Assembly (NCBI RefSeq): GCF_900176005.1
Contig: NZ_LT838272.1
Location: forward strand, 1,197,587-1,261,586
Reading direction: 5' to 3'
DNA length: 64,000 nt
Origin: Thermanaeromonas toyohensis ToBE
Lineage (GTDB): Bacteria > Bacillota > DSM-521 > Neomoorellales > Neomoorellaceae
Positions 1 through 64,000 of this stretch are shown here, in pieces. The position numbers and the translations under genes are program-made. The notes below the pieces were generated by a model. That model saw nothing but the letters and a program-made list of their open reading frames with translations. It was not told the origin of the DNA and did not search any database. Within the stretch, counting starts at the first letter, position 1; each line of letters starts with the position of its first letter.

Positions 1-390
1 ATTAAACGACAAGGTCAAGATATAACTATAATTGCTACTGGGATAATGGTATCCCGGTCCCTTGAAGCGGCCCATATTTTATCTAAAGAAGGCGTAGAGG
101 TAGAAGTTGTAGATCCCCGTACATTGGTGCCGCTAGATAAAGAGACAATTATAAATTCAGTAAAGAAAACAGGGCGGGCGCTAGTAGTACATGAAGGATG
201 TCAGCGTGGAGGTTTCGGTGGGGAAATAGTTGGGTTACTTTGCGAAAGCGAAGCGTTTTACTATCTTGACGCGCCCATATGGAGGGTGGCCGGCAAAAAT
301 ATACCTATCCCCTATAACCGGAGGTTAGAAAGCGCGGCTGTACCCCAAGTACAGGATATTGTAGCAGCAGTAAGGAGGCTGGTGGCCTGA
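1..390 (+). CDS. 2-oxoacid (pyruvate/acetoin) dehydrogenase E1 beta subunit, C-terminal part (5' truncated by window)
   Basis: The reading frame is open from the first base of the window, so the N-terminal, TPP-binding part of the protein lies upstream. The 129 visible residues are the C-terminal transketolase domain of E1 beta subunits: [10 protein letters not shown] at the start, [10 protein letters not shown] in the middle, and [15 protein letters not shown], the typical loop of this family. E1 alpha/beta heterotetramers decarboxylate a 2-oxo acid or acetoin and pass the acyl group to the lipoyl arm of E2. The E2 gene follows with a one-base stop/start overlap, which proves the operon arrangement. 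Whether the substrate is pyruvate, a branched-chain oxo acid or acetoin cannot be decided from this fragment; E1 alpha and E3 are not visible. Confidence 0.9.
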
Positions 391-1487
391 TGTCTTTTGT
401 AATGACTATGCCTAAACTGGGTATGACCATGGAAGAAGGAACTATTCACAAGTGGTGGAAAAACGTGGGGGAGGAAGTAAGACAAGGAGAAATTCTTCTA
501 GAAATCCTTACAGATAAAGTTAATATGGAAGTAGAGGCACCTGTGTCAGGTATACTTAAGGAGATAAAAGCCCAGGAAGGAGAGGTAGTAAAGGTAGACG
601 AACCTATTGCCGTAATTTTATTACCTGAGGAAGAACAAAGAGAAGAAGCTTTTAACTTAGAGCCCCAAAAGGTTAAAGAAGAAAAAGTCAAGGCTACCCC
701 GGCTGCCCGCTATATTGCACAGCAAGCAGGGATAGATTTAAGGAAAGTACAGGGGAGTGGCCCAGCAGGAGAGATCAGGAAAAAAGATGTAGAAGACTTC
801 ATTTCGGATAGGGGAGCCATGGAAGTTGACCTCGTACCTTTGACTGGGGTACGTAAAGTAATTGCCGATAAGATGTTGGCAAGTTATACCAGTATACCCC
901 ATGTCACCTTGGTTACCGAAGCCAAAGCTTCAGAACTAGTTAACCTTTGGATTAAGCTAAAACCCATAGTAGAGCAAATAGCTAGTACCAAATTATCTTT
1001 TACTTCCCTGCTAGCTTACTTCTTGATTAAGGTCTTAAGTAAATATCCTTATATCAATGCCCGCCTAGAAGGGGATAGTATAAAAAGATATAAAGAGGTT
1101 AACTTGGGGATAGCTGTGGATACCCCAGAGGGCTTATTAGTGCCAGTGATAAAAAAAGCAGATAGGATGGGTTTAGGTGAGCTGGCCAAGGCTATAGAAG
1201 AAAAGGTGTATAAAGCCCGGGAAGGGAGGCTTATTCCTGAAGATCTAACAGGAGGTACGTTTACTCTTTCCAATCTAGGTATGTTCGATATAGATTTCTT
1301 TACCCCCATCATAAACAAACCAGAAGTAGGTATCTTGGGTGTAGGGCGGATTAGGGAATTTTCTGGTCAGAAATGGCTAACCTTAAGCCTCTCTTTTGAC
1401 CACCGGGCTTTGGATGGAGGTCCGGCAGCTAGGTTTTTGAAGGCGCTAAAGGAGGTTTTGGAAGATCCTATAAAGGTGATAATCTAG
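390..1487 (+). CDS. Dihydrolipoamide acyltransferase (E2) of 2-oxoacid/acetoin dehydrogenase complex
   Basis: This 365-residue protein has the three-part E2 layout. A single lipoyl domain covers about residues 1-80, with the lipoyl-lysine at K43 in LTDKVNMEVEAP. A peripheral subunit-binding domain lies at about 100-140 (TPAARYIAQQAGIDL, then VQGSGPAGEIRKKDV). The catalytic domain follows, with the active-site motif DHRALDGGPAARFL near the end. It transfers the acyl group from E1 to CoA in the cytoplasm. Its ATG overlaps the E1 beta stop codon by one base. One lipoyl domain and a short total length are usual for Gram-positive acetoin or branched-chain complexes, so the exact substrate stays open. 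The lipB gene lies about 2.3 kb downstream and could supply the octanoyl group used to make the lipoyl cofactor. Confidence 0.92.
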   Translation: MSFVMTMPKLGMTMEEGTIHKWWKNVGEEVRQGEILLEILTDKVNMEVEAPVSGILKEIKAQEGEVVKVDEPIAVILLPEEEQREEAFNLEPQKVKEEKVKATPAARYIAQQAGIDLRKVQGSGPAGEIRKKDVEDFISDRGAMEVDLVPLTGVRKVIADKMLASYTSIPHVTLVTEAKASELVNLWIKLKPIVEQIASTKLSFTSLLAYFLIKVLSKYPYINARLEGDSIKRYKEVNLGIAVDTPEGLLVPVIKKADRMGLGELAKAIEEKVYKAREGRLIPEDLTGGTFTLSNLGMFDIDFFTPIINKPEVGILGVGRIREFSGQKWLTLSLSFDHRALDGGPAARFLKALKEVLEDPIKVII

Positions 1488-1556
1488 TTACCTGGGCAGA
1501 AAGGGGAAAATTTTGATATAGTAGAGATAGTAACACTTAAAGAAGGTGATATAGCT

Positions 1557-1886
1557 ATGAAAAAGATTGAAGTAGAGCTTTTCTGCCCCCAATGTTTGGA
1601 GAACACTGTGCATAGGGCAACTTGTGTAGGGGATTTCCTCCTAACCTTAGAATGTTCTAATTGCGGTAAAAAGACTAGGGTAAGCCGCCGGGTGCCGGTT
1701 AAAGAGTTAACCCAGGACTTTTTAGAGAGGCTAATGACCAAGCCTTTAAGGATTACAGAGGAGCTCCGCCGTTCTCCGCACAAAACTCTTTTATCTTTAC
1801 CTAGAAGGGCTATAACCAAACCCTTACGCCTAATGCAGGAAGTAATGGATGATTTGGGGTTGCTCGGGAGGGAGAGGAAAAGTTAA
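1557..1886 (+). CDS. Small zinc-ribbon protein of unknown function
   Basis: I do not recognise a named family. The 109-residue product has two CxxC pairs, FCPQCLENT at about residues 9-18 and CSNCGKK at about 35-41, which is the layout of a rubredoxin-like zinc ribbon. The remaining 65 residues are basic and proline-containing without a clear domain. The ATG is preceded by AGAAGGTGAT. The stop codon overlaps the ATG of ptsH by one base, so the gene is co-transcribed and probably translationally coupled with the PTS genes. A role in metal or nucleic-acid binding is only a guess. Confidence 0.75.
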   Translation: MKKIEVELFCPQCLENTVHRATCVGDFLLTLECSNCGKKTRVSRRVPVKELTQDFLERLMTKPLRITEELRRSPHKTLLSLPRRAITKPLRLMQEVMDDLGLLGRERKS

Positions 1887-2164
1887 TGGTAGCTAAAGAA
1901 GCTGTTCTGCTAAACGAAGCCGGCCTGCATGCACGACCGGCTGCTCTTTTTGTTCAGGAGGCCAAGAAGTTTAAGAGCAAGATCATAGTGCATAAAGGAG
2001 ATAAACAAGCAGATGCCAAAAGCATTTTAGGGATTATAAGCCTGGCGGTTACTAAAGGGACTTCGATAGTAATAACCGCTGAAGGAGAAGATGAGAAAGA
2101 AGCAGTAGAGACTCTAGTGGGCCTTATTAACAGTAAATTTGGAGAAGGGATGAAAAATGATTAA
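1886..2164 (+). CDS. ptsH: Phosphocarrier protein HPr
   Basis: HPr accepts phosphate from Enzyme I on a histidine and hands it to sugar-specific EIIA domains. The 92-residue sequence has the active-site histidine H15 in AGLHARPAALFV. It also has the regulatory serine S46 in AKSILGI, the site used by HPr kinase/phosphorylase in low-GC Gram-positive bacteria. That serine suggests that carbon catabolite control through CcpA-type signalling is possible here, although no kinase or EII gene lies in the window. The gene overlaps the zinc-ribbon gene by one base and ptsI by eight bases. Confidence 0.95.
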   Translation: MVAKEAVLLNEAGLHARPAALFVQEAKKFKSKIIVHKGDKQADAKSILGIISLAVTKGTSIVITAEGEDEKEAVETLVGLINSKFGEGMKND

Positions 2165-3851
2165 AGGATTATCGATTTCGCCAGGAATAGGCATAGGAAA
2201 AATTTACAAGTTAGGCGGTATGCAGGTTGATATTCTGGAAAGGACTATTTCTGAAGAAGAAATACCAGGAGAAATGAAAAGGTTAGAGGAAGCCCTTGAT
2301 AAAGCTAAAGTAGAACTTAAAGAGCTAGTTTTAAAATCTCGGGAAAAAATAGGAAAAGAAGAGGCCCAAATTTTTGAAGCCCACTTACTTATCCTTGAGG
2401 ATCCCAGTTTAACTGACAAGATAACAGAAAAGATTAAAGGAGAAAAGAAGAATGCTTCCTGGGCAGTGAAGGAAGCAGTAGAAGAGGTAGCCCGAACCTT
2501 TGAAGCTCTAGATGATGAATACTTCCGGGCTAGGGCAGTGGATATACGGGATATTGGAGAAAGGCTTATAAATTTCTTAGAAAGTGGGCATAGAAGAACA
2601 GGGGAGATTCCCCCTGGTTCAGTCGTTGCAGCTAAGGAACTGACGCCTTCAGAGACAGCTTCCTTTTCAGCGGAAATTATAAGAGGGATTTTAACTGAAA
2701 AGGGAGGACCTACTAGCCATGCAGCTATTGTAGCCCGGGCTCTGGGGATCCCTGCCATATCTAGCCTTCCCGGACTTATGGATAAGGTAAACGATGGGGA
2801 CATAGTGGTGCTAGATGGTACAGAGGGAGTGGTATATTTAAATCCCAGTGAAGAGCTTATCCTAGAATTTGAAGAAAAAAGAAAAAAGCTTAAGCAACAG
2901 CAAGAACTGCTGATCTGGGGTGGTCCTGCAGCGACCAAGGATGGTAAAAGAGTAGAACTTGCCGCCAATATAAGAGACCCTAGGGAGGCGAAAGCGGCCA
3001 TAAAACAGGGGGCTGAGGGCATCGGACTTTTCCGGACGGAATTTTTATTTATAAATCGTGAGCAGCCTCCCAGCGAAGAGGAACAATTTGAAACATACCG
3101 GGAAGTATTGGAACTGATGGAAGGAAGACCAGTAGTTGTTCGTACCTTGGATATCGGCGGAGATAAGCCCCTGCCTTATTTAGACCTGGCCCAGGAAGAA
3201 AATCCCTTTTTGGGATTAAGAGGTATAAGGTTAACCTTAAAGTACCGGGATTTATTTAAGACCCAGCTTAAGGCTTTACTCCGGGCTTCCCTTTATGGCA
3301 ACTTAAAGATAATGTACCCGATGGTGGCCAGTATAGAGGAGGTAAGGGAGGCTAAGAAGATACTAGAAGAAGCCAAGAATGAAGTAAATAAATGGGCACC
3401 GGTAGAAATAGGGATAATGATTGAAACCCCGGCCGCTGCTTTATCTGCAGATATATTAGCTCGCGAGGTAGATTTCTTTAGCATCGGTACCAATGATCTT
3501 ACCCAGTATACTCTGGCGGTAGACCGGGGAAATGAAGAAGTAACGGCTTTATACGATCCTTATCACCCCGCTATCTTACGGCTTATATATACTACAGTAG
3601 AAGCAGCTCACAAGTTTAACAAATGGGTAGGTCTGTGCGGTGAGCTAGGGGGAGAAGTGACAGCAGCGGCCCTCTTGGTGGGACTAGGCCTAGATGAGAT
3701 AAGCATGAGCCCTATTTTTATACCCCAAGTAAAACAGGCTATCCTCCATCTTTCTTATGAAGAGGCTAGAAAGCTCGCTTTAAAAGCCTTAGAACTCTTA
3801 AGCGGACAGGAAGTCCGGGAATTGTTATATGCAGGAACTAAAGGTTATTGA
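2157..3851 (+). CDS. ptsI: Phosphoenolpyruvate-protein phosphotransferase (PTS Enzyme I)
   Basis: Enzyme I takes phosphate from PEP and transfers it to HPr. At 564 residues it has the usual length. The N-terminal HPr-binding helical region precedes the phospho-histidine H188 in GGPTSHAAIVARALGIPA. The C-terminal PEP-binding barrel shows GIGLFRTEFLF, the metal/PEP motif FSIGTNDLTQYTLAVDR, and the catalytic cysteine in GLCGELGGE. The start overlaps ptsH and the end overlaps lipB by 23 bases. A 75-bp stretch of its 3' part (3628-3702) is repeated at 4575-4649. No EII transporter gene is linked, so the pair may serve distant transporters or mainly a regulatory role. Confidence 0.96.
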   Translation: MIKGLSISPGIGIGKIYKLGGMQVDILERTISEEEIPGEMKRLEEALDKAKVELKELVLKSREKIGKEEAQIFEAHLLILEDPSLTDKITEKIKGEKKNASWAVKEAVEEVARTFEALDDEYFRARAVDIRDIGERLINFLESGHRRTGEIPPGSVVAAKELTPSETASFSAEIIRGILTEKGGPTSHAAIVARALGIPAISSLPGLMDKVNDGDIVVLDGTEGVVYLNPSEELILEFEEKRKKLKQQQELLIWGGPAATKDGKRVELAANIRDPREAKAAIKQGAEGIGLFRTEFLFINREQPPSEEEQFETYREVLELMEGRPVVVRTLDIGGDKPLPYLDLAQEENPFLGLRGIRLTLKYRDLFKTQLKALLRASLYGNLKIMYPMVASIEEVREAKKILEEAKNEVNKWAPVEIGIMIETPAAALSADILAREVDFFSIGTNDLTQYTLAVDRGNEEVTALYDPYHPAILRLIYTTVEAAHKFNKWVGLCGELGGEVTAAALLVGLGLDEISMSPIFIPQVKQAILHLSYEEARKLALKALELLSGQEVRELLYAGTKGY

Positions 3852-4470
3852 TCTGGGCAGAAAAGATTATCTGTCCACTTACGAGCTTCAGCTTGAGCTA
3901 GTAGACAAGCGGATCAGAGGAGAGATAGGTGATGTATTGGTTTTAGTAGAACATTTCCCCCCTGTAATAACCCTGGGTCGAAGTAGTAAAAAAGAGCATC
4001 TCCTGGTGGGCCCAGAAGTTTTAAAGGAGCTGGGGATAGAGCTTGTGGAAGTGGACCGGGGTGGTGATATCACCTACCACGGTCCGGGCCAGATAGTAGG
4101 TTACCCTATCTTAGACTTAAACTATTATGGAAAAGATTTACACAGGTTATTGAGGCTTTATGAGGAAGTGATGCTTAAGGTAGTAGCTAGTTATGGGTTA
4201 ATAGGTAGCCGTAAACAAGGGCTAACAGGAGCTTGGGTGGGGGATAAAAAGATTGGTGCTATAGGAGTGGCTGTAAAGCGTTGGGTAACTTACCACGGGT
4301 TTGCTTTTAATGTACAGGCAACCTTAGAAAACTTTTCTCTGATCGTGCCTTGTGGGTTGCAGGATTATGGGGTTACCTCTTTAGAAGATTTAATAGGGCG
4401 CCCTGTACCTATGGAAGAAGTTAAAGAACGGCTCCTTAAAGCTTTTAGAGAGGTGTTTGGTTTCTTTTAG
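3829..4470 (+). CDS. lipB: Octanoyltransferase LipB (lipoate biosynthesis)
   Basis: LipB moves the octanoyl group from octanoyl-ACP to the lipoyl domains of target proteins, after which LipA inserts sulfur. The 213-residue protein carries the family motif RGGDITYHGPGQIVGYP at 77-93, the catalytic lysine K141 in GDKKIGAIG, and the acyl-cysteine C175 in LIVPCGLQDYGVTSL. Its first 23 bases overlap the ptsI end in a different frame, so it is probably co-expressed with the PTS genes. The E2 protein encoded upstream, with lipoyl site K43, is an obvious substrate. lipA is not in the window. Confidence 0.94.
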   Translation: MQELKVIDLGRKDYLSTYELQLELVDKRIRGEIGDVLVLVEHFPPVITLGRSSKKEHLLVGPEVLKELGIELVEVDRGGDITYHGPGQIVGYPILDLNYYGKDLHRLLRLYEEVMLKVVASYGLIGSRKQGLTGAWVGDKKIGAIGVAVKRWVTYHGFAFNVQATLENFSLIVPCGLQDYGVTSLEDLIGRPVPMEEVKERLLKAFREVFGFF

Positions 4471-4537
4471 GTTACCAGGGCTTCGCTAAGGTAGAAGATT
4501 TAGGTACAACGCCAATGCCGCGCTCAAATAATAACTT

Positions 4538-4566
4538 TGTGATATCACAGGGAATGTGATATAACA
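4538..4566 (+). promoter_or_regulatory. Operator-like palindrome pair, possible promoter
   Basis: A perfect 12-bp palindrome TGTGATATCACA (4538-4549) is followed 17 bp on by a near copy, TGTGATATAACA (4555-4566). The spacing also fits a promoter: TTGTGA at 4537-4542, a 17-bp gap, then TATAAC at 4560-4565. The arrangement suggests a dimeric repressor covering a promoter. The regulator is not identified, and the CRP/FNR-like look of the half-site TGTGA is only a resemblance. Confidence 0.4.
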
Positions 4567-4574
4567 AAATAAGT

Positions 4575-4649
4575 TAGGTCTGTGCGGTGAGCTAGGGGGA
4601 GAAGTGACAGCAGCGGCCCTTTTAGTGGGACTAGGCCTAGATGAGATAA
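4575..4649 (+). repeat. 75-bp partial copy of the ptsI 3' region
   Basis: Bases 4575-4649 match 3628-3702 inside ptsI with only two differences (C to T and G to A, both silent-type changes relative to the ptsI frame). Beyond 4649 the similarity fades, with a possible small indel. The copy is 947 bp from the source, has no start codon or ribosome binding site of its own, and cannot make Enzyme I. It is best read as a small duplication scar left between lipB and the riboswitch. Confidence 0.85.
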
Positions 4650-4668
4650 CGCTAGAGCCACACCTCTA

Positions 4669-4698
4669 TTGACACCAGGGGAAATCATATACTAAAAT
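4669..4698 (+). promoter_or_regulatory. Sigma-A-type promoter for the bza operon leader
   Basis: A perfect -35 box TTGACA (4669-4674) is followed after 18 bp by TAAAAT (4693-4698). Transcription would begin around 4705, just before the cobalamin riboswitch. The -35 box lies about 20 bp beyond the ptsI-derived repeat. Confidence 0.6.
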
Positions 4699-4725
4699 CA
4701 TAAACGAAAAAATTAATAAAGATAA

Positions 4726-4920
4726 CCCGGCCAGGTGCCCGTCTAGGGAGAATAGGGAATTGGGTGTGAATCCCAAGCGGTCCCGCCACTGTAACCGGGG
4801 AGCGAACCTAAAAGAAGGCCACTGTTCCTTAACCCGGAGGGTAGAAGTTTAGCTACCGGGGAAGGGGGATGGGAAGGCGCAGGGGAGCAAGGATCCGGGA
4901 GCCAGGAGACCTGCCTGGTC
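4726..4920 (+). promoter_or_regulatory. Cobalamin riboswitch (B12 element)
   Basis: The leader contains the conserved B12 box GCCAGGAGACCTGCC at 4901-4915. Upstream lie the other conserved blocks of the class: GGTGCCCG near 4735, GGGAA followed by GGTGTGAATCCC (about 4755-4774), and GCGGTCCCGCCACTGTAACC (about 4777-4796). CCAGG (4731-4735) and CCTGG (4914-4918) can close the P1 helix. Binding of adenosyl- or other cobamides should switch off the downstream operon. Exact boundaries are approximate. Confidence 0.95.
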
Positions 4921-4974
4921 GTAAGGAGTACACCTTCTCGCGGAAAGAAGGTGGGAAGCCCTGAGGATGATGGT

Positions 4975-5005
4975 AAAGTTCTCAGCGATGCTGGGAACTT
5001 TTTTA
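4975..5005 (+). terminator. Intrinsic terminator of the cobalamin riboswitch
   Basis: AAAGTTC-T-CAGC (4975-4986) pairs with GCTG-G-GAACTTT (4990-5001) around a three-base loop, including one T-G pair, and runs into a T stretch. A second hairpin, CACCTTCT/AGAAGGTG (4931-4938 with 4946-4953), lies between aptamer and terminator and may be part of the switch. The terminator precedes the bzaA ribosome binding site, so control is most likely by premature termination. Confidence 0.85.
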
Positions 5006-5041
5006 TTTTACTTATTTAAAGGTAAAGGAGGTAGCCGCTCC

Positions 5042-6340
5042 ATGACTCAACTGACCAGCGCCCGGCAAGGAATAATTACACCAGAAATGGAGGAGGTGGC
5101 TCTCAAAGAGGGGGTTACCCCGGAATTTATAAGGCAGGGAGTGGCCGAGGGAACCATAGTAATCCCCCGCAATGTTAAGCGCCGGAATATAGTTCCTATA
5201 GGTATCGGAAAAGGGCTTAGAACTAAGGTAAGCGCAAGTGTGGGGTTGTATGGAGACAGGGCAGAAATGGGGGTAGAAATAGCTAAAATTAAAGCAGCAG
5301 TAGAAGCGGGCGCGGATGCTATTATGGACCTTAGTGTAAGCGGGGATATCAACGCCATGCGCGAGGCTTCCCTCACCTCTACGCCTACTCCTGTTGGTAC
5401 CTTACCTATCTACCAGGCCTTTGCCGAAGCGGCTAGAAAATATGGATCTTCACTCAAAATGGAAGTGGAAGAACTGTTTGAAGTTATCGAGCGCCAGGCT
5501 GCCGAAGGCGTAGATTTTTTCGGGCTACATTGCGGACTCACCATGGAAATAGTGGAGCGGGCCCAAAGGGAAGGGAGAGTAGATCCCTTAGTGAGCTACG
5601 GGGGTTCCCATCTTATGGGATGGATGTTGTATCACCGCAAGGAAAATCCCTTGTATGAGCACTACGATCGCCTTCTGGCTATCGCCTATAAATATGATGT
5701 TACTTTAAGCTTAGCCGATGGGATGCGACCGGGGTGCTTGGCCGACTCTTTAGATGGGGCCCAGGTACAGGAACTGGTGGTCTTAGGGGAATTGGTAAGG
5801 AGGGCTAGAAAAGCAGGCGTACAAGTAATGGTTAAAGGGCCGGGGCATGTTCCTTTAAATAAACTTAAAACTACTATAGCGCTTGAGAAAAGCCTTTGCC
5901 AAGGAGCACCCTACTTCGTTTTCGGCCCTGTTGTTACAGATATTGCTGCAGGCTATGACCACATAAGCGCGGCCATAGGGGGGGCTATCAGCGCTTGGGC
6001 GGGCGCGGAGTTTATTTGCTATGTAACTTCCGCCGAGCATCTAGGCCTACCTGATATAGAGCAGGTGCGGGAAGGTGTGATAGCTGCGCGCATCGCTGCC
6101 CACGCCGCTGATCTAGCCAAGGGGGCATCTAAAGCTTACGACTGGGATTTAGCCCTTTCCCGAGCCAGAAAAGAGTTAGATTGGCAGAAACAGATTTCCT
6201 TAGCCATTGACCCCGAACGGGCAAGTAAGTTGCGTAGGGAAAGAAGCGAGGCTTCTTCGTTGGCTTGTACTATGTGTGGTAAGTACTGTGCTATGGCTAT
6301 TGTGTCCCATTATTTAGGAACTCCTAGGCTTAGCTGTTAG
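5042..6340 (+). CDS. bzaA: ThiC-family 5-hydroxybenzimidazole synthase subunit BzaA
   Basis: This 432-residue radical SAM protein belongs to the ThiC superfamily. An in-frame ATG exists at 4967, but it lies inside the riboswitch terminator. The ATG at 5042 follows AAAGGAGG at a good distance and gives the usual N-terminus. The C-terminus has the cluster-binding cysteines as CTMCGKYC, a CX2CX3C spacing. Context decides the function. The gene is under a B12 riboswitch, is followed by a second ThiC paralogue and by cobS, cobT, an O-methyltransferase and a B12-type radical SAM protein, and no thiamin genes are nearby. BzaA and BzaB are known to convert the purine precursor AIR to 5-hydroxybenzimidazole. 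A role as plain phosphomethylpyrimidine synthase is the alternative. Confidence 0.85.
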   Translation: MTQLTSARQGIITPEMEEVALKEGVTPEFIRQGVAEGTIVIPRNVKRRNIVPIGIGKGLRTKVSASVGLYGDRAEMGVEIAKIKAAVEAGADAIMDLSVSGDINAMREASLTSTPTPVGTLPIYQAFAEAARKYGSSLKMEVEELFEVIERQAAEGVDFFGLHCGLTMEIVERAQREGRVDPLVSYGGSHLMGWMLYHRKENPLYEHYDRLLAIAYKYDVTLSLADGMRPGCLADSLDGAQVQELVVLGELVRRARKAGVQVMVKGPGHVPLNKLKTTIALEKSLCQGAPYFVFGPVVTDIAAGYDHISAAIGGAISAWAGAEFICYVTSAEHLGLPDIEQVREGVIAARIAAHAADLAKGASKAYDWDLALSRARKELDWQKQISLAIDPERASKLRRERSEASSLACTMCGKYCAMAIVSHYLGTPRLSC

Positions 6341-6412
6341 ACTCCTCAGTAGCAAGGTAAGGCATAGTGAGAGGTTAAAAGAACCCGCAATAAAAAAGAA
6401 AGGGTGATAGTA

Positions 6413-7702
6413 ATGACCCAGGTCCTGGCTGCACGTGCAGGGAAGATAACTTCTGAGATGGAGTGGGTCGCTGCCCAGGAAGGTGTAGACGTAAAGTTTG
6501 TCCAGAGGGGTGTTGCCGAAGGCAGAATAGTTATCCCCCGCAATGTAAAACGTAAAGAATTTAACTACTGCGGTATAGGAGAGGGGCTGCGGGTAAAGGT
6601 GAACGCCCTTATCGGTACTTCCAGCGACCGTTCCGATCCAGCTATGGAGGAGAAAAAGTTGGCCGCGGCGGAGGCGGCGGGGTGCGATGCTGTGATGGAT
6701 TTAAGCACAGGCGGAGATATCGATGCCATGAGGCGCCTCGTGCTGGAAAAGGCTCATGTAGCAGTGGGGACCGTACCCCTTTACCAGGCGGCTATTGAGG
6801 CTATTGAAAAACATGGGAGCATCGTAGCTATGACGCCCGAGGATATGTTTGAAGCAATTGAAAAGCAGGCTGCCGATGGTGTTGATTTTATGGCCATACA
6901 TTGCGCTTTAAATTTTGATATTATCAAGCGTCTTCAAGGTAGTGGCCGGGTTACAGATATCGTAAGCCGGGGAGGAGCTTTTCTTACAGGCTGGATGTTA
7001 TATAACAATAAGGAAAATCCTTTATATGAACAGTTTGACCGCTTGCTTGAGATCTTAAAGAAATATGACGTTACCTTAAGCCTGGGTGACGCCGTCCGTC
7101 CCGGTTCTACTGCTGATTCCCTAGATGGACTCCAGCTCATGGGGCTTATAACCGCCGGTGAACTTGTGGCCCGCGCCCGGGCAGCCGGAGTCCAGGTGAT
7201 GGTAGAAGGACCGGGACACGTACCTTTGCACCACATTGAGACTACCATATTGCTACAAAAGCGTTTATGCGGTGGTGCGCCCTATTTTATCCTAGGAACT
7301 CTACCTACGGATGTAGCCCCGGGATACGATCATATTGTGGCAGCTATAGGCGGGGCCCTTGCTGCTTATGCCGGAGCCGATTTTTTATGCTATGTAACAC
7401 CTGCTGAACATTTGGGATTGCCTACTGAAGAAGATGTGAAAGAAGGGGTTATGGCAGCCCGTATCGCCGCCCAGGCAGCGGATCTGGCCAGGGGTAATAA
7501 GCGGGCCTGGCAAAGGAATGTAGAAATGGCCCAGGCCCGGGTAAATGGAGATGTAAAAACTCAAATTAGGCTTTCCCTGGACCCGGAGAAGGTAAAGTCG
7601 GCCTTGGGTAATTTAGCCCCAGACCAGCCTTGCGTTATGTGTGGGAAAGAATGCGCAGTTAAGATCGCGGCCCAGTATTTTGGTATAAACTTAAGGAGTT
7701 GA
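6413..7702 (+). CDS. bzaB: ThiC-family 5-hydroxybenzimidazole synthase subunit BzaB
   Basis: This is the second ThiC paralogue, 429 residues from the ATG at 6413; a GTG nine bases upstream is possible but less well placed relative to AAAGGG. It aligns with BzaA along its whole length (for example RNVKR near the start, ENPLYEQFDRLLEI, VMVEGPGHVPL, GGAPYF) and ends with CVMCGKEC, again CX2CX3C. In characterised bza operons BzaA and BzaB act together, so two adjacent thiC-like genes are the expected signature. It follows bzaA after 72 bases and ends next to the cobS start. Which copy corresponds to BzaA and which to BzaB is taken from gene order. Confidence 0.83.
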   Translation: MTQVLAARAGKITSEMEWVAAQEGVDVKFVQRGVAEGRIVIPRNVKRKEFNYCGIGEGLRVKVNALIGTSSDRSDPAMEEKKLAAAEAAGCDAVMDLSTGGDIDAMRRLVLEKAHVAVGTVPLYQAAIEAIEKHGSIVAMTPEDMFEAIEKQAADGVDFMAIHCALNFDIIKRLQGSGRVTDIVSRGGAFLTGWMLYNNKENPLYEQFDRLLEILKKYDVTLSLGDAVRPGSTADSLDGLQLMGLITAGELVARARAAGVQVMVEGPGHVPLHHIETTILLQKRLCGGAPYFILGTLPTDVAPGYDHIVAAIGGALAAYAGADFLCYVTPAEHLGLPTEEDVKEGVMAARIAAQAADLARGNKRAWQRNVEMAQARVNGDVKTQIRLSLDPEKVKSALGNLAPDQPCVMCGKECAVKIAAQYFGINLRS

Positions 7703-7707
7703 AAGGC

Positions 7708-8448
7708 TTGAGATTTATAGAGTTCTTGCTGGCTGTACAATTCCTTACCAGGATACCCATAACTATCCGCGCCCCCGTAGAAGAAAAAGACCTGGCCAGG
7801 TCCATGGCTTTTTTCCCACTAGTGGGGGTGCTCTTAGGTGTCTTAGCCGCAAGTTGCCATGCTTTAATCTCTCCCTTTTTGGGCAGGCCGGCTGGCGACC
7901 TTTTGGCCTTAGTTTTCTTAGTGGTGATAACCGGGAATTTGCACGGGGATGGTCTAATGGATACTGCTGATGGCCTTTTTAGCGGACGTTCGCGCGAAGA
8001 GATTTTAGAAATCATGAAGGATAGCCGGGTGGGATCCCACGGGGCCACCGCAGGGTTCCTGGTGTTTTTGGCTAAGTTTGTTCTTTTAGGCCAGCTCCCC
8101 GGAAAAGGGGTGACTTTGGGCCTTATCCTTATGACGGCTTTAGGCCGTTGGGCGCAAGTTTATGGTGCAGCGCTATACCCTTATGTCCGTAAAGGTCGAG
8201 GGGCGGGAAATTTTACAGTTTATGTTGGGTTCCGCGAACTTTTCTGGGCTTCGGTGACCGTGCTGGGTTTTCTGGTAGTTCTCCTAGGTTTTAAAGGGAT
8301 CTTTTTGGCAGGAGGTGTTCTTGCTGGAGTTGCCGGTTTAGGGTGGCTTATCCGCAAGAAAATAGGAGGTATGACAGGTGATACTCTGGGTGCCCTAAAT
8401 GAATGTACTGAGGTTTTAACTCTACTTATCTTGCAGGTTCTCCTTTAA
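7708..8448 (+). CDS. cobS: Adenosylcobinamide-GDP ribazoletransferase (cobalamin synthase)
   Basis: CobS joins adenosylcobinamide-GDP to alpha-ribazole phosphate (or alpha-ribazole), finishing the cobamide. It is an integral membrane enzyme; several hydrophobic segments are seen, for example about 36-60, 70-85 and 195-225. The family signature NLHGDGLMDTADGLFSG lies at about 75-91. There is no ATG near the start. TTG at 7708 sits nine bases after AAGGAG, while TTG at 7699 directly abuts it, so 7708 is preferred (246 residues). The bzaB stop lies at 7700-7702. The roughly 200 bases between cobS and cobT hold no recognisable gene. Confidence 0.93.
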   Translation: MRFIEFLLAVQFLTRIPITIRAPVEEKDLARSMAFFPLVGVLLGVLAASCHALISPFLGRPAGDLLALVFLVVITGNLHGDGLMDTADGLFSGRSREEILEIMKDSRVGSHGATAGFLVFLAKFVLLGQLPGKGVTLGLILMTALGRWAQVYGAALYPYVRKGRGAGNFTVYVGFRELFWASVTVLGFLVVLLGFKGIFLAGGVLAGVAGLGWLIRKKIGGMTGDTLGALNECTEVLTLLILQVLL

Positions 8449-8649
8449 AGGAAGAGGTGTAGAGAAGGTCTGTCTTGTCTAGTAAGCGAGGAACTTTTTC
8501 CAAGCGAATTTTACTAAAGTCCTGTTCGCGAGGGTTTAAGGCCGCATTTAAGGCCGTAAAGTTTAAAGTAAAGTAGGCCTAGATTAACAGGTCTAGATTA
8601 GAAGAAGATACGCTAGAGGTTAAGCCGTCGATGTGGGGGAGGTTAGGCG

Positions 8650-9729
8650 ATGGGACTTACGTTAGAAGTGACTGTCCAGGGTATTAAGCCCGTAAAGGAA
8701 GAATGGCAAAAGAAGGCCCGGGAGCATTTAAAGAATTTGGCTATTCCTCAGGGGAGCCTGGGAGAACTTTTGCTCCTCGCTGAACGCCTGGCCGCCATCA
8801 AAGAGACTTTAAAGCCTTCCGTCCGCCATAAAGCGGTCGTTACCATGGCCGGAGACCACGGAGTAGTAGAGGAAGGGGTAAGTAACTTCCCCCAGGAGGT
8901 GACCCCCCAGATGGTGGCCAATTTCGTGGCCGGTGGGGCGGCCATCAATGTTCTGGCGGAAGTGGTAGGAGCCCAAGTCATCGTGGTAGACATGGGCGTG
9001 GCCGCTGATCTTAGTGATTTGGTTAAAGCAGGGAAAATCCTTTCTTACAAGATAGGTTATGGAACTAGAAATATAGCCAGGGAGCCGGCCATGACTCGTG
9101 AACAGGCCATCTCGTCTATAGAGGCGGGCATAGAAATTGCTAGTACTTTAATTAAAAAGGGTGTTGAGCTCTTGGGCACCGGAGACATGGGTATAGGTAA
9201 TACGACCCCTAGTAGCGCTATTTTAGCTGCCCTTTCGGGGTTGCCTGTAGCCGAAGTGACGGGAAGAGGGACAGGGATAAGTGAAGAGGCCTGGCAAAAC
9301 AAGGTTCGGGTTATTGAGAGAGCCCTTAAAGTGAACAAGCCCGATCCGCGGGATCCTATAGATGTTTTGGCCAAAGTAGGCGGATTTGAAATTGGTGGGA
9401 TAGCGGGACTCATTTTAGGGGCGGCTTACTACCGGGTACCGGTGGTCATAGACGGGTTCATATCTTCCGCTGGGGCTCTCCTTGCCCGAGAGTTAGCCCC
9501 TTCTTGCGTGGATTACATGTTCGCTGGGCATCTTTCTAAGGAGCCGGGGCATAAGTTTATGCTGCAAAGATTAGGCCTTAAGCCCCTCCTCGACCTGGAC
9601 TTAAGATTGGGAGAAGGTACCGGTGCTGCCCTGGCCATGAATATTATAGAAGCTGCTGCCCAGGTGATAGGTAAGATGCTTACCTTTGAGGAAGCAGGGG
9701 TATCCAGGAGTCGGGGGAGGGTAGAATAG
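8650..9729 (+). CDS. cobT: Nicotinate-nucleotide-benzimidazole phosphoribosyltransferase CobT
   Basis: CobT activates the lower-ligand base by transferring ribose phosphate from nicotinate mononucleotide, giving alpha-ribazole phosphate. The 359-residue length is typical. Motifs include FGELLL-like LGELLLLAERLA near the N-terminus, MAGDHGVVEEGVSNFPQEVT at about 77-96, LLGTGDMGIGNTTPSSAI in the middle, and LGEGTGAALAMNII near the end, which carries the catalytic glutamate. The ATG follows GGGGGAGG. Placement between the base-synthesis genes and bzaC is the organisation expected for a dedicated lower-ligand operon. Confidence 0.96.
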   Translation: MGLTLEVTVQGIKPVKEEWQKKAREHLKNLAIPQGSLGELLLLAERLAAIKETLKPSVRHKAVVTMAGDHGVVEEGVSNFPQEVTPQMVANFVAGGAAINVLAEVVGAQVIVVDMGVAADLSDLVKAGKILSYKIGYGTRNIAREPAMTREQAISSIEAGIEIASTLIKKGVELLGTGDMGIGNTTPSSAILAALSGLPVAEVTGRGTGISEEAWQNKVRVIERALKVNKPDPRDPIDVLAKVGGFEIGGIAGLILGAAYYRVPVVIDGFISSAGALLARELAPSCVDYMFAGHLSKEPGHKFMLQRLGLKPLLDLDLRLGEGTGAALAMNIIEAAAQVIGKMLTFEEAGVSRSRGRVE

Positions 9730-9732
9730 TGA

Positions 9733-11325
9733 ATGAGGCCCTTACCTTATCTTAAGTACGATCCTCAGGATACGAGCCCCCAATACCTTGAAGATCTGAC
9801 CTGTGCCTATTGGTTTTCTGAAGTTCTTTTTAGCGCAGTAGAATGGGATCTCTTCACCCTCCTGGAACCGGAGGGCAAAAGTCTTGAGGAAATAGCACAG
9901 GTGCTTAAAGTTAGTTCTCCGGCGTTAAAGCGTTTCCTGGAAGCCCTCTGTACCTTAGGGCTAGTCAGCCGTTATAGAGATTTATTTTGCAATACCGCTA
10001 TGGCCCAGAAGTACTTGGTGAAGGGGAAGGAATCTTACCTGGGCGATTCTATCCTGTGGCGCCGGTTCCTGGCTTCTCACTGGGGTGATCTTAAGGCCTG
10101 CCTTAAAGCCGGCGGGAGGGTAAGCTTCCCTCCCGCCGAGGAGGATCCCCGGTGTTTATCCTCCCGGATCCATAAGTTTCTTCGCGCCATGGATAACGTG
10201 GCAAAAATTAAAGTACAGGAATTGCTCCCTATGGTGGAGGAGATCCCTCTAAAGGGAGAGCTTTTGGATGTGGGGGCCGGTTCCGGGGCCATGGCAGCCG
10301 GCTTTTTAAGGCGTTTCCCTTCCCTTACAGCTACTCTCCTTGACCTTCCCCATGTGCTGGAGCATACTAAGGAATTCATGCGAGGCAGGAATCTAGAAGA
10401 TAGGGTAAAGTATCTGCCGGCTAATGTTTTGGAAGCTTGGCCTTTAAAGGAACATAAATTTAACGTAATTATCTTGTCCAACCTTATTCACACCTACGGG
10501 GAAGAAGAAGTCTCCCACATCTTAGCTCAGGCAGCTTTTGCTTTACAAGATGATGGCCTACTTATTATCCATGACTTTTTCCTGGAACATTATCCAGAGA
10601 AGGCGGTCCTTTTTGATCTTAATATGCTCATAAATACCTATAACGGGAAGGTTTATTCCTCAGAGTGGGTACGGCAAAAACTTTTAAGCCTTGGGCTTTC
10701 TTCTACGGAGACGATTCCCTTAGGTACGGACACCGCCGTTATTTTCGCTGCCCCCCAAGAAGATACCCTTATGAACCTGGCCCTGGACCTTAAAGCTCGT
10801 CTCTTGGCCAAGATAAAAAAGTTGGGGTTTAGAGAAGCGCGCTTTATCCCTGTGGAAGCCGTTAAAGTATCCGAGTGGGTGGCTTGGAGGTGCCGGTTCG
10901 GGTGCGATCATTACGGCAGTCCCCACTGCCCGCCCTACAGCCCTTCCCCCAAAGAGACAAGGGAGATTCTTAAAGACTATACCCAGGCCTTGCTACTAGA
11001 AGGAGAGCCCCCTACGAGGGATTTTCAGCTTAAAGTCCTTGAGGCTGAAGGGGAAGCTATGCGAGCAGGCTTCTACAAGGCCTTCGCCTTTTGGGCCGGC
11101 CCCTGCTCTTTATGCCAACCTTGTCCCGTCGATAAAGAGGGAAATATTAGGTATAATGCGGTAGGTAGGACCAGGATATGCCCTAATGCCCAAAAAGCTC
11201 GCCCTTCCATGGAGGGGGCCGGGATCGATGTTTTTGAAACCGTAAGAAGGGCGGGTTTAAGCCTTAAGACTTTAAGCGAGGAAAATAGATTTATAAAGCA
11301 TTTTGGCTTGATCCTCCTTAAGTGA
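9733..11325 (+). CDS. bzaC: BzaC-type O-methyltransferase fused to a DUF2284 metal-binding domain
   Basis: Residues about 15-340 form a class I SAM-dependent O-methyltransferase of the winged-helix small-molecule type. It has an N-terminal dimerisation domain (about 20-100), motif I LLDVGAGSG at 177-185, LLDLPHV at 202-208 and LSNLIHTYGEEE near 248-259. BzaC is known to methylate 5-hydroxybenzimidazole to 5-methoxybenzimidazole. Residues about 345-530 are an added DUF2284-like domain with many cysteines: C387, C391, C399, C458, C461, C464 and C483, in patterns such as GPCSLCQPCP and RTRICPNA. Such domains are predicted to bind an iron-sulfur cluster or other metal. The protein is 530 residues, against about 340 for a lone methyltransferase. 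No frameshift joins the two halves. It starts three bases after the cobT stop. Confidence 0.8.
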   Translation: MRPLPYLKYDPQDTSPQYLEDLTCAYWFSEVLFSAVEWDLFTLLEPEGKSLEEIAQVLKVSSPALKRFLEALCTLGLVSRYRDLFCNTAMAQKYLVKGKESYLGDSILWRRFLASHWGDLKACLKAGGRVSFPPAEEDPRCLSSRIHKFLRAMDNVAKIKVQELLPMVEEIPLKGELLDVGAGSGAMAAGFLRRFPSLTATLLDLPHVLEHTKEFMRGRNLEDRVKYLPANVLEAWPLKEHKFNVIILSNLIHTYGEEEVSHILAQAAFALQDDGLLIIHDFFLEHYPEKAVLFDLNMLINTYNGKVYSSEWVRQKLLSLGLSSTETIPLGTDTAVIFAAPQEDTLMNLALDLKARLLAKIKKLGFREARFIPVEAVKVSEWVAWRCRFGCDHYGSPHCPPYSPSPKETREILKDYTQALLLEGEPPTRDFQLKVLEAEGEAMRAGFYKAFAFWAGPCSLCQPCPVDKEGNIRYNAVGRTRICPNAQKARPSMEGAGIDVFETVRRAGLSLKTLSEENRFIKHFGLILLK

Positions 11326-12857
11326 GTGATGTAAAAATGAAGATAATGCTTTTGGAGCACCCGCGCAGTATCAGCCGGGAGAGGCTAAATGATGTGGCCA
11401 ATACGCCCCTCTCTTCCTGCCTCTTGACAGGTTATATTGCTGCTGTCCTGAAGGCCAAGGGGTATGAAGTGGAAATTGTAGAGGGATATTTAGAGGGGCT
11501 TTCCTACGACCAGATAGAAGAAAGGCTAGAGGTTCTAAGGCCCGATATCCTTGGGGTACACATGGTGTACCAATGGAGAAAGGAACAGGAGTTGTTTGAC
11601 TTTTTGGAGAAGGTAAAAAAGGAGGGGCCGGCACCCTACATAACAGCTTACGGGTTTTATCCTACTCTGGCCTTGGAAGAGATCTTAAGCACTTCTTGGG
11701 CTATCGATTCGGTAATTCTGGGGGAGCCGGAGTTAACCTTTGGGGAGCTAGCCGAAGCCCTATCCTGTGGAATTTTCCCACGAGATCTTCCCGGCCTGGC
11801 GGTACGGGAAGGAGACAGTGTAAGGTTCCTCTGGAGGGATCCTCTGGATGATCTGGACTTACTTCCTTTCCCTTTGCGCACTGAGGCCATGTTTAGGCTT
11901 CCGCAAGTAAATATCCAAGGGAGCCGGGGGTGCTATGGGAGATGTACCTTCTGCTATATTAATCCCTTTTATGGTCCTAATTCCCGCTGGCGCGGGCGGA
12001 GCCCGGAGAATATCGTGGCGGAAATAGATACTATAGTCTCCGCACGAGACTTCCGGGACTTTTACTTTGTGGATGCCAACTTTTTTGGCCCGGGTAAGAG
12101 GGGCCAGGAGAGGGCCAGGCGGTTGGCTTCCTTACTAAAAGGCCGGGGCATCCGTTTTGGAATCGAGGCCCGGGTAAACGATATTTATGATGAGGTGATC
12201 GGGGAGCTGGTGGAGGCGGGGCTCTATCAAATTTTTCTTGGCCTTGAAAGCGGGAGCGAGAGATCTTTAAAGCGGATGAATAAGATGACCACAGTGGAAC
12301 AGAATGAGAGGGCTTTAAGTATCTTAAGAAAATATGGGTTAGAGCCTAATTTGGGGTTTATAATGTTTGAGCCAGATGCTACTCTGGAAGATGTCCGGGA
12401 TAATTTTAACTTCCTTAAGAGAAACGGGCTGCTAAAAGACCTGGCTATAACGGCCAATGTTCTTTATCATTATCAGATTATTTTAAAGGGGACTCCGGCC
12501 TATCATAAACTCTACCGGGAAGGACGCCTGAAAATCTCCCCTTCTTCCTCCTACGAAGGCAAGGCCCTTTTCGTCGATCCTCGGGTGGCAGCTTTAGCTA
12601 AGCTTATGCAGCGCCTGACTAATTTTCTTTTCCTGCGTATGGAGGGCATCTGGAGCGGAAAGGTAAAGGAACCCCCGGATGCTCAAGGGAAATATGCTAA
12701 ACTAAACCATTTGCTGGTAAATGTATTTGAGGGGGCTTTAAGTACCTTGGAGAAGGGGCCTGGAATAGGCCAGGAGGAATTAGATACCTTAGCGGAGAAA
12801 AAACAGAAGGAAATAGAAAAAATAACACGGCTTTTATACAGGCCTGTGGAAGTGTGA
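11322..12857 (+). CDS. bzaD: B12-binding-domain radical SAM methyltransferase BzaD
   Basis: The 511-residue protein has an N-terminal B12-binding-like Rossmann domain (about 5-150) and a radical SAM core with the cluster motif GCYGRCTFCYIN, cysteines C204, C208 and C211 in CX3CX2C spacing. The family includes cobalamin-dependent C-methyltransferases. In known bza operons BzaD adds a methyl group to C6 of 5-methoxybenzimidazole. The gene overlaps bzaC by four bases (GTGA). The start is the GTG at 11322; the downstream ATG at 11337 is an alternative, and neither has a strong ribosome binding site. A paralogous bzaE, which would lead to dimethylbenzimidazole, is absent. Assignment to BzaD rather than BzaE is from order and is not certain. 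Confidence 0.75.
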   Translation: MSDVKMKIMLLEHPRSISRERLNDVANTPLSSCLLTGYIAAVLKAKGYEVEIVEGYLEGLSYDQIEERLEVLRPDILGVHMVYQWRKEQELFDFLEKVKKEGPAPYITAYGFYPTLALEEILSTSWAIDSVILGEPELTFGELAEALSCGIFPRDLPGLAVREGDSVRFLWRDPLDDLDLLPFPLRTEAMFRLPQVNIQGSRGCYGRCTFCYINPFYGPNSRWRGRSPENIVAEIDTIVSARDFRDFYFVDANFFGPGKRGQERARRLASLLKGRGIRFGIEARVNDIYDEVIGELVEAGLYQIFLGLESGSERSLKRMNKMTTVEQNERALSILRKYGLEPNLGFIMFEPDATLEDVRDNFNFLKRNGLLKDLAITANVLYHYQIILKGTPAYHKLYREGRLKISPSSSYEGKALFVDPRVAALAKLMQRLTNFLFLRMEGIWSGKVKEPPDAQGKYAKLNHLLVNVFEGALSTLEKGPGIGQEELDTLAEKKQKEIEKITRLLYRPVEV

Positions 12858-12897
12858 AATTAAAAACTATGAGTAAAGGAAGGAGGTACTTCCACCA

Positions 12898-13458
12898 ATG
12901 CTGTACACTTCTTGGACTGCCCGGAGAATAGCCTATATAGCTATGTTCGTAGCCCTCTCGGCGGTAGGCGCCTACCTAAAGGTGCCCAGCTTTATCGGGA
13001 CTCCGGCTCTAGATTCCTTCCCTGGCTTTCTCGGTGCCCTAGTACTCGGTCCCCGTGATGGAGCCCTCATAGCCTTTTTAGGGCATCTCTTCACCGCGCT
13101 GACGGCCGGATTCCCCCTAACACTACCTCTCCACCTGTTCATTGCGGCTGGCATGGCTGTCATCACAGCCCTTTTTGCTTTCCTCGCTTCCTATTCCGTT
13201 CCTGTCGGTGCGGTAACGGCCATATTCTTGAACAGTGTCCTTTTGCCCGCCTTGTTCATCCCCCTACCGGGATTCGGGAAGGGCTTTTTTATTGCCGTTC
13301 TAGTTCCCCTTTTAGTAGCTTCTACCCTCAACATCCTCGTAGCTATATTCGTTTTTGCTGGCCTACGGCCCGTATTCCCCAACAGTTGGGTGCTGGCGCG
13401 GCGCCGAAGGGTGAAGGGGCATGAGGAAGTATCGGGATCTCACACTGATAGAGCTTAA
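12898..13458 (+). CDS. cblT: ECF-type substrate-binding membrane protein, probable alpha-ribazole transporter CblT
   Basis: This 186-residue protein has about five to six hydrophobic segments and the look of an S component of energy-coupling factor transporters, including an early ARRIAYIAMFVALSAVGAYL helix. It starts at an ATG after AAGGAGG. Known CblT proteins of Firmicutes take up alpha-ribazole and are encoded next to the kinase CblS. Here the next gene, overlapping by 38 bases, looks like CblS, and the whole unit is in a B12-controlled operon. The specific substrate (alpha-ribazole, free benzimidazole or another cobamide precursor) is inferred from context. The shared ECF energising module is not in the window. 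Confidence 0.75.
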   Translation: MLYTSWTARRIAYIAMFVALSAVGAYLKVPSFIGTPALDSFPGFLGALVLGPRDGALIAFLGHLFTALTAGFPLTLPLHLFIAAGMAVITALFAFLASYSVPVGAVTAIFLNSVLLPALFIPLPGFGKGFFIAVLVPLLVASTLNILVAIFVFAGLRPVFPNSWVLARRRRVKGHEEVSGSHTDRA

Positions 13459-14176
13459 CGATGGCAGACTCCTAGTGATAGCCTGCGATTCCTGCGGGGC
13501 AATAGGTCCTAAAGAAGGGGATGTGGTAAAAGTACCCGGCTACGTAGTGGGCCGCTTCACTAGCCGCGTAGCCCTGATGGAAGTCCTAGCTGCTGGGGCA
13601 TGGCCGATCTGCGTTGTGAACACCTTGTGTGTGGAACCCTTCCCCACGGGAGCTGACATACAGCGCGGGATAGCCGATGAGCTGCGATTTTTAGGGGTGG
13701 ATCCAGAGGCTTTACTTACTGGTAGCACAGAGAAGAATATGCCCACTTCCCAGTCAGGAGTGGGAGTAACTGTCATCGGGATAGCTTCTAAAGAACAATT
13801 ACGAGTGGGTCGCCTGAGTGCGGGAGATTCCCTTGGCCTCTTTGGGCTGCCCAAAGTAGGAGCCGAGGTTTCCCTTAACGACCCGGAAATAGCGGATCTA
13901 CCAACAGTAATGCTTTTACTTTCCAGTAGCCAAGTAAGGGAAATAGTACCGGTCGGCTCGCGGGGCATAAAAGCCGAAGCTGAAACATTGGCTCGGCTCA
14001 ACGACCTAGAGCTTGTGTGGTACGAAATCCCAGATGAAGTGGATCTATACAAATCGGCCGGTCCCGCCACCTGCCTATTGGTGGCCGGGGAGGAGGCTAG
14101 CCTAAAACTCTTGGGAGAGAAGGCTAAAAAGCCCTTCCTTCTGCTAGGTAATTTGATTCCCCATTCTAAAGGCTAG
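13421..14176 (+). CDS. cblS: Probable alpha-ribazole kinase CblS (AIR-synthase-like fold)
   Basis: The 251-residue product resembles small PurM/ThiL-like proteins annotated as alpha-ribazole kinase: DLTLIELNDGRLLVIACDSC near the start, EGDVVKVPGYVVGRFTSRVALMEVL-type text at about 31-55, and STEKNMPTSQSGVGVTVIG in the middle. CblS phosphorylates salvaged alpha-ribazole so that CobS can attach it. The start lies inside the end of cblT, suggesting translational coupling. It is the last gene of the bza operon; no clear intrinsic terminator follows. The assignment rests on the CblT-CblS pairing plus sequence resemblance and would be weaker in isolation. Confidence 0.75.
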   Translation: MRKYRDLTLIELNDGRLLVIACDSCGAIGPKEGDVVKVPGYVVGRFTSRVALMEVLAAGAWPICVVNTLCVEPFPTGADIQRGIADELRFLGVDPEALLTGSTEKNMPTSQSGVGVTVIGIASKEQLRVGRLSAGDSLGLFGLPKVGAEVSLNDPEIADLPTVMLLLSSSQVREIVPVGSRGIKAEAETLARLNDLELVWYEIPDEVDLYKSAGPATCLLVAGEEASLKLLGEKAKKPFLLLGNLIPHSKG

Positions 14177-14337
14177 CCTCTCACCAACACCACTGAAGGA
14201 TGGGAGAAGGAAGCCCCGGGATCTGACCGGGTAAGATTAAAAGGGAAGAATTGCGGGGGAGGAGTAATGGAAGGGGAGAGATTCTGAGAGCAAGGGAGTA
14301 TAGTTTTTCGCAGCCGCTATGACAAAGAAAAAGTAAA

Positions 14338-14442
14338 GTGTCAACTTTTTTGATAAACGGGGATGGAGCCAAATGGATAAAACAAGGCAAGGAATACTTC
14401 CTCAAGGCTCACATCTATTTAGACCACTTGAAGCTAATTTGA
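14338..14442 (+). pseudogene. Remnant of an ISLre2-family (UPF0236) transposase
   Basis: The frame from 14338 to the stop at 14440-14442 reads INGDGAKWIKQGKEYF and then YLDHLK. This resembles the catalytic-region text of ISLre2-type transposases, which have a GDGA-WIK-G-EY pattern followed by LD-FH. There is no start, no upstream or downstream continuation and no terminal repeats, so only a scrap of about 30 codons is left. The rest of the 14177-14471 gap shows no gene. The scrap sits exactly between the cobamide operon and the accessory catabolic region. Confidence 0.55.
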
Positions 14443-14471
14443 ACAAAAATTTTTTGTAACCTTAGCAGGAA

Positions 14472-14528
14472 TTTCAAACGATATGTCGAACTATTACAAT
14501 GAAGCAACGTAGTTGGATATTATGCAAC
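14472..14528 (+). promoter_or_regulatory. iclR promoter and autoregulatory operator
   Basis: A -10 box TACAAT lies at 14495-14500 with a weak -35 (TTTCAA, 14472-14477) 17 bp upstream. Just after the expected transcription start is the 17-bp near-palindrome GTTGGATATTATGCAAC (14512-14528), with one mismatch between arms. The same pattern recurs at 15344-15360 and 35411-35427. The position over the start of transcription fits repression of iclR by its own product. Confidence 0.6.
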
Positions 14529-14549
14529 AACATCTTTGGGTGGAGTGAA

Positions 14550-15311
14550 GTGGGAGAGGGTATCCAATCTGTTCAACGGGCCGTATATATCCTTGAGCGT
14601 CTGGCTTCCTCGAAGAACGGGGCAACTGCCTCTGAAATCGCTAAAGAGTTAGGAGTTAACCGTAGTACTGTATTTAGGTTGATGGAAACGTTAATCGAAG
14701 CGGGTTACGTTAGACAGGCAACTTTGACTAAGCGTTATCACCTTACTATGAAGTTGTTTTCTTTAGGGAGTAAGCTTTTAGATGAAATGGACATCCGTTC
14801 CTGTGCTAGGCCTGTGTTGGAGAGTTTACAAAAAGAAACCGGTCATACGGTCCATCTAGGTTTGCGGGATCTAAATGAAGTTGTGTATATAGACAAAATT
14901 ACAGGTACTAATCCTATCCAAATGTATTCCATGATAGGCCGGAGAGCTCCCCTTTACTGTACAGGTATTGGGAAAGCTATTTTGGCATTTATGAAGGATC
15001 ATGAAATAGATCAATTTCTAAGGAATACCAAGCTGATTAGATTTACCCCTAACACTATCGTGGATCCCATAAAGTTGTGGCAAGAAATAAAGGAAATACG
15101 GGTAAGAGGATATGCCCTGGATATGGAAGAGCATGAAATGGGAATACGGTGTGTAGCCGCTCCTATTTTTGATTACACTCAGGAAGTTATAGGGAGTATA
15201 AGTCTTGCTGCGGTGGTTATAACCTTAGGAGACAAGAGTATAGAAGAATATGCGGACAAGGTCATACAGGCAGCCAAGACGGTAAGTGAATTGTTGGGGG
15301 CGCGGAAATAG
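14550..15311 (+). CDS. IclR-family transcriptional regulator
   Basis: The protein has an N-terminal winged helix-turn-helix (ATASEIAKELGVNRSTVFRLM at about 26-46) and a C-terminal IclR effector-binding domain (about 80-253, with GRRAPLYCTGIGKAILAF). An ATG at 14499 would add 17 residues, but it overlaps the predicted -10 box and precedes the operator. The GTG at 14550 after GGAG gives the standard IclR N-terminus IQSVQRAVYILE and is preferred (253 residues). IclR proteins often sense sugar acids such as 2-keto-3-deoxygluconate. The genes downstream handle 2-keto-3-deoxy sugar acids, which makes such an effector likely. Palindromes matching its own operator lie before the aldolase gene and before a distant aminotransferase gene. 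Confidence 0.9.
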   Translation: MGEGIQSVQRAVYILERLASSKNGATASEIAKELGVNRSTVFRLMETLIEAGYVRQATLTKRYHLTMKLFSLGSKLLDEMDIRSCARPVLESLQKETGHTVHLGLRDLNEVVYIDKITGTNPIQMYSMIGRRAPLYCTGIGKAILAFMKDHEIDQFLRNTKLIRFTPNTIVDPIKLWQEIKEIRVRGYALDMEEHEMGIRCVAAPIFDYTQEVIGSISLAAVVITLGDKSIEEYADKVIQAAKTVSELLGARK

Positions 15312-15336
15312 CTATGATAATTTTAACCAAGATGAA

Positions 15337-15367
15337 CAACATTGTTGCAATTTATGCAACAATGTTG
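15337..15367 (+). promoter_or_regulatory. Extended operator before the aldolase operon (IclR site)
   Basis: Two perfect 13-base arms, CAACATTGTTGCA (15337-15349) and TGCAACAATGTTG (15355-15367), flank a five-base centre. The inner 17 bp, GTTGCAATTTATGCAAC (15344-15360), match the palindromes near iclR and at 35411. The site lies 31 bases before the aldolase ATG and downstream of iclR, so it can control the aldolase-kinase-transporter operon independently of iclR. Confidence 0.7.
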
Positions 15368-15397
15368 AGGCCGTAATAGAAAGGGGATTATTAAAGT

Positions 15398-16039
15398 ATG
15401 GAGGCGACAAAGGTTGAGAGTGTTATAGATACTATTTTACAGGAAAAATTGGTAGCCATTTTAAGAAAAATAGAAGGGGACAGGTTATTTAAAGTCATTG
15501 ACAGTTTATTGGAAGCCGGGATACGGGTGGCTGAGATTACACTAAATACCGAGGGCGCTATTAACTTACTTGGCGAACTGATAAAAAGATATGGCGAAGA
15601 GATGCTTCTCGGTGCGGGCACAGTAACTCGTATTCAGGAAGTAGAAGAAGCTGCTGCTAGTGGTGCAAAATTTATTGTAACCCCAGTAATGCTGCCTGAG
15701 ATAATACAAGCATGCAAGAGGTTTCAACTGGGCGTAATTCTAGGAGCTTGTTCTCCTACTGAAATATACCAGGCTTATTCTTTGGGAGCGGATATAGTCA
15801 AGGTTTTTCCAGCAGGTAGCCTAGGCCCCTCTTATTTCCGCGAATTGCAGGGGCCTTTAGGAAATGTTCCGCTGGCCGCCGTTGGAGGTGTAACTCTTGA
15901 GAATGGGCGAGCGTTCCTCGAGGCCGGGGCCAAGGTGTTAGGCGTAGGTTCGTCCCTTACTCCGCGACAACTGGTAAATGCAGGTGACTGGATGCAGCTC
16001 AAGAACATAGCAAAACGGTTCAAGGAACTAGTAAGTTAG
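15398..16039 (+). CDS. 2-keto-3-deoxy-6-phosphogluconate/-galactonate aldolase
   Basis: This 213-residue class I aldolase cleaves 2-keto-3-deoxy-6-phospho-sugar acids to pyruvate and glyceraldehyde 3-phosphate. Visible active-site features are E46 in AEITLN, the phosphate-loop text GAGTVTR at 72-78, the Schiff-base lysine K135 in DIVKVFPAG, and AAVGGVTLEN. The ATG is preceded by AAAGGGGA. It is followed 14 bases later by a DgoK-like kinase, so the pair probably works as DgoK-DgoA on 2-keto-3-deoxygalactonate. The aldolase itself cannot be told apart from Eda (KDPG aldolase) by these motifs. A strong palindromic operator lies just upstream. Confidence 0.92.
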   Translation: MEATKVESVIDTILQEKLVAILRKIEGDRLFKVIDSLLEAGIRVAEITLNTEGAINLLGELIKRYGEEMLLGAGTVTRIQEVEEAAASGAKFIVTPVMLPEIIQACKRFQLGVILGACSPTEIYQAYSLGADIVKVFPAGSLGPSYFRELQGPLGNVPLAAVGGVTLENGRAFLEAGAKVLGVGSSLTPRQLVNAGDWMQLKNIAKRFKELVS

Positions 16040-16053
16040 AAGGATGATACACA

Positions 16054-17058
16054 TTGTTGCTGATGGCGATAGATGGTGGAACAACTAACACTAGGATCCG
16101 GGTACTTAAGGATGAAAAGATAATTGGTAAAGCCCATGTTCCTGTAGGAGTAAGGAATACAGCAATTGCAGGTTGCAATAAGGAGCTGGTGGAAGGTCTC
16201 AGAGAGGGTGTGCACATGGCCCTGGCGTCAGCAGGGCTTACGGAAAAGGATTTGCAACTAGTTGTGGCTTCCGGGATGCTTACCTCTAACGTAGGTATAA
16301 TGGAAATACCGCATATCAGTACACCTGCTGGAGTGAAGGAGCTTGCTGCAAACAGTAGATTGGTAGAGATGCCGGAAGTAATAAACGTGCCTATACTTTT
16401 TATTCCGGGAGTAAAAAATAGTTGTCCGCTCAGACAAGACGTGGATGAATTAGAAGCAATGGATATAATGCGGGGTGAAGAAACGGAAACAATCGGTATC
16501 TTAGAATTGAAGAAAATTAGGGGACCTATTACCTTAATTTTACCAGGCTCACATACAAAAGTTGTAAGGGTTAATGAACATAACCAGATTACTTGCTGCT
16601 TGACTACTATGGGAGGAGAGATCTTTGGGACGTTAGCTACTAATACAATCCTGGCTGATTCAGTACCTTCTACCCTTGTTTCTGAACTGGACAGGGAGAT
16701 GCTTCTTAACGGGGCAGCTATGTCCCGGAAGGTAGGTCTTACGCGCGGTTGCTTTTTTACCCGGATCATGAGCCAGTTTATACCCTTTGATGGTGATAAA
16801 AGGGCCAACTTCCTGCTAGGCGTAGTATTGGGCCAGGATATCATTGCTATGAAAAATAGTAAAGCCTGTCGGCTTTGCTGGGGTGAAAAAATCGTTATAG
16901 GGGGACCGTCACCGTTGCGTAGGGCTATTTACTATCTGTTGGAGGAAGAAATGGGTTCTAAAGCTGACCTTTCCGTACTAGATGATGAAACTGTAGAAAT
17001 GTCAACTGCTATCGGGGCTCGTATAATAGGATTGGAACATCTCAATATATTTTGCTAA
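16054..17058 (+). CDS. dgoK: 2-dehydro-3-deoxygalactonokinase (DgoK-like)
   Basis: The 334-residue protein begins with the sugar-kinase phosphate motif AIDGGTTNTRIRVLKD and shows the family texts ASGMLTSNVGI and LPGSHTKVV, followed by MGGEIFGTL. This is the layout of DgoK, which phosphorylates 2-keto-3-deoxygalactonate to the substrate of the aldolase encoded just upstream. The likely start is TTG at 16054 or 16057, eight or so bases after AGAAGGATG; the ATG at 16063 is a little far. Galactonate or a related hexonate/hexuronate is the probable source, but no dehydratase gene is present in the window. Confidence 0.88.
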   Translation: MLLMAIDGGTTNTRIRVLKDEKIIGKAHVPVGVRNTAIAGCNKELVEGLREGVHMALASAGLTEKDLQLVVASGMLTSNVGIMEIPHISTPAGVKELAANSRLVEMPEVINVPILFIPGVKNSCPLRQDVDELEAMDIMRGEETETIGILELKKIRGPITLILPGSHTKVVRVNEHNQITCCLTTMGGEIFGTLATNTILADSVPSTLVSELDREMLLNGAAMSRKVGLTRGCFFTRIMSQFIPFDGDKRANFLLGVVLGQDIIAMKNSKACRLCWGEKIVIGGPSPLRRAIYYLLEEEMGSKADLSVLDDETVEMSTAIGARIIGLEHLNIFC

Positions 17059-17263
17059 AGAGTCACCGTAGTATAAATAAATAAACATAAATATCCAAGG
17101 AGGTGAAAAAAGAAGTCTTAGAAAAACAAGATTTATTATGTTAATGAGAAACAAAAAAGGAGGGGAGAGTCAAGTTTACTGCGTAGAGAAGGGTTAAGAA
17201 AAACTTAGCATCGGCGGCTCAGAAGTTCAATACCAACTAATACCTAAAGGAGGTATAGGGTAA

Positions 17264-18286
17264 ATGTGGCGCAAATGGCTTATTAGTGTGCTAATAATAG
17301 TCGTGGCCATTAGTTTAGCTGCCTGTTCGGCTCAACAATCCTCTCAAAAGGTAAACCAACAGCCGGCTACAGGGCAGCCAGCTACTACTGAAGCTGGGAA
17401 AGGCCAGGGCACAGTAGCAAAGGATGATAAAAATATAAAAGTAGGTATCGTAGTAAATGGCCAAGGGAACTTCTTTAACGCAGGGATATTTCAGGAGACC
17501 CAGCGGCTGGTAAAAGAAAAGGGCGGGACACCTGTTGCTCTTGATAGCCTGGGTCAGCGCGAGAAGATGCTAAGCGATATCGAGACTCTCATACAGCAGA
17601 ATGTAGACGCGTTAATCGTTCTGTTAGGTGATCCCACCTTCCTGGAGCCTGCTCTTAAGAAGGCTAAAGAGAAAAACATCCCGTGGATTAGTGTGGCTGC
17701 TGGCTTCCATCCGCTTGTTGATCTTGAGATAGATTCCAACGACTGGGCTATGGGAGCCAAGGTTGCTGCTTACATGGCTGCGCGGCTAGGGGGGAAGGGT
17801 AAGATCGTAGAAATTTATGGGGATCTTATTTTGCCTACCAGAGCTAGGGCTGAGGCGCTTCGAGCAGTCCTTAAAGAATATCCTGAAATCCAGATTGTTG
17901 AGCGTCATGCCTATGCTTGGCCTGGCTTCCTTGAGGATTGTCGGAAGTGGATGGAAACGGTATTACAAAAATACCCGAAACCGGGAGACATTCAAGCCGT
18001 GTTTGCCGCCTTTGACGGTGCAGGCATAGGAGCCGCTCAAGCTATCGAGGCTGCTGGGCGTAAAGAGATATTCGTAGTTGGGATAGATGGAGATCCCTTA
18101 GCCTATGAAAACATGCGCAATAAGGGTGTATTTGCTGCAACTGCAGCTCATGACCTAAAGGGTATGGCCGAAAAGGCTGTTGAATGGGCATTTAGGATGG
18201 CTAAAGGTGAGAAACCGCCTGTTAAGATGATGTTTATTGATAGCCCACTTATTACCCAGGAGAATGTTCCACCAGCTACCAAGTAA
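17264..18286 (+). CDS. Sugar-type ABC transporter substrate-binding lipoprotein
   Basis: A basic N-terminus, hydrophobic stretch and the lipobox LAAC with cysteine C21 mark a membrane-anchored lipoprotein. A Ser/Gln/Thr-rich linker (about 22-55) precedes a periplasmic-binding domain of the ribose/galactose type (KVGIVVNGQGNFFNAG at about 60-75, later VVGIDGDPLAYENM). It captures the substrate outside the membrane and delivers it to the permease encoded downstream. The ATG follows AAAGGAGG. The 205 bases upstream hold several GGAGG stretches but no convincing gene. A sugar or sugar acid is the likely ligand given dgoK and the aldolase. Confidence 0.92.
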   Translation: MWRKWLISVLIIVVAISLAACSAQQSSQKVNQQPATGQPATTEAGKGQGTVAKDDKNIKVGIVVNGQGNFFNAGIFQETQRLVKEKGGTPVALDSLGQREKMLSDIETLIQQNVDALIVLLGDPTFLEPALKKAKEKNIPWISVAAGFHPLVDLEIDSNDWAMGAKVAAYMAARLGGKGKIVEIYGDLILPTRARAEALRAVLKEYPEIQIVERHAYAWPGFLEDCRKWMETVLQKYPKPGDIQAVFAAFDGAGIGAAQAIEAAGRKEIFVVGIDGDPLAYENMRNKGVFAATAAHDLKGMAEKAVEWAFRMAKGEKPPVKMMFIDSPLITQENVPPATK

Positions 18287-18325
18287 CAATGCTCTCTGAC
18301 CGTAGGAATCAATTCTTACAAAGTA

Positions 18326-18350
18326 GGGTGCCACCTTACGGGTGGCACCC
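18326..18350 (+). other. Intercistronic stem-loop after the binding-protein gene
   Basis: GGGTGCCACC (18326-18335) and GGTGGCACCC (18341-18350) form a perfect 10-bp stem with a five-base loop. There is no T run after it, so it is not a full intrinsic terminator. Such stems after binding-protein genes often protect the upstream mRNA and give more binding protein than ATPase. Confidence 0.7.
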
Positions 18351-18379
18351 GCTAACCCTTACTCTGTGGGGGCGGTACT

Positions 18380-19900
18380 TTGGAAGGCAATAGCTATGTC
18401 CTTGAGATGAAGAATATTTCTATGCAGTTTCCCGGAGTCAAAGCCCTGGACAACGTAGATTTTTCCGTAGCGCGGGGTGAGATCCACGCCCTGGTGGGAG
18501 AGAACGGCGCTGGTAAGTCTACGTTAATAAAGATCTTGGGCGGGGTCTACCTGCCAACGAGCGGCGAGATCCTTGTCGAGGGCAAGAAAGTAACCTATAG
18601 TTCCCCGCAGGAAGCTGCTGCAGCAGGAATAAGTATAGTGCACCAAGAGCTAAATTTGGTGCCTTATATGTGTGTGGCGGAGAACCTGTTTATGGGGCGT
18701 TCCCTGCCCAAGAACAAGTGGGGTATGGTTAATTGGAGTGAACTCTACCGGAAGGCTGCAGAGTTGTTAACGGTGGTTGGCCTCCAGGATCTTGTACGTT
18801 ACCCTGCGGGCCGCCTGAGTGTAGCTCAGCAACAGCTTCTCCAGATTGGGCGCGCGGTTTCTTTTGGAGCCAAAATAGTGGTATTTGACGAGCCTACGGC
18901 CTGTCTGAGCCGTAGCGAAGTAGAGAATCTCTTTAGAGTTATCAGGTCTTTAAAAGAGCGGGGAACATCTATCATTTACGTGTCTCACCGGCTAGAAGAA
19001 ATATTTGAACTTGCCGATAGAGTAACTGTCCTGAGAGACGGTAAAAGAGTAGGCGTGCACGAAATAAATCAAGTCTCCCCACAACAGATCATAAGTCTAA
19101 TGCTCGGAAAAGAATTGAGTAAGGAGAGACGACGACAAAGTTACGTTCAGGATGAGGTGGTACTTCGGGCAGAAGGGCTTTGCTCGGACACAGGTGTAAG
19201 AGATGTGAGTTTCGAACTGCGTAAAGGAGAAGTAGTAGGGCTAGCAGGAGTGGTAGGTTCGGGCCGAACGGAGGTTGCGCGACTGCTTTTTGGCGTAGAC
19301 AAGCTGACGAGTGGTCGAATTTTTGTAGGAGAGGAACAGATTTTTCCCCCCAATATAAGGAAAGCAATTAGAGCCGGATTGGCCTTCGTACCGGAGGATA
19401 GGCGTAACCAGGGATTAGTCTTAAATATGACAGTAAAAGAGAATGCGAGCTTGGCTTTCTTAAAGAACTTCGCCCGCTATGGTTTTATAAGCCATGCAAA
19501 AGAAAAAGAAAGAGTGCAAGGCCTGATCCGAACCCTTTCCATAAGGCCGCCGGAAGCTAGCAGGATAGTGAAATATCTCAGTGGTGGCAATCAACAGAAG
19601 GTAGTGTTGGCTAAGTGGCTAGCTGGTGCGAAACCGAAAGTGGTAATCTTTGATGAACCTACTCAAGGCATAGACGTTGGAGCAAAAGCTGAAGTTCACC
19701 AGCTTATCGATAATCTAGCGCGCGAAGGTGCGGGGATCCTCCTCATATCCTCGGATATACAAGAACTCTTGAGTCTTTGTGACCGCATTTTAGTTATGGT
19801 AAGGGGTAAGATTGTCAAGTGTCTCAGTCGCGAGGAAGCGACTGCGAGTACGATTTTGGCGTACGCTATGAGAAAGGAGAATAGTGCGGAATATGCCTAG
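18380..19900 (+). CDS. Sugar ABC transporter ATP-binding protein (RbsA/MglA-like, two ATPase domains)
   Basis: The 506-residue protein contains two ABC domains, as in RbsA/MglA. The first has Walker A GENGAGKST near residue 40, a signature region LSVAQQQLLQIGRAV and Walker B VVFDEPTA. The second has a degenerate Walker A, GVVGSGRTE, the signature LSGGNQQKVVLAKWL and Walker B VVIFDEPTQGIDVGA. It powers import with the permease encoded next. The start is TTG at 18380 after a G-rich stretch. The end overlaps the permease gene by 17 bases. As is usual for carbohydrate uptake transporters of this class, only one permease gene follows. Confidence 0.94.
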   Translation: MEGNSYVLEMKNISMQFPGVKALDNVDFSVARGEIHALVGENGAGKSTLIKILGGVYLPTSGEILVEGKKVTYSSPQEAAAAGISIVHQELNLVPYMCVAENLFMGRSLPKNKWGMVNWSELYRKAAELLTVVGLQDLVRYPAGRLSVAQQQLLQIGRAVSFGAKIVVFDEPTACLSRSEVENLFRVIRSLKERGTSIIYVSHRLEEIFELADRVTVLRDGKRVGVHEINQVSPQQIISLMLGKELSKERRRQSYVQDEVVLRAEGLCSDTGVRDVSFELRKGEVVGLAGVVGSGRTEVARLLFGVDKLTSGRIFVGEEQIFPPNIRKAIRAGLAFVPEDRRNQGLVLNMTVKENASLAFLKNFARYGFISHAKEKERVQGLIRTLSIRPPEASRIVKYLSGGNQQKVVLAKWLAGAKPKVVIFDEPTQGIDVGAKAEVHQLIDNLAREGAGILLISSDIQELLSLCDRILVMVRGKIVKCLSREEATASTILAYAMRKENSAEYA

Positions 19901-20822
19901 TGTTCTGCGGAAATACGGTACGCTTATAGGGTTTCTTGTACTATGTGTTATATTTTCCTTTCTCTCCCCTGTCTTCCTAACCGTTGATAACCTAGTGATG
20001 GTTTTGCTGCAAGGAAGTATGTTAACAATCATCGCTTTAGGTACCACAGTGGTAATGGCTGCTGGCGGCTTCGATATGTCTTTCGGTTCTGTATGTGGCC
20101 TGATTGGTGTTGCGTTGGCAGGGATGTTGGTGAAAGGTGTACCTATTCCATTAGCGATTTTAATAAGCCTGGCAATGGGGGCAGCCTTTGGTTGCGTAAA
20201 TGGGATACTAGTAGCTGTATTTGGTATAGCAGATTTCATCGCAACTCTTTCGACTATGTCAATAGCTCGGGGACTTAACTATTACTATACAAGAGGGGAA
20301 CCCATCTTCATGGGGATACCGCCAGAGTTTAAGATTATCGGGCAGGGCAAGATCGGAATAATCGGGTATCCGGTACTAATAATGCTAGCAGTCCTTGTGA
20401 TATTGTATGTGTTTATGAATCACACTGTAACAGGTAGGCAGATTTACGCAGTCGGTGGAAATAAAACTGCTGCGCGATTGTCCGGTATCAATGTTAGATG
20501 GATTAGAATATTTTCATTCATAATAGGGGGTTTAGCAGCAGCTCTTACCGCCGTTATAGTCACATCAAGGTTAGGGTCTGGACAGCCCACCGCTGGTGAG
20601 GGGTTCCTACTGGACGGCTTGGCAGCAGTGTTTCTTGGGATGACTATGTTTAAGGAAGGGGAACCCCACATTTCGGGTACTTTTATAGGAGCTCTGATTA
20701 TGGGTGTTTTAGTGAACGGGCTAAACTTACTTGGAGTGCAATACTTCTTTCAGGATATATTGAAAGGATTGATTATCCTCGCCGCTGTTGGTCTTACAGC
20801 AACCGGCAAACCCAAAGACTAG
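19884..20822 (+). CDS. Sugar ABC transporter permease (RbsC-like)
   Basis: The 312-residue protein is strongly hydrophobic, with about eight to ten membrane segments. It shows the family texts IALGTTVVMAAGGFDMSFGS near residues 50-70 and GRQIYAVGGNKTAARLSGIN near 185-205, the conserved cytoplasmic loop that contacts the ATPase. The start may be GTG at 19884 or ATG at 19893; the ribosome site AAAGGAG lies at 19873-19879. It completes a binding protein-ATPase-permease importer. Confidence 0.93.
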   Translation: MRNMPSVLRKYGTLIGFLVLCVIFSFLSPVFLTVDNLVMVLLQGSMLTIIALGTTVVMAAGGFDMSFGSVCGLIGVALAGMLVKGVPIPLAILISLAMGAAFGCVNGILVAVFGIADFIATLSTMSIARGLNYYYTRGEPIFMGIPPEFKIIGQGKIGIIGYPVLIMLAVLVILYVFMNHTVTGRQIYAVGGNKTAARLSGINVRWIRIFSFIIGGLAAALTAVIVTSRLGSGQPTAGEGFLLDGLAAVFLGMTMFKEGEPHISGTFIGALIMGVLVNGLNLLGVQYFFQDILKGLIILAAVGLTATGKPKD

Positions 20823-20891
20823 TTCTTCGAAAGTTTGTTGGAAGGTCTTTATAGTAGTAGCTCGGGTATCAGTTTCAGGAGGCAACACGCA

Positions 20892-21995
20892 ATGGAAAAG
20901 CCGCTTTTGATGATTCCTGGACCCTGCGCTCTCGAACGGGAAGTTTGCGAGGCCATGAGCTGGCAGCCTGTACCCCATTATGGACGCGAATGGGTAGAAG
21001 AGTTCAACCGGGTTCGAGAGTCTTTAAAGCCGCTCTTTGGTACTACTGAGGGCAAAATATATATTACTGTAGGCTCAGGACATGCTGGGATTGAAGCAGG
21101 AATAAACGCTATCGCGGCTGAGGGTGATCGGCTCCTAGTAGTAAACAACGGTTTTTTTGGTGAAAGGATAGTGTGGATAGCTCGCAATTACGGTATAGAA
21201 GTTGTAGAACTTAGGAGCGAATGGGGTGAGCCAGTAGACCCGGAGGCGGTAAGGGATGCCCTCGATAGGGATCCAATGATAAAAGCATTGGCTGTAGTGC
21301 ATGGGGAAACCTCTACGGGGGTGTTAAACCCAATAAAAGAAATAGGCAAAATCGCTTGCGAGCGGGAAGTACTCCTCTTTGTGGACGCTATTTGTTCAGT
21401 AGGGGGTACTGAATTCCTGATGGATGAGTGGGGGGTTGACCTGTGTGTAGCGGCCTCTCAGAAAGGTCTTTCAGCGCCGGCGGGGCTGGTAATATTAGCT
21501 GTCCGGCAGAAGGTGTGGGATAACCTGAAGAAGCGTAAAAAGCGGCCTGTCGGTTGGTACTTGAACGTGGAAGTGTGGCGGCATTTTGAAGAAAGCCAAG
21601 GAGATTTTCAACCTTACGGGATTACAATGGCGGTAAACAACGTAAGGGCTTTACAGGTTAGCCTAGACCAGATGTATCGTGAAGGCCTGGAAAATCGCTT
21701 TCGTAGGCATCACGAGATTTCTCGGTATATAAGAGATGGGCTTGCTTCTCTTGGTTTGGAATTGTTTGCGCGTGGAGAGCCACTCCCCCTGGTTACGGTG
21801 AGCAAGTGCCCGCAAGGGATCGAAGCGGAGAAACTGGTGACGCTCCTTAGGAAGAGGTATGATATCTATATTACAGGCGGGCTGGGACCTTATAAAGAAA
21901 AAACCTTTCGCGTAGGACATATGGGGCCCTTAGCGGTGCCAGAGGTTGCAGACTACTTCCTGGCAGCGTTGAAGGATTGCCTGCAGCAGCTATAG
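20892..21995 (+). CDS. Class V PLP-dependent aminotransferase (alanine-glyoxylate/purine-catabolism type)
   Basis: The 367-residue protein matches the alanine:glyoxylate/serine:pyruvate aminotransferase group. It has PLLMIPGPCAL at the start, VGSGHAGIEAGINA, the aspartate in LLFVDAICSVGG, and the PLP lysine in ASQKGLSAPAGL. It transfers amino groups between a small amino acid and a 2-oxo acid such as glyoxylate. The upstream frame extends to 20835, but the ATG at 20892 follows AGGAGGC and gives the standard N-terminus. Position directly behind a sugar-type ABC importer and before a redox cluster suggests a nitrogen-containing substrate or product, which is inference. Confidence 0.87.
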   Translation: MEKPLLMIPGPCALEREVCEAMSWQPVPHYGREWVEEFNRVRESLKPLFGTTEGKIYITVGSGHAGIEAGINAIAAEGDRLLVVNNGFFGERIVWIARNYGIEVVELRSEWGEPVDPEAVRDALDRDPMIKALAVVHGETSTGVLNPIKEIGKIACEREVLLFVDAICSVGGTEFLMDEWGVDLCVAASQKGLSAPAGLVILAVRQKVWDNLKKRKKRPVGWYLNVEVWRHFEESQGDFQPYGITMAVNNVRALQVSLDQMYREGLENRFRRHHEISRYIRDGLASLGLELFARGEPLPLVTVSKCPQGIEAEKLVTLLRKRYDIYITGGLGPYKEKTFRVGHMGPLAVPEVADYFLAALKDCLQQL

Positions 21996-22012
21996 GTGAG
22001 GTGGCAGTGTGT

Positions 22013-22759
22013 ATGATCTTTGTACTGGGTATATGCGGTAGCCCGCGCAAAGGTAACAGTTATTATCTATTGGAAAAGGCCTTGGAGTCGGCGCGGGAGG
22101 TAGCCCCGAAAGAGGTAAAGACGGAGCTTTACTCGGTAAGAGGGAAAAAGTTTGCGCCATGTATCTCCTGTTTCAAGTGCGGAGAGCTTCAGGGCGAATG
22201 CGTTATCAAGGATGATTTCCAGGAGCTGAGGGAGAAGTGGGTAGAAGCAGACGTTATCATTTACTCTGTACCTGTGTATCACATGGGGATCCCCGCGCAG
22301 CTTAAAGCATTTATTGATCGTCTAGGAAACAGTTTATTCGGACGTTATTCTAACCTGTTCCCAGGGGAGGCTAAATTACCGAGAAGTTTGAAGGTGATTG
22401 GAGCGATAGCCCAAGGAGCACACTTATACTCTGGCCAGGAGCATACCTTGACAGATCTTATAAATCACGCCCTAGTTATGGGTTGCGTTCCCGTAACCGG
22501 TGATATGTGGGAGACATACATTGGCGCCGGAGCATGGACGTATAACGATGTGGGCAGGAATGTGCTGGCGGATAAAAGTGAAGAAAGTAGTTTGGATATG
22601 CGGGTTGCCTTAAGGGGGACGGCTTCGCTTGCCCGGCGGGCAGTAGAGCTGGCTATCATTCTTAAATCGGGAGGAAAGGTAGAAGCTAAGCGGCTAGAAG
22701 TTGACCCAGTTTATATTCCATTTCTGGCTCGGGTAAGAGGAGAAGTCACTAGTCAATAA
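22013..22759 (+). CDS. Flavodoxin-like NAD(P)H-dependent FMN reductase / iron-sulfur flavoprotein family
   Basis: The 248-residue product has the flavodoxin-like start FVLGICGSPRKGNSYYLLE, an FMN phosphate-binding loop, followed by FAPCISCFKCGELQGECVIKDD. The cysteine spacing CxxCxxC plus one more cysteine is like that of iron-sulfur flavoproteins. VYHMGIPAQLKAFIDRL is the family's second FMN loop. It probably moves electrons with a bound FMN. The ATG at 22013 is preferred over the upstream GTG and TTG codons because it follows GGTGAGG and gives the usual N-terminus. The substrate is unknown. Confidence 0.8.
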   Translation: MIFVLGICGSPRKGNSYYLLEKALESAREVAPKEVKTELYSVRGKKFAPCISCFKCGELQGECVIKDDFQELREKWVEADVIIYSVPVYHMGIPAQLKAFIDRLGNSLFGRYSNLFPGEAKLPRSLKVIGAIAQGAHLYSGQEHTLTDLINHALVMGCVPVTGDMWETYIGAGAWTYNDVGRNVLADKSEESSLDMRVALRGTASLARRAVELAIILKSGGKVEAKRLEVDPVYIPFLARVRGEVTSQ

Positions 22760-22992
22760 AGTAAAAAATGGGGTGGAAGGTTGGGAAGAGGGCATAAGTG
22801 AAAAATTTAGGAGCACTGGAAATTTGACGGCGAATTCGTAATCGGGTGGTTTGCTTTCCCCCGGGGCTTAAAATGGCTAAATGACGGGATAAAGGGCAAG
22901 TTCAAGCCATATTGTTGCATTTAAGAAAAAGGGTTCAGTTACTAGACTGGGGTGGCACTGCCACTTATTATCGTACCAAGGAGGTTAACCTT

Positions 22993-23421
22993 ATGGGTAA
23001 GATAACAGTTGTTGCGGAGAACTGTACCGGTTGCAAGGCATGTATGATGGTGTGCACCCTTGTTCATGAGAAGGCTCCAAGCTATAAGAGGTCACGGGTA
23101 AAAGTGAAAAAGAACGATGAGTATGAAGAGTTTCTTCCCCTAATTTGCCGCCATTGTGAGGAAGCTCCTTGTGTGGACGTGTGTCCTGTCGGGGCCCTAT
23201 GGAGAGATACAAGAGGAGCGATTGTGCTTAACAGTAGCGAATGCACGGGTTGCCGTCAATGTGTGGATGTGTGTCCCTATGGAGCACTATTTATCGATGA
23301 GGAATTGGGTACCGCATATAAGTGCGATCTTTGTAATGGGGAACCAGCGTGTATAAAAGTGTGTCAAGTAGCAGGGGCACTCAGATACGAGATTGAGGGA
23401 GGTTTGGATGGAAATGAGTAG
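22993..23421 (+). CDS. Poly-ferredoxin electron-transfer subunit (four [4Fe-4S] sites) linked to aldehyde oxidoreductase
   Basis: The 142-residue protein carries four cysteine groups of the DmsB/HycB type: CTGCKACMMVC, CRHCEEAPCVDVCP, CTGCRQCVDVCP and CDLCNGEPACIKVC. It should hold up to four [4Fe-4S] clusters and pass electrons. The ATG at 22993 follows AAGGAGG. The end overlaps the aldehyde oxidoreductase start by 14 bases, so it is the likely partner subunit of that enzyme. About 230 bases upstream are non-coding; a half-match (GTTGCATTT, 22914-22922) to the IclR palindrome is seen there. Confidence 0.9.
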   Translation: MGKITVVAENCTGCKACMMVCTLVHEKAPSYKRSRVKVKKNDEYEEFLPLICRHCEEAPCVDVCPVGALWRDTRGAIVLNSSECTGCRQCVDVCPYGALFIDEELGTAYKCDLCNGEPACIKVCQVAGALRYEIEGGLDGNE

Positions 23422-25327
23422 AAGGGGAGTTATACTTCATGTTGACCTAACCGAAGGAAGGATATGGCGGGAAGAGATACCGAGGGAATGGGAGGCTGCC
23501 TACCTGGGTTCTCGCGGCATAAATGCCCGGCTGTTGTGGGACCTGCTAAAAGCGGGTGTGGAGCCCCTAAGTAAGGATAATGTACTTATTTTTGGAGCAG
23601 GCAAGTTAAGCGGTACGGGAGCTCCATCAAGCGGGCGAACCACAATAACGTGTAAGAGCCCGGCTACCAACCTGTACATGAAGGTAAATGTTGGAGGCCA
23701 CTGGGGAACGGAACTAAGGTATGCGGGTTACGACCATTTAGTGATACATGGAGCGGCCGATAAGCCTGTTTATCTTTATATAAATGATACTACTGTAGAA
23801 ATCCGGGATGCAGGACACTTGTGGGGTAAAGATGTACGTGAAACTACTAGAGCTATAAGGCACGAAATAGGAGATGAGGAAGTTGAAGTTGCCTGTATTG
23901 GCCAAGCCGGTGAAAATCTGGTCAAGATGGCAGGGATCATGTGCTCCGTTTATAACGCTGGCGCTAGGGGCGGCGTGGGAGCTGTAATGGGATCTAAGAA
24001 ACTCAAAGCAGTAGCGGTTAAGGGGAGCGGAGCCATTTACCTAGCAGACCCCGAAAGGTATTGGCAGGTGGCGCGCGAATGTGTAGACGGGCTTTTGGCG
24101 GAATCGGGTATAGGAGGTCTGCACGCCTACGGTACCTCTGGCTCTATTCTGCCGCTTAACGAATTAAAGTGCTTCGCTGTATACAACTTTCGCGGTGGAG
24201 CACATCCGGAAATGGAAAAGATTAGCGGGTTAGCTCTGGTGGAACAGGGTTACCTGAAACGCAAGGTAGGTTGTAACAGCTGTATTATTGGCTGTCACCG
24301 GTTTACGGTAATAGAGAAAGGAGAATATGCTGGGACTTATTCGGGAGGTCCGGAACTGGAAACATTAGGTTCATTAGGCTGCGGTTGCGGCGTATTTGAC
24401 CTTGAAGCCATCTTGAAGGCTAACGAATTATGTAATATCTACGGTTTAGATACCATATCGGTCGGTAATGTAATTGCATGGGCAATGGAATGTTTCGAAC
24501 GCGGAGTACTAACCAAAGAAGATACAGGCGGTCTTGACCTTTCCTGGGGGAACGGAGAAGCCGTAATTGAGCTGGTTAATCAAATCGCCTTCCGTCGTGG
24601 TCTCGGGAATTTATTGGCTGAGGGTGTTCGGCGGGCGGCTGAACAAGTTGGAAAGGACTCTTGGAAATGGGCCATAGAAGTTAAGGGGTTAGAACAATCC
24701 CGGGTGGATACGCGGGCAGCAATGGCGTATGCTCTGGCCTTTGCGGTTAATCCCAGGGGAGCAGATCACTTGCATACAGAAACCTTTGCGGAATTCGGTT
24801 TAAGCCCGGAAGCGCGGAAGGTAATTGCAGACATTACGGGCAACGAAAAATACGCTAACCCTTATCTGGTGGAAAAGAGAGCAGAAATTGTCCGTTGGCA
24901 CGAAGATTGCTATGCAGTAACTGATTGCCTGGGCTTCTGTGCCTTTACGACAACAGCACTCTTCGGTGTTACTCCAGATAGAATGGCTAGGCTATTTAGT
25001 GCGGCTACTGGAATAGAAATTACGGAAGAAGAAATTATGAAGGCAGGGCGGAGGATCATTAACCTTGAAAAAGCTTTCAACGTTCGTGAAGGGGCTACAC
25101 GTGCAGACGACCGCGCCCCCTGGCGTATCTTAAATGAAAGATCCCCAGATCTGCCCGCAGAAGCAACGGTGCTTACGGAAGAAAAATTAAACCAAATGCT
25201 TGATAAGTATTACACTCTGCACAACTGGGACTTAAAAACAAGCTGGCCAAAGAAAGAAACCCTTTTAGAGCTTGGGTTAGAGGATGTGGCTGAGGAACTA
25301 GAAAAACTAGGTAAGATTCCCAGCTAG
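23408..25327 (+). CDS. Tungsten-containing aldehyde:ferredoxin oxidoreductase family protein
   Basis: AOR enzymes oxidise aldehydes to acids with a tungsto-bispterin cofactor and one [4Fe-4S] cluster. The 639-residue protein has the N-terminal domain text GRTTITCKSPATNLYMKVN and GGHWGTELRYAGYDHLVI, the cluster cysteines VGCNSCIIGC with the fourth cysteine in TDCLGFC, and a C-terminal GLEDVAEELEKLGKI end. The start is the ATG at 23408 after GGGAGG. A poly-ferredoxin gene upstream and a MoaD-like gene about 1.2 kb downstream support a pterin-dependent enzyme. The aldehyde is not known. The dedicated ferredoxin subunit suggests the multi-subunit AOR type rather than the single-gene archaeal type. 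Confidence 0.93.
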   Translation: MEMSRRGVILHVDLTEGRIWREEIPREWEAAYLGSRGINARLLWDLLKAGVEPLSKDNVLIFGAGKLSGTGAPSSGRTTITCKSPATNLYMKVNVGGHWGTELRYAGYDHLVIHGAADKPVYLYINDTTVEIRDAGHLWGKDVRETTRAIRHEIGDEEVEVACIGQAGENLVKMAGIMCSVYNAGARGGVGAVMGSKKLKAVAVKGSGAIYLADPERYWQVARECVDGLLAESGIGGLHAYGTSGSILPLNELKCFAVYNFRGGAHPEMEKISGLALVEQGYLKRKVGCNSCIIGCHRFTVIEKGEYAGTYSGGPELETLGSLGCGCGVFDLEAILKANELCNIYGLDTISVGNVIAWAMECFERGVLTKEDTGGLDLSWGNGEAVIELVNQIAFRRGLGNLLAEGVRRAAEQVGKDSWKWAIEVKGLEQSRVDTRAAMAYALAFAVNPRGADHLHTETFAEFGLSPEARKVIADITGNEKYANPYLVEKRAEIVRWHEDCYAVTDCLGFCAFTTTALFGVTPDRMARLFSAATGIEITEEEIMKAGRRIINLEKAFNVREGATRADDRAPWRILNERSPDLPAEATVLTEEKLNQMLDKYYTLHNWDLKTSWPKKETLLELGLEDVAEELEKLGKIPS

Positions 25328-25343
25328 AGGAGGTACAGATGTC

Positions 25344-26471
25344 ATGTATAAGATCACTACGAATGATGTGGAGCCGTTGCTGGAAGGTTTGGCTATATTG
25401 GGAACTGGAGGGGGTGGCAATCCCCAATGGGGTCGAGCTATTTTGGAAGCTGACTTGGCCCGAGGCCGGGAGCTGGTGCTGATAGATCCTGATGAGGTAT
25501 CCGATGAAGCTCTGGTCGTTTGCGGAGGTATAATGGGTTCGGTCAAGACGCTCGAACAGTGGAGTATTAGAAGCCTGCTTGAGCGCTGGGAAAATAAATT
25601 TGAATTGTTGGAAGCCACAAGAGCTATGGAAAGATATCTGGGGCGGAAGGTAGATTTCGTGGTCCCCTTTGAAGTTGGCGGACTTAACACTCCTGTGATG
25701 CTATCCCTGGCTGCAAGGTTAGGAGTAGCATGTGTGGACGGGGACGCTTTAGGTCGCTCGGCTCCAGAGACACAGATGACAAGCTTTATCGGTCATGGAA
25801 TATCCCTTACGCCGATGCCCCTAGTGGATGCACACGGCAATTGTATCATAGTTACCGAACAAGTTGATCCGGTATTTGCGGATGAGGTAGGACGGTGGAT
25901 GGTAACCAAAGGTGGTGGCCTCGGGGCTAATAATCATTACCCTATGTCGGGTGCTCAACTTAAGGAGGCTGTGGTTCCTCGAACCATTAGCAAGGCGCTG
26001 GAGTTGGGGAGAGCAGTAATAAAAGCAAGAAGTGGGAGTGGTGACCCTGTCGCCGAAGTAACTAAGGCGTTGGGAGGTTGGAAGCTTTTTCAAGGCGTGG
26101 TAAACAAGGTAGAGGGTGAAGATAAGGGCGGATTCTACCTTACTAATGTGTGGCTGAAGGGTACTGGAGAGTATAGCAACGCCACGGCGGACTTAGTAAT
26201 TAAGAACGAAACGATGGTGCTGTGGGTAGACGGGCAATTGAAGGCGGTATTTCCTGACCTGGTATGCATGTTAGACCCTGTAACGGGCAAAGGGATCATG
26301 AGTGTTGACATTATAGAAGGCACAGCCATGGTCCTGGTGGGCGTACCCTGCCACCAGCGTCTCAGAGAGGCCATGGCAACACCTGAGGGTCGCCGAGCCT
26401 TTGGGCCTGCCAGATTTGGTTATCCAGAATTGGGTTATATACCGATTGAAGACCTTACCAATAATGCCTGA
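25344..26471 (+). CDS. DUF917 family protein (S-methyl-thiohydantoin desulfurase-like)
   Basis: The 375-residue product has the DUF917 hallmark LAILGTGGGGNPQWG near the N-terminus, EVGGLNTPV in the middle, and a C-terminal domain with MLDPVTGKGI. Members are often linked to hydantoinases, and one is reported to act on a thiohydantoin, but the family's general function is poorly known. The ATG at 25344 lies ten bases after GAGGAGG and 17 bases after the AOR stop, so it belongs to the same operon. A role in degrading a cyclic nitrogen compound is possible but unproven. Confidence 0.82.
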   Translation: MYKITTNDVEPLLEGLAILGTGGGGNPQWGRAILEADLARGRELVLIDPDEVSDEALVVCGGIMGSVKTLEQWSIRSLLERWENKFELLEATRAMERYLGRKVDFVVPFEVGGLNTPVMLSLAARLGVACVDGDALGRSAPETQMTSFIGHGISLTPMPLVDAHGNCIIVTEQVDPVFADEVGRWMVTKGGGLGANNHYPMSGAQLKEAVVPRTISKALELGRAVIKARSGSGDPVAEVTKALGGWKLFQGVVNKVEGEDKGGFYLTNVWLKGTGEYSNATADLVIKNETMVLWVDGQLKAVFPDLVCMLDPVTGKGIMSVDIIEGTAMVLVGVPCHQRLREAMATPEGRRAFGPARFGYPELGYIPIEDLTNNA

Positions 26472-26491
26472 CCTTGGAAAGGAGGTTACTG

Positions 26492-26761
26492 GTGATTAGG
26501 GTCACCCTGAAATTTGTTGGCGGAAGTGCTTCTAAGTTTAAGATGACTCCAGAGCAGATGGAAATTGAACCTAACACCACGGTTGGCCAATTGATAGATA
26601 TTCTCCGTGGCGAGAGTTCAAGAACAGGAACTGCGGGGCAGCCTAATTTACCCATGGCGGTAATAGTGAACGGTCGTAGCATTTATACCTTAAAGGGACT
26701 GGAGACCGTTCTTAAGGACGGAGACACTGTGGTCTTTGTTCCTTTCCTGGCAGGAGGGTAA
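26492..26761 (+). CDS. MoaD/ThiS-like ubiquitin-fold sulfur carrier
   Basis: The 89-residue protein has a beta-grasp pattern and ends in FVPFLAGG, with the terminal diglycine used for thiocarboxylate formation. GTG at 26492 follows AAAGGAGG. MoaD supplies sulfur for the dithiolene of molybdo- or tungstopterin. Such paralogues are common next to AOR genes, so it may be specialised for tungstopterin. No MoaE or MoeB is nearby. Confidence 0.82.
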   Translation: MIRVTLKFVGGSASKFKMTPEQMEIEPNTTVGQLIDILRGESSRTGTAGQPNLPMAVIVNGRSIYTLKGLETVLKDGDTVVFVPFLAGG

Positions 26762-26795
26762 ACTTATTGAACGTCAATAGCTTGAGGTGCTCAAA

Positions 26796-27797
26796 ATGAT
26801 AAACAACACAATGTTAGACAACAAAATAGTAGACCCCGAGAAGAAATTAGTGGCTATCGCGGGGTGGGTACTTGAGCAGTGTTTTCGTGTAAAACCTGAA
26901 GAGACCGTCTTAGTAGTAACAGATGGTGGTGTACCGAGGGTAGCGAACGCTTTTTGGGAGGCAGCTCGGGAAAGAGTACAGGAAGTTCTTCTGCTGAGGT
27001 TTGAGCCCCGGCCTGAACATGGCTGCGAGCCTCCCGCAGGTGTGGCTGCGGCCATGAAAGCCTCAGATGTTGTCCTGTTGCCGACCGTAAAATCTCTTAC
27101 CCACACCAGGGCAAGAAGAGAAGCCTGTGCTGCTGGCGCGCGGATCGCTAGTATGCCTATGATAACTGAAGAAATTATGCAACGAGCTTTGGATGTGGAT
27201 TATGAGAAGTTGAAAAGAATTACGTACATTTGCGCTGACCTACTCGGGAAGGGGCAAGCATTACGCCTCACTGCCCGGAACGGTACAGACCTAACGTTAG
27301 ACCTAGGCGGACGACAAGGTGTGGTTGATACGGGGGATCTGTGGCAAAAAGGTTCTTGTAGCAACTTGCCAGCAGGTGAAGCCTGTATTGCACCTGTAGA
27401 AGGGTCGGCGCGGGGGATCGTGGTTCTGGACGGTTCCCTTGCGGGCTGGGGCAAGCTTGAAGAGCCTGTGAGATTGAGGGTTGAGGAGGGCCGCGTTACT
27501 GGAGTAGAGGGGGGGAAGGCTGCAGATTGGTTAAGGGAGACGTTAGAAAAGTATGGGGCTCTGTCAGGTAATATAGCCGAGTTAGGAATTGGGACTAATG
27601 AGAAAGCAGTGGTAACTGGTAATATTTTGGAAGATGAGAAAGTTTTGGGAACTGTGCATATAGGTTTGGGGGATAACAAGGCATTAGGTGGAAAGGTAGA
27701 AGCTGGTATTCATTTAGATGGAGTTATATTGAACCCTTCTGTGGAAATTGATGGAAGGTTAGTGATAGTGGAAGGGCAATTAATGATTACTATATGA
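26796..27797 (+). CDS. M29-type aminopeptidase/NicX-like metalloprotein
   Basis: The 333-residue protein resembles leucyl aminopeptidase (M29) and the related ring-opening dioxygenase NicX. It has a C-terminal IAELGIGTNEKAVVTGNIL, then the metal-site text LGTVHIGLGDN, with E and H ligands. M29 enzymes release N-terminal amino acids; NicX-like relatives open pyridine rings. The motifs do not separate these options. The ATG at 26796 after GAGG is preferred to the GTG nine bases upstream. It overlaps nothing upstream and its stop lies 38 bases before the next start. Confidence 0.75.
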   Translation: MINNTMLDNKIVDPEKKLVAIAGWVLEQCFRVKPEETVLVVTDGGVPRVANAFWEAARERVQEVLLLRFEPRPEHGCEPPAGVAAAMKASDVVLLPTVKSLTHTRARREACAAGARIASMPMITEEIMQRALDVDYEKLKRITYICADLLGKGQALRLTARNGTDLTLDLGGRQGVVDTGDLWQKGSCSNLPAGEACIAPVEGSARGIVVLDGSLAGWGKLEEPVRLRVEEGRVTGVEGGKAADWLRETLEKYGALSGNIAELGIGTNEKAVVTGNILEDEKVLGTVHIGLGDNKALGGKVEAGIHLDGVILNPSVEIDGRLVIVEGQLMITI

Positions 27798-27835
27798 AAC
27801 CCCAAACACCTTATTATTATGAAAGGAGGAAAAGC

Positions 27836-28987
27836 ATGAAATCACGGGAACGTGTTCTAATGGCGTTACAGCACCAGGAACCAGATAGGGTTCCATTTGA
27901 TCTTGGGGGAACAGTAACTAGTGGTATCCACAGGATAGCTTACAAGAACCTACTTGATTATTTGGGTATTAAGAAGGACGAGATTAGGATTGCAGAGATC
28001 CACCAGCAATTAGCAGATGTACATGAGGACGTTCTCCAGCGGCTAAAGGTGGATTTTAGACCTGTTTTTTCCAAACTGCCTGAGGGGTGGAAACCCGAGT
28101 TTAAGGAAGACGAAGAGTATATCCGCTTTAAGGATCAATGGGGAATTGGGTGGAGAATGCCTAAAGATGGGGGACTTTATTTTGATCTAGATACCCACCC
28201 TTTTGCCGGCTTTACTACCGTAGACGAGGTGGTAAATTATCGAGTACCCGATCCGGCTGATCGAAGCCGCCTGCGCGGGGTAAAAGAGGAGGCCCAGCGG
28301 CTAGCCGATACTACTGGAGCTGCGTTGTGTCTAGCTGGAGTATCGGCCGGCTTTCTGGAAATGGCCTATTGGCTTCGGGGTTATGAGCAATTCTTCGTGG
28401 ACCTGGTATGGGACCCTAAAATGGCCAACGCCATTCTAGACAAAACGGTTGAAATTAAGATGAGATACTGGGAGATGGCCCTGAAAGAGTTAGGGGACAT
28501 TATTGATATAGTTGTAGAGGCTGATGACTTTGCTTCTCAATTTGGACTTATTATTTCACCTGAGACCTACCGCAAATTTATTAAGCCGCGCCAGCAAGAA
28601 TTATTTGCTACCATTAAGAAGAATTCCAATGCGTATATATGCTTCCACTCGTGCGGCGCCGTTTATGAGCTTATCCCGGACTTGATAGAAGTTGGCATAG
28701 ATGCTCTGAACCCGGTACAAGTTAGTGCCGCTAATATGGATACCAAAAAGCTTAAGAAAGAGTTTGGAGATGTGCTCACTTTTTGGGGTGGTGGAGTCGA
28801 TACTCAAAACGTCTTAAACCACGGTACACCGCAACAAGTAAGGGATGAGGTAAAAAGGAGAATAGATGACCTGGCACCAGGAGGAGGATTTATTTTTACT
28901 CCTGTGCATAATGTCCAGCCTGATGTGCCCCCTGAAAACTATATGGCTATGTGGGAGACGTGGGAGGAATATGGCAAATATAGGTAG
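27836..28987 (+). CDS. Uroporphyrinogen decarboxylase (URO-D) superfamily protein, possible corrinoid methyltransferase type
   Basis: The 383-residue protein begins SRERVLMALQHQEPDRVPFDLGG, the usual entry of URO-D-like methyltransferases, and ends with PGGGFIFTPVHNVQPDVPPENY. The metal-type text CFHSCGAVYELIPDLIEVG lies in the second half. True heme-pathway HemE is unlikely because no tetrapyrrole genes are linked. MtaA/CmuA-like members move methyl groups between corrinoid proteins and coenzymes. No corrinoid protein gene is adjacent. The ATG at 27836 follows AAAGGAGG, and an upstream in-frame ATG at 27794 lies inside the previous gene's end. Confidence 0.85.
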   Translation: MKSRERVLMALQHQEPDRVPFDLGGTVTSGIHRIAYKNLLDYLGIKKDEIRIAEIHQQLADVHEDVLQRLKVDFRPVFSKLPEGWKPEFKEDEEYIRFKDQWGIGWRMPKDGGLYFDLDTHPFAGFTTVDEVVNYRVPDPADRSRLRGVKEEAQRLADTTGAALCLAGVSAGFLEMAYWLRGYEQFFVDLVWDPKMANAILDKTVEIKMRYWEMALKELGDIIDIVVEADDFASQFGLIISPETYRKFIKPRQQELFATIKKNSNAYICFHSCGAVYELIPDLIEVGIDALNPVQVSAANMDTKKLKKEFGDVLTFWGGGVDTQNVLNHGTPQQVRDEVKRRIDDLAPGGGFIFTPVHNVQPDVPPENYMAMWETWEEYGKYR

Positions 28988-29024
28988 ATTCATAGCAGGA
29001 TAAATTTAAGGGGGTTACAGTGTA

Positions 29025-30143
29025 ATGATTGTTGGGGTGCCCAAAGAAATAAAAACTAATGAGAACCGGGTGGGGTTGGTCCCCGCAGGTGTTTCTGCGT
29101 TAACTAAAGCCGGACACAGAGTTATAGTTCAAAAATCGGCCGGGGAAGGCAGCGGTATTCCCGATGTAGAGTATGCTCGGGCAGGGGCCGAAATGGTAGA
29201 TACCTTGGAAGAGGTTTACAGGGAAGCTGAAATGATAGTAAAGGTAAAAGAACCCCAACCTCAAGAGTATGAACTTTTTCGGGAAGGACAGATTTTATTT
29301 ACGTATCTCCACTTAGCTGCAGAAGAAGCCTTGACAAAATGTTTGATTGACAAAAAAGTAATCGCTATTGCTTATGAAACAGTCACAGGTCCCGATGGTA
29401 CCTTGCCGTTACTGACCCCCATGAGTGAAGTAGCCGGGAGAATGTCCGTGCAAATAGGGGCCCGGTTGCTCGAGAAGCATAATGGGGGGGCAGGGCTGCT
29501 ACTAGGAGGAGTACCTGGGGTACCGCCCGCTAGAGTTACCATCATAGGCGGAGGTGTAGTGGGGACTAATGCAGCAAAGATTGCCTTGGGAATGGGCGCT
29601 CAAGTAACAATTTTGGACATAAATCCTGATCGGCTACGATACCTTGATGATATTTTCTATGGACGGATACAGACTTTAATGTCCAATGCTTATACCATCG
29701 CCGAGGCAGTACAAGATGCTGATCTCCTGATTGGGGCTGTATTAATTCCTGGTGCCAGAGCTCCCAAGCTAGTGACTGAAGAAATGGTTGAGGCTATGAG
29801 GCCGGGTTCCGTTATCGTAGATGTGGCTATTGATCAGGGAGGATGTATTGAGACTGTAGACCGGGTGACTACACATGCAGAACCGACGTATGTAAAGCAT
29901 GGCGTAGTCCACTATTCTGTAGCTAATATTCCCGGTGCAGTTCCTCGCACTTCTACCTTTGCCTTGACTAATGTAACTTTACCTTACGTGTTAGAGTTAG
30001 CTAATAAGGGCTGGTTAAAAGCTATAAGGGAAAATCCAGGTCTTGCCAACGGCGTTAATATTATAGACGGCAAAGTGACCTGTCCAGGAGTAGCAGAAGC
30101 TTTTGGACTACCTTATTACCCGTTGCAAAATATTGTGGCATAA
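29025..30143 (+). CDS. ald: Alanine dehydrogenase
   Basis: The enzyme interconverts L-alanine and pyruvate with NAD+ and ammonia. The 372-residue length is standard. It starts [20 protein letters not shown], has the substrate-binding text [11 protein letters not shown] and YETV, the Rossmann motif [20 protein letters not shown] near 175-194, and VDVAIDQGG with its conserved aspartate. It may supply NADH from alanine or recycle the amino group produced by the aminotransferases in this region. It lies 37 bases after the URO-D-like gene. Confidence 0.96.
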
Positions 30144-30319
30144 TTTTGGGCTACTTTTCGCTCCTGACCGGAAAGGTAGGGTAGTCCGATGGGAAGCAAT
30201 CTAAACTTGCGAGGCTCTATCCAAACCTAAAGGGACGGTACCATAACAAGCTCGCCGAGTGTTTGATGGTCTCCCTGACTGAAAGACATAACGAAATACG
30301 GGAGGAGGGACGGAGGAAT

Positions 30320-31417
30320 ATGGAAATCTTTGCCTATCTTCAAAAATACGACTACGAACAATTGGTGCTTTGCCATGACAAAGATACCTCCCTTAAGGCG
30401 ATAATATGCATCCATGATACCACGTTAGGTCCTGCCTTGGGCGGTGTCAGGATGTGGCCATATGCCTCAGAAGATGAAGCTATCCTTGATGTTCTGCGTC
30501 TAGCCCGGGGTATGACGTACAAAAATGCAGCTGCAGGACTTAACTTGGGAGGCGGTAAAGCTGTCATAATTGGTGATCCCAGAAAAGACAAAACCGAAGA
30601 GTTGCTCCGGGCCTTTGGTCGATTTGTAGATACCTTAGGTGGCAGGTACATTACTGCAGAAGACGTCGGTACAAGCGTTGAGGATATGGAGTATATCCGC
30701 GCCGAGACCAAATATGTAGCTGGTTTACCAGAGTCAAGCGGGGATCCATCACCTTTTACGGCCTATGGTACTTATATGGGGATGAAAGCGGCTGCGTTAT
30801 TTGTGTGGGGTAACAAATCCTTAGAGGGGAAGATTGTAGCTGTTCAAGGCTTGGGCCATGTAGGGTACGCCTTATGCCAATATTTGGCCGCAGAGGGCGT
30901 AAAACTTATAGTTACCGATCTATACCAGGAGAATGTAGAGCGTGCCGTAAAAGAACTGGGCGCTACAGCAGTAAGTCCCGAAGATATTTATAGCGTAGAA
31001 TGCGATATCTACTCGCCTAATGCCTTAGGCGGGGTGCTCAATGATGATACTATTCCCAAGTTAAAATGCAAGATTATAGCTGGCGCGGCCAATAACCAGC
31101 TTAAAGAGGATCGGCATGGTGCCATGCTTCAGTCGCTGGGGATAGTATATGTACCCGATTATATCATCAATGCGGGTGGAGTCATAAATATTGCAGAAGA
31201 ACTCCGGGGGTATGACCCAGAAAAAGCCAAAAGGCGGGTCGCTCGGATCTACGATAATGTCCTTAGGGTCCTTAAGAAAGCGGAAGAAGATAAAGTACCT
31301 ACTTATGTGGCGGCCGATCGCGTGGCCGAGGAACGGTTAGAGCGGATAAAAAAACTACATTCTTTTTATCTACCTAACGCGACTTCTATGTATAGTTCGT
31401 CTGGATTTAGAAGGTGA
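30320..31417 (+). CDS. Leucine dehydrogenase (branched-chain amino acid dehydrogenase)
   Basis: The 365-residue protein fits the Glu/Leu/Phe/Val dehydrogenase family at the length of leucine dehydrogenase. It has [13 protein letters not shown], the catalytic lysine in [20 protein letters not shown], and the NAD-binding text [15 protein letters not shown]. It deaminates leucine, valine or isoleucine to the 2-oxo acid. The ATG at 30320 after GGACGGAGGA is chosen over an in-frame start at 30263, which would add 19 unusual residues. The 2-oxoacid:ferredoxin oxidoreductase genes follow within seven bases, which supports a branched-chain substrate. Confidence 0.92.
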
Positions 31418-31423
31418 GCAGAA

Positions 31424-31627
31424 TTGCCGGTTAAGTTTGAAGAAGAAAGGTGCAAAGGCTGCGGTCTCTGTGTTCAAGCATGTCCGCGAGGACTAATTTC
31501 CCTTAATCATGGCCGGGTAAACACCAGCGGGTTTTACCCGGCCATGCTCAGCGACGCTGAGAAGTGTACAAGTTGTGGCCTCTGCGCCCTTATGTGCCCT
31601 GACACTGCTATAGTGGTATATGAGTAG
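31424..31627 (+). CDS. 2-oxoacid:ferredoxin oxidoreductase delta (ferredoxin) subunit
   Basis: The 67-residue protein has two [4Fe-4S] motifs, CKGCGLCVQACP and CTSCGLCALMCP. It is the electron-exit subunit of four-subunit 2-oxoacid oxidoreductases. TTG at 31424 follows AAGGTGA, which overlaps the stop of the leucine dehydrogenase gene. It is followed by the alpha, beta and gamma genes, the usual delta-alpha-beta-gamma order. Confidence 0.92.
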   Translation: MPVKFEEERCKGCGLCVQACPRGLISLNHGRVNTSGFYPAMLSDAEKCTSCGLCALMCPDTAIVVYE

Positions 31628-31641
31628 GGGGCTCCGTTATT

Positions 31642-32709
31642 ATGGAATGTCTTCAGCTAGTTAAAGGGAACGAGGCACTGGCGGAAGCGGCAATCCTTGC
31701 GGGATGCCGCTTCTTCGCCGGATATCCGATCACGCCTCAAAACGAAATACTGGAGTATATGGCTTGGCGGCTACCCCAGGTGGGGGGCTCCTTTGTACAG
31801 GCGGAAAGTGAACTAGCAGCCATTAACATGGTCTTTGGGGCTGCAGGTGCAGGCGCGCGGGCAATGACGGCATCCTCAGGCCCGGGGATAAGTCTTATGC
31901 AAGAAGGAATTTCTTATTTGGCTGCTGCTGAGCTGCCTGCAGTGATCGCTAATATGGCTCGGGGTGGGCCGGGTCTCGGAGGCATTCAAGCAGCACAGGG
32001 CGACTACTTTCAAGCAACTAAGGGTGGAGGTCATGGGGACTACCGAGTAATTGTCCTGGCACCAGCGTCTATTCAGGAAATGGTTGATATCACATTTACT
32101 GCTTTTGAGCTGGCTGACAGGTACAGAAATCCTGTAATGATACTTGCCGACGCTATTCTGGGGCAAGCTATGGAACCAGTCAGGCTAAAAGACCCGGGAA
32201 CACAGGAAACGAGCGATTTCAAGCCCTGGGCAACGACGGGATGGGAGGGAAACAGACCTCGAAACGTTATTTACACTTTGTATCTAGAGCCAGAAGCATT
32301 AGAAGGGTTGAATTTGCGATTGCAACGCAAGTATGCTGAAATCTGCCAGAAAGAAAAGCGGTGGGAAGCAGTAGGATTAGCGGATGCGCAGGTAGCCTTG
32401 GTAGCCTATGGAACTGCATCACGCATATGTCGGCGTATAGTTGAGGTAACGAAGCAGCAGGGCTTGAGAGTGGCACTTATTCGTCCTATTACCCTATGGC
32501 CTTTTCCAAGCGAGGCTTTTGAAGAAGCTCTTGCGGCTGGTATCACTAAGTTTTTGGTAGTAGAAATGAACTATGGCCAAATGGTGGAAGATGTTCGCTT
32601 GGCAGTTAATGGTCGTGGAAAAGTTGCTTTTTACGGCCGGGGCGGTGGTATGATCCCAACACCGAAAGAAATTATAGCTGCACTTCAGAAGCTTATCCAG
32701 GAGGGATAG
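31642..32709 (+). CDS. 2-oxoacid:ferredoxin oxidoreductase alpha subunit (VOR/KOR type)
   Basis: The 355-residue alpha subunit starts LVKGNEALAEAAILAGCRFFAGYPITPQNE-like (split here: GNEALAEAAILAG, FFAGYPITPQNEI), with ASSGPGISLMQEGISYL and GDYFQATKGGGHGDYR. These are the standard texts of the KorA/VorA group. The enzyme oxidatively decarboxylates a 2-oxo acid to acyl-CoA and reduces ferredoxin. Linkage to leucine dehydrogenase, Buk and Ptb favours branched-chain 2-oxo acids over 2-oxoglutarate, but the sequence alone does not decide. Confidence 0.9.
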   Translation: MECLQLVKGNEALAEAAILAGCRFFAGYPITPQNEILEYMAWRLPQVGGSFVQAESELAAINMVFGAAGAGARAMTASSGPGISLMQEGISYLAAAELPAVIANMARGGPGLGGIQAAQGDYFQATKGGGHGDYRVIVLAPASIQEMVDITFTAFELADRYRNPVMILADAILGQAMEPVRLKDPGTQETSDFKPWATTGWEGNRPRNVIYTLYLEPEALEGLNLRLQRKYAEICQKEKRWEAVGLADAQVALVAYGTASRICRRIVEVTKQQGLRVALIRPITLWPFPSEAFEEALAAGITKFLVVEMNYGQMVEDVRLAVNGRGKVAFYGRGGGMIPTPKEIIAALQKLIQEG

Positions 32710-32718
32710 CTTACTCAT

Positions 32719-33471
32719 ATGAAGGTTAGGTTTGGTCGGCCTAAAGCCCTCACAGACGTGCCAACTCATTATTGCCCAGGTTGCACCCATGGTATTATCC
32801 ATCGTTTAGTAGCAGAGGTGATCGACGAACTGGGGATTCAATCTAAGACAGTGGGGGTAGCAGCGGTCGGATGTTCTGTCCTTTCCCATAGATACTTCAA
32901 TGTCGATATGCAGGAAGCAGCCCACGGGCGAGCTCCTGCAGTAGCCACTGGGATTAAAAGAGTATTGCCTGATCGTGTGGTTTTTACCTACCAGGGCGAT
33001 GGAGACCTAGCCTCCATCGGGCTTTCAGAGATTGTACATGCAGCTGCACGAGGAGAAAACATTACGGTGATTTTTGTAAACAACGCTACTTATGGCATGA
33101 CAGGCGGTCAAATGGCACCGACCACCCTCCTGGGGCAGAAAGCCACTACTGCACCAGAAGGACGCTTGGCTCAGACTGCCGGGTATCCTATCAGGATCTG
33201 TGAAATGCTCGCTACCCTTACCGGACCTTCCTATATTGCTCGAGTTGCAGTAAGCGCTCCCGCGCGCGTTATTACAGCCAAACGTGCAATTAGAAAAGCC
33301 TTTGAAGCGCAGATCAAAGGTGACGGTTTTTCCCTCGTAGAGGTGTTGTCTACATGCCCCATCAACTGGGGCTTATCGCCTGTAGAGGCCTTAAAATGGC
33401 TGGAAGACAACATGATACGTTATTACCCTTTGGGCGAATTTAAGAACTCGGAGGGGGCAACCCTTAAGTGA
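32719..33471 (+). CDS. 2-oxoacid:ferredoxin oxidoreductase beta subunit (TPP-binding)
   Basis: The 250-residue beta subunit binds thiamin diphosphate. It has [13 protein letters not shown] near the start, the TPP motif [13 protein letters not shown] with [16 protein letters not shown], and ends with a proline/leucine-rich tail. The cysteines at the start and in VGCSVLSHR are those of the proximal cluster. It forms the catalytic centre with the alpha subunit. It begins 9 bases after the alpha stop and its own stop overlaps the gamma start. Confidence 0.92.
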
Positions 33472-34028
33472 GACAGGAGATAATTATTGCCGGGTTCGGG
33501 GGCCAGGGTGTAATGCTCATCGGGGAGATTTTAGCTTATGCGGGTATGTTAGAGGGGAAGCGCGTTAGTTGGATGCCGTCTTATGGACCTGAAATGCGCG
33601 GGGGAACCGCGAATTGCTCTGTAGTTCTTACTGACGAGGAAGACATAGGTGTCCCCGTAGTAGCCGAACCCACGGTGGTGATCGCCATGAGCGAACCGGC
33701 ATTACAAAAGTTTGCACCCCTGGTGGTTTCCGGAGGCCTGTTAATATTCAGCGAAGGCTTGGCTCCACAGAATATAAGGAAAGATGTGGTCCTTATGGAA
33801 ATACCGGCAACAGATATTGCTGTCAGGCTCGGGGAGGCCCGGGTAGCGAACATGGTATTCCTTGGAGCTCTGGTTGGAGCGACGGGATGTGTGAGCCCCA
33901 AAGCTGTAATTTCCTCGCTCAAGGAAAAGCTCCCCCAGCGGTATCACAGCCTTCTACCTGTAAATGAAAGGGCAATAAATGAAGGTATTAGGCTTGCACA
34001 TAAACTGCGAGGTGTGGTGGGTGTATAG
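33468..34028 (+). CDS. 2-oxoacid:ferredoxin oxidoreductase gamma subunit
   Basis: The 186-residue gamma subunit begins [20 protein letters not shown] and has [20 protein letters not shown], both typical of the KorC/VorC group that helps bind CoA. Its GTG overlaps the beta stop by four bases (GTGA). It completes the delta-alpha-beta-gamma set. The end overlaps the butyrate kinase start by eight bases. Confidence 0.92.
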
Positions 34029-35103
34029 AAAAGGGCCTTTCAGGATAGTAGCAATAAATTTAGGCTCTACTTCTACAAAAATTGCCATATATGAGGATGA
34101 GACTCCACTTTATGAGGGAGTTAAAAGACATTCTTACGAGGAGCTAGCTAAAGTTGGGCAAAATATCAATGAGCAACATATTTTCCGCTATCTGCATGTG
34201 AGGGAACTACTTACCACTTCAGGTGTTGATCTTTCTAATCTGTCTGCCGTTGTGGCTAGAGGTGGACTATTCAAACCGGTAGAGGGAGGAGTTTACCTGG
34301 TTAACGAACGAGTGCTTCAGGACGCTATTGTTGGAGTTCAGGGAAATCACATCAGTAATGTGGCTGTTCTTGTAGCCAAAGATATAGCTGAACGCTATGG
34401 TGTTCCTTGCTTTTTTGTCGATCCGCCTTGCGTAGACGAATTAGAGCCCATAGCTCGGTTTTCCGGAGTACCAGAGCTGCCCCGTACAAGTATATTTCAC
34501 GCGTTAAATCTGAGGGCCGTTGCCAGACGTGTGGCTAAAGATAAGAATACTAGCGTAGAATACCTCAATTTAATCCTCGCTCATTTAGGCGGGGGTATTT
34601 CTGTTGCAGCTAGTAGGGCAGGACGTTTTATTGATGTTACTAATGCGCTGGAAGAAGGCCCCTTTTCACCGGAACGGGCCGGAAGTGTTCCTGTGTTGAA
34701 GTTAGTCGAGTTATGCTACAGTGGAAGGTTTACAAAGGAAGAGATAAAACAGAGACTCGTGGGTAAGGGCGGGTTAGTTGCATACCTTGGCACCAATGAT
34801 ATCTCAGAAGTCGAAAAGAGAGCTCTATCTGGAGACGGAGAAGCTGAGCTGATTCTGAAAGCAATGGCATACCAAATTGCTAAAGAAATTGGAAGTATGT
34901 CTTGTGCCCTCTCGGGGAAAGTTGACTATATTGTGCTTACTGGTGGAATTGCACATTCGACATTAGTTACCGCTAGTATTATTGAGCGGGTTCAATGGAT
35001 AGCTGAGACACTTGTTTATCCTGGGGAGGAGGAACTGAGAGCACTAGTGGAGGGAGCGCTTAGAGTACTGAGAGGCGAAGAAACTCCCAAACTTTATGAA
35101 TGA
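34021..35103 (+). CDS. buk: Butyrate (branched-chain acid) kinase
   Basis: The 360-residue protein is of the acetate/butyrate kinase family: IVAINLGSTSTKIAIYEDE at the N-terminus, LAHLGGGISVAASRAGR in the centre and YIVLTGGIAHS near the end. It converts acyl phosphate and ADP to acid and ATP. An upstream frame to 33979 exists, but the GTG at 34021 lies eight bases after GAGG and gives a normal length. With VOR and Ptb in the same region it can make ATP from isovaleryl-, isobutyryl- or 2-methylbutyryl-phosphate, so the true substrate may be branched. Confidence 0.92.
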   Translation: MYRKGPFRIVAINLGSTSTKIAIYEDETPLYEGVKRHSYEELAKVGQNINEQHIFRYLHVRELLTTSGVDLSNLSAVVARGGLFKPVEGGVYLVNERVLQDAIVGVQGNHISNVAVLVAKDIAERYGVPCFFVDPPCVDELEPIARFSGVPELPRTSIFHALNLRAVARRVAKDKNTSVEYLNLILAHLGGGISVAASRAGRFIDVTNALEEGPFSPERAGSVPVLKLVELCYSGRFTKEEIKQRLVGKGGLVAYLGTNDISEVEKRALSGDGEAELILKAMAYQIAKEIGSMSCALSGKVDYIVLTGGIAHSTLVTASIIERVQWIAETLVYPGEEELRALVEGALRVLRGEETPKLYE

Positions 35104-35118
35104 GAGAGGTCAATTCTA

Positions 35119-35372
35119 ATGGCTAAAGTAGAAAGTCTTGCCCTAGCTGTTCAGACCATGGTTCCTGTTCTTCTGTGGGGACCACCTGGAACAGGTAAAA
35201 CCTCCACTATAAGAGCGATATGTCAGGAATCAGAGTGGCACTCGAGGTAGTAATTTCTTCAATCCGGGAGCCTTCAGACTTTGCTGGGTTACCAGTGGTG
35301 GAGAACGTTCTGTCCGTTTTGTCCCACCATTATGGGCTACAAGAAATTTTAGAGGTTAGCAGGAATTATTGA
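35119..35372 (+). pseudogene. Broken MoxR-like AAA+ ATPase gene fragment
   Basis: An ATG at 35119 opens a 43-codon frame with the Walker A motif LLWGPPGTGKTSTIRAI, stopping at 35248-35250. A second frame, offset by a shift near 35238, continues in register with EVVISSIREPSDFAGLPVVEN, the text that follows Walker A in some MoxR-like ATPases. It then ends at 35370-35372 without Walker B, sensor or C-terminal domains. The gene has thus lost most of its length and has a frameshift. It follows buk by 15 bases. Confidence 0.75.
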
Positions 35373-35410
35373 GCCGATATTGAATTACTATATGCAAATA
35401 AAACAACTAT

Positions 35411-35427
35411 GTTGCGTATTATACAAC
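35411..35427 (+). promoter_or_regulatory. Third IclR-type palindrome, upstream of an aminotransferase gene
   Basis: GTTGCGTATTATACAAC has the same half-site and centre spacing as the sites at 14512-14528 and 15344-15360 (GTTG at one end and CAAC at the other, 17 bp in all). It lies about 190 bp before the aminotransferase ATG in an otherwise non-coding stretch, after the ATPase remnant. A TACAAT hexamer, as before iclR, follows at 35438-35443. Confidence 0.55.
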
Positions 35428-35618
35428 AGTAAGTTATTACAATATTGAAAAGGTATCTGCTCTGTCTAGCACTCTATATAATTGGAACGTTGGACAAGGA
35501 GAACTATCATCTGTTACCCCTTAATAAAAATACCAGTGAGGGGCATTACCTGGTTGCAGGTCTTTTTGGAATTTCAGGATATTAGAGTAGGTACGCAGGT
35601 TGGAGGTATTGTATTACC

Positions 35619-36767
35619 ATGCGGGAACTCTCCAAATTAGTAACAGGCTTGAGAAGGTCTGGAATCAGGGAAATAGGAGATCTGGCCGCCAGCATGCAGG
35701 ATGTCATCCATCTAGAAATAGGTGAACCGCTTTTCAGTACACCACCTCACATAATAGAGGCAGCATCTGAAGCAGCAAGGGTCGGTTTTACCAAATACAC
35801 ACCCAACGCTGGCCTCATGTCTGTCCGGAAGGTTATAGCGCAGCGCTTGAACGAAGACTACCACTTAAAGCTGACACCTGAGAACATAGTAGTGACTGTA
35901 GGAGGGATTGGGGCAATATCTAGCGCTGTGCGAGCTCTGATAGACCTGGGCGACGAGGTTTTAATACCCGATCCTGGCTGGCCAAATTATGAAATGACTG
36001 TGAAGTGCGCTGGTGCCGTACCTCGACGCTATCAGCTGGATCAGCTAAAGGGATTTGTTCCGAGTATAGAGGATCTAGAAAAGGTTGTAACTCCGAAAAC
36101 CAAAGTGCTGATAATCAATTCACCTTCCAATCCCCTCGGAACAGTGTTTCCTGAGGCTGTAATGAGAGATTTAGTGGCCTTTGCCCGGCGGCATGACCTT
36201 TATATTATTTCAGATGAAGTTTATGAGAAAATCATATTTGAAGGAACACATGCCAGCGCCCTTTCCTTTGATACTGATGGCAGAGTAGTAGCGGTCTTCA
36301 GCTTCTCTAAGACTTATGCCATGACAGGGTGGAGAATAGGCTATGCTGTAGCTGCTGAACCCGTGGCAAAGGAAATCGCCAAGCTACAGGAAGTTTACGT
36401 ATCTAGTGCTGCCTCTGTTTCCCAGAAGGCTGCAGAAGCAGCTATTACGGGGCCCCAGGATTGTGTTGAAGCCATGCGGAAGGCCTACCACGAAAACTTG
36501 AAAATTGCTTGTCAAGTACTTGATGATCTTGGCATTAACTACCATATGCCGCAAGGAGCCTTCTATATGTGGATTGAGGTGAACTGCGAGGATTCCATGG
36601 AATTTGCCAAAGCGCTATTGATGGAACAAAAGGTGGCCGTAGCACCTGGAGTCACCTTTGGACCTTCGGGCAAACGACATGTTAGAATTTCACTTGCTTC
36701 ACCTCAGGAAGCTATCCGTGAAGGGTTGAGTCGGTTAGGGCTCATGCTTAGTAAAAGAGTTAGGTAA
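35619..36767 (+). CDS. Class I/II PLP-dependent aminotransferase
   Basis: The 382-residue enzyme has the fold-type I features NSPSNPLGTVFP, ISDEVYEKIIFEG and the PLP lysine in FSFSKTYAMTGWRIGYA, with RISLASPQEAIREGL near the end. It transfers amino groups between an amino acid and a 2-oxo acid. Location between Buk and Ptb suggests it feeds branched-chain or aromatic amino acids into the oxidation pathway. The ATG at 35619 lies about 12 bases after GGAGG. The 246-base stretch from the ATPase remnant to the ATG contains an IclR-type palindrome. Confidence 0.9.
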   Translation: MRELSKLVTGLRRSGIREIGDLAASMQDVIHLEIGEPLFSTPPHIIEAASEAARVGFTKYTPNAGLMSVRKVIAQRLNEDYHLKLTPENIVVTVGGIGAISSAVRALIDLGDEVLIPDPGWPNYEMTVKCAGAVPRRYQLDQLKGFVPSIEDLEKVVTPKTKVLIINSPSNPLGTVFPEAVMRDLVAFARRHDLYIISDEVYEKIIFEGTHASALSFDTDGRVVAVFSFSKTYAMTGWRIGYAVAAEPVAKEIAKLQEVYVSSAASVSQKAAEAAITGPQDCVEAMRKAYHENLKIACQVLDDLGINYHMPQGAFYMWIEVNCEDSMEFAKALLMEQKVAVAPGVTFGPSGKRHVRISLASPQEAIREGLSRLGLMLSKRVR

Positions 36768-37240
36768 GGCTTTTAGATTAGTAGTGCTTAGCAATTACCA
36801 ATTCAGGGATTTACATTAAGATTGCCCTGTATCGCATCAGCAACCTATTTGGACGCAAATTACCTAGCCCATACAGTGGAAGAACTGGTGCGTTGGGAAA
36901 ACAGTAAGGACTAGTGGGTCTTCCATAGAGAGAAAAACTCTCTTAAATCGCAAAGATTTTCACTTTCCTCCTTTGCGGTGTAGTTGGCCGGGGCAGCCTG
37001 CTGTACCCCTTTTATCAGGCGGGATTTATAGAGTAACGAGCAAAATGGCGTAAGAAATGCGTAGAGATTTTTCGAGGATAACACACCTCCAACCTGGGTG
37101 GCTCTCTAGGTGGATGAAATAGCGCATGATTCCGGTACTCCTCCTTACATTTTTTTGGACCTCCCTTGAGAAGAGAAATTAGATTCTCTCGCCGCCATTT
37201 CAGGTAAGCAGGGAAAACCTTAGAATATTGAGGTGGGAGA
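36768..37240 (+). other. Non-coding gap with no intact gene
   Basis: No open frame with a ribosome site and family text is seen. A short frame ending at the stop near 36914 (YLDANYLAHTVEELVRWE) could be the scrap of a lost gene, but I do not recognise it. Weak hairpins occur (GAGAG/CTCTC near 36930 and AGAGAA/TTCTCT near 37172-37189). The ptb ribosome site GGTGGGAG ends the gap. Confidence 0.5.
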
Positions 37241-38137
37241 ATGCGTACCCTAGAGGACCTGATAGAAGCAGCCCGGAGACGTGGGGCAAAGAAGGTGGTT
37301 GTGGCTGCAGCCCACGGCGAAGAAGTTCTGCAGGCCATCAAGACTGCACAGGAAATGGGCTTGGCGAAAGCCCTCTTAGTGGGCGATGCTTTGCTTATTA
37401 GGTCCAGCGCTGAGAGGGTGGGGCTTGACCTGGCTAAAGACCAGGTGTGGCATGAAACAGATCCGGAAGGGATAGCCTATCGAGCTGTAGAACTGGTCTG
37501 GTCGGCTCAGGCTGATATTTTAATGAAGGGCTTGATAGATACAGCAACTCTGATGAAGGCTGTACTGGATAAACAGAGTGGGTTGCGGAGCGGGCGGGCT
37601 TTAAGCCATGTAGCTGTTTTACAGGTAACAGATATGAACCGCCTCCTTATCATCAGCGATAGTGGCGTAAATATTGCTCCTGATTTGACCCGAAAGGTTG
37701 AGATTATCCAAAATGCCATTGAAGTTGCTCAAGCCATAGGGGTTAGTCTGCCCAAGGTAGCTATCCTGGCGGCTGTGGAGACAGTGAATCCGGAGATGCC
37801 AGCCACAGTAGAGGCTGCTAATCTTGCAAAGATGGCAGAACGGGGTCAAATAAGAGGTGCTATTGTGGATGGCCCCCTTGCGCTGGACTTAGCTATTTCC
37901 CTCGAAGCTGCTAAGCACAAGGGAATAGATAGCCCAGTTGCTGGCGTGGCGGATATCTTAATAGTACCGAATATTGAAGTTGGGAATGTCCTACTTAAGG
38001 CCCTGATTCATCTTTCTCGTGCTAAAACTGCACAAGTAGTGGTGGGTGCTAAGGTTCCTCTTGTTGTGACGTCCAGGTCAGATACTTGCGAAACCAAACT
38101 CTTTTCACTGGCTTTGGGTTTGATGATGGTAAGGTAA
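37241..38137 (+). CDS. ptb: Phosphate butyryltransferase (phosphate acyltransferase)
   Basis: The 298-residue protein begins LEDLIEAARRRGAKKVVVAA and shows VGDALLI, DILMKGLIDTATLMKAVL, LLIISDSGVNIAPDL and GIDSPVAGVADILIVPNIEVGN, in segments typical of Ptb. It turns an acyl-CoA and phosphate into acyl phosphate, the substrate of Buk. Ptb and Buk genes are usually adjacent; here they are about 2.1 kb apart, with a broken gene and an aminotransferase between. Branched acyl-CoAs from VOR are the likely substrates. Confidence 0.93.
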   Translation: MRTLEDLIEAARRRGAKKVVVAAAHGEEVLQAIKTAQEMGLAKALLVGDALLIRSSAERVGLDLAKDQVWHETDPEGIAYRAVELVWSAQADILMKGLIDTATLMKAVLDKQSGLRSGRALSHVAVLQVTDMNRLLIISDSGVNIAPDLTRKVEIIQNAIEVAQAIGVSLPKVAILAAVETVNPEMPATVEAANLAKMAERGQIRGAIVDGPLALDLAISLEAAKHKGIDSPVAGVADILIVPNIEVGNVLLKALIHLSRAKTAQVVVGAKVPLVVTSRSDTCETKLFSLALGLMMVR

Positions 38138-39036
38138 AGGCTGAAGACATTGAGACTCGAGCATTTGGGAATTGATTGGGGAAGAAGCATGGGAGGGAAG
38201 ACAAGGGGGACAGAAAGGGGTGTTTCCCTGGATTGTTGGTTGGAAATGGCTACCGGGAGCCGGGAAGGCAAGAAAGTATGAGGCGCCTGCTGTCTAGGAT
38301 TACTGTTCAGCAAGCTAATATTGTCAAAAAACTGCGGTAGGGGGAGCCAAATCCACATTTCTGCAACGATGTCAGCTTGGTAATTTCCGAGTGTGAGCCA
38401 ACCAATGGATGGTGTTTTTTACCTTCGTGATAGTTCTTTCCACGGCTGTTTTTACTCAGCGGTGTGTATACTGACGCTGTTGGCAGCTTTTATGAGGTAA
38501 TACTGAAGAGGGTAGATAAGTATTGGTTTTGGTCAAAGAAACTATTTCTTCCCCAGAACCCCTCCTGACTGGTGCTAGGTAAGACATTTCCGCGAGAATG
38601 CCAGTGGTGGATACTTTCCCCAAAAGCTGGACAGTCAAGAGGGGTTATTCGGGCCTGTCGTGTCATAAGTAGATAGCCTTTTCAATATCCTTTCCGAATA
38701 GGCTCAGGGAAGCTTTATTTGGGGGGTTCCAGCAGTCGCGATTCATCGCGCGGCCTTACACCATAGCACTGTCACAGCTTTTAACCGATGTACAAGCCGG
38801 CTACTGCAACCGGGCTTAGAGTGCTGGGTGCACAGCCAGGGGAATAATAACATACGTCAGCAGTGGGGCCGCACTCTTTATCTAGCACTGTAAGTGCTAG
38901 GGGCAATGGTATAGCCCTGAAACCATCTTCACACATAGTTTCTGTTGGGAACCCCCAAAACCTTTTTTCGCTATCTACTTTTCAAGGACGAAACGGTAAA
39001 CAGTGGAATTAACTATCATACCAGGAGGCAAGAAAG
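38138..39036 (+). other. Nine-hundred-base gap without an intact gene; decayed DNA with possible RNA structure
   Basis: All frames are broken by stops and none shows a recognised family text. A short membrane-like stretch (frames near 38405-38500) may be the scrap of a lost membrane protein. The right part, 38818-38900, can fold: AGAGTGC (38818-38824) pairs with GCACTCT (38871-38877), and CTAGCACT (38882-38889) with AGTGCTAG (38893-38900). TAGCACTGT occurs twice, at 38764 and 38883. I could not fit this to a known riboswitch. The threonine aldolase ribosome site AGGAGG lies at the end. Confidence 0.5.
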
Positions 39037-40065
39037 GTGAGAATCATAGATTTGCGCAGTGATACAGTTACTGTCCCCACTAAGGAAATGCGGCTAGCCA
39101 TGGCCGAAGCTGAGGTAGGTGATGACGTTTATGGGGAAGACCCTACCGTAAACAGGTTACAAGAAGTAGCAGCCGAACTAGTTGGCAAGGAGGCCGCCCT
39201 TTTTCTACCCAGTGGTACGATGGCCAACCAAGTTGCCATTCTGACCCATACGGAACGTGGGCAGGAAGTTATTCTCGATGAAGAATCGCACATTTATTAC
39301 TATGAGGTAGGGTCTCCAGCCATGTTGGGAGGGGTGCAGCTAAAGCCCGTCGCCGGGTTGCTATCTGAACGTGGGCCAGAAGTTCTGCGCCAAGCTTTTC
39401 GTCCCCCGGATATTCACTTTCCTCCTACTAGCCTTGTTTGTCTGGAAAATACTTTTAACCGGGGCGGCGGGGTAGTTATTTCTCAAGGTATAATGAAGGA
39501 AATATATGAATTGGCAAAGGACCGAAATTTAACCGTACACTTGGATGGTGCGAGAATATTTAATGCTAGTGTGGCAGCAGGTTGCAATGTGCGCGAATTT
39601 ACTAGGTTTTGCGATAGCGTAATGTTTTCCCTCTCCAAGGGGTTGGGCGCGCCAGTAGGTTCCATCCTCGCCGGTTCCCGGGATTTTATTGAAAGGGCAA
39701 AACGTTACCGCAAGGCGTTGGGTGGGGGCTGGCGGCAGGCTGGTATATTGGCTGCGGCGGGCCTGGTAGCCCTCCAGAATATTTCCCGGCTGGCAGAAGA
39801 TCATGCCAACGCTCGCCGTCTGGCGGAAGAATTAGTTGGACTTCCCCAGCTACTGGTAGATTTAAGCAAAGTCCAAACCAATATAGTAGTCGTAGAGGTT
39901 AAAGGCCAGTGGACGGCTGCTGAGTTTGCCCAAAAGCTATACTTTAAGGGTGTGAGATGCAGTGTCATGGGGCCAAACACAGTCCGCTTTGTTACTCATA
40001 AAGATGTTTCCAGGGAGGATATTGAACTAGTCATATCCATAGTCAAACAAATTTTTGTACCTTAA
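39037..40065 (+). CDS. ltaE: Low-specificity L-threonine aldolase
   Basis: The PLP enzyme cleaves L-threonine or allo-threonine to glycine and acetaldehyde. The 342-residue protein has [16 protein letters not shown] at the start, [28 protein letters not shown] and the PLP lysine in [13 protein letters not shown]. The GTG start lies eight bases after AGGAGG. The acetaldehyde it makes could be a substrate for the aldehyde oxidoreductase in the same region, which is inference. It is the last gene of the accessory block. Confidence 0.94.
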
Positions 40066-40083
40066 TAACTCTGTATCGCAGGG

Positions 40084-40112
40084 AGCGCCTCCAGCTAGAG
40101 CGCAATTTTTTT
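40084..40112 (+). terminator. Weak intrinsic terminator after the threonine aldolase gene
   Basis: GCGC (40085-40088) can pair with GCGC (40100-40103), followed by AA and seven T residues. The stem is short, so this is a tentative call. Confidence 0.35.
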
Positions 40113-40226
40113 GTGATGGCGAAGGAACAGAAATTTTAACTGGCCCGGCGATTTTTGTGGTATTATAAGAAACTGCAGGTATCCAACGGATAAAAACGAT
40201 TTAGGTAGTAAAAGAAGGGAGAGCCG

Positions 40227-41432
40227 TTGGAAGGGCTAAAACTGTTAGTGGTATTTATATTAATTATGGTGCTTCTTATGCGGCGGGCTCCTTTAGGGCC
40301 AGTAATGTTAGGCGGTTCTGTCCTCCTGGCTATCCTTTACCGTACGAGCCCGGGGGCCTTTCTAGGTATGGTTTGGCGAGCTACTCAAAATCCGGCTACT
40401 ATCGAACTGCTCGCCATTTTAACTTCCATTATGCTTTTGGAGCATCTTCTGGGGAAAGAAGGTTATCTTGAGAAGATGTTAAAAGGGCTAAGGGGACTTT
40501 TCCAGGACCGTAGAGTGATAATGGCCCTTATACCAGCTTTTATCGGTCTTATGCCCTCAGCAGGCGGGGCTATTTTTTCGGCTCCTTTAGTAGGGCAGGC
40601 GGCAGCCAGCGGTGGTATTGCGGCTGAAGAGAAAAGTTTTGTCAATTACTACTACCGCCACATCTGGGAATACTTCCTGCCACTGTACCCCGGGGTTTTG
40701 TTAGCCTCTCGCCTGAGCGGTCTGCCGCTACCCCATTTAATTACAGCTTTAGCTCCTTACGGACTTCTAGTGGTCCTCCTGGGGTTACCTATACTATGGC
40801 GGTTACCACCCCTAAAGGAAGAAGAAGAGGGGCCTGGAGAACGGTTAATAAGGGCAAAAGAATTCTTCACCGGTACTCTGCCCATCTTGGTGGTATTGGC
40901 CTTAAGTTTAATCGCCCAAATTGAAGTGGGGCTGGCCGTAGGAACAGTAGTGGCCGTTCTTTTGATACGCCACCGTTATAATCCTTCAAAATTGTGGCAC
41001 CTGTGCAGGGAAGCTATTACGGTTAAAACCCTTGTATTGGTATGGGGCATCATGGTTTTTAAACAGGTGCTGGTGGATACAAAGGCAGTAGAGAGTCTGC
41101 CGCCTTTACTGGGAAGACTACCAGTACCCGGGTTTTTAGTTTTCGGTTTCTTAAGTTTCCTAGTAGGCATGCTGACAGGGCTTATGGCCGCCTTTGTGGG
41201 CATTACCTTTCCCCTTATTACAGCCAGTATGGGTGACCAACTGGGCTTGCCTTTAGTAGTGTTCGTCTTTATTGCGGGATTTACAGGTACCATGTTAAGC
41301 CCTCTGCATCTATGCCTGGTGTTGACGGTGGACTTTTTTAAAGCCGATGTACGCAAAGTATTCCGCCTGTTAGTGGGTCCCGAGATAGCTTTGATGACTA
41401 TCGCCCTGCTTGGATATTTGTTCCGTATATAG
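40227..41432 (+). CDS. DUF401 family integral membrane protein
   Basis: The 401-residue protein is made of about ten hydrophobic segments and matches the DUF401 family. The family text ALIPAFIGLMPSAGGAIFSA lies near 100-120 and is followed by YYRHIWEYFLPLYPG; the second half has SFLVGMLTGLMAAFVGITF and GTMLSPLHLC. It may be an anion or organic-acid permease by analogy with related transporters, but the function is not established. TTG at 40227 after AAGAAGGGA is the start. It is a single gene between the accessory region and the ylxM-ffh operon. Confidence 0.8.
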   Translation: MEGLKLLVVFILIMVLLMRRAPLGPVMLGGSVLLAILYRTSPGAFLGMVWRATQNPATIELLAILTSIMLLEHLLGKEGYLEKMLKGLRGLFQDRRVIMALIPAFIGLMPSAGGAIFSAPLVGQAAASGGIAAEEKSFVNYYYRHIWEYFLPLYPGVLLASRLSGLPLPHLITALAPYGLLVVLLGLPILWRLPPLKEEEEGPGERLIRAKEFFTGTLPILVVLALSLIAQIEVGLAVGTVVAVLLIRHRYNPSKLWHLCREAITVKTLVLVWGIMVFKQVLVDTKAVESLPPLLGRLPVPGFLVFGFLSFLVGMLTGLMAAFVGITFPLITASMGDQLGLPLVVFVFIAGFTGTMLSPLHLCLVLTVDFFKADVRKVFRLLVGPEIALMTIALLGYLFRI

Positions 41433-41466
41433 CTGAAACTGATATCACTCTGTCAAAGCTCTAACC

Positions 41467-41495
41467 TTGACGGCCCCACCAAGAGAGGGTATAAT
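41467..41495 (+). promoter_or_regulatory. Strong promoter of the ylxM-ffh operon
   Basis: TTGACG (41467-41472), a 17-bp gap and TATAAT (41490-41495) form a near-consensus sigma-A promoter. The ylxM ATG at 41505 is only ten bases from the -10 box, so the transcript would have almost no leader. Confidence 0.8.
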
Positions 41496-41504
41496 TTTAA
41501 ACCG

Positions 41505-41897
41505 ATGGGCAATGCCTTGGATCGTATGACGCGCATAGGCCGGCTGTATGATTTTTATGGGCCCCTGCTTACTCCTAAGCAGCGCCAGTGGCTCGAGCTA
41601 CATTACCATCATGATCTCTCTTTAGGGGAAATCGCCGCAGAATGCCGTGTCAGTCGTCAGGCTGTTCACGATGGTTTGCAACGTGCCGAGAAAGCTCTAG
41701 AAGATTATGAAGCCCGCCTGGGCTACCTAGAAAGATACTTACGGGAAAGGGAAAAGCTAGAAGAAATAAGACGCGAGCTACATAACTTCCGCCAGAAAGG
41801 ATCCTGGGAAAACTTCGATAAGGCTCTAGAATTGCTAGACCAGCTCCTTGGATGGCCAGCAGGTGGAGGTACCCAGGAACAAGGGGAGGGATCATGA
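41505..41897 (+). CDS. ylxM: YlxM/p13-like DNA-binding protein (UPF0122)
   Basis: The 130-residue protein has a sigma-70 region 4-like helix-turn-helix (LSLGEIAAECRVSRQAVHDGL at about 39-59) followed by a charged, probably coiled helix. YlxM is a conserved partner gene of ffh in Firmicutes and is linked to the signal recognition particle pathway. The ATG at 41505 lies just after a strong promoter with no ribosome site; ATG at 41526 is an in-frame alternative, also without one. The stop overlaps the ffh start. Confidence 0.9.
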   Translation: MGNALDRMTRIGRLYDFYGPLLTPKQRQWLELHYHHDLSLGEIAAECRVSRQAVHDGLQRAEKALEDYEARLGYLERYLREREKLEEIRRELHNFRQKGSWENFDKALELLDQLLGWPAGGGTQEQGEGS

Positions 41898-43246
41898 TGG
41901 TGCTTTTTGGATCCCTTGCAGAAAAGCTCCAAAATACTTTGCGGAAACTCAAAAGTAAAGGTAAGCTAAGCGAAGCGGAGGTCAACGAGGCTTTAAGGGA
42001 AATAAGGTTGGCCCTCCTCGAAGCCGATGTTAATTTTAAGGTAGTAAAGGAGTTCTTAAGCAAAGTTAAGGAGCGTGCTGTAGGCCAGGAAGTCCTCGAA
42101 AGCCTTACACCAGGCCAGCAAGTGGTAAAGATAGTATATGAAGAGTTGGCGAATTTGATGGGCAGTCACGAGAGCAAGATCAATTGGGCGAGCCGCCCGC
42201 CCACAGTCATCGTGCTGGCCGGTCTTCAAGGTTCGGGGAAGACTACTACGGCTGCGAAGCTAGCTTATTTTTGCCAGAAACAGGGGCGGCGCCCCTTGCT
42301 TGTAGCTGCGGATGTTTACCGTCCGGCCGCGGTGGAACAGCTAAAAATCCTGGGCCAGCAGTGCCAGCTTCCTGTTTTTAGCCTGGAGGAAGGATGCAGC
42401 CCGGTAGATATTACCCGCTTGAGCCTAGAACAGGCAGTAAAATCTGGTTATGACCCGGTAATAGTGGATACGGCGGGGCGTTTGCATATCGATGAAGAGA
42501 TGATGGATGAACTTAGGGCTATAAAGGGAACCATTCAGCCCCATGAGGTATTGTTGGTCTTGGATGCCATGACCGGGCAGGATGCAGTGAAAGTGGCGGA
42601 GACCTTCCACCAGCAGGTCGGGTTAACAGGGGTTATTTTAACTAAGCTGGATGGCGATACCCGGGGCGGTGCGGCCCTTTCAGTGCGCGCCGTAACCGGT
42701 TGTCCTATAAAATTTATTGGTGTAGGGGAAAAGGTGGAGGCCTTAGAGGCCTTTCACCCTGACCGCATAGCGGCCAGGATCCTGGGCATGGGGGATGTTT
42801 TAACTATAATTGAGAGGGCCCAGGCTGCCTTCGACCAGGCCCAGGCCCGGGAGTTCCAGCGGAAACTTCGGCAAAAGGATTTTACCCTGGAAGATTTCCT
42901 GGAGCAATTAAAACAAATAAAAAAGATGGGATCCCTGGATGAGCTTTTAAGTTTGTTTCCAGGGAGCGGGCCCTTCAAGCAGTTAAAGGGCCTCCAAGTT
43001 GATGAGCGCGAGCTCCTCCATATGGAGGCCATAATTCAATCTATGACCCCGGAGGAGCGGCGTAACCCTACCATCATTAATGGTAGCCGTAAAAGGCGTA
43101 TCGCCGCGGGGAGCGGAACCAGCGTACAAGCTGTAAACCGGCTGCTCCGCCAGTTTAGCGAAGCCCAGAAGCTAATGGAGCGCTTGAGCGAGCTAAGTTC
43201 GGGTAAAAAAACTAAAGGGAAGGGGTTTTTCCCCTTTTTAAGCTAA
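41894..43246 (+). CDS. ffh: Signal recognition particle protein Ffh
   Basis: Ffh binds SRP RNA and signal peptides and guides ribosomes to the membrane. The 450-residue protein has the N domain, the GTPase motifs GLQGSGKTTTAAKLA, DTAGRLHIDEEMMDEL and TKLDGDTRGGAAL, and the methionine-rich M domain ending with IINGSRKRRIAAGSGTSVQ and a basic tail. An upstream frame to 41852 exists, but the ATG-ATG at 41894 after GGGAGGG is the usual start. It overlaps ylxM by four bases. Confidence 0.97.
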   Translation: MMVLFGSLAEKLQNTLRKLKSKGKLSEAEVNEALREIRLALLEADVNFKVVKEFLSKVKERAVGQEVLESLTPGQQVVKIVYEELANLMGSHESKINWASRPPTVIVLAGLQGSGKTTTAAKLAYFCQKQGRRPLLVAADVYRPAAVEQLKILGQQCQLPVFSLEEGCSPVDITRLSLEQAVKSGYDPVIVDTAGRLHIDEEMMDELRAIKGTIQPHEVLLVLDAMTGQDAVKVAETFHQQVGLTGVILTKLDGDTRGGAALSVRAVTGCPIKFIGVGEKVEALEAFHPDRIAARILGMGDVLTIIERAQAAFDQAQAREFQRKLRQKDFTLEDFLEQLKQIKKMGSLDELLSLFPGSGPFKQLKGLQVDERELLHMEAIIQSMTPEERRNPTIINGSRKRRIAAGSGTSVQAVNRLLRQFSEAQKLMERLSELSSGKKTKGKGFFPFLS

Positions 43247-43301
43247 ATGCGGCGCAAAAAAGCTTAAGCAAAAAATTAAGAGTAGGAGGTGAAAAGGAGG
43301 A

Positions 43302-43574
43302 GTGGCCACCCGGATAAGGCTTAAGAGGATGGGCGCCAAGAAGTCCCCCTTTTACCGGTTGGTAGTGGCTGATGCGCGTTCTCCGCGGGATGGCCGGGTG
43401 ATAGAAGAGCTGGGATACTATAACCCTGTGCGCCAGCCTGAGGAAATAGAAGTGGATGAAGAGAAGGCTCTCCGGTGGCTCAAAGTGGGAGCCCAGCCTT
43501 CAGAGACAGCCCGAGCACTTCTGGAGAAGGCAGGGGTGTGGCAGAAATTCATAGCTTCCAAACAGGCCAAGTAG
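43302..43574 (+). CDS. rpsP: 30S ribosomal protein S16
   Basis: The 90-residue protein starts [20 protein letters not shown] and contains [19 protein letters not shown], the S16 signature. The start is GTG at 43302 after AAAAGGAGG. It heads the ribosome-maturation genes khpA, rimM, trmD and rplS, in the order usual in Firmicutes. Confidence 0.98.
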
Positions 43575-43596
43575 TTAACGAAGGGGAGGTGTAACA

Positions 43597-43824
43597 GTGA
43601 AGGAACTAGTAGAAACTTTGGCCAAGGCTCTGGTGGACAATCCAGATCAGGTAAGCGTGACCCAGATCGAAGGAGAAAAATCGGTGATTCTAGAGTTGAG
43701 GGTGGCGCCCTCGGATATGGGTAAGGTTATAGGCAAACAAGGCCGGATTGCCCGGGCTATCCGCACTGTAGTAAAGGCAGCGGCTGCCCGGGAGGGTAAA
43801 CGGGTAGTGGTGGAGATTATCTAG
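43597..43824 (+). CDS. khpA: KH-domain RNA-binding protein KhpA
   Basis: This 75-residue single KH-domain protein has the nucleic-acid loop [20 protein letters not shown]. KhpA (YlqC) pairs with KhpB/Jag to bind RNA. The start is GTG at 43597 after AAGGGGAGG. Its position between rpsP and rimM is conserved. Confidence 0.95.
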
Positions 43825-43828
43825 CCCT

Positions 43829-44341
43829 ATGGATACAAAACGTATAGCAGTAGGGAAAATATTAACTACCCACGGCCACCGTGGTGAGGTTAAGATTTGG
43901 CCGTGGACAGACTTCCCCCAGCGCTTCCGGCCGGGTACCAGGTTATGGTTACGTTCCGCGCAAGGCTACCGGCGGGTAACGGTGACTAGTTCCCGTCCCC
44001 ACGGCCGGCATCTTATCCTTAAGTTTGCTGAGATACCCGATATGACAGAAGCAGAAAGATTGCGGAACACTATTTTGGAGGTCGATCCCTGGGAAGTAGA
44101 GCCTTTACCGCCCGGCCGGTATTATGTCTTTCAGCTTGTCGATTGCCGGGTGTTTACAGAAGAGGGAGAGTTTCTAGGTAGCCTTAAGGATGTGCAGAAG
44201 ACAGGGGCTAATGATGTATTTGTGGTAGTTACCTTGGAGGGGAAGGAAGTTTTGCTTCCTGCCTTAAAGGAAGTAGTAAAAGAGATAGATGTTGCTAACA
44301 AAACCATAAAAGTTAAACTCCTTCCTGGGCTTCTGGATTAA
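43829..44341 (+). CDS. rimM: Ribosome maturation factor RimM
   Basis: RimM helps assemble the 30S head with S19. The 170-residue protein begins [21 protein letters not shown], the RimM signature, and its C-terminal PRC-barrel domain has [20 protein letters not shown] and [15 protein letters not shown]. It starts four bases after the khpA stop, so translation is probably coupled. Confidence 0.96.
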
Positions 44342-44355
44342 GGGGGAAGGCCGGA

Positions 44356-45105
44356 GTGCGGGTGGATGTACTTACTATTTTCCCCCGTATGTTTACAGGC
44401 CCCCTGGATGAAAGCATTGTTAAACGAGCGCGGGAGAAAGGGTTGTTGCAAGTTAATTTAGTAGATATACGGGATTTTTCTTTGGATAAGCATCGTACAG
44501 TAGATGATTATCCTTATGGCGGAGGACCAGGGATGATCCTCCGGCCAGAACCGGTTTTCCTGGCGGTGGAATCCCTGCTTCAAGGGGGAGCTGGGAAGAA
44601 ACCCCCGATAATCCTTTTATCTCCCCAGGGAGAAGTGTTTAATCAAGCCATGGCCCAGGAACTAGCCCAGGAAGAATGGCTTATCCTTATCTGTGGCCAT
44701 TACGAGGGAGTAGACGAAAGGATACGGGCTTATCTCGCCACCCGGGAAATATCGATAGGTGATTATATCCTTACGGGTGGAGAGCTACCAGCCATGGTTT
44801 TGATAGATGCTATAACCCGCCTTTTACCTGGAGCAGTGGGGGCTGAGGACGGGCCCCGGGAAGATTCCTTCGCCTGGGGTATTTTAGAATATCCGCAGTA
44901 TACCCGTCCCCGTTCTTTTCGGGGCTTAGAAGTTCCTGAGATCCTCCTTTCAGGTGACCACGAAAAAATACGTGTCTGGCGCCGTAAAAAGGCTTTAGAG
45001 CGGACTTGGCTAAAGAGGCCGGACCTTTTAAAGAAGGTTTCTTTAACTGAAGAAGATCGCCGGTTGCTAGAGGAGATTGTAAAAGAGAATCAAGGAATGC
45101 TATAA
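44356..45105 (+). CDS. trmD: tRNA (guanine-37-N1)-methyltransferase TrmD
   Basis: TrmD methylates G37 of several tRNAs. The 249-residue SPOUT protein begins [20 protein letters not shown] and has the trefoil-knot texts [16 protein letters not shown] and [20 protein letters not shown]. The start is GTG at 44356 after GGGGGAAGG. The C-terminal helical domain is complete. It sits between rimM and rplS as usual. Confidence 0.97.
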
Positions 45106-45126
45106 TACGGAAGGGGGGCAAAGGAA

Positions 45127-45468
45127 ATGAACCTCTTGGAAAGTGTGGAACAGGAGCAGATGCGCCAGGATATCCCCTCTTTTAAACCTGGGGATACGGT
45201 GCGGGTGTACGTAAAAGTTATTGAAGGCAATCGCGAACGTACTCAGGTATTCGAAGGAGTGGTTATCGGTCGCAGGGGGAAAGGATCCCAGGAAACCTTT
45301 ACTGTACGTCGTATATCCTATGGCGTGGCAGTAGAAAGGATTTTCCTTTTGCATTCCCCTCGTATCGAACGGATCGAGGTCGTACGGCGAGGAGATGTAC
45401 GCAGGGCTAAACTTTATTACCTGCGGCAACGTAAGGGAAAGGCAGCCCGCATAAGGGATGAAAAATAG
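45127..45468 (+). CDS. rplS: 50S ribosomal protein L19
   Basis: The 113-residue protein has the L19 texts [40 protein letters not shown] and [19 protein letters not shown]. The ATG is preceded by GGAAGGGGGG. A good intrinsic terminator follows, so it ends the main part of the ylxM-ffh-rpsP operon. Confidence 0.98.
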
Positions 45469-45479
45469 CTGTATAGGAA

Positions 45480-45514
45480 CAAGGGGTTGAAGGCGCAGCC
45501 CCTTGTTTGGTTTT
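45480..45514 (+). terminator. Intrinsic terminator after rplS
   Basis: CAAGGGGTTG (45480-45489) pairs with CAGCCCCTTG (45496-45505), with one G-T pair and a six-base loop, followed by TTTGGTTTT. It lies in the spacer before lepB. Confidence 0.85.
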
Positions 45515-45529
45515 GAAGAGGTGGCGGGG

Positions 45530-46060
45530 ATGAGCGTGGTAGAAGAGAAGAGGGGGGGTTTTTTAACCGAGGTTTTACAGGCCCTCATAACGGCGGGTAT
45601 ATTAGCTTTCATAATTCGGACCTTTTTAATAACCCCTTTTTATATTCCCTCCCGGTCCATGGAGCCGACCCTTTACCCTGGGGATCGGATCCTAGTCAAC
45701 CGGTTAGCTTATCGCTTCGGTGAGCCACAGAGGGGAGATGTATTAGTATTCCGTTACCCCTTGGATCCTAGCCGGGATTACATTAAACGGGTAATTGCTG
45801 TAGGTGGCGATACTATTGAGGCCCGGCAAAACAGGATTTATGTGAACGGTCAGGCCCTTGAGGAAAGCTATGTACCTCCGGGTGTGGTATACAACGATTT
45901 TGGGCCCATTAAGGTTCCCCCCAATACTTACTTTATGATGGGTGACAACCGCAATATAAGCGCTGATAGCCGGGTATGGGGGCCATTAGAGCGCAAGCTC
46001 ATTATTGGAAAAGCTGTATTCATTTTCTGGCCTTTAAATCGCTTAGGGTTTATTAAGTGA
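45530..46060 (+). CDS. lepB: Signal peptidase I
   Basis: The 176-residue membrane protease removes signal peptides. One N-terminal membrane anchor (about 14-35) is followed by the catalytic serine S43 in IPSRSMEPTLYPGDRILVN and the lysine K86 in DYIKRVIAVGGD. The C-terminal text MMGDNRNISADSRVWG is box E. A frame to 45503 exists, but the ATG at 45530 after GAGGTGGCGGGG is the normal start, and the earlier part overlaps the terminator. It overlaps rbgA by four bases. Confidence 0.95.
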   Translation: MSVVEEKRGGFLTEVLQALITAGILAFIIRTFLITPFYIPSRSMEPTLYPGDRILVNRLAYRFGEPQRGDVLVFRYPLDPSRDYIKRVIAVGGDTIEARQNRIYVNGQALEESYVPPGVVYNDFGPIKVPPNTYFMMGDNRNISADSRVWGPLERKLIIGKAVFIFWPLNRLGFIK

Positions 46061-46893
46061 AGATGCTTACCTCCTCCGATATTAAGCGCTATCTAAAGGT
46101 AGTAGACGTGGTCCTGGAAGTGGTGGAGGCTCGTCTGCCTGCCTCCAGCCGTCCTCCTGATTTGGGAAGCTTGCTTAAGGGTAAGGAAACTATACTGGTC
46201 TTAAATAAAGCTGATCTCGCCGATTTTACCGCCACTAGGCGATGGTTAAACTTTTATAGAGCGCAGGGACAGCTAGCTGTGGAGATGAATTCCCAAACAG
46301 GGGAAGGTTTAGCTAAACTTAAGTATCTTCTTCGGAAGTTAGCAACCGCCAAGAAAGAGAGACTTAGCCAGCGAGGTATCTTAAGCTCACCTTTGCGGGT
46401 AATGGTGGTAGGTATTCCTAATGTAGGGAAATCCTCTTTGCTAAACCGACTGGTGGGTCGAGCAGTGGCGCGTACTGGTGACCGGCCAGGTATAACCCGG
46501 GGTCCCCAGTGGGTACGGCAGCTTAAGGAATGGGAAGTGCTAGATACCCCTGGAATCTTGGGTATTTCCATGAGACAAGAAAGGACAACCCTTCTCCTCC
46601 ATGCTTTAGGCTGTATTCCTGAATGGAAGGTTTCTCCAGAAGAAGTAGCAGCAGAGTTAATTTGCACTTTGCAGGAGCAAGGTTGGCGAACTCAGGAGGA
46701 CTGTGAGGAGATTCTGGATAAAGTTGGAAGAGAGCGAGGTTTTTTAAAGCCTGGGGGCGAGGTGGACCGAGAGAAAGCTGCGCGCGTTTTTATTCAGGAG
46801 TTTCGGCGAGGAGATCTGGGGAAGTTTACCTTGGAGTGGCCGCCTATAGATATAAGCTTTTTCGGAGGGAGCGGGGAGGAAAGTGCCGGCTGA
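46057..46893 (+). CDS. rbgA: Ribosome biogenesis GTPase RbgA (YlqF)
   Basis: RbgA helps assemble the 50S subunit. The 278-residue protein has the circularly permuted GTPase order: the G4 motif LNKADLAD near residue 50, then G1 GIPNVGKSSLLNRL near 125, and G3 DTPGIL near 165. The first residues SSDIKRYLKVVDVVLEVVEARLP fit the family. The GTG overlaps the lepB stop (GTGA); ATG at 46063 is an alternative. Usually rnhB follows directly, but here a response regulator gene is inserted. Confidence 0.95.
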   Translation: MKMLTSSDIKRYLKVVDVVLEVVEARLPASSRPPDLGSLLKGKETILVLNKADLADFTATRRWLNFYRAQGQLAVEMNSQTGEGLAKLKYLLRKLATAKKERLSQRGILSSPLRVMVVGIPNVGKSSLLNRLVGRAVARTGDRPGITRGPQWVRQLKEWEVLDTPGILGISMRQERTTLLLHALGCIPEWKVSPEEVAAELICTLQEQGWRTQEDCEEILDKVGRERGFLKPGGEVDREKAARVFIQEFRRGDLGKFTLEWPPIDISFFGGSGEESAG

Positions 46894-47554
46894 GGAGGGG
46901 AAAATAGCTGTTTTGATTGCCGATGATCATCCTTTAGTCCGGGAAGGGATAAGGAAGATCCTTTCTCTTGAGCCTCGCATAGTGGTTGTGGGCGAGGCTG
47001 CGGATGGTCATACGGTTATAGAACTGGCTCGGAAACTTAAACCCCGTATCATCCTTATGGATATAAATCTGCCCTTGATAAACGGGCTAGAGGCCACCAG
47101 AGTTATCCGCCGCGAAGTTCCCCAGGCCGAGGTTATAGCCCTTACTATCCACGAGGAAGAAGAGTACATAATGGAGCTTTTCAGGGCCGGCGCGGCCGGG
47201 TATTTGCTAAAGGATATTAGTGCAGAGGGACTAGTGGAGGCCATTTTGCAGGTAGCCCAGGGTGTGCCTGTCATCCATCCAGGGGTAACTAAAAAGATGT
47301 TACGCCTACTTACAGAATCCCCTTGCGAAGGCCCCAAGGCTCCGGGAACATCCCTTACCCGAAGGGAAAAGGAAATTTTAGCTTATGTAGTGAAGGGAGA
47401 ATCTAACAAACAGATAGCCCGGCGCTTGTATATTAGTGAAAAAACGGTTAAGAACCATTTAACCCGCATCTTTCGTAAAATTGGAGTTCAAGATCGTACA
47501 CAAGCGGCGGTTTACGCCTTGAAACATGGGTTAACTGATGCTACCCTAGAATAG
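46883..47554 (+). CDS. Orphan NarL/LuxR-family response regulator
   Basis: The 223-residue protein has a receiver domain with DD at about 14-15, the phospho-aspartate D60 in ILMDINLPLINGLEA, and the lysine in AGYLLKDIS. A LuxR-type DNA-binding domain follows, with LTRREKEILAYVVKGESNKQIA and ISEKTVKNHLTRIFRKI. No histidine kinase lies nearby. GTG at 46883 overlaps the end of rbgA by 11 bases, so it is translated with the housekeeping operon. What it senses and controls is unknown. Confidence 0.92.
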   Translation: MPAEEGKIAVLIADDHPLVREGIRKILSLEPRIVVVGEAADGHTVIELARKLKPRIILMDINLPLINGLEATRVIRREVPQAEVIALTIHEEEEYIMELFRAGAAGYLLKDISAEGLVEAILQVAQGVPVIHPGVTKKMLRLLTESPCEGPKAPGTSLTRREKEILAYVVKGESNKQIARRLYISEKTVKNHLTRIFRKIGVQDRTQAAVYALKHGLTDATLE

Positions 47555-47564
47555 GTGAGCGCGG

Positions 47565-48164
47565 TTGGGAGACGAGCTCTACCTCTGGGAAAAAAGATTG
47601 GCAGCCCGGGGTATAAGGTACATAGCCGGCGTAGATGAAGTAGGCCGCGGGCCCTTAGCAGGCCCCGTGGCAGCGGGCGCCGTGATATTACCCCCGGGTT
47701 TGTTTTTACCAGGACTTATGGACTCTAAAAAGCTTTCACCGCGGGAGCGCGAACTCTTGGCGGCGGAGATAAAGGCCAAAAGCCTTGCCTGGGCTATAGG
47801 CTGGGCTTCGGTAGTGGAAATAGATTGTCTAAATATCGCAGTGGCCTCTCGCCTGGCCATGCAGAGAGCAGTGGCTGCCCTAAAACTTAAGCCGGAGCAT
47901 ATTTTAGTAGATGCTTTTCCCTTACCTGGTATACGGATAGCCCAGACGCCCCTTATAAAAGGCGACGTTTTAAGCGCTTCCATAGCTGCAGCTGCTATTT
48001 TAGCCAAAGTAGCCAGGGATAAACTGATGGAGAGTTACGATCGTGTTTTTCCGGGTTACGGATTTAGCCGGCATAAGGGTTATCCTACCTTGGAGCACCG
48101 GGCAGCTCTGGCTGCTTACGGACCCACACCCATCCATCGGAAGAGCTTCAGATTGGTTTGGTAA
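47565..48164 (+). CDS. rnhB: Ribonuclease HII
   Basis: RNase HII cuts RNA in RNA-DNA hybrids and single ribonucleotides in DNA. The 199-residue protein has IAGVDEVGRGPLAGPVAAGAV with the DE catalytic pair, SKKLSPRERE, the third acid residue in ILVDAFPLP and GYPTLEHRAALAAYGPTPIHR near the end. The start is TTG at 47565 after GGTGAG. The nuo operon begins 43 bases later, separating it from yraN. Confidence 0.97.
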   Translation: MGDELYLWEKRLAARGIRYIAGVDEVGRGPLAGPVAAGAVILPPGLFLPGLMDSKKLSPRERELLAAEIKAKSLAWAIGWASVVEIDCLNIAVASRLAMQRAVAALKLKPEHILVDAFPLPGIRIAQTPLIKGDVLSASIAAAAILAKVARDKLMESYDRVFPGYGFSRHKGYPTLEHRAALAAYGPTPIHRKSFRLVW

Positions 48165-48206
48165 CAGAGTAGGAGGAATCTACCCGGAAATAGCGAATAC
48201 ATAATA

Positions 48207-48605
48207 GTGTTTTGGTTTCAATCCGGCTTGGGGAGGTGTTCAAAAATACTATACCAATATCTAACCGTGGCCATATTCCTCTTGGGAGCTGTGGGTGTGG
48301 CTTTGGGAGCCTTAGCCACGAACTGGGTGTTACGGCCCAAAAGACCCCAGGTCGGCGACCAGAGGGAAACTTACGAATGTGGGCTTACGACAAAAGGTCC
48401 TACATGGGTTCAGTTCAGGATCAGCTATTTTCTTTATGCCCTGATCTTTTTACTTTTTGATGTAGAGACCGTGTTCCTTTATCCTTGGGCAGTTAAATTT
48501 CAAGTTCTGGGTTTGTTCGCATTTATAGAGATGGTTATTTTTATAGCCATTCTAATCCTAGGATTGTGGTATGCTTGGAAGGAGGGGGGCTTGGAGTGGC
48601 TATAA
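48207..48605 (+). CDS. nuoA: NADH-quinone oxidoreductase subunit A (NuoA)
   Basis: NuoA is a small three-helix membrane subunit of complex I. The signature RETYECGL is present at about residues 50-57 and the protein ends with [16 protein letters not shown]. The frame opens with GTG at 48207, which has no ribosome site. A strong GGGGAGG at 48230-48236 lies inside this extension, nine bases before an ATA codon at 48246 that would give the natural N-terminus ([13 protein letters not shown]). The true start is thus uncertain. Confidence 0.88.
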
Positions 48606-49102
48606 TAAGGCTTAAGCCCCAGGAGCCGGAAATTCCTCAAAATATAATTCTGGCCTCCCTGGAGAAACTTCTAAATTATTGCCGGGCCCATTCTTTTTGG
48701 CCCCTTACCTTTGGGCTGGCCTGTTGTGCCATTGAGATGATGGCTACTGGTTCGGCCCGCTATGACATCGCTCGCTTTGGATATGAGGTATTCCGGCCTT
48801 CACCACGACATGCCGATCTCATGATTGTGGCTGGAACTGTCACTAAGAAAATGGCTCCCTTGGTACGGCGGCTGTATGAACAGATGCCAGCACCCAAGTG
48901 GGTTTTGGCTATGGGTAGCTGTGCCATAAGCGGTGGGCCTTTTGTGGATTCTTACAATGTAGTTCCAGGGGTGGATACCATTGTCCCGGTAGATGTTTAC
49001 GTACCAGGATGTCCACCACGGCCGGAAGCCCTACTCCACGGGCTATTAAAGCTAAGGGATAAGGTAATAAATCCTAAACTTGCGCTGGTGAAGTCGCGAT
49101 GA
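48596..49102 (+). CDS. nuoB: NADH-quinone oxidoreductase subunit B (NuoB)
   Basis: NuoB carries the N2 [4Fe-4S] cluster that passes electrons to quinone. The 168-residue protein has the cysteines in [26 protein letters not shown] and [17 protein letters not shown] at 48596 near GGAGGGG is taken as the start; the in-frame codons upstream lie within nuoA. It overlaps nuoA by ten bases and nuoC by four. Confidence 0.96.
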
Positions 49103-49620
49103 AAGAAAGGCCTAAAGTGCTGCTGGATTTACAAGGGTTAAAAGAGCGCTTCCCAGAGGTAGAAGTCACAGAAGGTATCGATATGACTACCCTCTGGGTA
49201 CCAGTAGAGCGGTTAATAGAGGTTATGCAAGTGCTAAAGGAAGATTATGGCTTAAACTTTTTAGCCGACCTTACAGGAGTAGATGTACCGGCAGAAGAGG
49301 CGATAATTTTGGTATACCATTTGATGGCCGTGCCTAGCGCTCGAGAAACTAGGGTTAAGGTGAAGCTTCCACGCGGCAACCCCCGGGCGCCCTCCTTGGT
49401 GTCCTTATGGCCAGCAGCGGAAGTCCAGGAAAGGGAGGCCTTTGATCTTCTAGGAATTATTTTTGAAGGTCACCCTAATTTAAAGCGTATCCTTTGTCCG
49501 GATGATTTTAATGGCCATCCCTTACGTAAAGATTTTACTATAGGTAATGGTTCCGGCTACCTCGAGCGTGAAGATTCTGCTGGGCCCCGGGAGGAAGGAG
49601 GGAGAGGGGATGAAGCCTAG
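49099..49620 (+). CDS. nuoC: NADH-quinone oxidoreductase subunit C (NuoC)
   Basis: The 173-residue hydrophilic subunit has the family signature [21 protein letters not shown] near 120-140 and RKDFTIG. It is part of the connecting module of complex I. NuoC and NuoD are separate here, unlike the fused form of enterobacteria. Start and stop overlap the neighbours (nuoD starts 11 bases before its stop). Confidence 0.95.
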
Positions 49621-50722
49621 CACCTCACTAGTTACAGAGGAAATAACCCTCAACATGGGTCCCCAGCACCCTAGTACCCATGGAGTTTACCGAGCCGTCC
49701 TTACCTTGGATGGGGAAAAGGTAGTGGAGGTGGAGAATGTTATAGGATATCTCCACCGGGGTATAGAGAAGCTAGCTGAAGACAGAACCTATACCCAGTT
49801 TATCCCCTATACTGATCGCCTCGATTACCTGGCCGCCATGTTGAACAATTTGGGTTATGTCCAGGCCGTAGAGAAACTAATGGGCATCGAGGTACCGGAA
49901 CGAGCGGAGTATCTACGGATTATTATGGCGGAACTTTCTCGTATAGCCAGCCACTATGTTATGCTGGCTTCCATGGCCTTGGACCTTTCTGGCTGGACGG
50001 GATGGTTTATACCCTTCCGGGATCGCGAGCGGATTTTGGATCTTTTTGAGATGGTGTGTGGATCTCGCTTAACTTTAAGCTATATGCGTATCGGAGGGGT
50101 AGCCGCTGATATACCCCCGGAATTTATCCCCGCCTTGAAGAGCTTCTTGGCAGATCTCCCGCGAGGATTGGAAGAGTTTAATGGGCTTATTACCAATAAT
50201 GAGATTTTCAAAGCTCGCTGCCAAGGGGTCGGCAAGATCGATCTAGAAACGGCCTTGGCTTATGGCATCACGGGACCCAACTTAAGGGCCTGCGGGCTAC
50301 CTTTTGATCTGCGCAAAGTGAAACCCTACGGTATTTATGAGCGTTTCGATTTTGAAGTCCCTACCCGCAACAATGGAGATACCTATGATCGTTTTGTTAT
50401 CCGTATCTTAGAAATAGAGCAGAGCGCTAGGATAATCGAGCAGGCTATAAGGGACTTGCCTGAAGGCCCTGTACTGGCTAAAGTTCCTAGGGTATTAAAG
50501 CCTCCTCAAGGGGAAGTTTATCACCAGATCGAGGGTGCTAAAGGAATCTTGGGCTTTTACTTGGTAAGTGATGGTTCGTCCAAACCCTATAGAGTCCATA
50601 TCCATAGCCCGTCTTTTGTAAATTTAGGGGCTTTTCCTGTTATGGCTAGAGGAGGTACCATCCAGGATGCTGTGGCTACCCTAGCCTCTATAGATATAGT
50701 TTTAGGTGAAGTGGATAGGTAG
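49610..50722 (+). CDS. nuoD: NADH-quinone oxidoreductase subunit D (NuoD)
   Basis: NuoD forms the quinone site with NuoB. The 370-residue protein has [35 protein letters not shown] and [10 protein letters not shown], and ends in [11 protein letters not shown]. The nickel-binding cysteines of the related hydrogenase large subunits are missing at both ends, so this is a true complex I rather than an energy-converting hydrogenase. ATG at 49610 after GGGAGAGGGG is used; a longer frame opens at 49547 inside nuoC. Confidence 0.96.
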
Positions 50723-50776
50723 GCAGGTTTTGCAGCCGGGGCAGAATAAAAGCCTTAATCTTAAAGGAGTGAGGGT

Positions 50777-51793
50777 ATGCTAGATACTTTCCTTGCGGCT
50801 TGGGGGTTACCCCTTTGGGCTGTTAGCGTAATTAGAGGGGTTATATATCTTCTGGGAATCTTAGCCTTTGTGTTCCTTAATGCTATCTATTTAATTTATC
50901 TAGAACGGAAAGTTAGCGCTTATATGCAGCAGCGCCTCGGGCCTAACCGGGTAGGCCCTCGCGGTCTCTTCCAGTCGGTGGTAGACGCTATTAAACTTTT
51001 GGGTAAAGAAGATATAATTCCCCGAGAGGCGGATAAGTGGGTATTTCTGGTGGCACCTATAGCCATTTTTATCCCGGCTATTATGGTGTATGCTGTTATT
51101 CCCTTTGGCCCGGGAATAATCGCTGCAGATTTAAATATCGGAGTATTTTATTTCCTTGCTGTAGCTTCTACTACGACTATAGCCATACTCATGGGCGGCT
51201 GGGCGGGAAATAATAAATACTCCCTTTTGGGAGCCATGCGGACAGTGGCCCAGATGGTGAGTTATGAGATCCCTTTGGTATTTTCTATATTAGGAGTAAT
51301 TATGCTAGCTGGATCCCTAAAGACCTCGGATATTGTGGCGGCGCAGAGGGAAATTTGGTTTATATTTTTGCAACCGATAGCCTTTCTCATTTACTTTATA
51401 GCCGCTACGGCGGAGGTAAACCGCGGACCTTTTGATCTGGTGGAAGGGGAGCAGGAGATCATAGCGGGTCCCTTTACTGAATTTACAGCTATGCGTTATG
51501 CCCTTTTCTATTTGTCAGAGTACACCAATCTTCTTAGCGTTTCAGCTTTAGCGGTGACCCTTTTCTTTGGGGGATGGCAAGGGCCTTGGTTACCTTCGTG
51601 GTTATGGTTTATCATCAAGGTTTATATAATGATCCTCCTTTTTATGTGGGTGCGGTGGACTTTTCCGCGTATCCGGATAGATCATCTGTTGCAGTTTAAC
51701 TGGAAGTTCCTATTACCCCTTTCCCTAGCTAATATTTTAGCTACTGGTATAGGCATCAAGGTATACCAGGTTTTGGTGACAGGTGGGTGGTAG
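50777..51793 (+). CDS. nuoH: NADH-quinone oxidoreductase subunit H (NuoH)
   Basis: The 338-residue membrane subunit has about eight helices and links the quinone site to the proton channels. Texts include [20 protein letters not shown] at about 42-61, [32 protein letters not shown] and [20 protein letters not shown]. It follows nuoD after 54 bases with AAAGGAGTGAGGG before the ATG. nuoE, F and G, which lie between nuoD and nuoH in many genomes, are absent. Confidence 0.97.
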
Positions 51794-52236
51794 AGTTGTT
51801 TGGGCAGGGGCTCCTTAAAGGTTTAAGCATAACTTGGCGTCTTGGCTTTGGTCGAGCCATTACTGAGCAGTATCCGGAATGGCGTCCTAATCTTCCGCCA
51901 CGTTCCCATGGTTCTTTTGTTTTGGAAAAGGAAAAGTGTACGGCTTGCGGAGTATGTGCCAATGCTTGCCCCAACCATGTTATTTCTGTAGAAAGCCGGC
52001 GGGTAGATAAGAAGCGTTATTTAAAGAGGTATACCATGAAGCTCGGGCAATGCCTTTTTTGCGGCCTGTGTGTGGAAAGCTGTCCTAGCGAAGCCCTTCG
52101 TTTCCGGCCTGACTTTGAGTTAGCCTGTTATAATTTTGAAGATACCATCCATGTACTGGCGGAGGAGAAGGATAACTTAGAAGGAGAAGGGGTGGGTGCG
52201 GAGCCCAAGGATGCTAAGGACGGTGGAGCATCTTAA
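51787..52236 (+). CDS. nuoI: NADH-quinone oxidoreductase subunit I (NuoI)
   Basis: The 149-residue subunit has two [4Fe-4S] motifs, [12 protein letters not shown] and [12 protein letters not shown], that bring electrons towards NuoB. GTG at 51787 overlaps the nuoH stop by seven bases. Since no NuoEFG is encoded, NuoI is the most exposed iron-sulfur subunit and the likely docking site for ferredoxin or another donor. Confidence 0.95.
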
Positions 52237-52269
52237 GGTTCTTTGAAGGTAGGGAAGGAGTGAGGGGAA

Positions 52270-52779
52270 TTGGCTGGTAACTTAACTTTACTAGCCTTTT
52301 GGGTATTGTCCGCCCTGATAGTGGCTTCGGCTTTAGCTGTAGTTTTCCTCCCCAATATTGTGCATAGCGCCCTCTATCTAGTCTTAAGCTTTATCGGGGT
52401 GGCCGGTATTTATATATTGCTGGAAGCTGAGTTCCTGGCCGCGGTGCAGGTTCTAGTTTATGTGGGTGCAGTGTCTGTATTGTTAATCTTCGGTGTGATG
52501 CTTACCCGGCGTGGAAATATTAGGCAGAGCAATCTTTTTAACGGGTTTGGTCTAGCGGCTGGGGTTGTATCTTTAGCCCTCTGTGTCCTGATAATGTTAG
52601 CTCTAGCTCGTACTCCAGCGAGCTTACCCTTTGGTACCTGGCCGAAGGACACTGTAGGAGCCTTGGCTGAAGCTTTCTTAGGATCCTTTGTGTTACCCTT
52701 TGAAGTAGCGGCCATCTTGCTACTGGTAGGGATAATAGGGGCTATCCTGGTAGCGAGAGAGGTGAAGGAGGACAAGTGA
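52270..52779 (+). CDS. nuoJ: NADH-quinone oxidoreductase subunit J (NuoJ)
   Basis: The 169-residue membrane subunit has five hydrophobic segments, with [20 protein letters not shown] and [20 protein letters not shown] near the middle, the NuoJ signature. TTG at 52270 follows GGAGTGAGGGG. The stop overlaps nuoK by four bases. Confidence 0.94.
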
Positions 52780-53084
52780 TTACTTTAAATCATTATTTAA
52801 CGCTAGGCGGGATTTTGTTCGTTATCGGCCTTTTTGGTGCCCTGGCCAAAAAAAATGCGGTAGCTGTGTTGATGGGGATCGAGCTTATGCTTAATGCGGT
52901 AAATATTAATCTGGTGGCTTTTAACCGTTTTTTAAATCCGGATAAGGTGGTAGGCCAGGTTTTTGCTATCTTTGTTATCGTTGTGGCGGCGGTAGAGGTA
53001 GCAGTAGGGTTGGCCATTGTTATTAACTTGTATCGCCAAAGGCTTAATACCAGTATAGATGAGGCCGATTGGCTTAAATGGTAG
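52776..53084 (+). CDS. nuoK: NADH-quinone oxidoreductase subunit K (NuoK)
   Basis: The 102-residue subunit has three membrane segments. [20 protein letters not shown] with its buried glutamate, and AFNRFLN, are the usual NuoK texts. GTG overlaps the nuoJ stop. It takes part in proton movement. Confidence 0.95.
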
Positions 53085-53123
53085 TAAGTTTATTGAAATG
53101 AGTGAGGCAGGTGAGAAGAGATC

Positions 53124-55007
53124 ATGATCCAATATGCTTGGCTGGTGCCTCTCTTCCCGGCCTTAGCTTTTCCGGCGATAGTTTTTATTACCCGCAGGCT
53201 TAAGGCTTTTAGTGCCTTGGTAGGTATAGGAGCTATCGCAGCTTCCTTTGTCTTATCCCTTGGTATTTTATGGGAGACATTAACCTCTGGGGTAACTATG
53301 GAAAAACCTGTAGAGTATGCTTTAAGCTGGTTGGCCCTTCCGGGAGCTAAAGAATGGGTCCTTAAGATTGAAGCCGGGGTTTTGGTAGATCCCCTTACGG
53401 CGGTCATGCTTCTGGTGGTCACCCTGGTAGCCCTGCTAGTAGAAATTTATTCGGTGGGGTACATGCACGGTGATCCAGGCTTTAGCGTGTTCTTCGGGTA
53501 TTTATCTCTTTTCAGTGCTTCCATGTTAGGTCTGGTGTTAGCCAACAATTTCTTTATGATGTTTTTCTTCTGGGAACTGGTGGGTTTATGTTCATACCTT
53601 CTTATAGGCTTTTACTTCCATAAGCCTGAGGCGGCGCGGGCTAGCCTTAAGGCCTTTGTGGTTAACAGGGTAGCTGATTTCGGGTTCATGTTGGGCTTCT
53701 TTTATCTCTTCCTCTTGTTTAGGACTTTCAATTTCCGGGAGCTGGCCGAAGCCCTTCCCCATGCTCCCCATATGGGGCTTTTAGCCCTAGCTGCTATACT
53801 AATTTTTGCTGGACCTATAGGTAAGTCGGCCCAGTTTCCCCTTCATGTGTGGCTGCCGGATGCCATGGAAGGACCTACACCGGTGAGCGCCCTGATCCAC
53901 GCGGCTACCATGGTGGCAGCGGGCGTGTATCTCCTTGCTCGGGCCTTTGTGTTGTTCGCTAGCGTGCCTAAAGTTTCTTGGTTTGTTGCTTACGTGGGCG
54001 GTTTTACAGCCCTCTTTGCAGCCACCATAGCCCTGGTCCAGCGGGATATTAAGCGTATTCTAGCCTACTCCACCATGAGCCAGCTGGGTTATATGATAAT
54101 GGCTATGGGTGTAGGTAGTATGACAGCCGGTATGTTTCATCTTACTACCCATGCTATTTTTAAAGCCCTACTTTTCCTGGGAGCTGGTAGTGTTATACAT
54201 GCCTTACACGAACAGGATATTTTCCGTATGGGTGGGTTAGCTAAGGATATGAAGGTTACTACCGTAACCTTCCTCCTAGGAGCTCTGGCCTTGGCCGGTA
54301 TCCCGCCCTTAGCTGGTTTCTGGAGCAAAGATGAGATTTTACTGGCGGCTTACTCTAATGGATATCAAGGCCTTTATATCCTGGGGACGGTAGTAGCTTT
54401 CCTGACTGCCTTTTATATGTTCCGGCTCATTTTTGTAGCCTTCTTTGGCCGGCGGCGGGCAGGTCTTCACGGACATGAATCCCCCAAATGTATGACTATA
54501 CCCCTTACTATCCTGGCTGGCTTGACTATAGCGGCCGGTTTTGTCGGGGCTCCCTTTGTGCCCCATGGTTTCAGTTCCTGGGTTTACTTTGGAGAACCTC
54601 ACCACCTGGAACCTAATTACTTCATTATGGCGGTCTCTACTTTAGTAGCCCTCTTGGGTATTTATCTTGCCTGGCTTATTTATGGTCGGGAGGTTATCTC
54701 CCCTGAAGCCCTGGCCCAGAGGTGGCGGAGTATCTACACGGTACTTTACAACAAGTACTATATAGACGAGGCTTACCTCTGGTTTTTCCGGCGGATAGTT
54801 TTAGGTTTGGCCGAGGCTTTCCATTGGCATGACCGCCATGTAGTGGATGGAATCTTTGACGGAGTAGGGGATACGGTACGCTGGTCGGGGCATAGGTTAC
54901 GGTATCTCCAGACTGGAAGCCTCCCTGTTTATGCCCTGGTGTTCTTTGCTGCGGTAGTGGTGTTTGTTCTCTGGGTAGCAACGCCGGTGATAGGAGGGAT
55001 AAGATGA
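53124..55007 (+). CDS. nuoL: NADH-quinone oxidoreductase subunit L (NuoL)
   Basis: The 627-residue antiporter-like subunit has about 15-16 membrane segments. The texts FFFWELVGLCSYLLIGF, KSAQFPLHVWLPDAMEGPTP, SALIHAATMVAAGVYLLAR and KRILAYSTMSQLGYMIMA are those of NuoL, and the long lateral helix region lies at the C-terminus. It pumps protons (or sodium). The ATG is preceded by GTGAGAAGAG. Its stop overlaps the nuoM start by four bases. Confidence 0.96.
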   Translation: MIQYAWLVPLFPALAFPAIVFITRRLKAFSALVGIGAIAASFVLSLGILWETLTSGVTMEKPVEYALSWLALPGAKEWVLKIEAGVLVDPLTAVMLLVVTLVALLVEIYSVGYMHGDPGFSVFFGYLSLFSASMLGLVLANNFFMMFFFWELVGLCSYLLIGFYFHKPEAARASLKAFVVNRVADFGFMLGFFYLFLLFRTFNFRELAEALPHAPHMGLLALAAILIFAGPIGKSAQFPLHVWLPDAMEGPTPVSALIHAATMVAAGVYLLARAFVLFASVPKVSWFVAYVGGFTALFAATIALVQRDIKRILAYSTMSQLGYMIMAMGVGSMTAGMFHLTTHAIFKALLFLGAGSVIHALHEQDIFRMGGLAKDMKVTTVTFLLGALALAGIPPLAGFWSKDEILLAAYSNGYQGLYILGTVVAFLTAFYMFRLIFVAFFGRRRAGLHGHESPKCMTIPLTILAGLTIAAGFVGAPFVPHGFSSWVYFGEPHHLEPNYFIMAVSTLVALLGIYLAWLIYGREVISPEALAQRWRSIYTVLYNKYYIDEAYLWFFRRIVLGLAEAFHWHDRHVVDGIFDGVGDTVRWSGHRLRYLQTGSLPVYALVFFAAVVVFVLWVATPVIGGIR

Positions 55008-56533
55008 GCTTCCCGCTTTTGACGGCTATACTTCTCGCTCCAGTGATAGGGATTATACTCATACTCTTTATACCCGAAAGGGAGCAGCTGACCATAAAGA
55101 TCACGGCAGCAGTAGCTACCTTCGTTTCTTTGGTATTGTCCATCTATGCTTATGCAGCTTACGATCAAGTAGCCGGCGGTCTACAGTTTTTAGAGGACAG
55201 GTCTTGGATACCCGCCCTAGGCGTTAATTATTCCGTAGGAGTGGATGGGATAAGCCTTCCCATGGTTTTGCTTACCGCCCTGGTGATCTTTACAGGTGTC
55301 TTCGCTTCTTGGGATATGACCCACCGGATAAAAGAGTTTTTCCTCTTCTTGCTTATGCTGGTGACGGGAGTCTTCGGGGTTTTCATCTCCCGGGATCTCT
55401 TCTTTTTCTATCTGTTTTTTGAAGTAGCTGTAATTCCTATGTATTTGCTTATTGGCATCTGGGGCAGTACCAGAAAAGAGTATGCAGCTATGAAGTTGAC
55501 GCTCTATCTTTTAGTAGGCAGTGCCTTCGCTTTAATCGGGATAATTGCCTTGTACCTTTACGCTGCCCGCCAGCTTGGATATCCTACCTTCGATATCCAG
55601 ACCCTGGCCACTGTGCAATATGATATAGCCTTCCAGAAGTTTGTCTTTTTCCTCTTCCTCATAGGGTTCGGTGTATTAGTACCTATATGGCCCCTGCATC
55701 TATGGTCTCCGGATGGCCATGTAGCTGCACCTACTGCCGTGAGCATGCTGCACGCTGGGGTACTTATGAAGCTAGGTGCTTACGGTTTAATACGGGTAGG
55801 GGTCTTCTTTCTCCCGGAAGGAGCTAAGTTCTGGGCTCCTCTTATCGCTGTCCTTTGCATAGTTAATGTAGTCTACGGTGCTATGATAGCCATGGTCCAG
55901 CGGGATCTGAAGTTCGTAATCGGCTATAGCAGTGTCAGCCATATGGGATATGTCCTCTTAGGGATCGCTGCCCTTAATACTTTGAGCCTTAGCGGAGCTG
56001 TAACCCAGATGTTCGCCCACGGTATCATGACTGCCCTTTTCTTCGCCCTGGTGGGTAATATATACCATAAAGCGCACACCAGGGAGATCGCCCGCTTCGG
56101 TGGCCTAGCTCATCAGATGCCCCGGGTGGCGGCTGGATTCTTGATAGGTGGTCTGGCCTCTTTGGGATTGCCAGGATTGCATAACTTTGTGGCCGAATTC
56201 TTAATCTTCCTTGGGGCCTTCACTAGGGAGCAAGGGCTATTTGGCGGCTTTTTGACTTACCGGGCCTTAGCTATACTGGCCATTTTAGGAATAGTAATTA
56301 CGGCTACCTATGTTCTCCGGGTGGTGCAGCGGACTTTCTTTGGACCCCGGAAAGAAGACTGGGATCATCTGGAGGATGCCCGGGGTGTAGAGATGGTACC
56401 TATTGTAGTATTGTGTACCACCCTTATACTTTTTGGTCTTTTCCCATCGCTTATGGGAGACCTTATCTACAGTGGTGTGGCTCCTCTGGTAGCTAAGATC
56501 GAAGCTGCCAGAACCATAGGGGGGATCTTCTGA
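55004..56533 (+). CDS. nuoM: NADH-quinone oxidoreductase subunit M (NuoM)
   Basis: The 509-residue antiporter-like subunit has about 14 membrane segments. It shows VDGISLPMVLLTALVIFTGV near 80-100, LFFEVAVIPMYLLIGIWG with the conserved glutamate, LHLWSPDGHVAAPTAVSMLH and KFVIGYSSVSHMGYVLLG. It overlaps nuoL and nuoN by four and one bases, so the three pump genes are coupled. Confidence 0.96.
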   Translation: MSFPLLTAILLAPVIGIILILFIPEREQLTIKITAAVATFVSLVLSIYAYAAYDQVAGGLQFLEDRSWIPALGVNYSVGVDGISLPMVLLTALVIFTGVFASWDMTHRIKEFFLFLLMLVTGVFGVFISRDLFFFYLFFEVAVIPMYLLIGIWGSTRKEYAAMKLTLYLLVGSAFALIGIIALYLYAARQLGYPTFDIQTLATVQYDIAFQKFVFFLFLIGFGVLVPIWPLHLWSPDGHVAAPTAVSMLHAGVLMKLGAYGLIRVGVFFLPEGAKFWAPLIAVLCIVNVVYGAMIAMVQRDLKFVIGYSSVSHMGYVLLGIAALNTLSLSGAVTQMFAHGIMTALFFALVGNIYHKAHTREIARFGGLAHQMPRVAAGFLIGGLASLGLPGLHNFVAEFLIFLGAFTREQGLFGGFLTYRALAILAILGIVITATYVLRVVQRTFFGPRKEDWDHLEDARGVEMVPIVVLCTTLILFGLFPSLMGDLIYSGVAPLVAKIEAARTIGGIF

Positions 56534-57963
56534 TGGCTATATGGGAACTTTTAAGTGTGGAGCTTTTGACGGCGTCCTTAGGGCTAGGGCTCTTGGGTTT
56601 GGGACTATTGGTGCCTAAAGGGCAGAAACGGGGATTAGGGTATCTGGCTACGCTGGGGTTATTGGGTATCGCTGTTTTAACCTTTCTCTTGCGGGAAGCC
56701 AAGGGTGTGGTCTGGGAAGGATATATCATCGATCCCTTGGGAACTTATTTTAAGCTATTGTTTCTATTTGCCGCAGTGCTGACTTGTATTTCTTCCTTTG
56801 AATATATTGGCCGGCTGGGACATGGGGAAGGGGAATACTATGCTCTGATTGTACTTTCCACACTGGGTATGATGATTTTGGCCTCTGCCGGTGAGCTTAT
56901 TACCCTGTATCTAGGGCTGGAACTGATGACCATAAGCCTTTGTATTTTGGCGTGTTACCGCAGAGGGGATATGAAATCGGCCGAAGCGGGTATTAAGTAT
57001 ATAATCTTAGGAGCCCTTTCTTCGGCTATTTTACTGTACGGGTTAAGTTTACTCTACGGAAGCACGGGAAGCACTTTCATTAAGGAAATCGGTTTGGTGG
57101 TAGCTAGCGGTGGTGTTACACCCCTTATGGTGGTGGGGATAATCTTTGTGCTGGGTGGCTTGGCCTTTAAAATCTCCGCCGTCCCCTTCCATATGTGGGC
57201 TCCGGACGTGTATGAAGGCGCGCCTACACCGGTTACTGCCTTTCTTTCTGTGGCTTCCAAGGCCGCAGGTTTTGCAGCCTTCTTAAGGGTTTTCTTTGTA
57301 GGCCTCTCCGAAAGCCATCCCCTTTGGGCTGAGCTGATAATAGCTTTAACTGTCTTAAGCGTGGTGGCCGGGAATCTGGTAGCTATCCCGCAAAAGAACA
57401 TTAAAAGGCTTTTGGCTTACTCTAGTATTTCCCAGGCAGGTTACCTTTTATTAGGTATAGTCGCTTTTTCTGCCCTGGGCGTAGGAGCGATCCTGTACCA
57501 TTCTATGTTATATGTTTTCGCCAACATGGGTGCTTTTATGGTAGCTACCATTTTTTATAATACCGATGGGAGCGATGAGATCCGGGATTATGCGGGGCTC
57601 GCTCGCCGTTCTCCCCTTTTGGCAGCGGTTATGCTTTTTTCCCTTCTCTCCCTAGCTGGAATACCCCCTTTGGCCGGGTTTGTTAGCAAGTTTTATTTGT
57701 TCATGGCCGTTATTGATCGGGGGTACATTTGGCTGGCTATTTTAGCTGTGCTCATGAGCATGGTTTCGGTATATTACTATCTCCAGGTAGTTAAAGTCAT
57801 GTATTTGGGCGATCCCCCGCCAGGGAAGCCCGCTATTACAGTACCTTTAGGGGTACAGGTAGCCCTGGCTTGTTCCCTGGCCGTGCTGTTCTTTTTCGGC
57901 CTATACCCCACCCCTCTTACTAATTACGCCTTTAATACTGCTGCGGCCTTCTTCACCCCTTAA
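56533..57963 (+). CDS. nuoN: NADH-quinone oxidoreductase subunit N (NuoN)
   Basis: The 476-residue antiporter-like subunit has about 14 membrane segments. It shows LELMTISLCILACYRRGDMK, FKISAVPFHMWAPDVYEGAP, KRLLAYSSISQAGYLLLGI and SLLSLAGIPPLAGFVSKFYL. It is the last nuo gene. yraN follows after 30 bases, so it may be transcribed from the same unit. Confidence 0.96.
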   Translation: MAIWELLSVELLTASLGLGLLGLGLLVPKGQKRGLGYLATLGLLGIAVLTFLLREAKGVVWEGYIIDPLGTYFKLLFLFAAVLTCISSFEYIGRLGHGEGEYYALIVLSTLGMMILASAGELITLYLGLELMTISLCILACYRRGDMKSAEAGIKYIILGALSSAILLYGLSLLYGSTGSTFIKEIGLVVASGGVTPLMVVGIIFVLGGLAFKISAVPFHMWAPDVYEGAPTPVTAFLSVASKAAGFAAFLRVFFVGLSESHPLWAELIIALTVLSVVAGNLVAIPQKNIKRLLAYSSISQAGYLLLGIVAFSALGVGAILYHSMLYVFANMGAFMVATIFYNTDGSDEIRDYAGLARRSPLLAAVMLFSLLSLAGIPPLAGFVSKFYLFMAVIDRGYIWLAILAVLMSMVSVYYYLQVVKVMYLGDPPPGKPAITVPLGVQVALACSLAVLFFFGLYPTPLTNYAFNTAAAFFTP

Positions 57964-57993
57964 AGAGGGGCTAGAAATAAGGGGGTATTCCTT

Positions 57994-58356
57994 TTGAACT
58001 GTGGGAGGCGGCAAAAGGGCTGGCAGGGAGAGGAAGTAGCAGCTACTTTCTTGAAAGAGCAGGGATATCATTTGCGGGAGCGGAATTTCCGCTGCCCCTT
58101 GGGTGAGATAGATATTGTGGCGGAGGAAGGCGGGGAAATAGTATTTATAGAAGTCCGGACGCGCTCTTCCTCCGCCTTTGGACTTCCCCAAGAATCCATA
58201 GACTTTCGCAAACAGAACCGTTTGCGACGTTTGGCTAGTTTCTATTTGAAGCAAAGGAAGCTACATGGTCAACCCTGCCGGTTCGATGTAGTAGCAGTAT
58301 TGTTGAATGGGCAAGGCAGGGTGGCGAGGATAGAATTGATACGGGGAGCTTTTTAA
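57994..58356 (+). CDS. YraN family (UPF0102) putative endonuclease
   Basis: The 120-residue protein has the PD-(D/E)XK-like core: GWQGEEVAATFLKEQGYHL, then CPLGEIDIVAEEGGEIVFIEVRTR, and RFDVVAVLL. The family is related to Holliday-junction resolvases but is not well characterised. TTG at 57994 is the start, with a weak AAGGGGG site. In many genomes yraN follows rnhB directly; here the nuo operon lies between them. Confidence 0.88.
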   Translation: MNCGRRQKGWQGEEVAATFLKEQGYHLRERNFRCPLGEIDIVAEEGGEIVFIEVRTRSSSAFGLPQESIDFRKQNRLRRLASFYLKQRKLHGQPCRFDVVAVLLNGQGRVARIELIRGAF

Positions 58357-58379
58357 AGAAGGTAGTAACTCCAAAGGTT

Positions 58380-59690
58380 TTACCGCTTAAGGAGAATATC
58401 ATTATCGCGGTCCTGGAGGAAAATACCAGTATATTCACGCTTACTGGCTCGCTTGTAAATTTTTTCTCCTTCTTCCCGGCAGCGCTGGCAGGCACCACGG
58501 GGCAGAAATACAGCTAGGATATGTTCTCCTCGATCAGAATAGGATTCTATCCAGGTCAGGCCAGCACACTCCTCACATACTAAGGTGGTTTCCTTTTGGA
58601 GTTCTAGCAAGCCCACTGTATCGTAGTATACGCGACGCTGACGGGTGATTTCCTTTTTCCCTTGTATTATCTTGGCCCGTATCTCCTCCCTGTGCCGCCA
58701 GGCCGTATAGGCCTCTTGACAAAGGCGGGCAATATACTCGCTAATTTCCTTGGACTGGGAAACACGGGCAAGGCTATAATCCGGTTCGCGTACATAAGAA
58801 TAATCCAACCCCGCCAAAGCCAGGATTATCCCTACATTAACGTAAGGCAAGGCACCTTCGATGGAGTAGCCACCTTCTAGTACAGCGATATCTGGGTTTA
58901 AGAGTTCGTTAAGCCGTGCGTAACCCTGGGCCGAAAAACGCATATTCGTAATGGGATCGCTATAGTGGTTATCTTGCCCGGCCGAATTAATGACTAGGTC
59001 GGGTTTGAATTCCGCTAGGACGGGGAGGACTAGATTCTCCATAACGTAAAGGAATCCCTCTTCCCCCGTCTCCGGCGGTAGCGGAACATTTAAAGTATAC
59101 CCGCAAGCGTTAGGCCCACCGAATTCACTCAGGAAACCTGTACCAGGGTAGAGGGTACGTCCGTCCTGGTGAAGGGAGATAAATAGGGTATCCTTGTCAT
59201 GCCAGTAAATGTCTTGAGTTCCGTCACCATGGTGGCAGTCGGTGTCTACTATAGCTATACGTTTAGGACCGTACCGGCGGCGGATGTATTCTATCATGAT
59301 GGCTTCATTGTTGATGTTGCAAAAACCCCGGTTAGCGTAGACAATGCGCTGGGCGTGGTGACCGGGTGGCCTAATTATAGCGAAGGCCCGTTCTACTTCC
59401 CCTTGCAGGACAGCCTCGGCAGCAGTTATGGCACCACCTGCCGCGATAAGGTCAGATTCTGTAACGCGGCTTTCTACATCCGGTACGCAAACATGTACGC
59501 GTTCCACATCCCGGGTGCTAGCTACCTGAGGACGGTATTCTACGATCCCTTCGATATCCAATAACCCTTCTTCCCATATTTGATCTTGAGTGTAAAGTAA
59601 GCGCTCCTCGCGTTCCGGGTGGGTGGGGGAAATGGCCCAATCGTAGGCCGGGAAAAATACCAGGCCCACACGGCGGGAAGCTTTAAGCAT
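58380..59690 (-). CDS. Histone deacetylase family protein with C-terminal zinc ribbon
   Basis: The 436-residue protein has the class I/II deacetylase core: RPPGHHAQRIVYANRGFCN, DTDCHHGDGTQDIYWHD with the zinc-ligand Asp/His, NSAGQDNHYSDP and LEGGYSIEGALPYVN. Bacterial members include acetoin utilisation AcuC and acetylpolyamine hydrolases. Residues beyond about 340 form an extra tail with VCEECAG and CQRCREEG, which looks like a zinc ribbon and is not in ordinary AcuC. Its start overlaps the end of the hydantoinase-like gene by eight bases, so the two form an operon. The substrate is unknown. Confidence 0.85.
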   Translation of the reverse strand: MLKASRRVGLVFFPAYDWAISPTHPEREERLLYTQDQIWEEGLLDIEGIVEYRPQVASTRDVERVHVCVPDVESRVTESDLIAAGGAITAAEAVLQGEVERAFAIIRPPGHHAQRIVYANRGFCNINNEAIMIEYIRRRYGPKRIAIVDTDCHHGDGTQDIYWHDKDTLFISLHQDGRTLYPGTGFLSEFGGPNACGYTLNVPLPPETGEEGFLYVMENLVLPVLAEFKPDLVINSAGQDNHYSDPITNMRFSAQGYARLNELLNPDIAVLEGGYSIEGALPYVNVGIILALAGLDYSYVREPDYSLARVSQSKEISEYIARLCQEAYTAWRHREEIRAKIIQGKKEITRQRRVYYDTVGLLELQKETTLVCEECAGLTWIESYSDRGEHILAVFLPRGACQRCREEGEKIYKRASKREYTGIFLQDRDNDILLKR

Positions 59691-61371
59691 GGAATAATTC
59701 CTCCTTGAGGTTTGTTTCCACTAGACCTGCGGGAGATGGCCTATTTTGAACCTTCAGGCGTATGTTTTTACCTGCGGTATAAAAGCCCCTCACCACATTG
59801 AACACTTGCTCTTCGATTACCTCAAGCTCAAGGTTTGTTTCAGGGTATCCTAATTCCTTAAGCCGCTTTTTAAGAAGTTCGAAGGCTCGGTTTCTAGCGT
59901 CCTCCAGGGTAAAGCGGGGAGAGATTTTTTCCTCCCATCCTACTTCGGGAATAAAAAGTCTACCTTGCTCGGTATCTGCAAAAAGGGTTAAGCTAGCTGT
60001 AGGTCGGCTTATGGCGGCACCTATGGCATTAGCTACTCCGGCAAGCTCAGGGACCTCTACCGGGAGTCTTAAGGCTTGAGCTAAAAAAGGTTTTAAGATA
60101 GGTGCAGGTGTTCCAACAACCAAGGCTTTGGTAGGTTGGAATTTTCGTCCCCTTAGGATTTCCCTTACAGTATATACTGGTCTTTGGTTAAGCTGGTGAA
60201 CAAGTCTGGTTACTACTTGGGCTATTCGCCTGGTGAATTCTTTTAGGATAGCTTCTGCTGTAGCTTGTAAGGATAGGTTTAGAGCCTTAGCTATATTTTG
60301 TAAGGCCTGTAAGGCTAGTTTAAGGTCCCCTAAACTTAGAAGGCCTAATACCACTAAAGCATCGGTAGGTGTAGGAGCTGGCCCACCTAAACAAGCTGGA
60401 GGACCCAAACGCTGGGGACCTATAGATAAAAAGCCATCCGCTACCCGAATTTGGCTATCGCCCCCCAACCCTATAGGGTAAGCCCAGAGGGAGCGGACCA
60501 GGGTGGGGTAAGGGCCTATATAAATTCCCTGAGGTTCAAATAGAGGTATACCTTCCGCGCAAAAAGCCACATCCGTAGTAGTACCACCTATATCTAGGAT
60601 TACTGCGTCCTCCTTAGTGGGTAGCAGAGCTAGAGCCCCCATTATACTGGCGGCCGGGCCCGAAAGGATAGTTTCTACGGGAGCACTTTTAGCAGCAGAA
60701 AGGGTCAGGGTGCCCCCATCTGCTTTAAGGATAAAGGGTTCTCTATTTACACTTTTTTCGGCCAAGTGGGCTTGGACAGCCTCAGCAAAGCGATGAAACA
60801 CCCGCCAGACAGCGCTATTTAAATAGGCTGTATAAACCCGCCGGGGGAAGCCCAACCGTCCAGACAAACGATGACCTAGGGTAATAAAATCATAATCTCC
60901 TTCCAAGAAGCTGGCTATTTGTACCTCGTGGGTGGGGTTACGGTTAGAGAATTTGCCTACTATGGCCAGGGAACGTAAGCCCCGGGCCCGGAGCTTCCGT
61001 TTAGCTAAAGCCAGTTCTTCCTCCCTTAAGGGTGAAGTTTCCCGCCCGCGGTGATCGATACTCCCCTGGAGGATAAAATTAAGTTGCCCACACTGTAAAA
61101 AAGAGGGATTAAGACCTGGTCCAGGTATCAGCAGCAACCCTACAGGTTCTGTTTTACCTTCTACAATAGCATTGGTACACACTGTAGTACTTAAGTTTAC
61201 CCGTTCTATTTGAGCAGGATTTATACCTTTTAATATTTCTTCCAGGGCTTCCTGCACGGAGGCTAAGAAGTTAAAAGGGTGGGTGGGTCGTTTAACGTAC
61301 CGGACCACGCGACCTTTAGATATGAGCACGGCATCGGTATGGGTACCGCCCATGTCTAGGCCTATGTACAT
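59683..61371 (-). CDS. Hydantoinase/oxoprolinase family protein (HyuA-like, N-terminal ATPase type)
   Basis: The 562-residue protein starts YIGLDMGGTHTDAVLISKGR, an ASKHA-fold phosphate loop, followed by RVNLSTTVCTNAIVEGK, then AVILDIGGTTTDVAFC and PIGLGGDSQIRVADG in the middle. This is the hydantoinase A/oxoprolinase family. The HyuB half is not encoded next to it; instead a deacetylase-like gene follows. Proteins like this may be ATP-dependent hydrolases of cyclic amides or activators of other enzymes. The ATG on the minus strand at 61371 faces the divergent dehydrogenase gene. Confidence 0.85.
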   Translation of the reverse strand: MYIGLDMGGTHTDAVLISKGRVVRYVKRPTHPFNFLASVQEALEEILKGINPAQIERVNLSTTVCTNAIVEGKTEPVGLLLIPGPGLNPSFLQCGQLNFILQGSIDHRGRETSPLREEELALAKRKLRARGLRSLAIVGKFSNRNPTHEVQIASFLEGDYDFITLGHRLSGRLGFPRRVYTAYLNSAVWRVFHRFAEAVQAHLAEKSVNREPFILKADGGTLTLSAAKSAPVETILSGPAASIMGALALLPTKEDAVILDIGGTTTDVAFCAEGIPLFEPQGIYIGPYPTLVRSLWAYPIGLGGDSQIRVADGFLSIGPQRLGPPACLGGPAPTPTDALVVLGLLSLGDLKLALQALQNIAKALNLSLQATAEAILKEFTRRIAQVVTRLVHQLNQRPVYTVREILRGRKFQPTKALVVGTPAPILKPFLAQALRLPVEVPELAGVANAIGAAISRPTASLTLFADTEQGRLFIPEVGWEEKISPRFTLEDARNRAFELLKKRLKELGYPETNLELEVIEEQVFNVVRGFYTAGKNIRLKVQNRPSPAGLVETNLKEELFHA

Positions 61372-61437
61372 AAGTTTCTTCCTCCCGCTTTATTGTACTT
61401 CTAGGAAGAGGGACTGGCAAGGGTTGGGACATAGGCG

Positions 61438-61465
61438 TAGCCCTAAGCTAGCCACGCTAGGGCTA
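61438..61465. promoter_or_regulatory. Inverted repeat in the divergent promoter region
   Basis: TAGCCCTA (61438-61445) and TAGGGCTA (61458-61465) are perfect 8-base arms 12 bases apart. The site lies between the divergently transcribed HyuA-like and dehydrogenase genes and overlaps the possible -35 box of the latter. It may be an operator; no regulator gene is adjacent. Confidence 0.4.
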
Positions 61466-61492
61466 GGCAGGGGGGACAGGATCACGTATAAT
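61464..61492 (+). promoter_or_regulatory. Promoter of the isocitrate/isopropylmalate dehydrogenase gene
   Basis: A perfect -10 box TATAAT (61487-61492) follows a weak -35 (TAGGCA, 61464-61469) after 17 bp. Transcription would start about 61500, giving a short leader. Confidence 0.55.
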
Positions 61493-61526
61493 AGGAAGGG
61501 CAACCAACTTTTTAACTGGAGGTGGC

Positions 61527-62540
61527 TTGCTTTTGCGGCATACGGTAACTTTAATTCCTGGAGATGGAACGGGGCCGGAGGTGATCGCTGCTGCCCGCCG
61601 GGTATTGGAGGCTAGCGGGGCCGAATTAGAATGGGAAGTAGTAGAGGCAGGGGAAACGGCCCTTAAGAAATACGGGGAGGTTCTCCCCTCAGAAGTACTT
61701 GATTCTATACGGCGTAATAAAGTAGCCCTTAAAGGTCCTATCACTACCCCGGTGGGTACCGGTTTCCGCAGTGTAAATGTAGCCTTACGCCAGGAGCTAG
61801 ATCTCTACGCTAATGTCCGGCCTTTCCGGAACTGGCCCAATGTCCCTTCGCGGTACCAAGGGGTAGATTTGGTAATCTTCCGGGAAAACACAGAAGATCT
61901 CTATGCGGGGATAGAGCATATGGTAGGTGAGGATGCTGCAGAGAGTATAAAAATTATAACTCGCAAAGGTTCTCAAAGGATAGCCAGGGCTGCCTTTGAG
62001 TACGCACGGAAAAACGGGCGCCGCCGAGTAACGGCTGGCCATAAGGCTAATATAATGAAACTCACGGACGGACTTTTCTTGCGTTGTTTTTATGAGGTAG
62101 CCCAAGAATATCCCGAAATAGAGGCTGACGATCGCATTATTGATAACTTGGCTTTACAGCTGGTACAGAAGCCGGAGCAATATGATGTATTGGTGCTTCC
62201 CAACCTTTACGGTGATATCCTTTCTGATCTCTGCGCTGGCCTTGTAGGGGGCCTGGGGATAGCCCCAGGTGCTAACCTAGGAGAAACAGCGGCTGTTTTT
62301 GAGCCTATACATGGAAGCGCGCCTAAATATGCGGGGCAGAACAAGGTTAATCCTTTGGCCACTATTTTATCTGGGGTAATGATGTTGGAATATCTGGGGG
62401 AAAGGGAAGCGGCAGAGCGCGTACGCCAGGCTATTATTCAAGTTTTACAGGAAGGTCAATATCTGACCTATGATCTGGGTGGTAGTGCAGGAACCCAGGA
62501 GATGGCAGATGCTATTGTAAGTCGTCTGGTTTCTATGTAA
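61527..62540 (+). CDS. NAD-dependent isocitrate/isopropylmalate dehydrogenase family protein
   Basis: The 337-residue protein has [14 protein letters not shown] at the start, [17 protein letters not shown], the substrate text [19 protein letters not shown] and the metal-binding [20 protein letters not shown], with [14 protein letters not shown] near the end. ENTEDLYAG favours isocitrate or homoisocitrate over isopropylmalate, so an NAD-isocitrate dehydrogenase feeding 2-oxoglutarate is the first choice. No leuCD genes are linked. The start is TTG at 61527 or 61533, after GGAGG. Confidence 0.88.
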
Positions 62541-62579
62541 AGGGAGGAGATAAAGTAAACTGGAAGGGCGAGGGAGGAA

Positions 62580-63278
62580 ATGGCGCTTTACGCTCTTGGA
62601 GACCTCCATCTGGGAAGGGATATGTCTATTTTCGGCCCAGAATGGCAAAACCACGAGCAAAGGATTGTAGAAGAATGGAAGGAACAAGTTAGGCCTGAAG
62701 ATACTGTATACTTACTGGGCGATCTTAGCTGGGCTATGAGGCTTGAGGAAGCCCTCCCGCACTTAAAATTAATAAAAAGCCTGCCTGGCCGAAAAAGGCT
62801 TCTTAAAGGCAATCACGATTATTGGTGGCAGACAGAAAAAAAGATGCGGGCTGCTATTCTGGATGAGGACTTCTCTCTGCTCAAACCGGAAGTGGTAGAA
62901 GGTGTGGCCATTTGCGGTACTCGGGGCTGGTTAGTACCGGAACACCCGCTTTTTAATCCCGAAACCGATGAAAGGGTTTACCGCCGGGAACTCATAAGGC
63001 TAGAACGCGCCCTAACAGATCTGCTTAGTGTTCGCCAGGACGGGGAACCTATTGTGGTTATGTTTCATTTTCCGCCCGCCCTTCCAGGGGTTTTTACCGG
63101 CTTTATCGAGCTTATGCTTAAGTACGGTGTAAGCCGATGTTATTATGCCCATCTTCACGGTCCGGACCGGTGGAAGGCCCTGGAAGGTCTCCACTGGGGG
63201 ATTGAATTCCATTTAGTGTCTGGCGATCACGTCGCTTTTCGACCAGTGCCTATTTACACCCAAGCCCTTCCTTCTTAA
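62580..63278 (+). CDS. Calcineurin-type metallophosphoesterase
   Basis: The 232-residue protein begins ALYALGDLHLGRDMSIFG (metal-binding D-H), then VYLLGDLSWAM, LLKGNHDYWW, VVMFHFPPAL and YYAHLHG, the five motif blocks of the metallophosphoesterase fold. The substrate cannot be told. The ATG follows GAGGGAGGAA and the gene lies 39 bases after the dehydrogenase. Confidence 0.9.
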   Translation: MALYALGDLHLGRDMSIFGPEWQNHEQRIVEEWKEQVRPEDTVYLLGDLSWAMRLEEALPHLKLIKSLPGRKRLLKGNHDYWWQTEKKMRAAILDEDFSLLKPEVVEGVAICGTRGWLVPEHPLFNPETDERVYRRELIRLERALTDLLSVRQDGEPIVVMFHFPPALPGVFTGFIELMLKYGVSRCYYAHLHGPDRWKALEGLHWGIEFHLVSGDHVAFRPVPIYTQALPS

Positions 63279-63317
63279 GTATAAGCGGTTTAGAAACTTT
63301 TTAGCTAATCTTACAGA

Positions 63318-63345
63318 GGTCCCTCGAGGGAGGGACCCCCTTTTT
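63318..63345 (+). terminator. Intrinsic terminator after the metallophosphoesterase gene
   Basis: GGTCCCT (63318-63324) and AGGGACC (63331-63337) form a stem of at least seven pairs, followed by CCC and five T residues. The opposite gene ends just beyond, so it may help both strands. Confidence 0.8.
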
Positions 63346-63868
63346 AGCTAGGCCGATCAAAATAGATGTTTTTCCCCGTGGCTGAGAGGGGAACCCCGAT
63401 TACTACTTCGGCATCGATGAACTTTAAGCGCCGGGCCAGTACACCAATACGGTACATGATACGGTTATCTACGTTTAATATGCTGGCTGTTTTAACAGCA
63501 GAACCTATAGCTATTCCTAAGTCAAGGAGACGCCAGACACATAAGGGGCCTGCAAACTCGGGCCCTTCCTGAACTTCACCCAGTTCGGCGCAGCGCGGCG
63601 CACCACAAGCACCACAATCTAGTCCGGTCTTTTGAGGATTTTTTAGGCCTATAAGAAGGACAGCTGCAGAGCGGCGCACGTTTTCGCCATCCCGGTCAAA
63701 ATTTTTACGGCCTGTTTGGCGGCCGTATTCCACCATGGCATCGGCTAATTTGTTTAGCTGTTCACCTTCCAATATTTCTAGCACTACGAAATCTTTTCCC
63801 GCAGCTTTGGGAGCTGTACGAGCAGCCAAAGCCATAAGTTCAGCTGCTGTACGTAAAATATTGGACAT
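63344..63868 (-). CDS. DUF2148 family iron-sulfur (ferredoxin-domain) protein
   Basis: The 174-residue protein has GLDCGACGAPRC near the centre and PLCVWRLLDLGIAIGSAVKTA, then NVDNRIMYRIG and a C-terminal AEVVIGVPLSATGKNIYFDR. This is the DUF2148 ferredoxin-domain family of anaerobes. The four cysteines can hold a [4Fe-4S] cluster. Function is not established. The ATG on the minus strand at 63868 has GGAGG just upstream (at about 63878-63882 in plus coordinates). The last 130 bases of the window hold a further AGAGGAAAGGTG near the edge, probably the ribosome site of a gene that lies outside. Confidence 0.88.
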   Translation of the reverse strand: MSNILRTAAELMALAARTAPKAAGKDFVVLEILEGEQLNKLADAMVEYGRQTGRKNFDRDGENVRRSAAVLLIGLKNPQKTGLDCGACGAPRCAELGEVQEGPEFAGPLCVWRLLDLGIAIGSAVKTASILNVDNRIMYRIGVLARRLKFIDAEVVIGVPLSATGKNIYFDRPS

Positions 63869-64000
63869 GGCACCAACCTCCTTCTTGAGTATTCTACATT
63901 CGACAGGGATTTATCAGAATCCTGTTGGCGAGCATTATCATTCTGGTACAATTATCCTACAAACATGCAAGGGAATCCAGTTTAAAGAGGAAAGGTGATT

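Follow-up and report, generated by a model that had tools for sequence, protein, structure and literature searches.

A DUF917-linked putative tungsten aldehyde oxidoreductase in an apparent sugar-acid and amino-acid regulon of Thermanaeromonas toyohensis

The window, i.e. the whole 64,000-nucleotide stretch analysed here, carries between 20892 and 28987 eight + strand genes that a sequence-only reading had described as a tightly spaced catabolic cluster. ORFs and Pfam matches (Aminotran_5, FMN_red/flavodoxin fold, 4Fe-4S protein, AFOR_N + AFOR_C, S-Me-THD, ThiS, Peptidase_M29 and URO-D) bear out the list, its coordinates and its single strand. The intergenic distances are indeed short, the one exception being some 230 bases 5' of the ferredoxin gene. 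The apparent regulon is larger than this unit: it covers about 22 kb, from the IclR gene to a class I aminotransferase (14499-36767; Table 1).

Table 1. Genes and sequence elements of the apparent regulon
Feature	Position	Strand	Basis or remark
IclR-family regulator	14499..15311	+	BhcR and KdgR are the closest NCBIfam models, neither reaching its cut-off
Putative IclR operator copy 1, CAACGTAGTTGGATATTATGCAAC	14505..14528	+	overlaps called IclR start
Putative IclR operator copy 2	15337..15360	+	5' of KDPG aldolase; inside larger inverted repeat
KDPG/KHG aldolase	15398..16039	+	Pfam Aldolase 131 bits; TIGR01182 167 bits (cut-off 156)
2-keto-3-deoxygalactonokinase-type kinase (DGOK)	16054..17058	+	PF05035 129.6 bits
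CUT2 (ribose-type) solute-binding protein	17264..18286	+	Peripla_BP_4; nearest solved chain 4wt7
GC-rich hairpin, possible attenuator	18326..18350	.	between binding protein and ATPase genes
CUT2 ABC transporter ATPase	18380..19900	+	70-77% identity in L050, L087, L104
CUT2 ABC transporter permease	19884..20822	+	80-84% identity in L050, L087, L104
Class V aminotransferase (alanine-glyoxylate / serine-pyruvate / pyridoxamine-pyruvate type)	20892..21995	+	Aminotran_5
Iron-sulfur flavoprotein	22010..22759	+	flavodoxin fold with Cx2Cx2Cx6C; FMN_red/flavodoxin fold (Pfam)
WorS-type small subunit	22990..23421	+	16 Cys in four 4Fe-4S motifs
Aldehyde:ferredoxin oxidoreductase (AOR) large subunit (WorL), DUF917-linked clade	23411..25327	+	PF02730 259 bits, PF01314 418 bits
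DUF917 / S-Me-THD protein	25344..26471	+	PF06032 + PF20906
ThiS/MoaD-like protein (WorX)	26474..26761	+	PF02597
Short M29-type metallohydrolase	26787..27797	+	Peptidase_M29 (Pfam); five conserved metal ligands
URO-D superfamily protein	27794..28987	+	PF01208
Alanine dehydrogenase	29025..30143	+	TIGR00518 572 bits, cut-off exceeded
Leu/Phe/Val/Trp dehydrogenase family protein	30323..31417	+	Trp_DH_ScyB 427 bits, below cut-off of 600
VorBAC 2-oxoacid:ferredoxin oxidoreductase, three genes	31642..34028	+	VorBAC also adjoins G130 cluster (L174)
Butyrate kinase	33979..35103	+	TIGR02707 480 bits, cut-off exceeded
Putative IclR operator copy 3	35404..35427	+	2 mismatches; upstream of class I aminotransferase
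Class I aminotransferase	35619..36767	+	co-regulated per operator; orthologues within clusters L089, L090, L107

The IclR regulator keeps its place in Moorella stamsii (77%). Its putative operator, CAACNNNGTTGNWWWTTATGCAAC, occurs three times in the 3.33 Mb genome (copy 3 with 2 mismatches), always in this region; the control gave no hits. Copy 1 has an exact match 5' of IclR in M. stamsii, and the true IclR start probably lies downstream of the called one. It is copy 3 that extends the regulon to the class I aminotransferase. An Rfam scan of 14000-37000 returned no element, hence no known molybdenum/tungsten-cofactor riboswitch, and promoter and terminator scans gave signals at shuffle level.

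The loci of relatives were gathered with an alignment of the AOR because the M29 protein belongs to a widespread paralogous family and is a poor marker; a scan of the genome contigs with the M29 protein alone gave no matches. Gene order in M. stamsii (L104, on a contig shared with G016) is identical to that of the window, G006 keeps it with the importer missing, and a rearranged version is present in further families and phyla. Thus the arrangement is not due to chance. The sequence-only reading had proposed looking for this order in other anaerobes and took separate occurrence of the genes as the sign against it; they stay together, from a heat-loving Moorella-family anaerobe to distant relatives in several phyla. 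Its general picture is supported: a catabolic cluster of unusual make-up, linked to nitrogen, that combines an AOR with a ribose/CUT2-type importer and an IclR regulator.

Judged from its gene layout, the AOR is a predicted tungsten oxidoreductase of the class II type defined in PMC13328260: a WorL with AFOR N- and C-terminal domains, a WorS directly upstream with four predicted 4Fe-4S clusters, and a ThiS-like WorX, a known companion of AOR (PMC1779556, PMC13328260). No NAD-linked WorN or WorABC was recognised in the window cluster; a WorN-like flavoprotein is present in five relatives (L089, L091, L092, L107 and L168). The class II enzymes PfASOR and CbGOR likewise combine a tungstopterin/4Fe-4S large subunit, a four-motif small subunit and a ThiS-like WorX, but the window AOR differs from them by the replacement of PfAOR Tyr427 with Val beside an Arg, by the clade-wide Lys91, by having DUF917 and an iron-sulfur flavoprotein as partners, and by a sugar-acid context, of which a text search found no mention in the 2026 classification paper. 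The solved relative scoring best with the clade profile is the Pyrococcus furiosus AOR (1aor), of the same family and with most cofactor-site residues in common; in contrast to the window AOR it has no WorS and is thought to oxidise amino-acid-derived aldehydes. Its Thr243, Glu313 and His448 are kept as T242, E315 and H453, whereas Tyr427 becomes V432; these four residues are typical of most aldehyde-oxidising WOR members and are not a condition of class membership.

The window AOR falls within a fully supported clade of 30 AORs. A DUF917 gene lies within 7 kb on the same strand for 22 of these; of 81 other AORs none has one (Fisher p = 6e-17, a nominal value as the rows share ancestry). Most clade loci also carry the iron-sulfur flavodoxin, whose Cx2Cx2Cx6C motif is found in 22/24 relatives beside clade AORs, window excluded. 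KDG kinase genes accompany 14/30 clade AORs and 1/81 others; this half or so of the loci usually adds an aldolase, an aminotransferase and an importer. The residues Q429/R431/V432/E457 (numbering of the 23411 protein), with R431/V432 at the PfAOR Tyr427 site, are present in all 14 KDG-linked AORs and in 2 of the 16 other clade members, a correlation chosen post hoc and not significant once corrected for ancestry (3/4 independent pairs, p = 0.25). Five loci (L094, L095, L097, L099 and L101) have DUF917 and AOR with no recognised KDG module, so the reaction common to both kinds may be another one. In only 5 of 92 tungsten oxidoreductase clades has a physiological role been defined for any member (PMC13328260). 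The present clade can now be assigned DUF917 as its constant partner, plus a companion for electron transfer; for roughly half of its AORs the downstream pathway is defined as well, and this brings the AOR substrate down to something testable.

Sugar-acid chemistry, which had been suggested, gains support from two genes a short way upstream of the eight-gene unit, for a KDG kinase and a KDPG aldolase, which correspond to the families of the Entner-Doudoroff lower branch (KdgK/DgoK + KDPG aldolase). In other lineages a PfkB-type KDG kinase takes the place of DGOK (KDG-kinase models are among its best matches, with scores below cut-offs), the aldolase is of the KDPG or the HpcH family, and the importer is of the BMP or Opp type. 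Since the kinase and aldolase families swap and the step is kept, the metabolite common to the clusters is very probably KDG or KDGal. The cluster departs from Entner-Doudoroff in that a ferredoxin-linked tungsten oxidoreductase adjoins and that no aldonate dehydratase (IlvD/EDD or enolase-superfamily) was recognised in any cluster. The genomes G006, G130 and G293 hold one IlvD/EDD gene each and no full-length MR_MLE match (best partial 50 bits, in G130). This argues for a direct 3-deoxy precursor. Against it, the genome of the window has three IlvD/EDD genes, so that a dehydratase could act from outside the cluster.

The predicted structure of the DUF917 protein (pLDDT 91.0) resembles a single PDB entry, 2o3i, an uncharacterised member of the family. 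All DUF917 proteins with a named activity in the family library are thiohydantoin desulfurases. The window protein shares both S-Me-THD domains with them but scores far below the cut-offs of the S-methyl thiohydantoin (90.8 vs 450 bits) and thiohydantoin (61.4 vs 440 bits) desulfurase models, and its partner genes differ. HyuA-type hydantoinase genes accompany clade AORs in 3/30 loci and are absent from the window cluster (L093 has one further HyuA, on the opposite strand). The hydantoin-type chemistry proposed for DUF917 is thus mostly unsupported and stands as a lead. Among open-licence papers we found nothing relevant on DUF917 with AOR, on thiohydantoin desulfurase, or on AOR with Amadori compounds or KDG.

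In the M29-type protein (A3), about 70-90 residues shorter than AmpT, E182, E249, H275, H293 and D295 are invariant; the first three align with ligands of AmpT/AmpS and the last two with those of PepS. They correspond to the Glu, Glu, His, His, Asp metal ligands of M29 metallopeptidases. The overall fold is closest to NicX (TM 0.83). A NicX-like dioxygenase, as had been envisaged, was rejected: Glu249, not His, occupies the position of NicX His265, an Fe ligand. The URO-D protein scores 85 bits where the MtaA/CmuA subfamily asks for 235, and its neighbourhood holds no recognisable gene for a corrinoid protein; corrinoid methyl transfer was considered and not adopted, and the suggested breakdown of a methylated compound finds no support here.

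The amino-acid genes reach beyond the lineage of the window: aminotransferases and amino-acid dehydrogenases are conserved inside clusters of several families. Every AlaDH-bearing cluster has the class V aminotransferase. The Leu/Phe/Val/Trp dehydrogenase gene (LeuDH) recurs in clusters of several families (L039, L104, L087, L050 and L057), and LeuDH-Vor-Buk flanks the G130 cluster. The cluster showed no gene for a phosphotransbutyrylase.

Gene content, its conservation, the common operator motif, the KDG-type kinase/aldolase pair and the WorLS plus WorX layout are all evident at sequence level. From them we tentatively favour a regulon for the uptake and catabolism of a compound made up of a sugar and an amino-acid moiety, in which the AOR would lead to KDG. 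The CUT2 importer (BMP- or Opp-type in relatives) would take up a sugar-amino acid conjugate. DUF917, aided in the window lineage by the M29-type metallohydrolase, would cleave the C-N link to give the amino acid and a 3-deoxy-2-ketoaldose, i.e. 3-deoxyglucosone from an Amadori (fructosyl-amino acid) substrate. WorLS would oxidise this reactive aldehyde to 2-keto-3-deoxygluconate or -galactonate, passing electrons to ferredoxin and perhaps also to the iron-sulfur flavoprotein; phosphorylation by DGOK and cleavage by KDPG aldolase would then yield pyruvate and glyceraldehyde-3-phosphate. The amino acid would be deaminated by the aminotransferases with the alanine and leucine-type dehydrogenases, and VorBAC with butyrate kinase would convert the 2-oxo acid to acyl-CoA, acid and ATP.

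The frame of this pathway is moderately firm; we infer that the AOR step precedes KDG and that the genes for amino-acid conversion serve the same substrate. The substrate itself, e.g. an Amadori compound, and DUF917 as the C-N cleaving enzyme are guesses. It counts against the scheme that the scan of the cluster proteins revealed neither a sugar-isomerase-type deglycase nor an FAD amadoriase, and that the URO-D protein has no place in it. A full tungsten-dependent anaerobic route for glycated (Maillard/Amadori-type) amino acids, with DUF917 forming the 3-deoxyosone, a dedicated AOR clade forming KDG and both halves fermented, is rather doubtful. If true, the route would be one of subsurface Bacillota, Chloroflexota and Bipolaricaulota and would give a physiological role to DUF917 and to one orphan AOR clade. 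It would then also explain how anaerobes in hot or buried settings reclaim the carbon and nitrogen of Maillard products.

Other schemes also lead to KDG. An anaerobic oxidative amino-sugar pathway, where the AOR forms the aldonate by oxidising an aminohexose and one of the two aminotransferases works as a PLP-dependent ammonia-lyase to give KDG ahead of kinase and aldolase, accounts for the importer, the AOR, a PLP enzyme, the KDG kinase, the aldolase and the missing ordinary dehydratase. We consider it unlikely: both PLP proteins resemble true aminotransferases, and LeuDH, VorBAC and Buk are left unexplained, as are DUF917 and M29 unless they are deacetylases. A plain sugar oxidation appears quite unlikely. 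Here the AOR would oxidise an aldose to the aldonate, DUF917 (or M29 or URO-D) would be an unrecognised aldonate dehydratase forming KDG, and the amino-acid genes would be separate passengers, against their conservation in clusters of several families and against the desulfurase activities listed for DUF917. On its side, some source of KDG is required, few partners are as constant as DUF917, and another AOR of the same genome stands in an L-fucose operon, hence AORs serve sugar pathways there.

It is improbable that the AOR lies off the KDG path and serves to detoxify or oxidise a short aldehyde that comes from an amino acid or from a later aldolase step. Such a role is proposed for most characterised WORs (PMC13328260), lactaldehyde is presumably oxidised by the L-fucose operon AOR, and Vor, Buk and LeuDH point to branched-chain amino acids, the aldehydes of which are oxidised by enzymes of the PfAOR type; but across several phyla the AORs of this clade are linked with DUF917 and the KDG module, and they have replaced the Tyr427 of general aldehyde-oxidising WORs. 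Closest to the sequence-only reading, and very unlikely, is an imidazolone/hydantoin route: DUF917 would hydrolyse a 2-substituted imidazol-4-one, e.g. a 3-deoxyglucosone-derived hydroimidazolone, ring opening would give 2-amino-3-deoxyhexonate, and an aminotransferase KDG. The substrates of the named DUF917 enzymes are such rings, and HyuA, hydantoin racemase or ATC hydrolase adjoins the AOR in seven loci (L050, L057, L096, L102, L103, L105 and L111). This route nevertheless leaves the AOR without a substrate, and no ring-opening hydantoinase was recognised in the clusters of the window, L104, L087 and L168.

The L-fucose operon (L079), in which another AOR of this genome is embedded, resembles the window cluster as a sugar operon with a CUT2 importer; its AOR belongs to another clade and the aldehyde would arise there at the aldolase step.

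The AOR scan covered 84,980 species genomes plus 398 from within the phylum; adding the AORs of the own genome gave a tree of 111 sequences. The window AOR lies within a 30-member set that a fully supported branch (SH-aLRT) separates from the rest. A DUF917 gene is nearby on the same strand for 22 of the 30 clade AORs and for none of the 81 others, and a 2-keto-3-deoxygluconate (KDG) kinase accompanies 14/30 against 1/81. At a wider distance, in 30 loci that make up almost the same set, DUF917 is present in 24 and the flavodoxin-type protein in 25, contig ends cutting some of the loci without one or the other. By record titles the clade spans Bacillota, Chloroflexota, Thermodesulfobacteriota/Myxococcota, Aerophobetes, Atribacterota, Bipolaricaulota and Thermotogota; many of these assignments come from metagenome bins and individual ones may be wrong. 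The Bathyarchaeota sequence (L128) sits on a long branch and its placement is unsure. In a sub-clade of the same AORs (loci L171, L172 and L173) DUF1177 and a different ABC importer replace DUF917.

The eight genes that the sequence-only reading had grouped around AOR are all in place, on one strand and of the families it named. They are preceded by genes for an IclR regulator, a KDPG aldolase, a DGOK-type kinase and a CUT2 importer, and followed by alanine dehydrogenase, leucine-type dehydrogenase (LeuDH), VorBAC, butyrate kinase (Buk) and a class I aminotransferase. The search it had proposed for this order in other anaerobes was successful: a Moorella stamsii locus (L104) matches the window in gene order from IclR through butyrate kinase. 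There, a class I aminotransferase (81% identical) directly follows butyrate kinase; about 500 bases separate the two in the window. In genome G130, too, genes for LeuDH, VorBAC and Buk border the cluster.

Features of the window
Feature	Position	Strand	Remark
Cobalamin riboswitch	4716-4932		well over Rfam gathering score
CAACNNNGTTGNWWWTTATGCAAC, copy 1	14505		
CAACNNNGTTGNWWWTTATGCAAC, copy 2	15337		
GC hairpin	18326-18350		strong; between binding-protein and ATPase genes
Eight-gene set	20892-28987	+	
AOR (WorL)	23411-25327	+	residues numbered from 23411
DUF917	25344-26471	+	
M29-type protein (A3)	26787-27797	+	residue 1 at 26835
URO-D protein	27794-28987	+	
CAACNNNGTTGNWWWTTATGCAAC, copy 3	35404		

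The clade clusters differ in their importer (CUT2, BMP or Opp type), in their kinase (DGOK or PfkB), in their aldolase (KDPG or HpcH type) and in whether they encode a class V aminotransferase, a class I one or both. That unrelated families of equivalent function stand in for one another as kinase and as aldolase is the best evidence for a 2-keto-3-deoxyaldonate as the metabolite. In genome G053 a separate operon on the same contig carries genes for a class V aminotransferase, an M29 protein and a KDPG aldolase.

The clusters contain no recognised dehydratase of the IlvD/EDD or MR_MLE type; genomes G006, G130 and G293 each hold one IlvD/EDD gene and no full-length MR_MLE match (one partial in G130, 50 bits). 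KDG must be formed somehow, and if AOR oxidised a 3-deoxy-2-ketoaldose directly, KDG would arise in a single step. Cleavage of Amadori compounds yields an aldehyde of this type and an amino acid; such a substrate could supply AOR's aldehyde and would explain the amino-acid genes as well. The proposed chain from Amadori compound through 3-deoxy-2-ketoaldose to KDG is consistent but not proven.

With four Cys motifs in the WorS-type small subunit and a ThiS-like protein encoded as well, the layout, judged from sequence, fits class II of PMC13328260. Thr243, Glu313 and His448 of PfAOR are conserved in the window AOR, but Tyr427 is replaced by Val432, with Arg431 beside it. Lys91 is invariant in the clade, this position being mostly Asp or Glu in other AORs. 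Gln429, Arg431, Val432 and Glu457 occur together in 14/14 KDG-linked clade members versus 2/16 others, a pattern spotted post hoc and, corrected for ancestry, seen in 3/4 independent pairs (p = 0.25); its link with KDG is a prediction for mutagenesis, not an established result.

The M29 protein keeps Glu182, Glu249, His275, His293 and Asp295, residues that line up with the metal ligands of AmpT, AmpS and PepS. NicX, the nearest fold (TM 0.83), has His in place of Glu249. The confident predicted model of DUF917 resembles only 2o3i; the hydantoin chemistry suggested earlier remains a lead for this protein and was not retained beyond it. The flavodoxin-type protein of the window and 22/24 relatives carry a Cx2Cx2Cx(5-7)C motif like that of iron-sulfur flavoproteins. 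The URO-D protein, about 80% conserved between families where close relatives have it, is unexplained by the proposed pathway.

The inverted motif CAACNNNGTTGNWWWTTATGCAAC precedes IclR in both the window species and M. stamsii, and we infer that IclR binds it. Built from window copies 1 and 2 and the L104 copy, it has only three copies in the 3.33 Mb genome (at most 2 mismatches), the third being a search result; the reversed control pattern had no match there. Because copy 3 lies upstream of the class I aminotransferase gene, this enzyme is probably part of the regulon. G006 (L185, L039) has a copy of this operator type and a fragment of IclR on a different contig, in the vicinity of transposase-like genes. 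The permease of its cluster is reduced to a 49-residue similar stretch; this cluster seems to be decaying.

The own genome encodes eight further AORs, nine in total, several of them in pathway-specific clusters; single-pathway AORs seem to be a habit of T. toyohensis ToBE. An AOR of a different clade (locus L079, G000:C1:2254000-2273000) is inside an L-fucose operon with fucose isomerase, FGGY kinase, class II aldolase, FucU and a CUT2 importer, and presumably oxidises lactaldehyde. The L082 AOR adjoins genes for a dihydroorotate dehydrogenase-like protein, an amidohydrolase and a BMP-type importer, and that of L083 adjoins MttB-type methyltransferase genes. Taken together, the AOR surroundings at L082, L083 and L084 include BMP-type importers and a UbiD protein.
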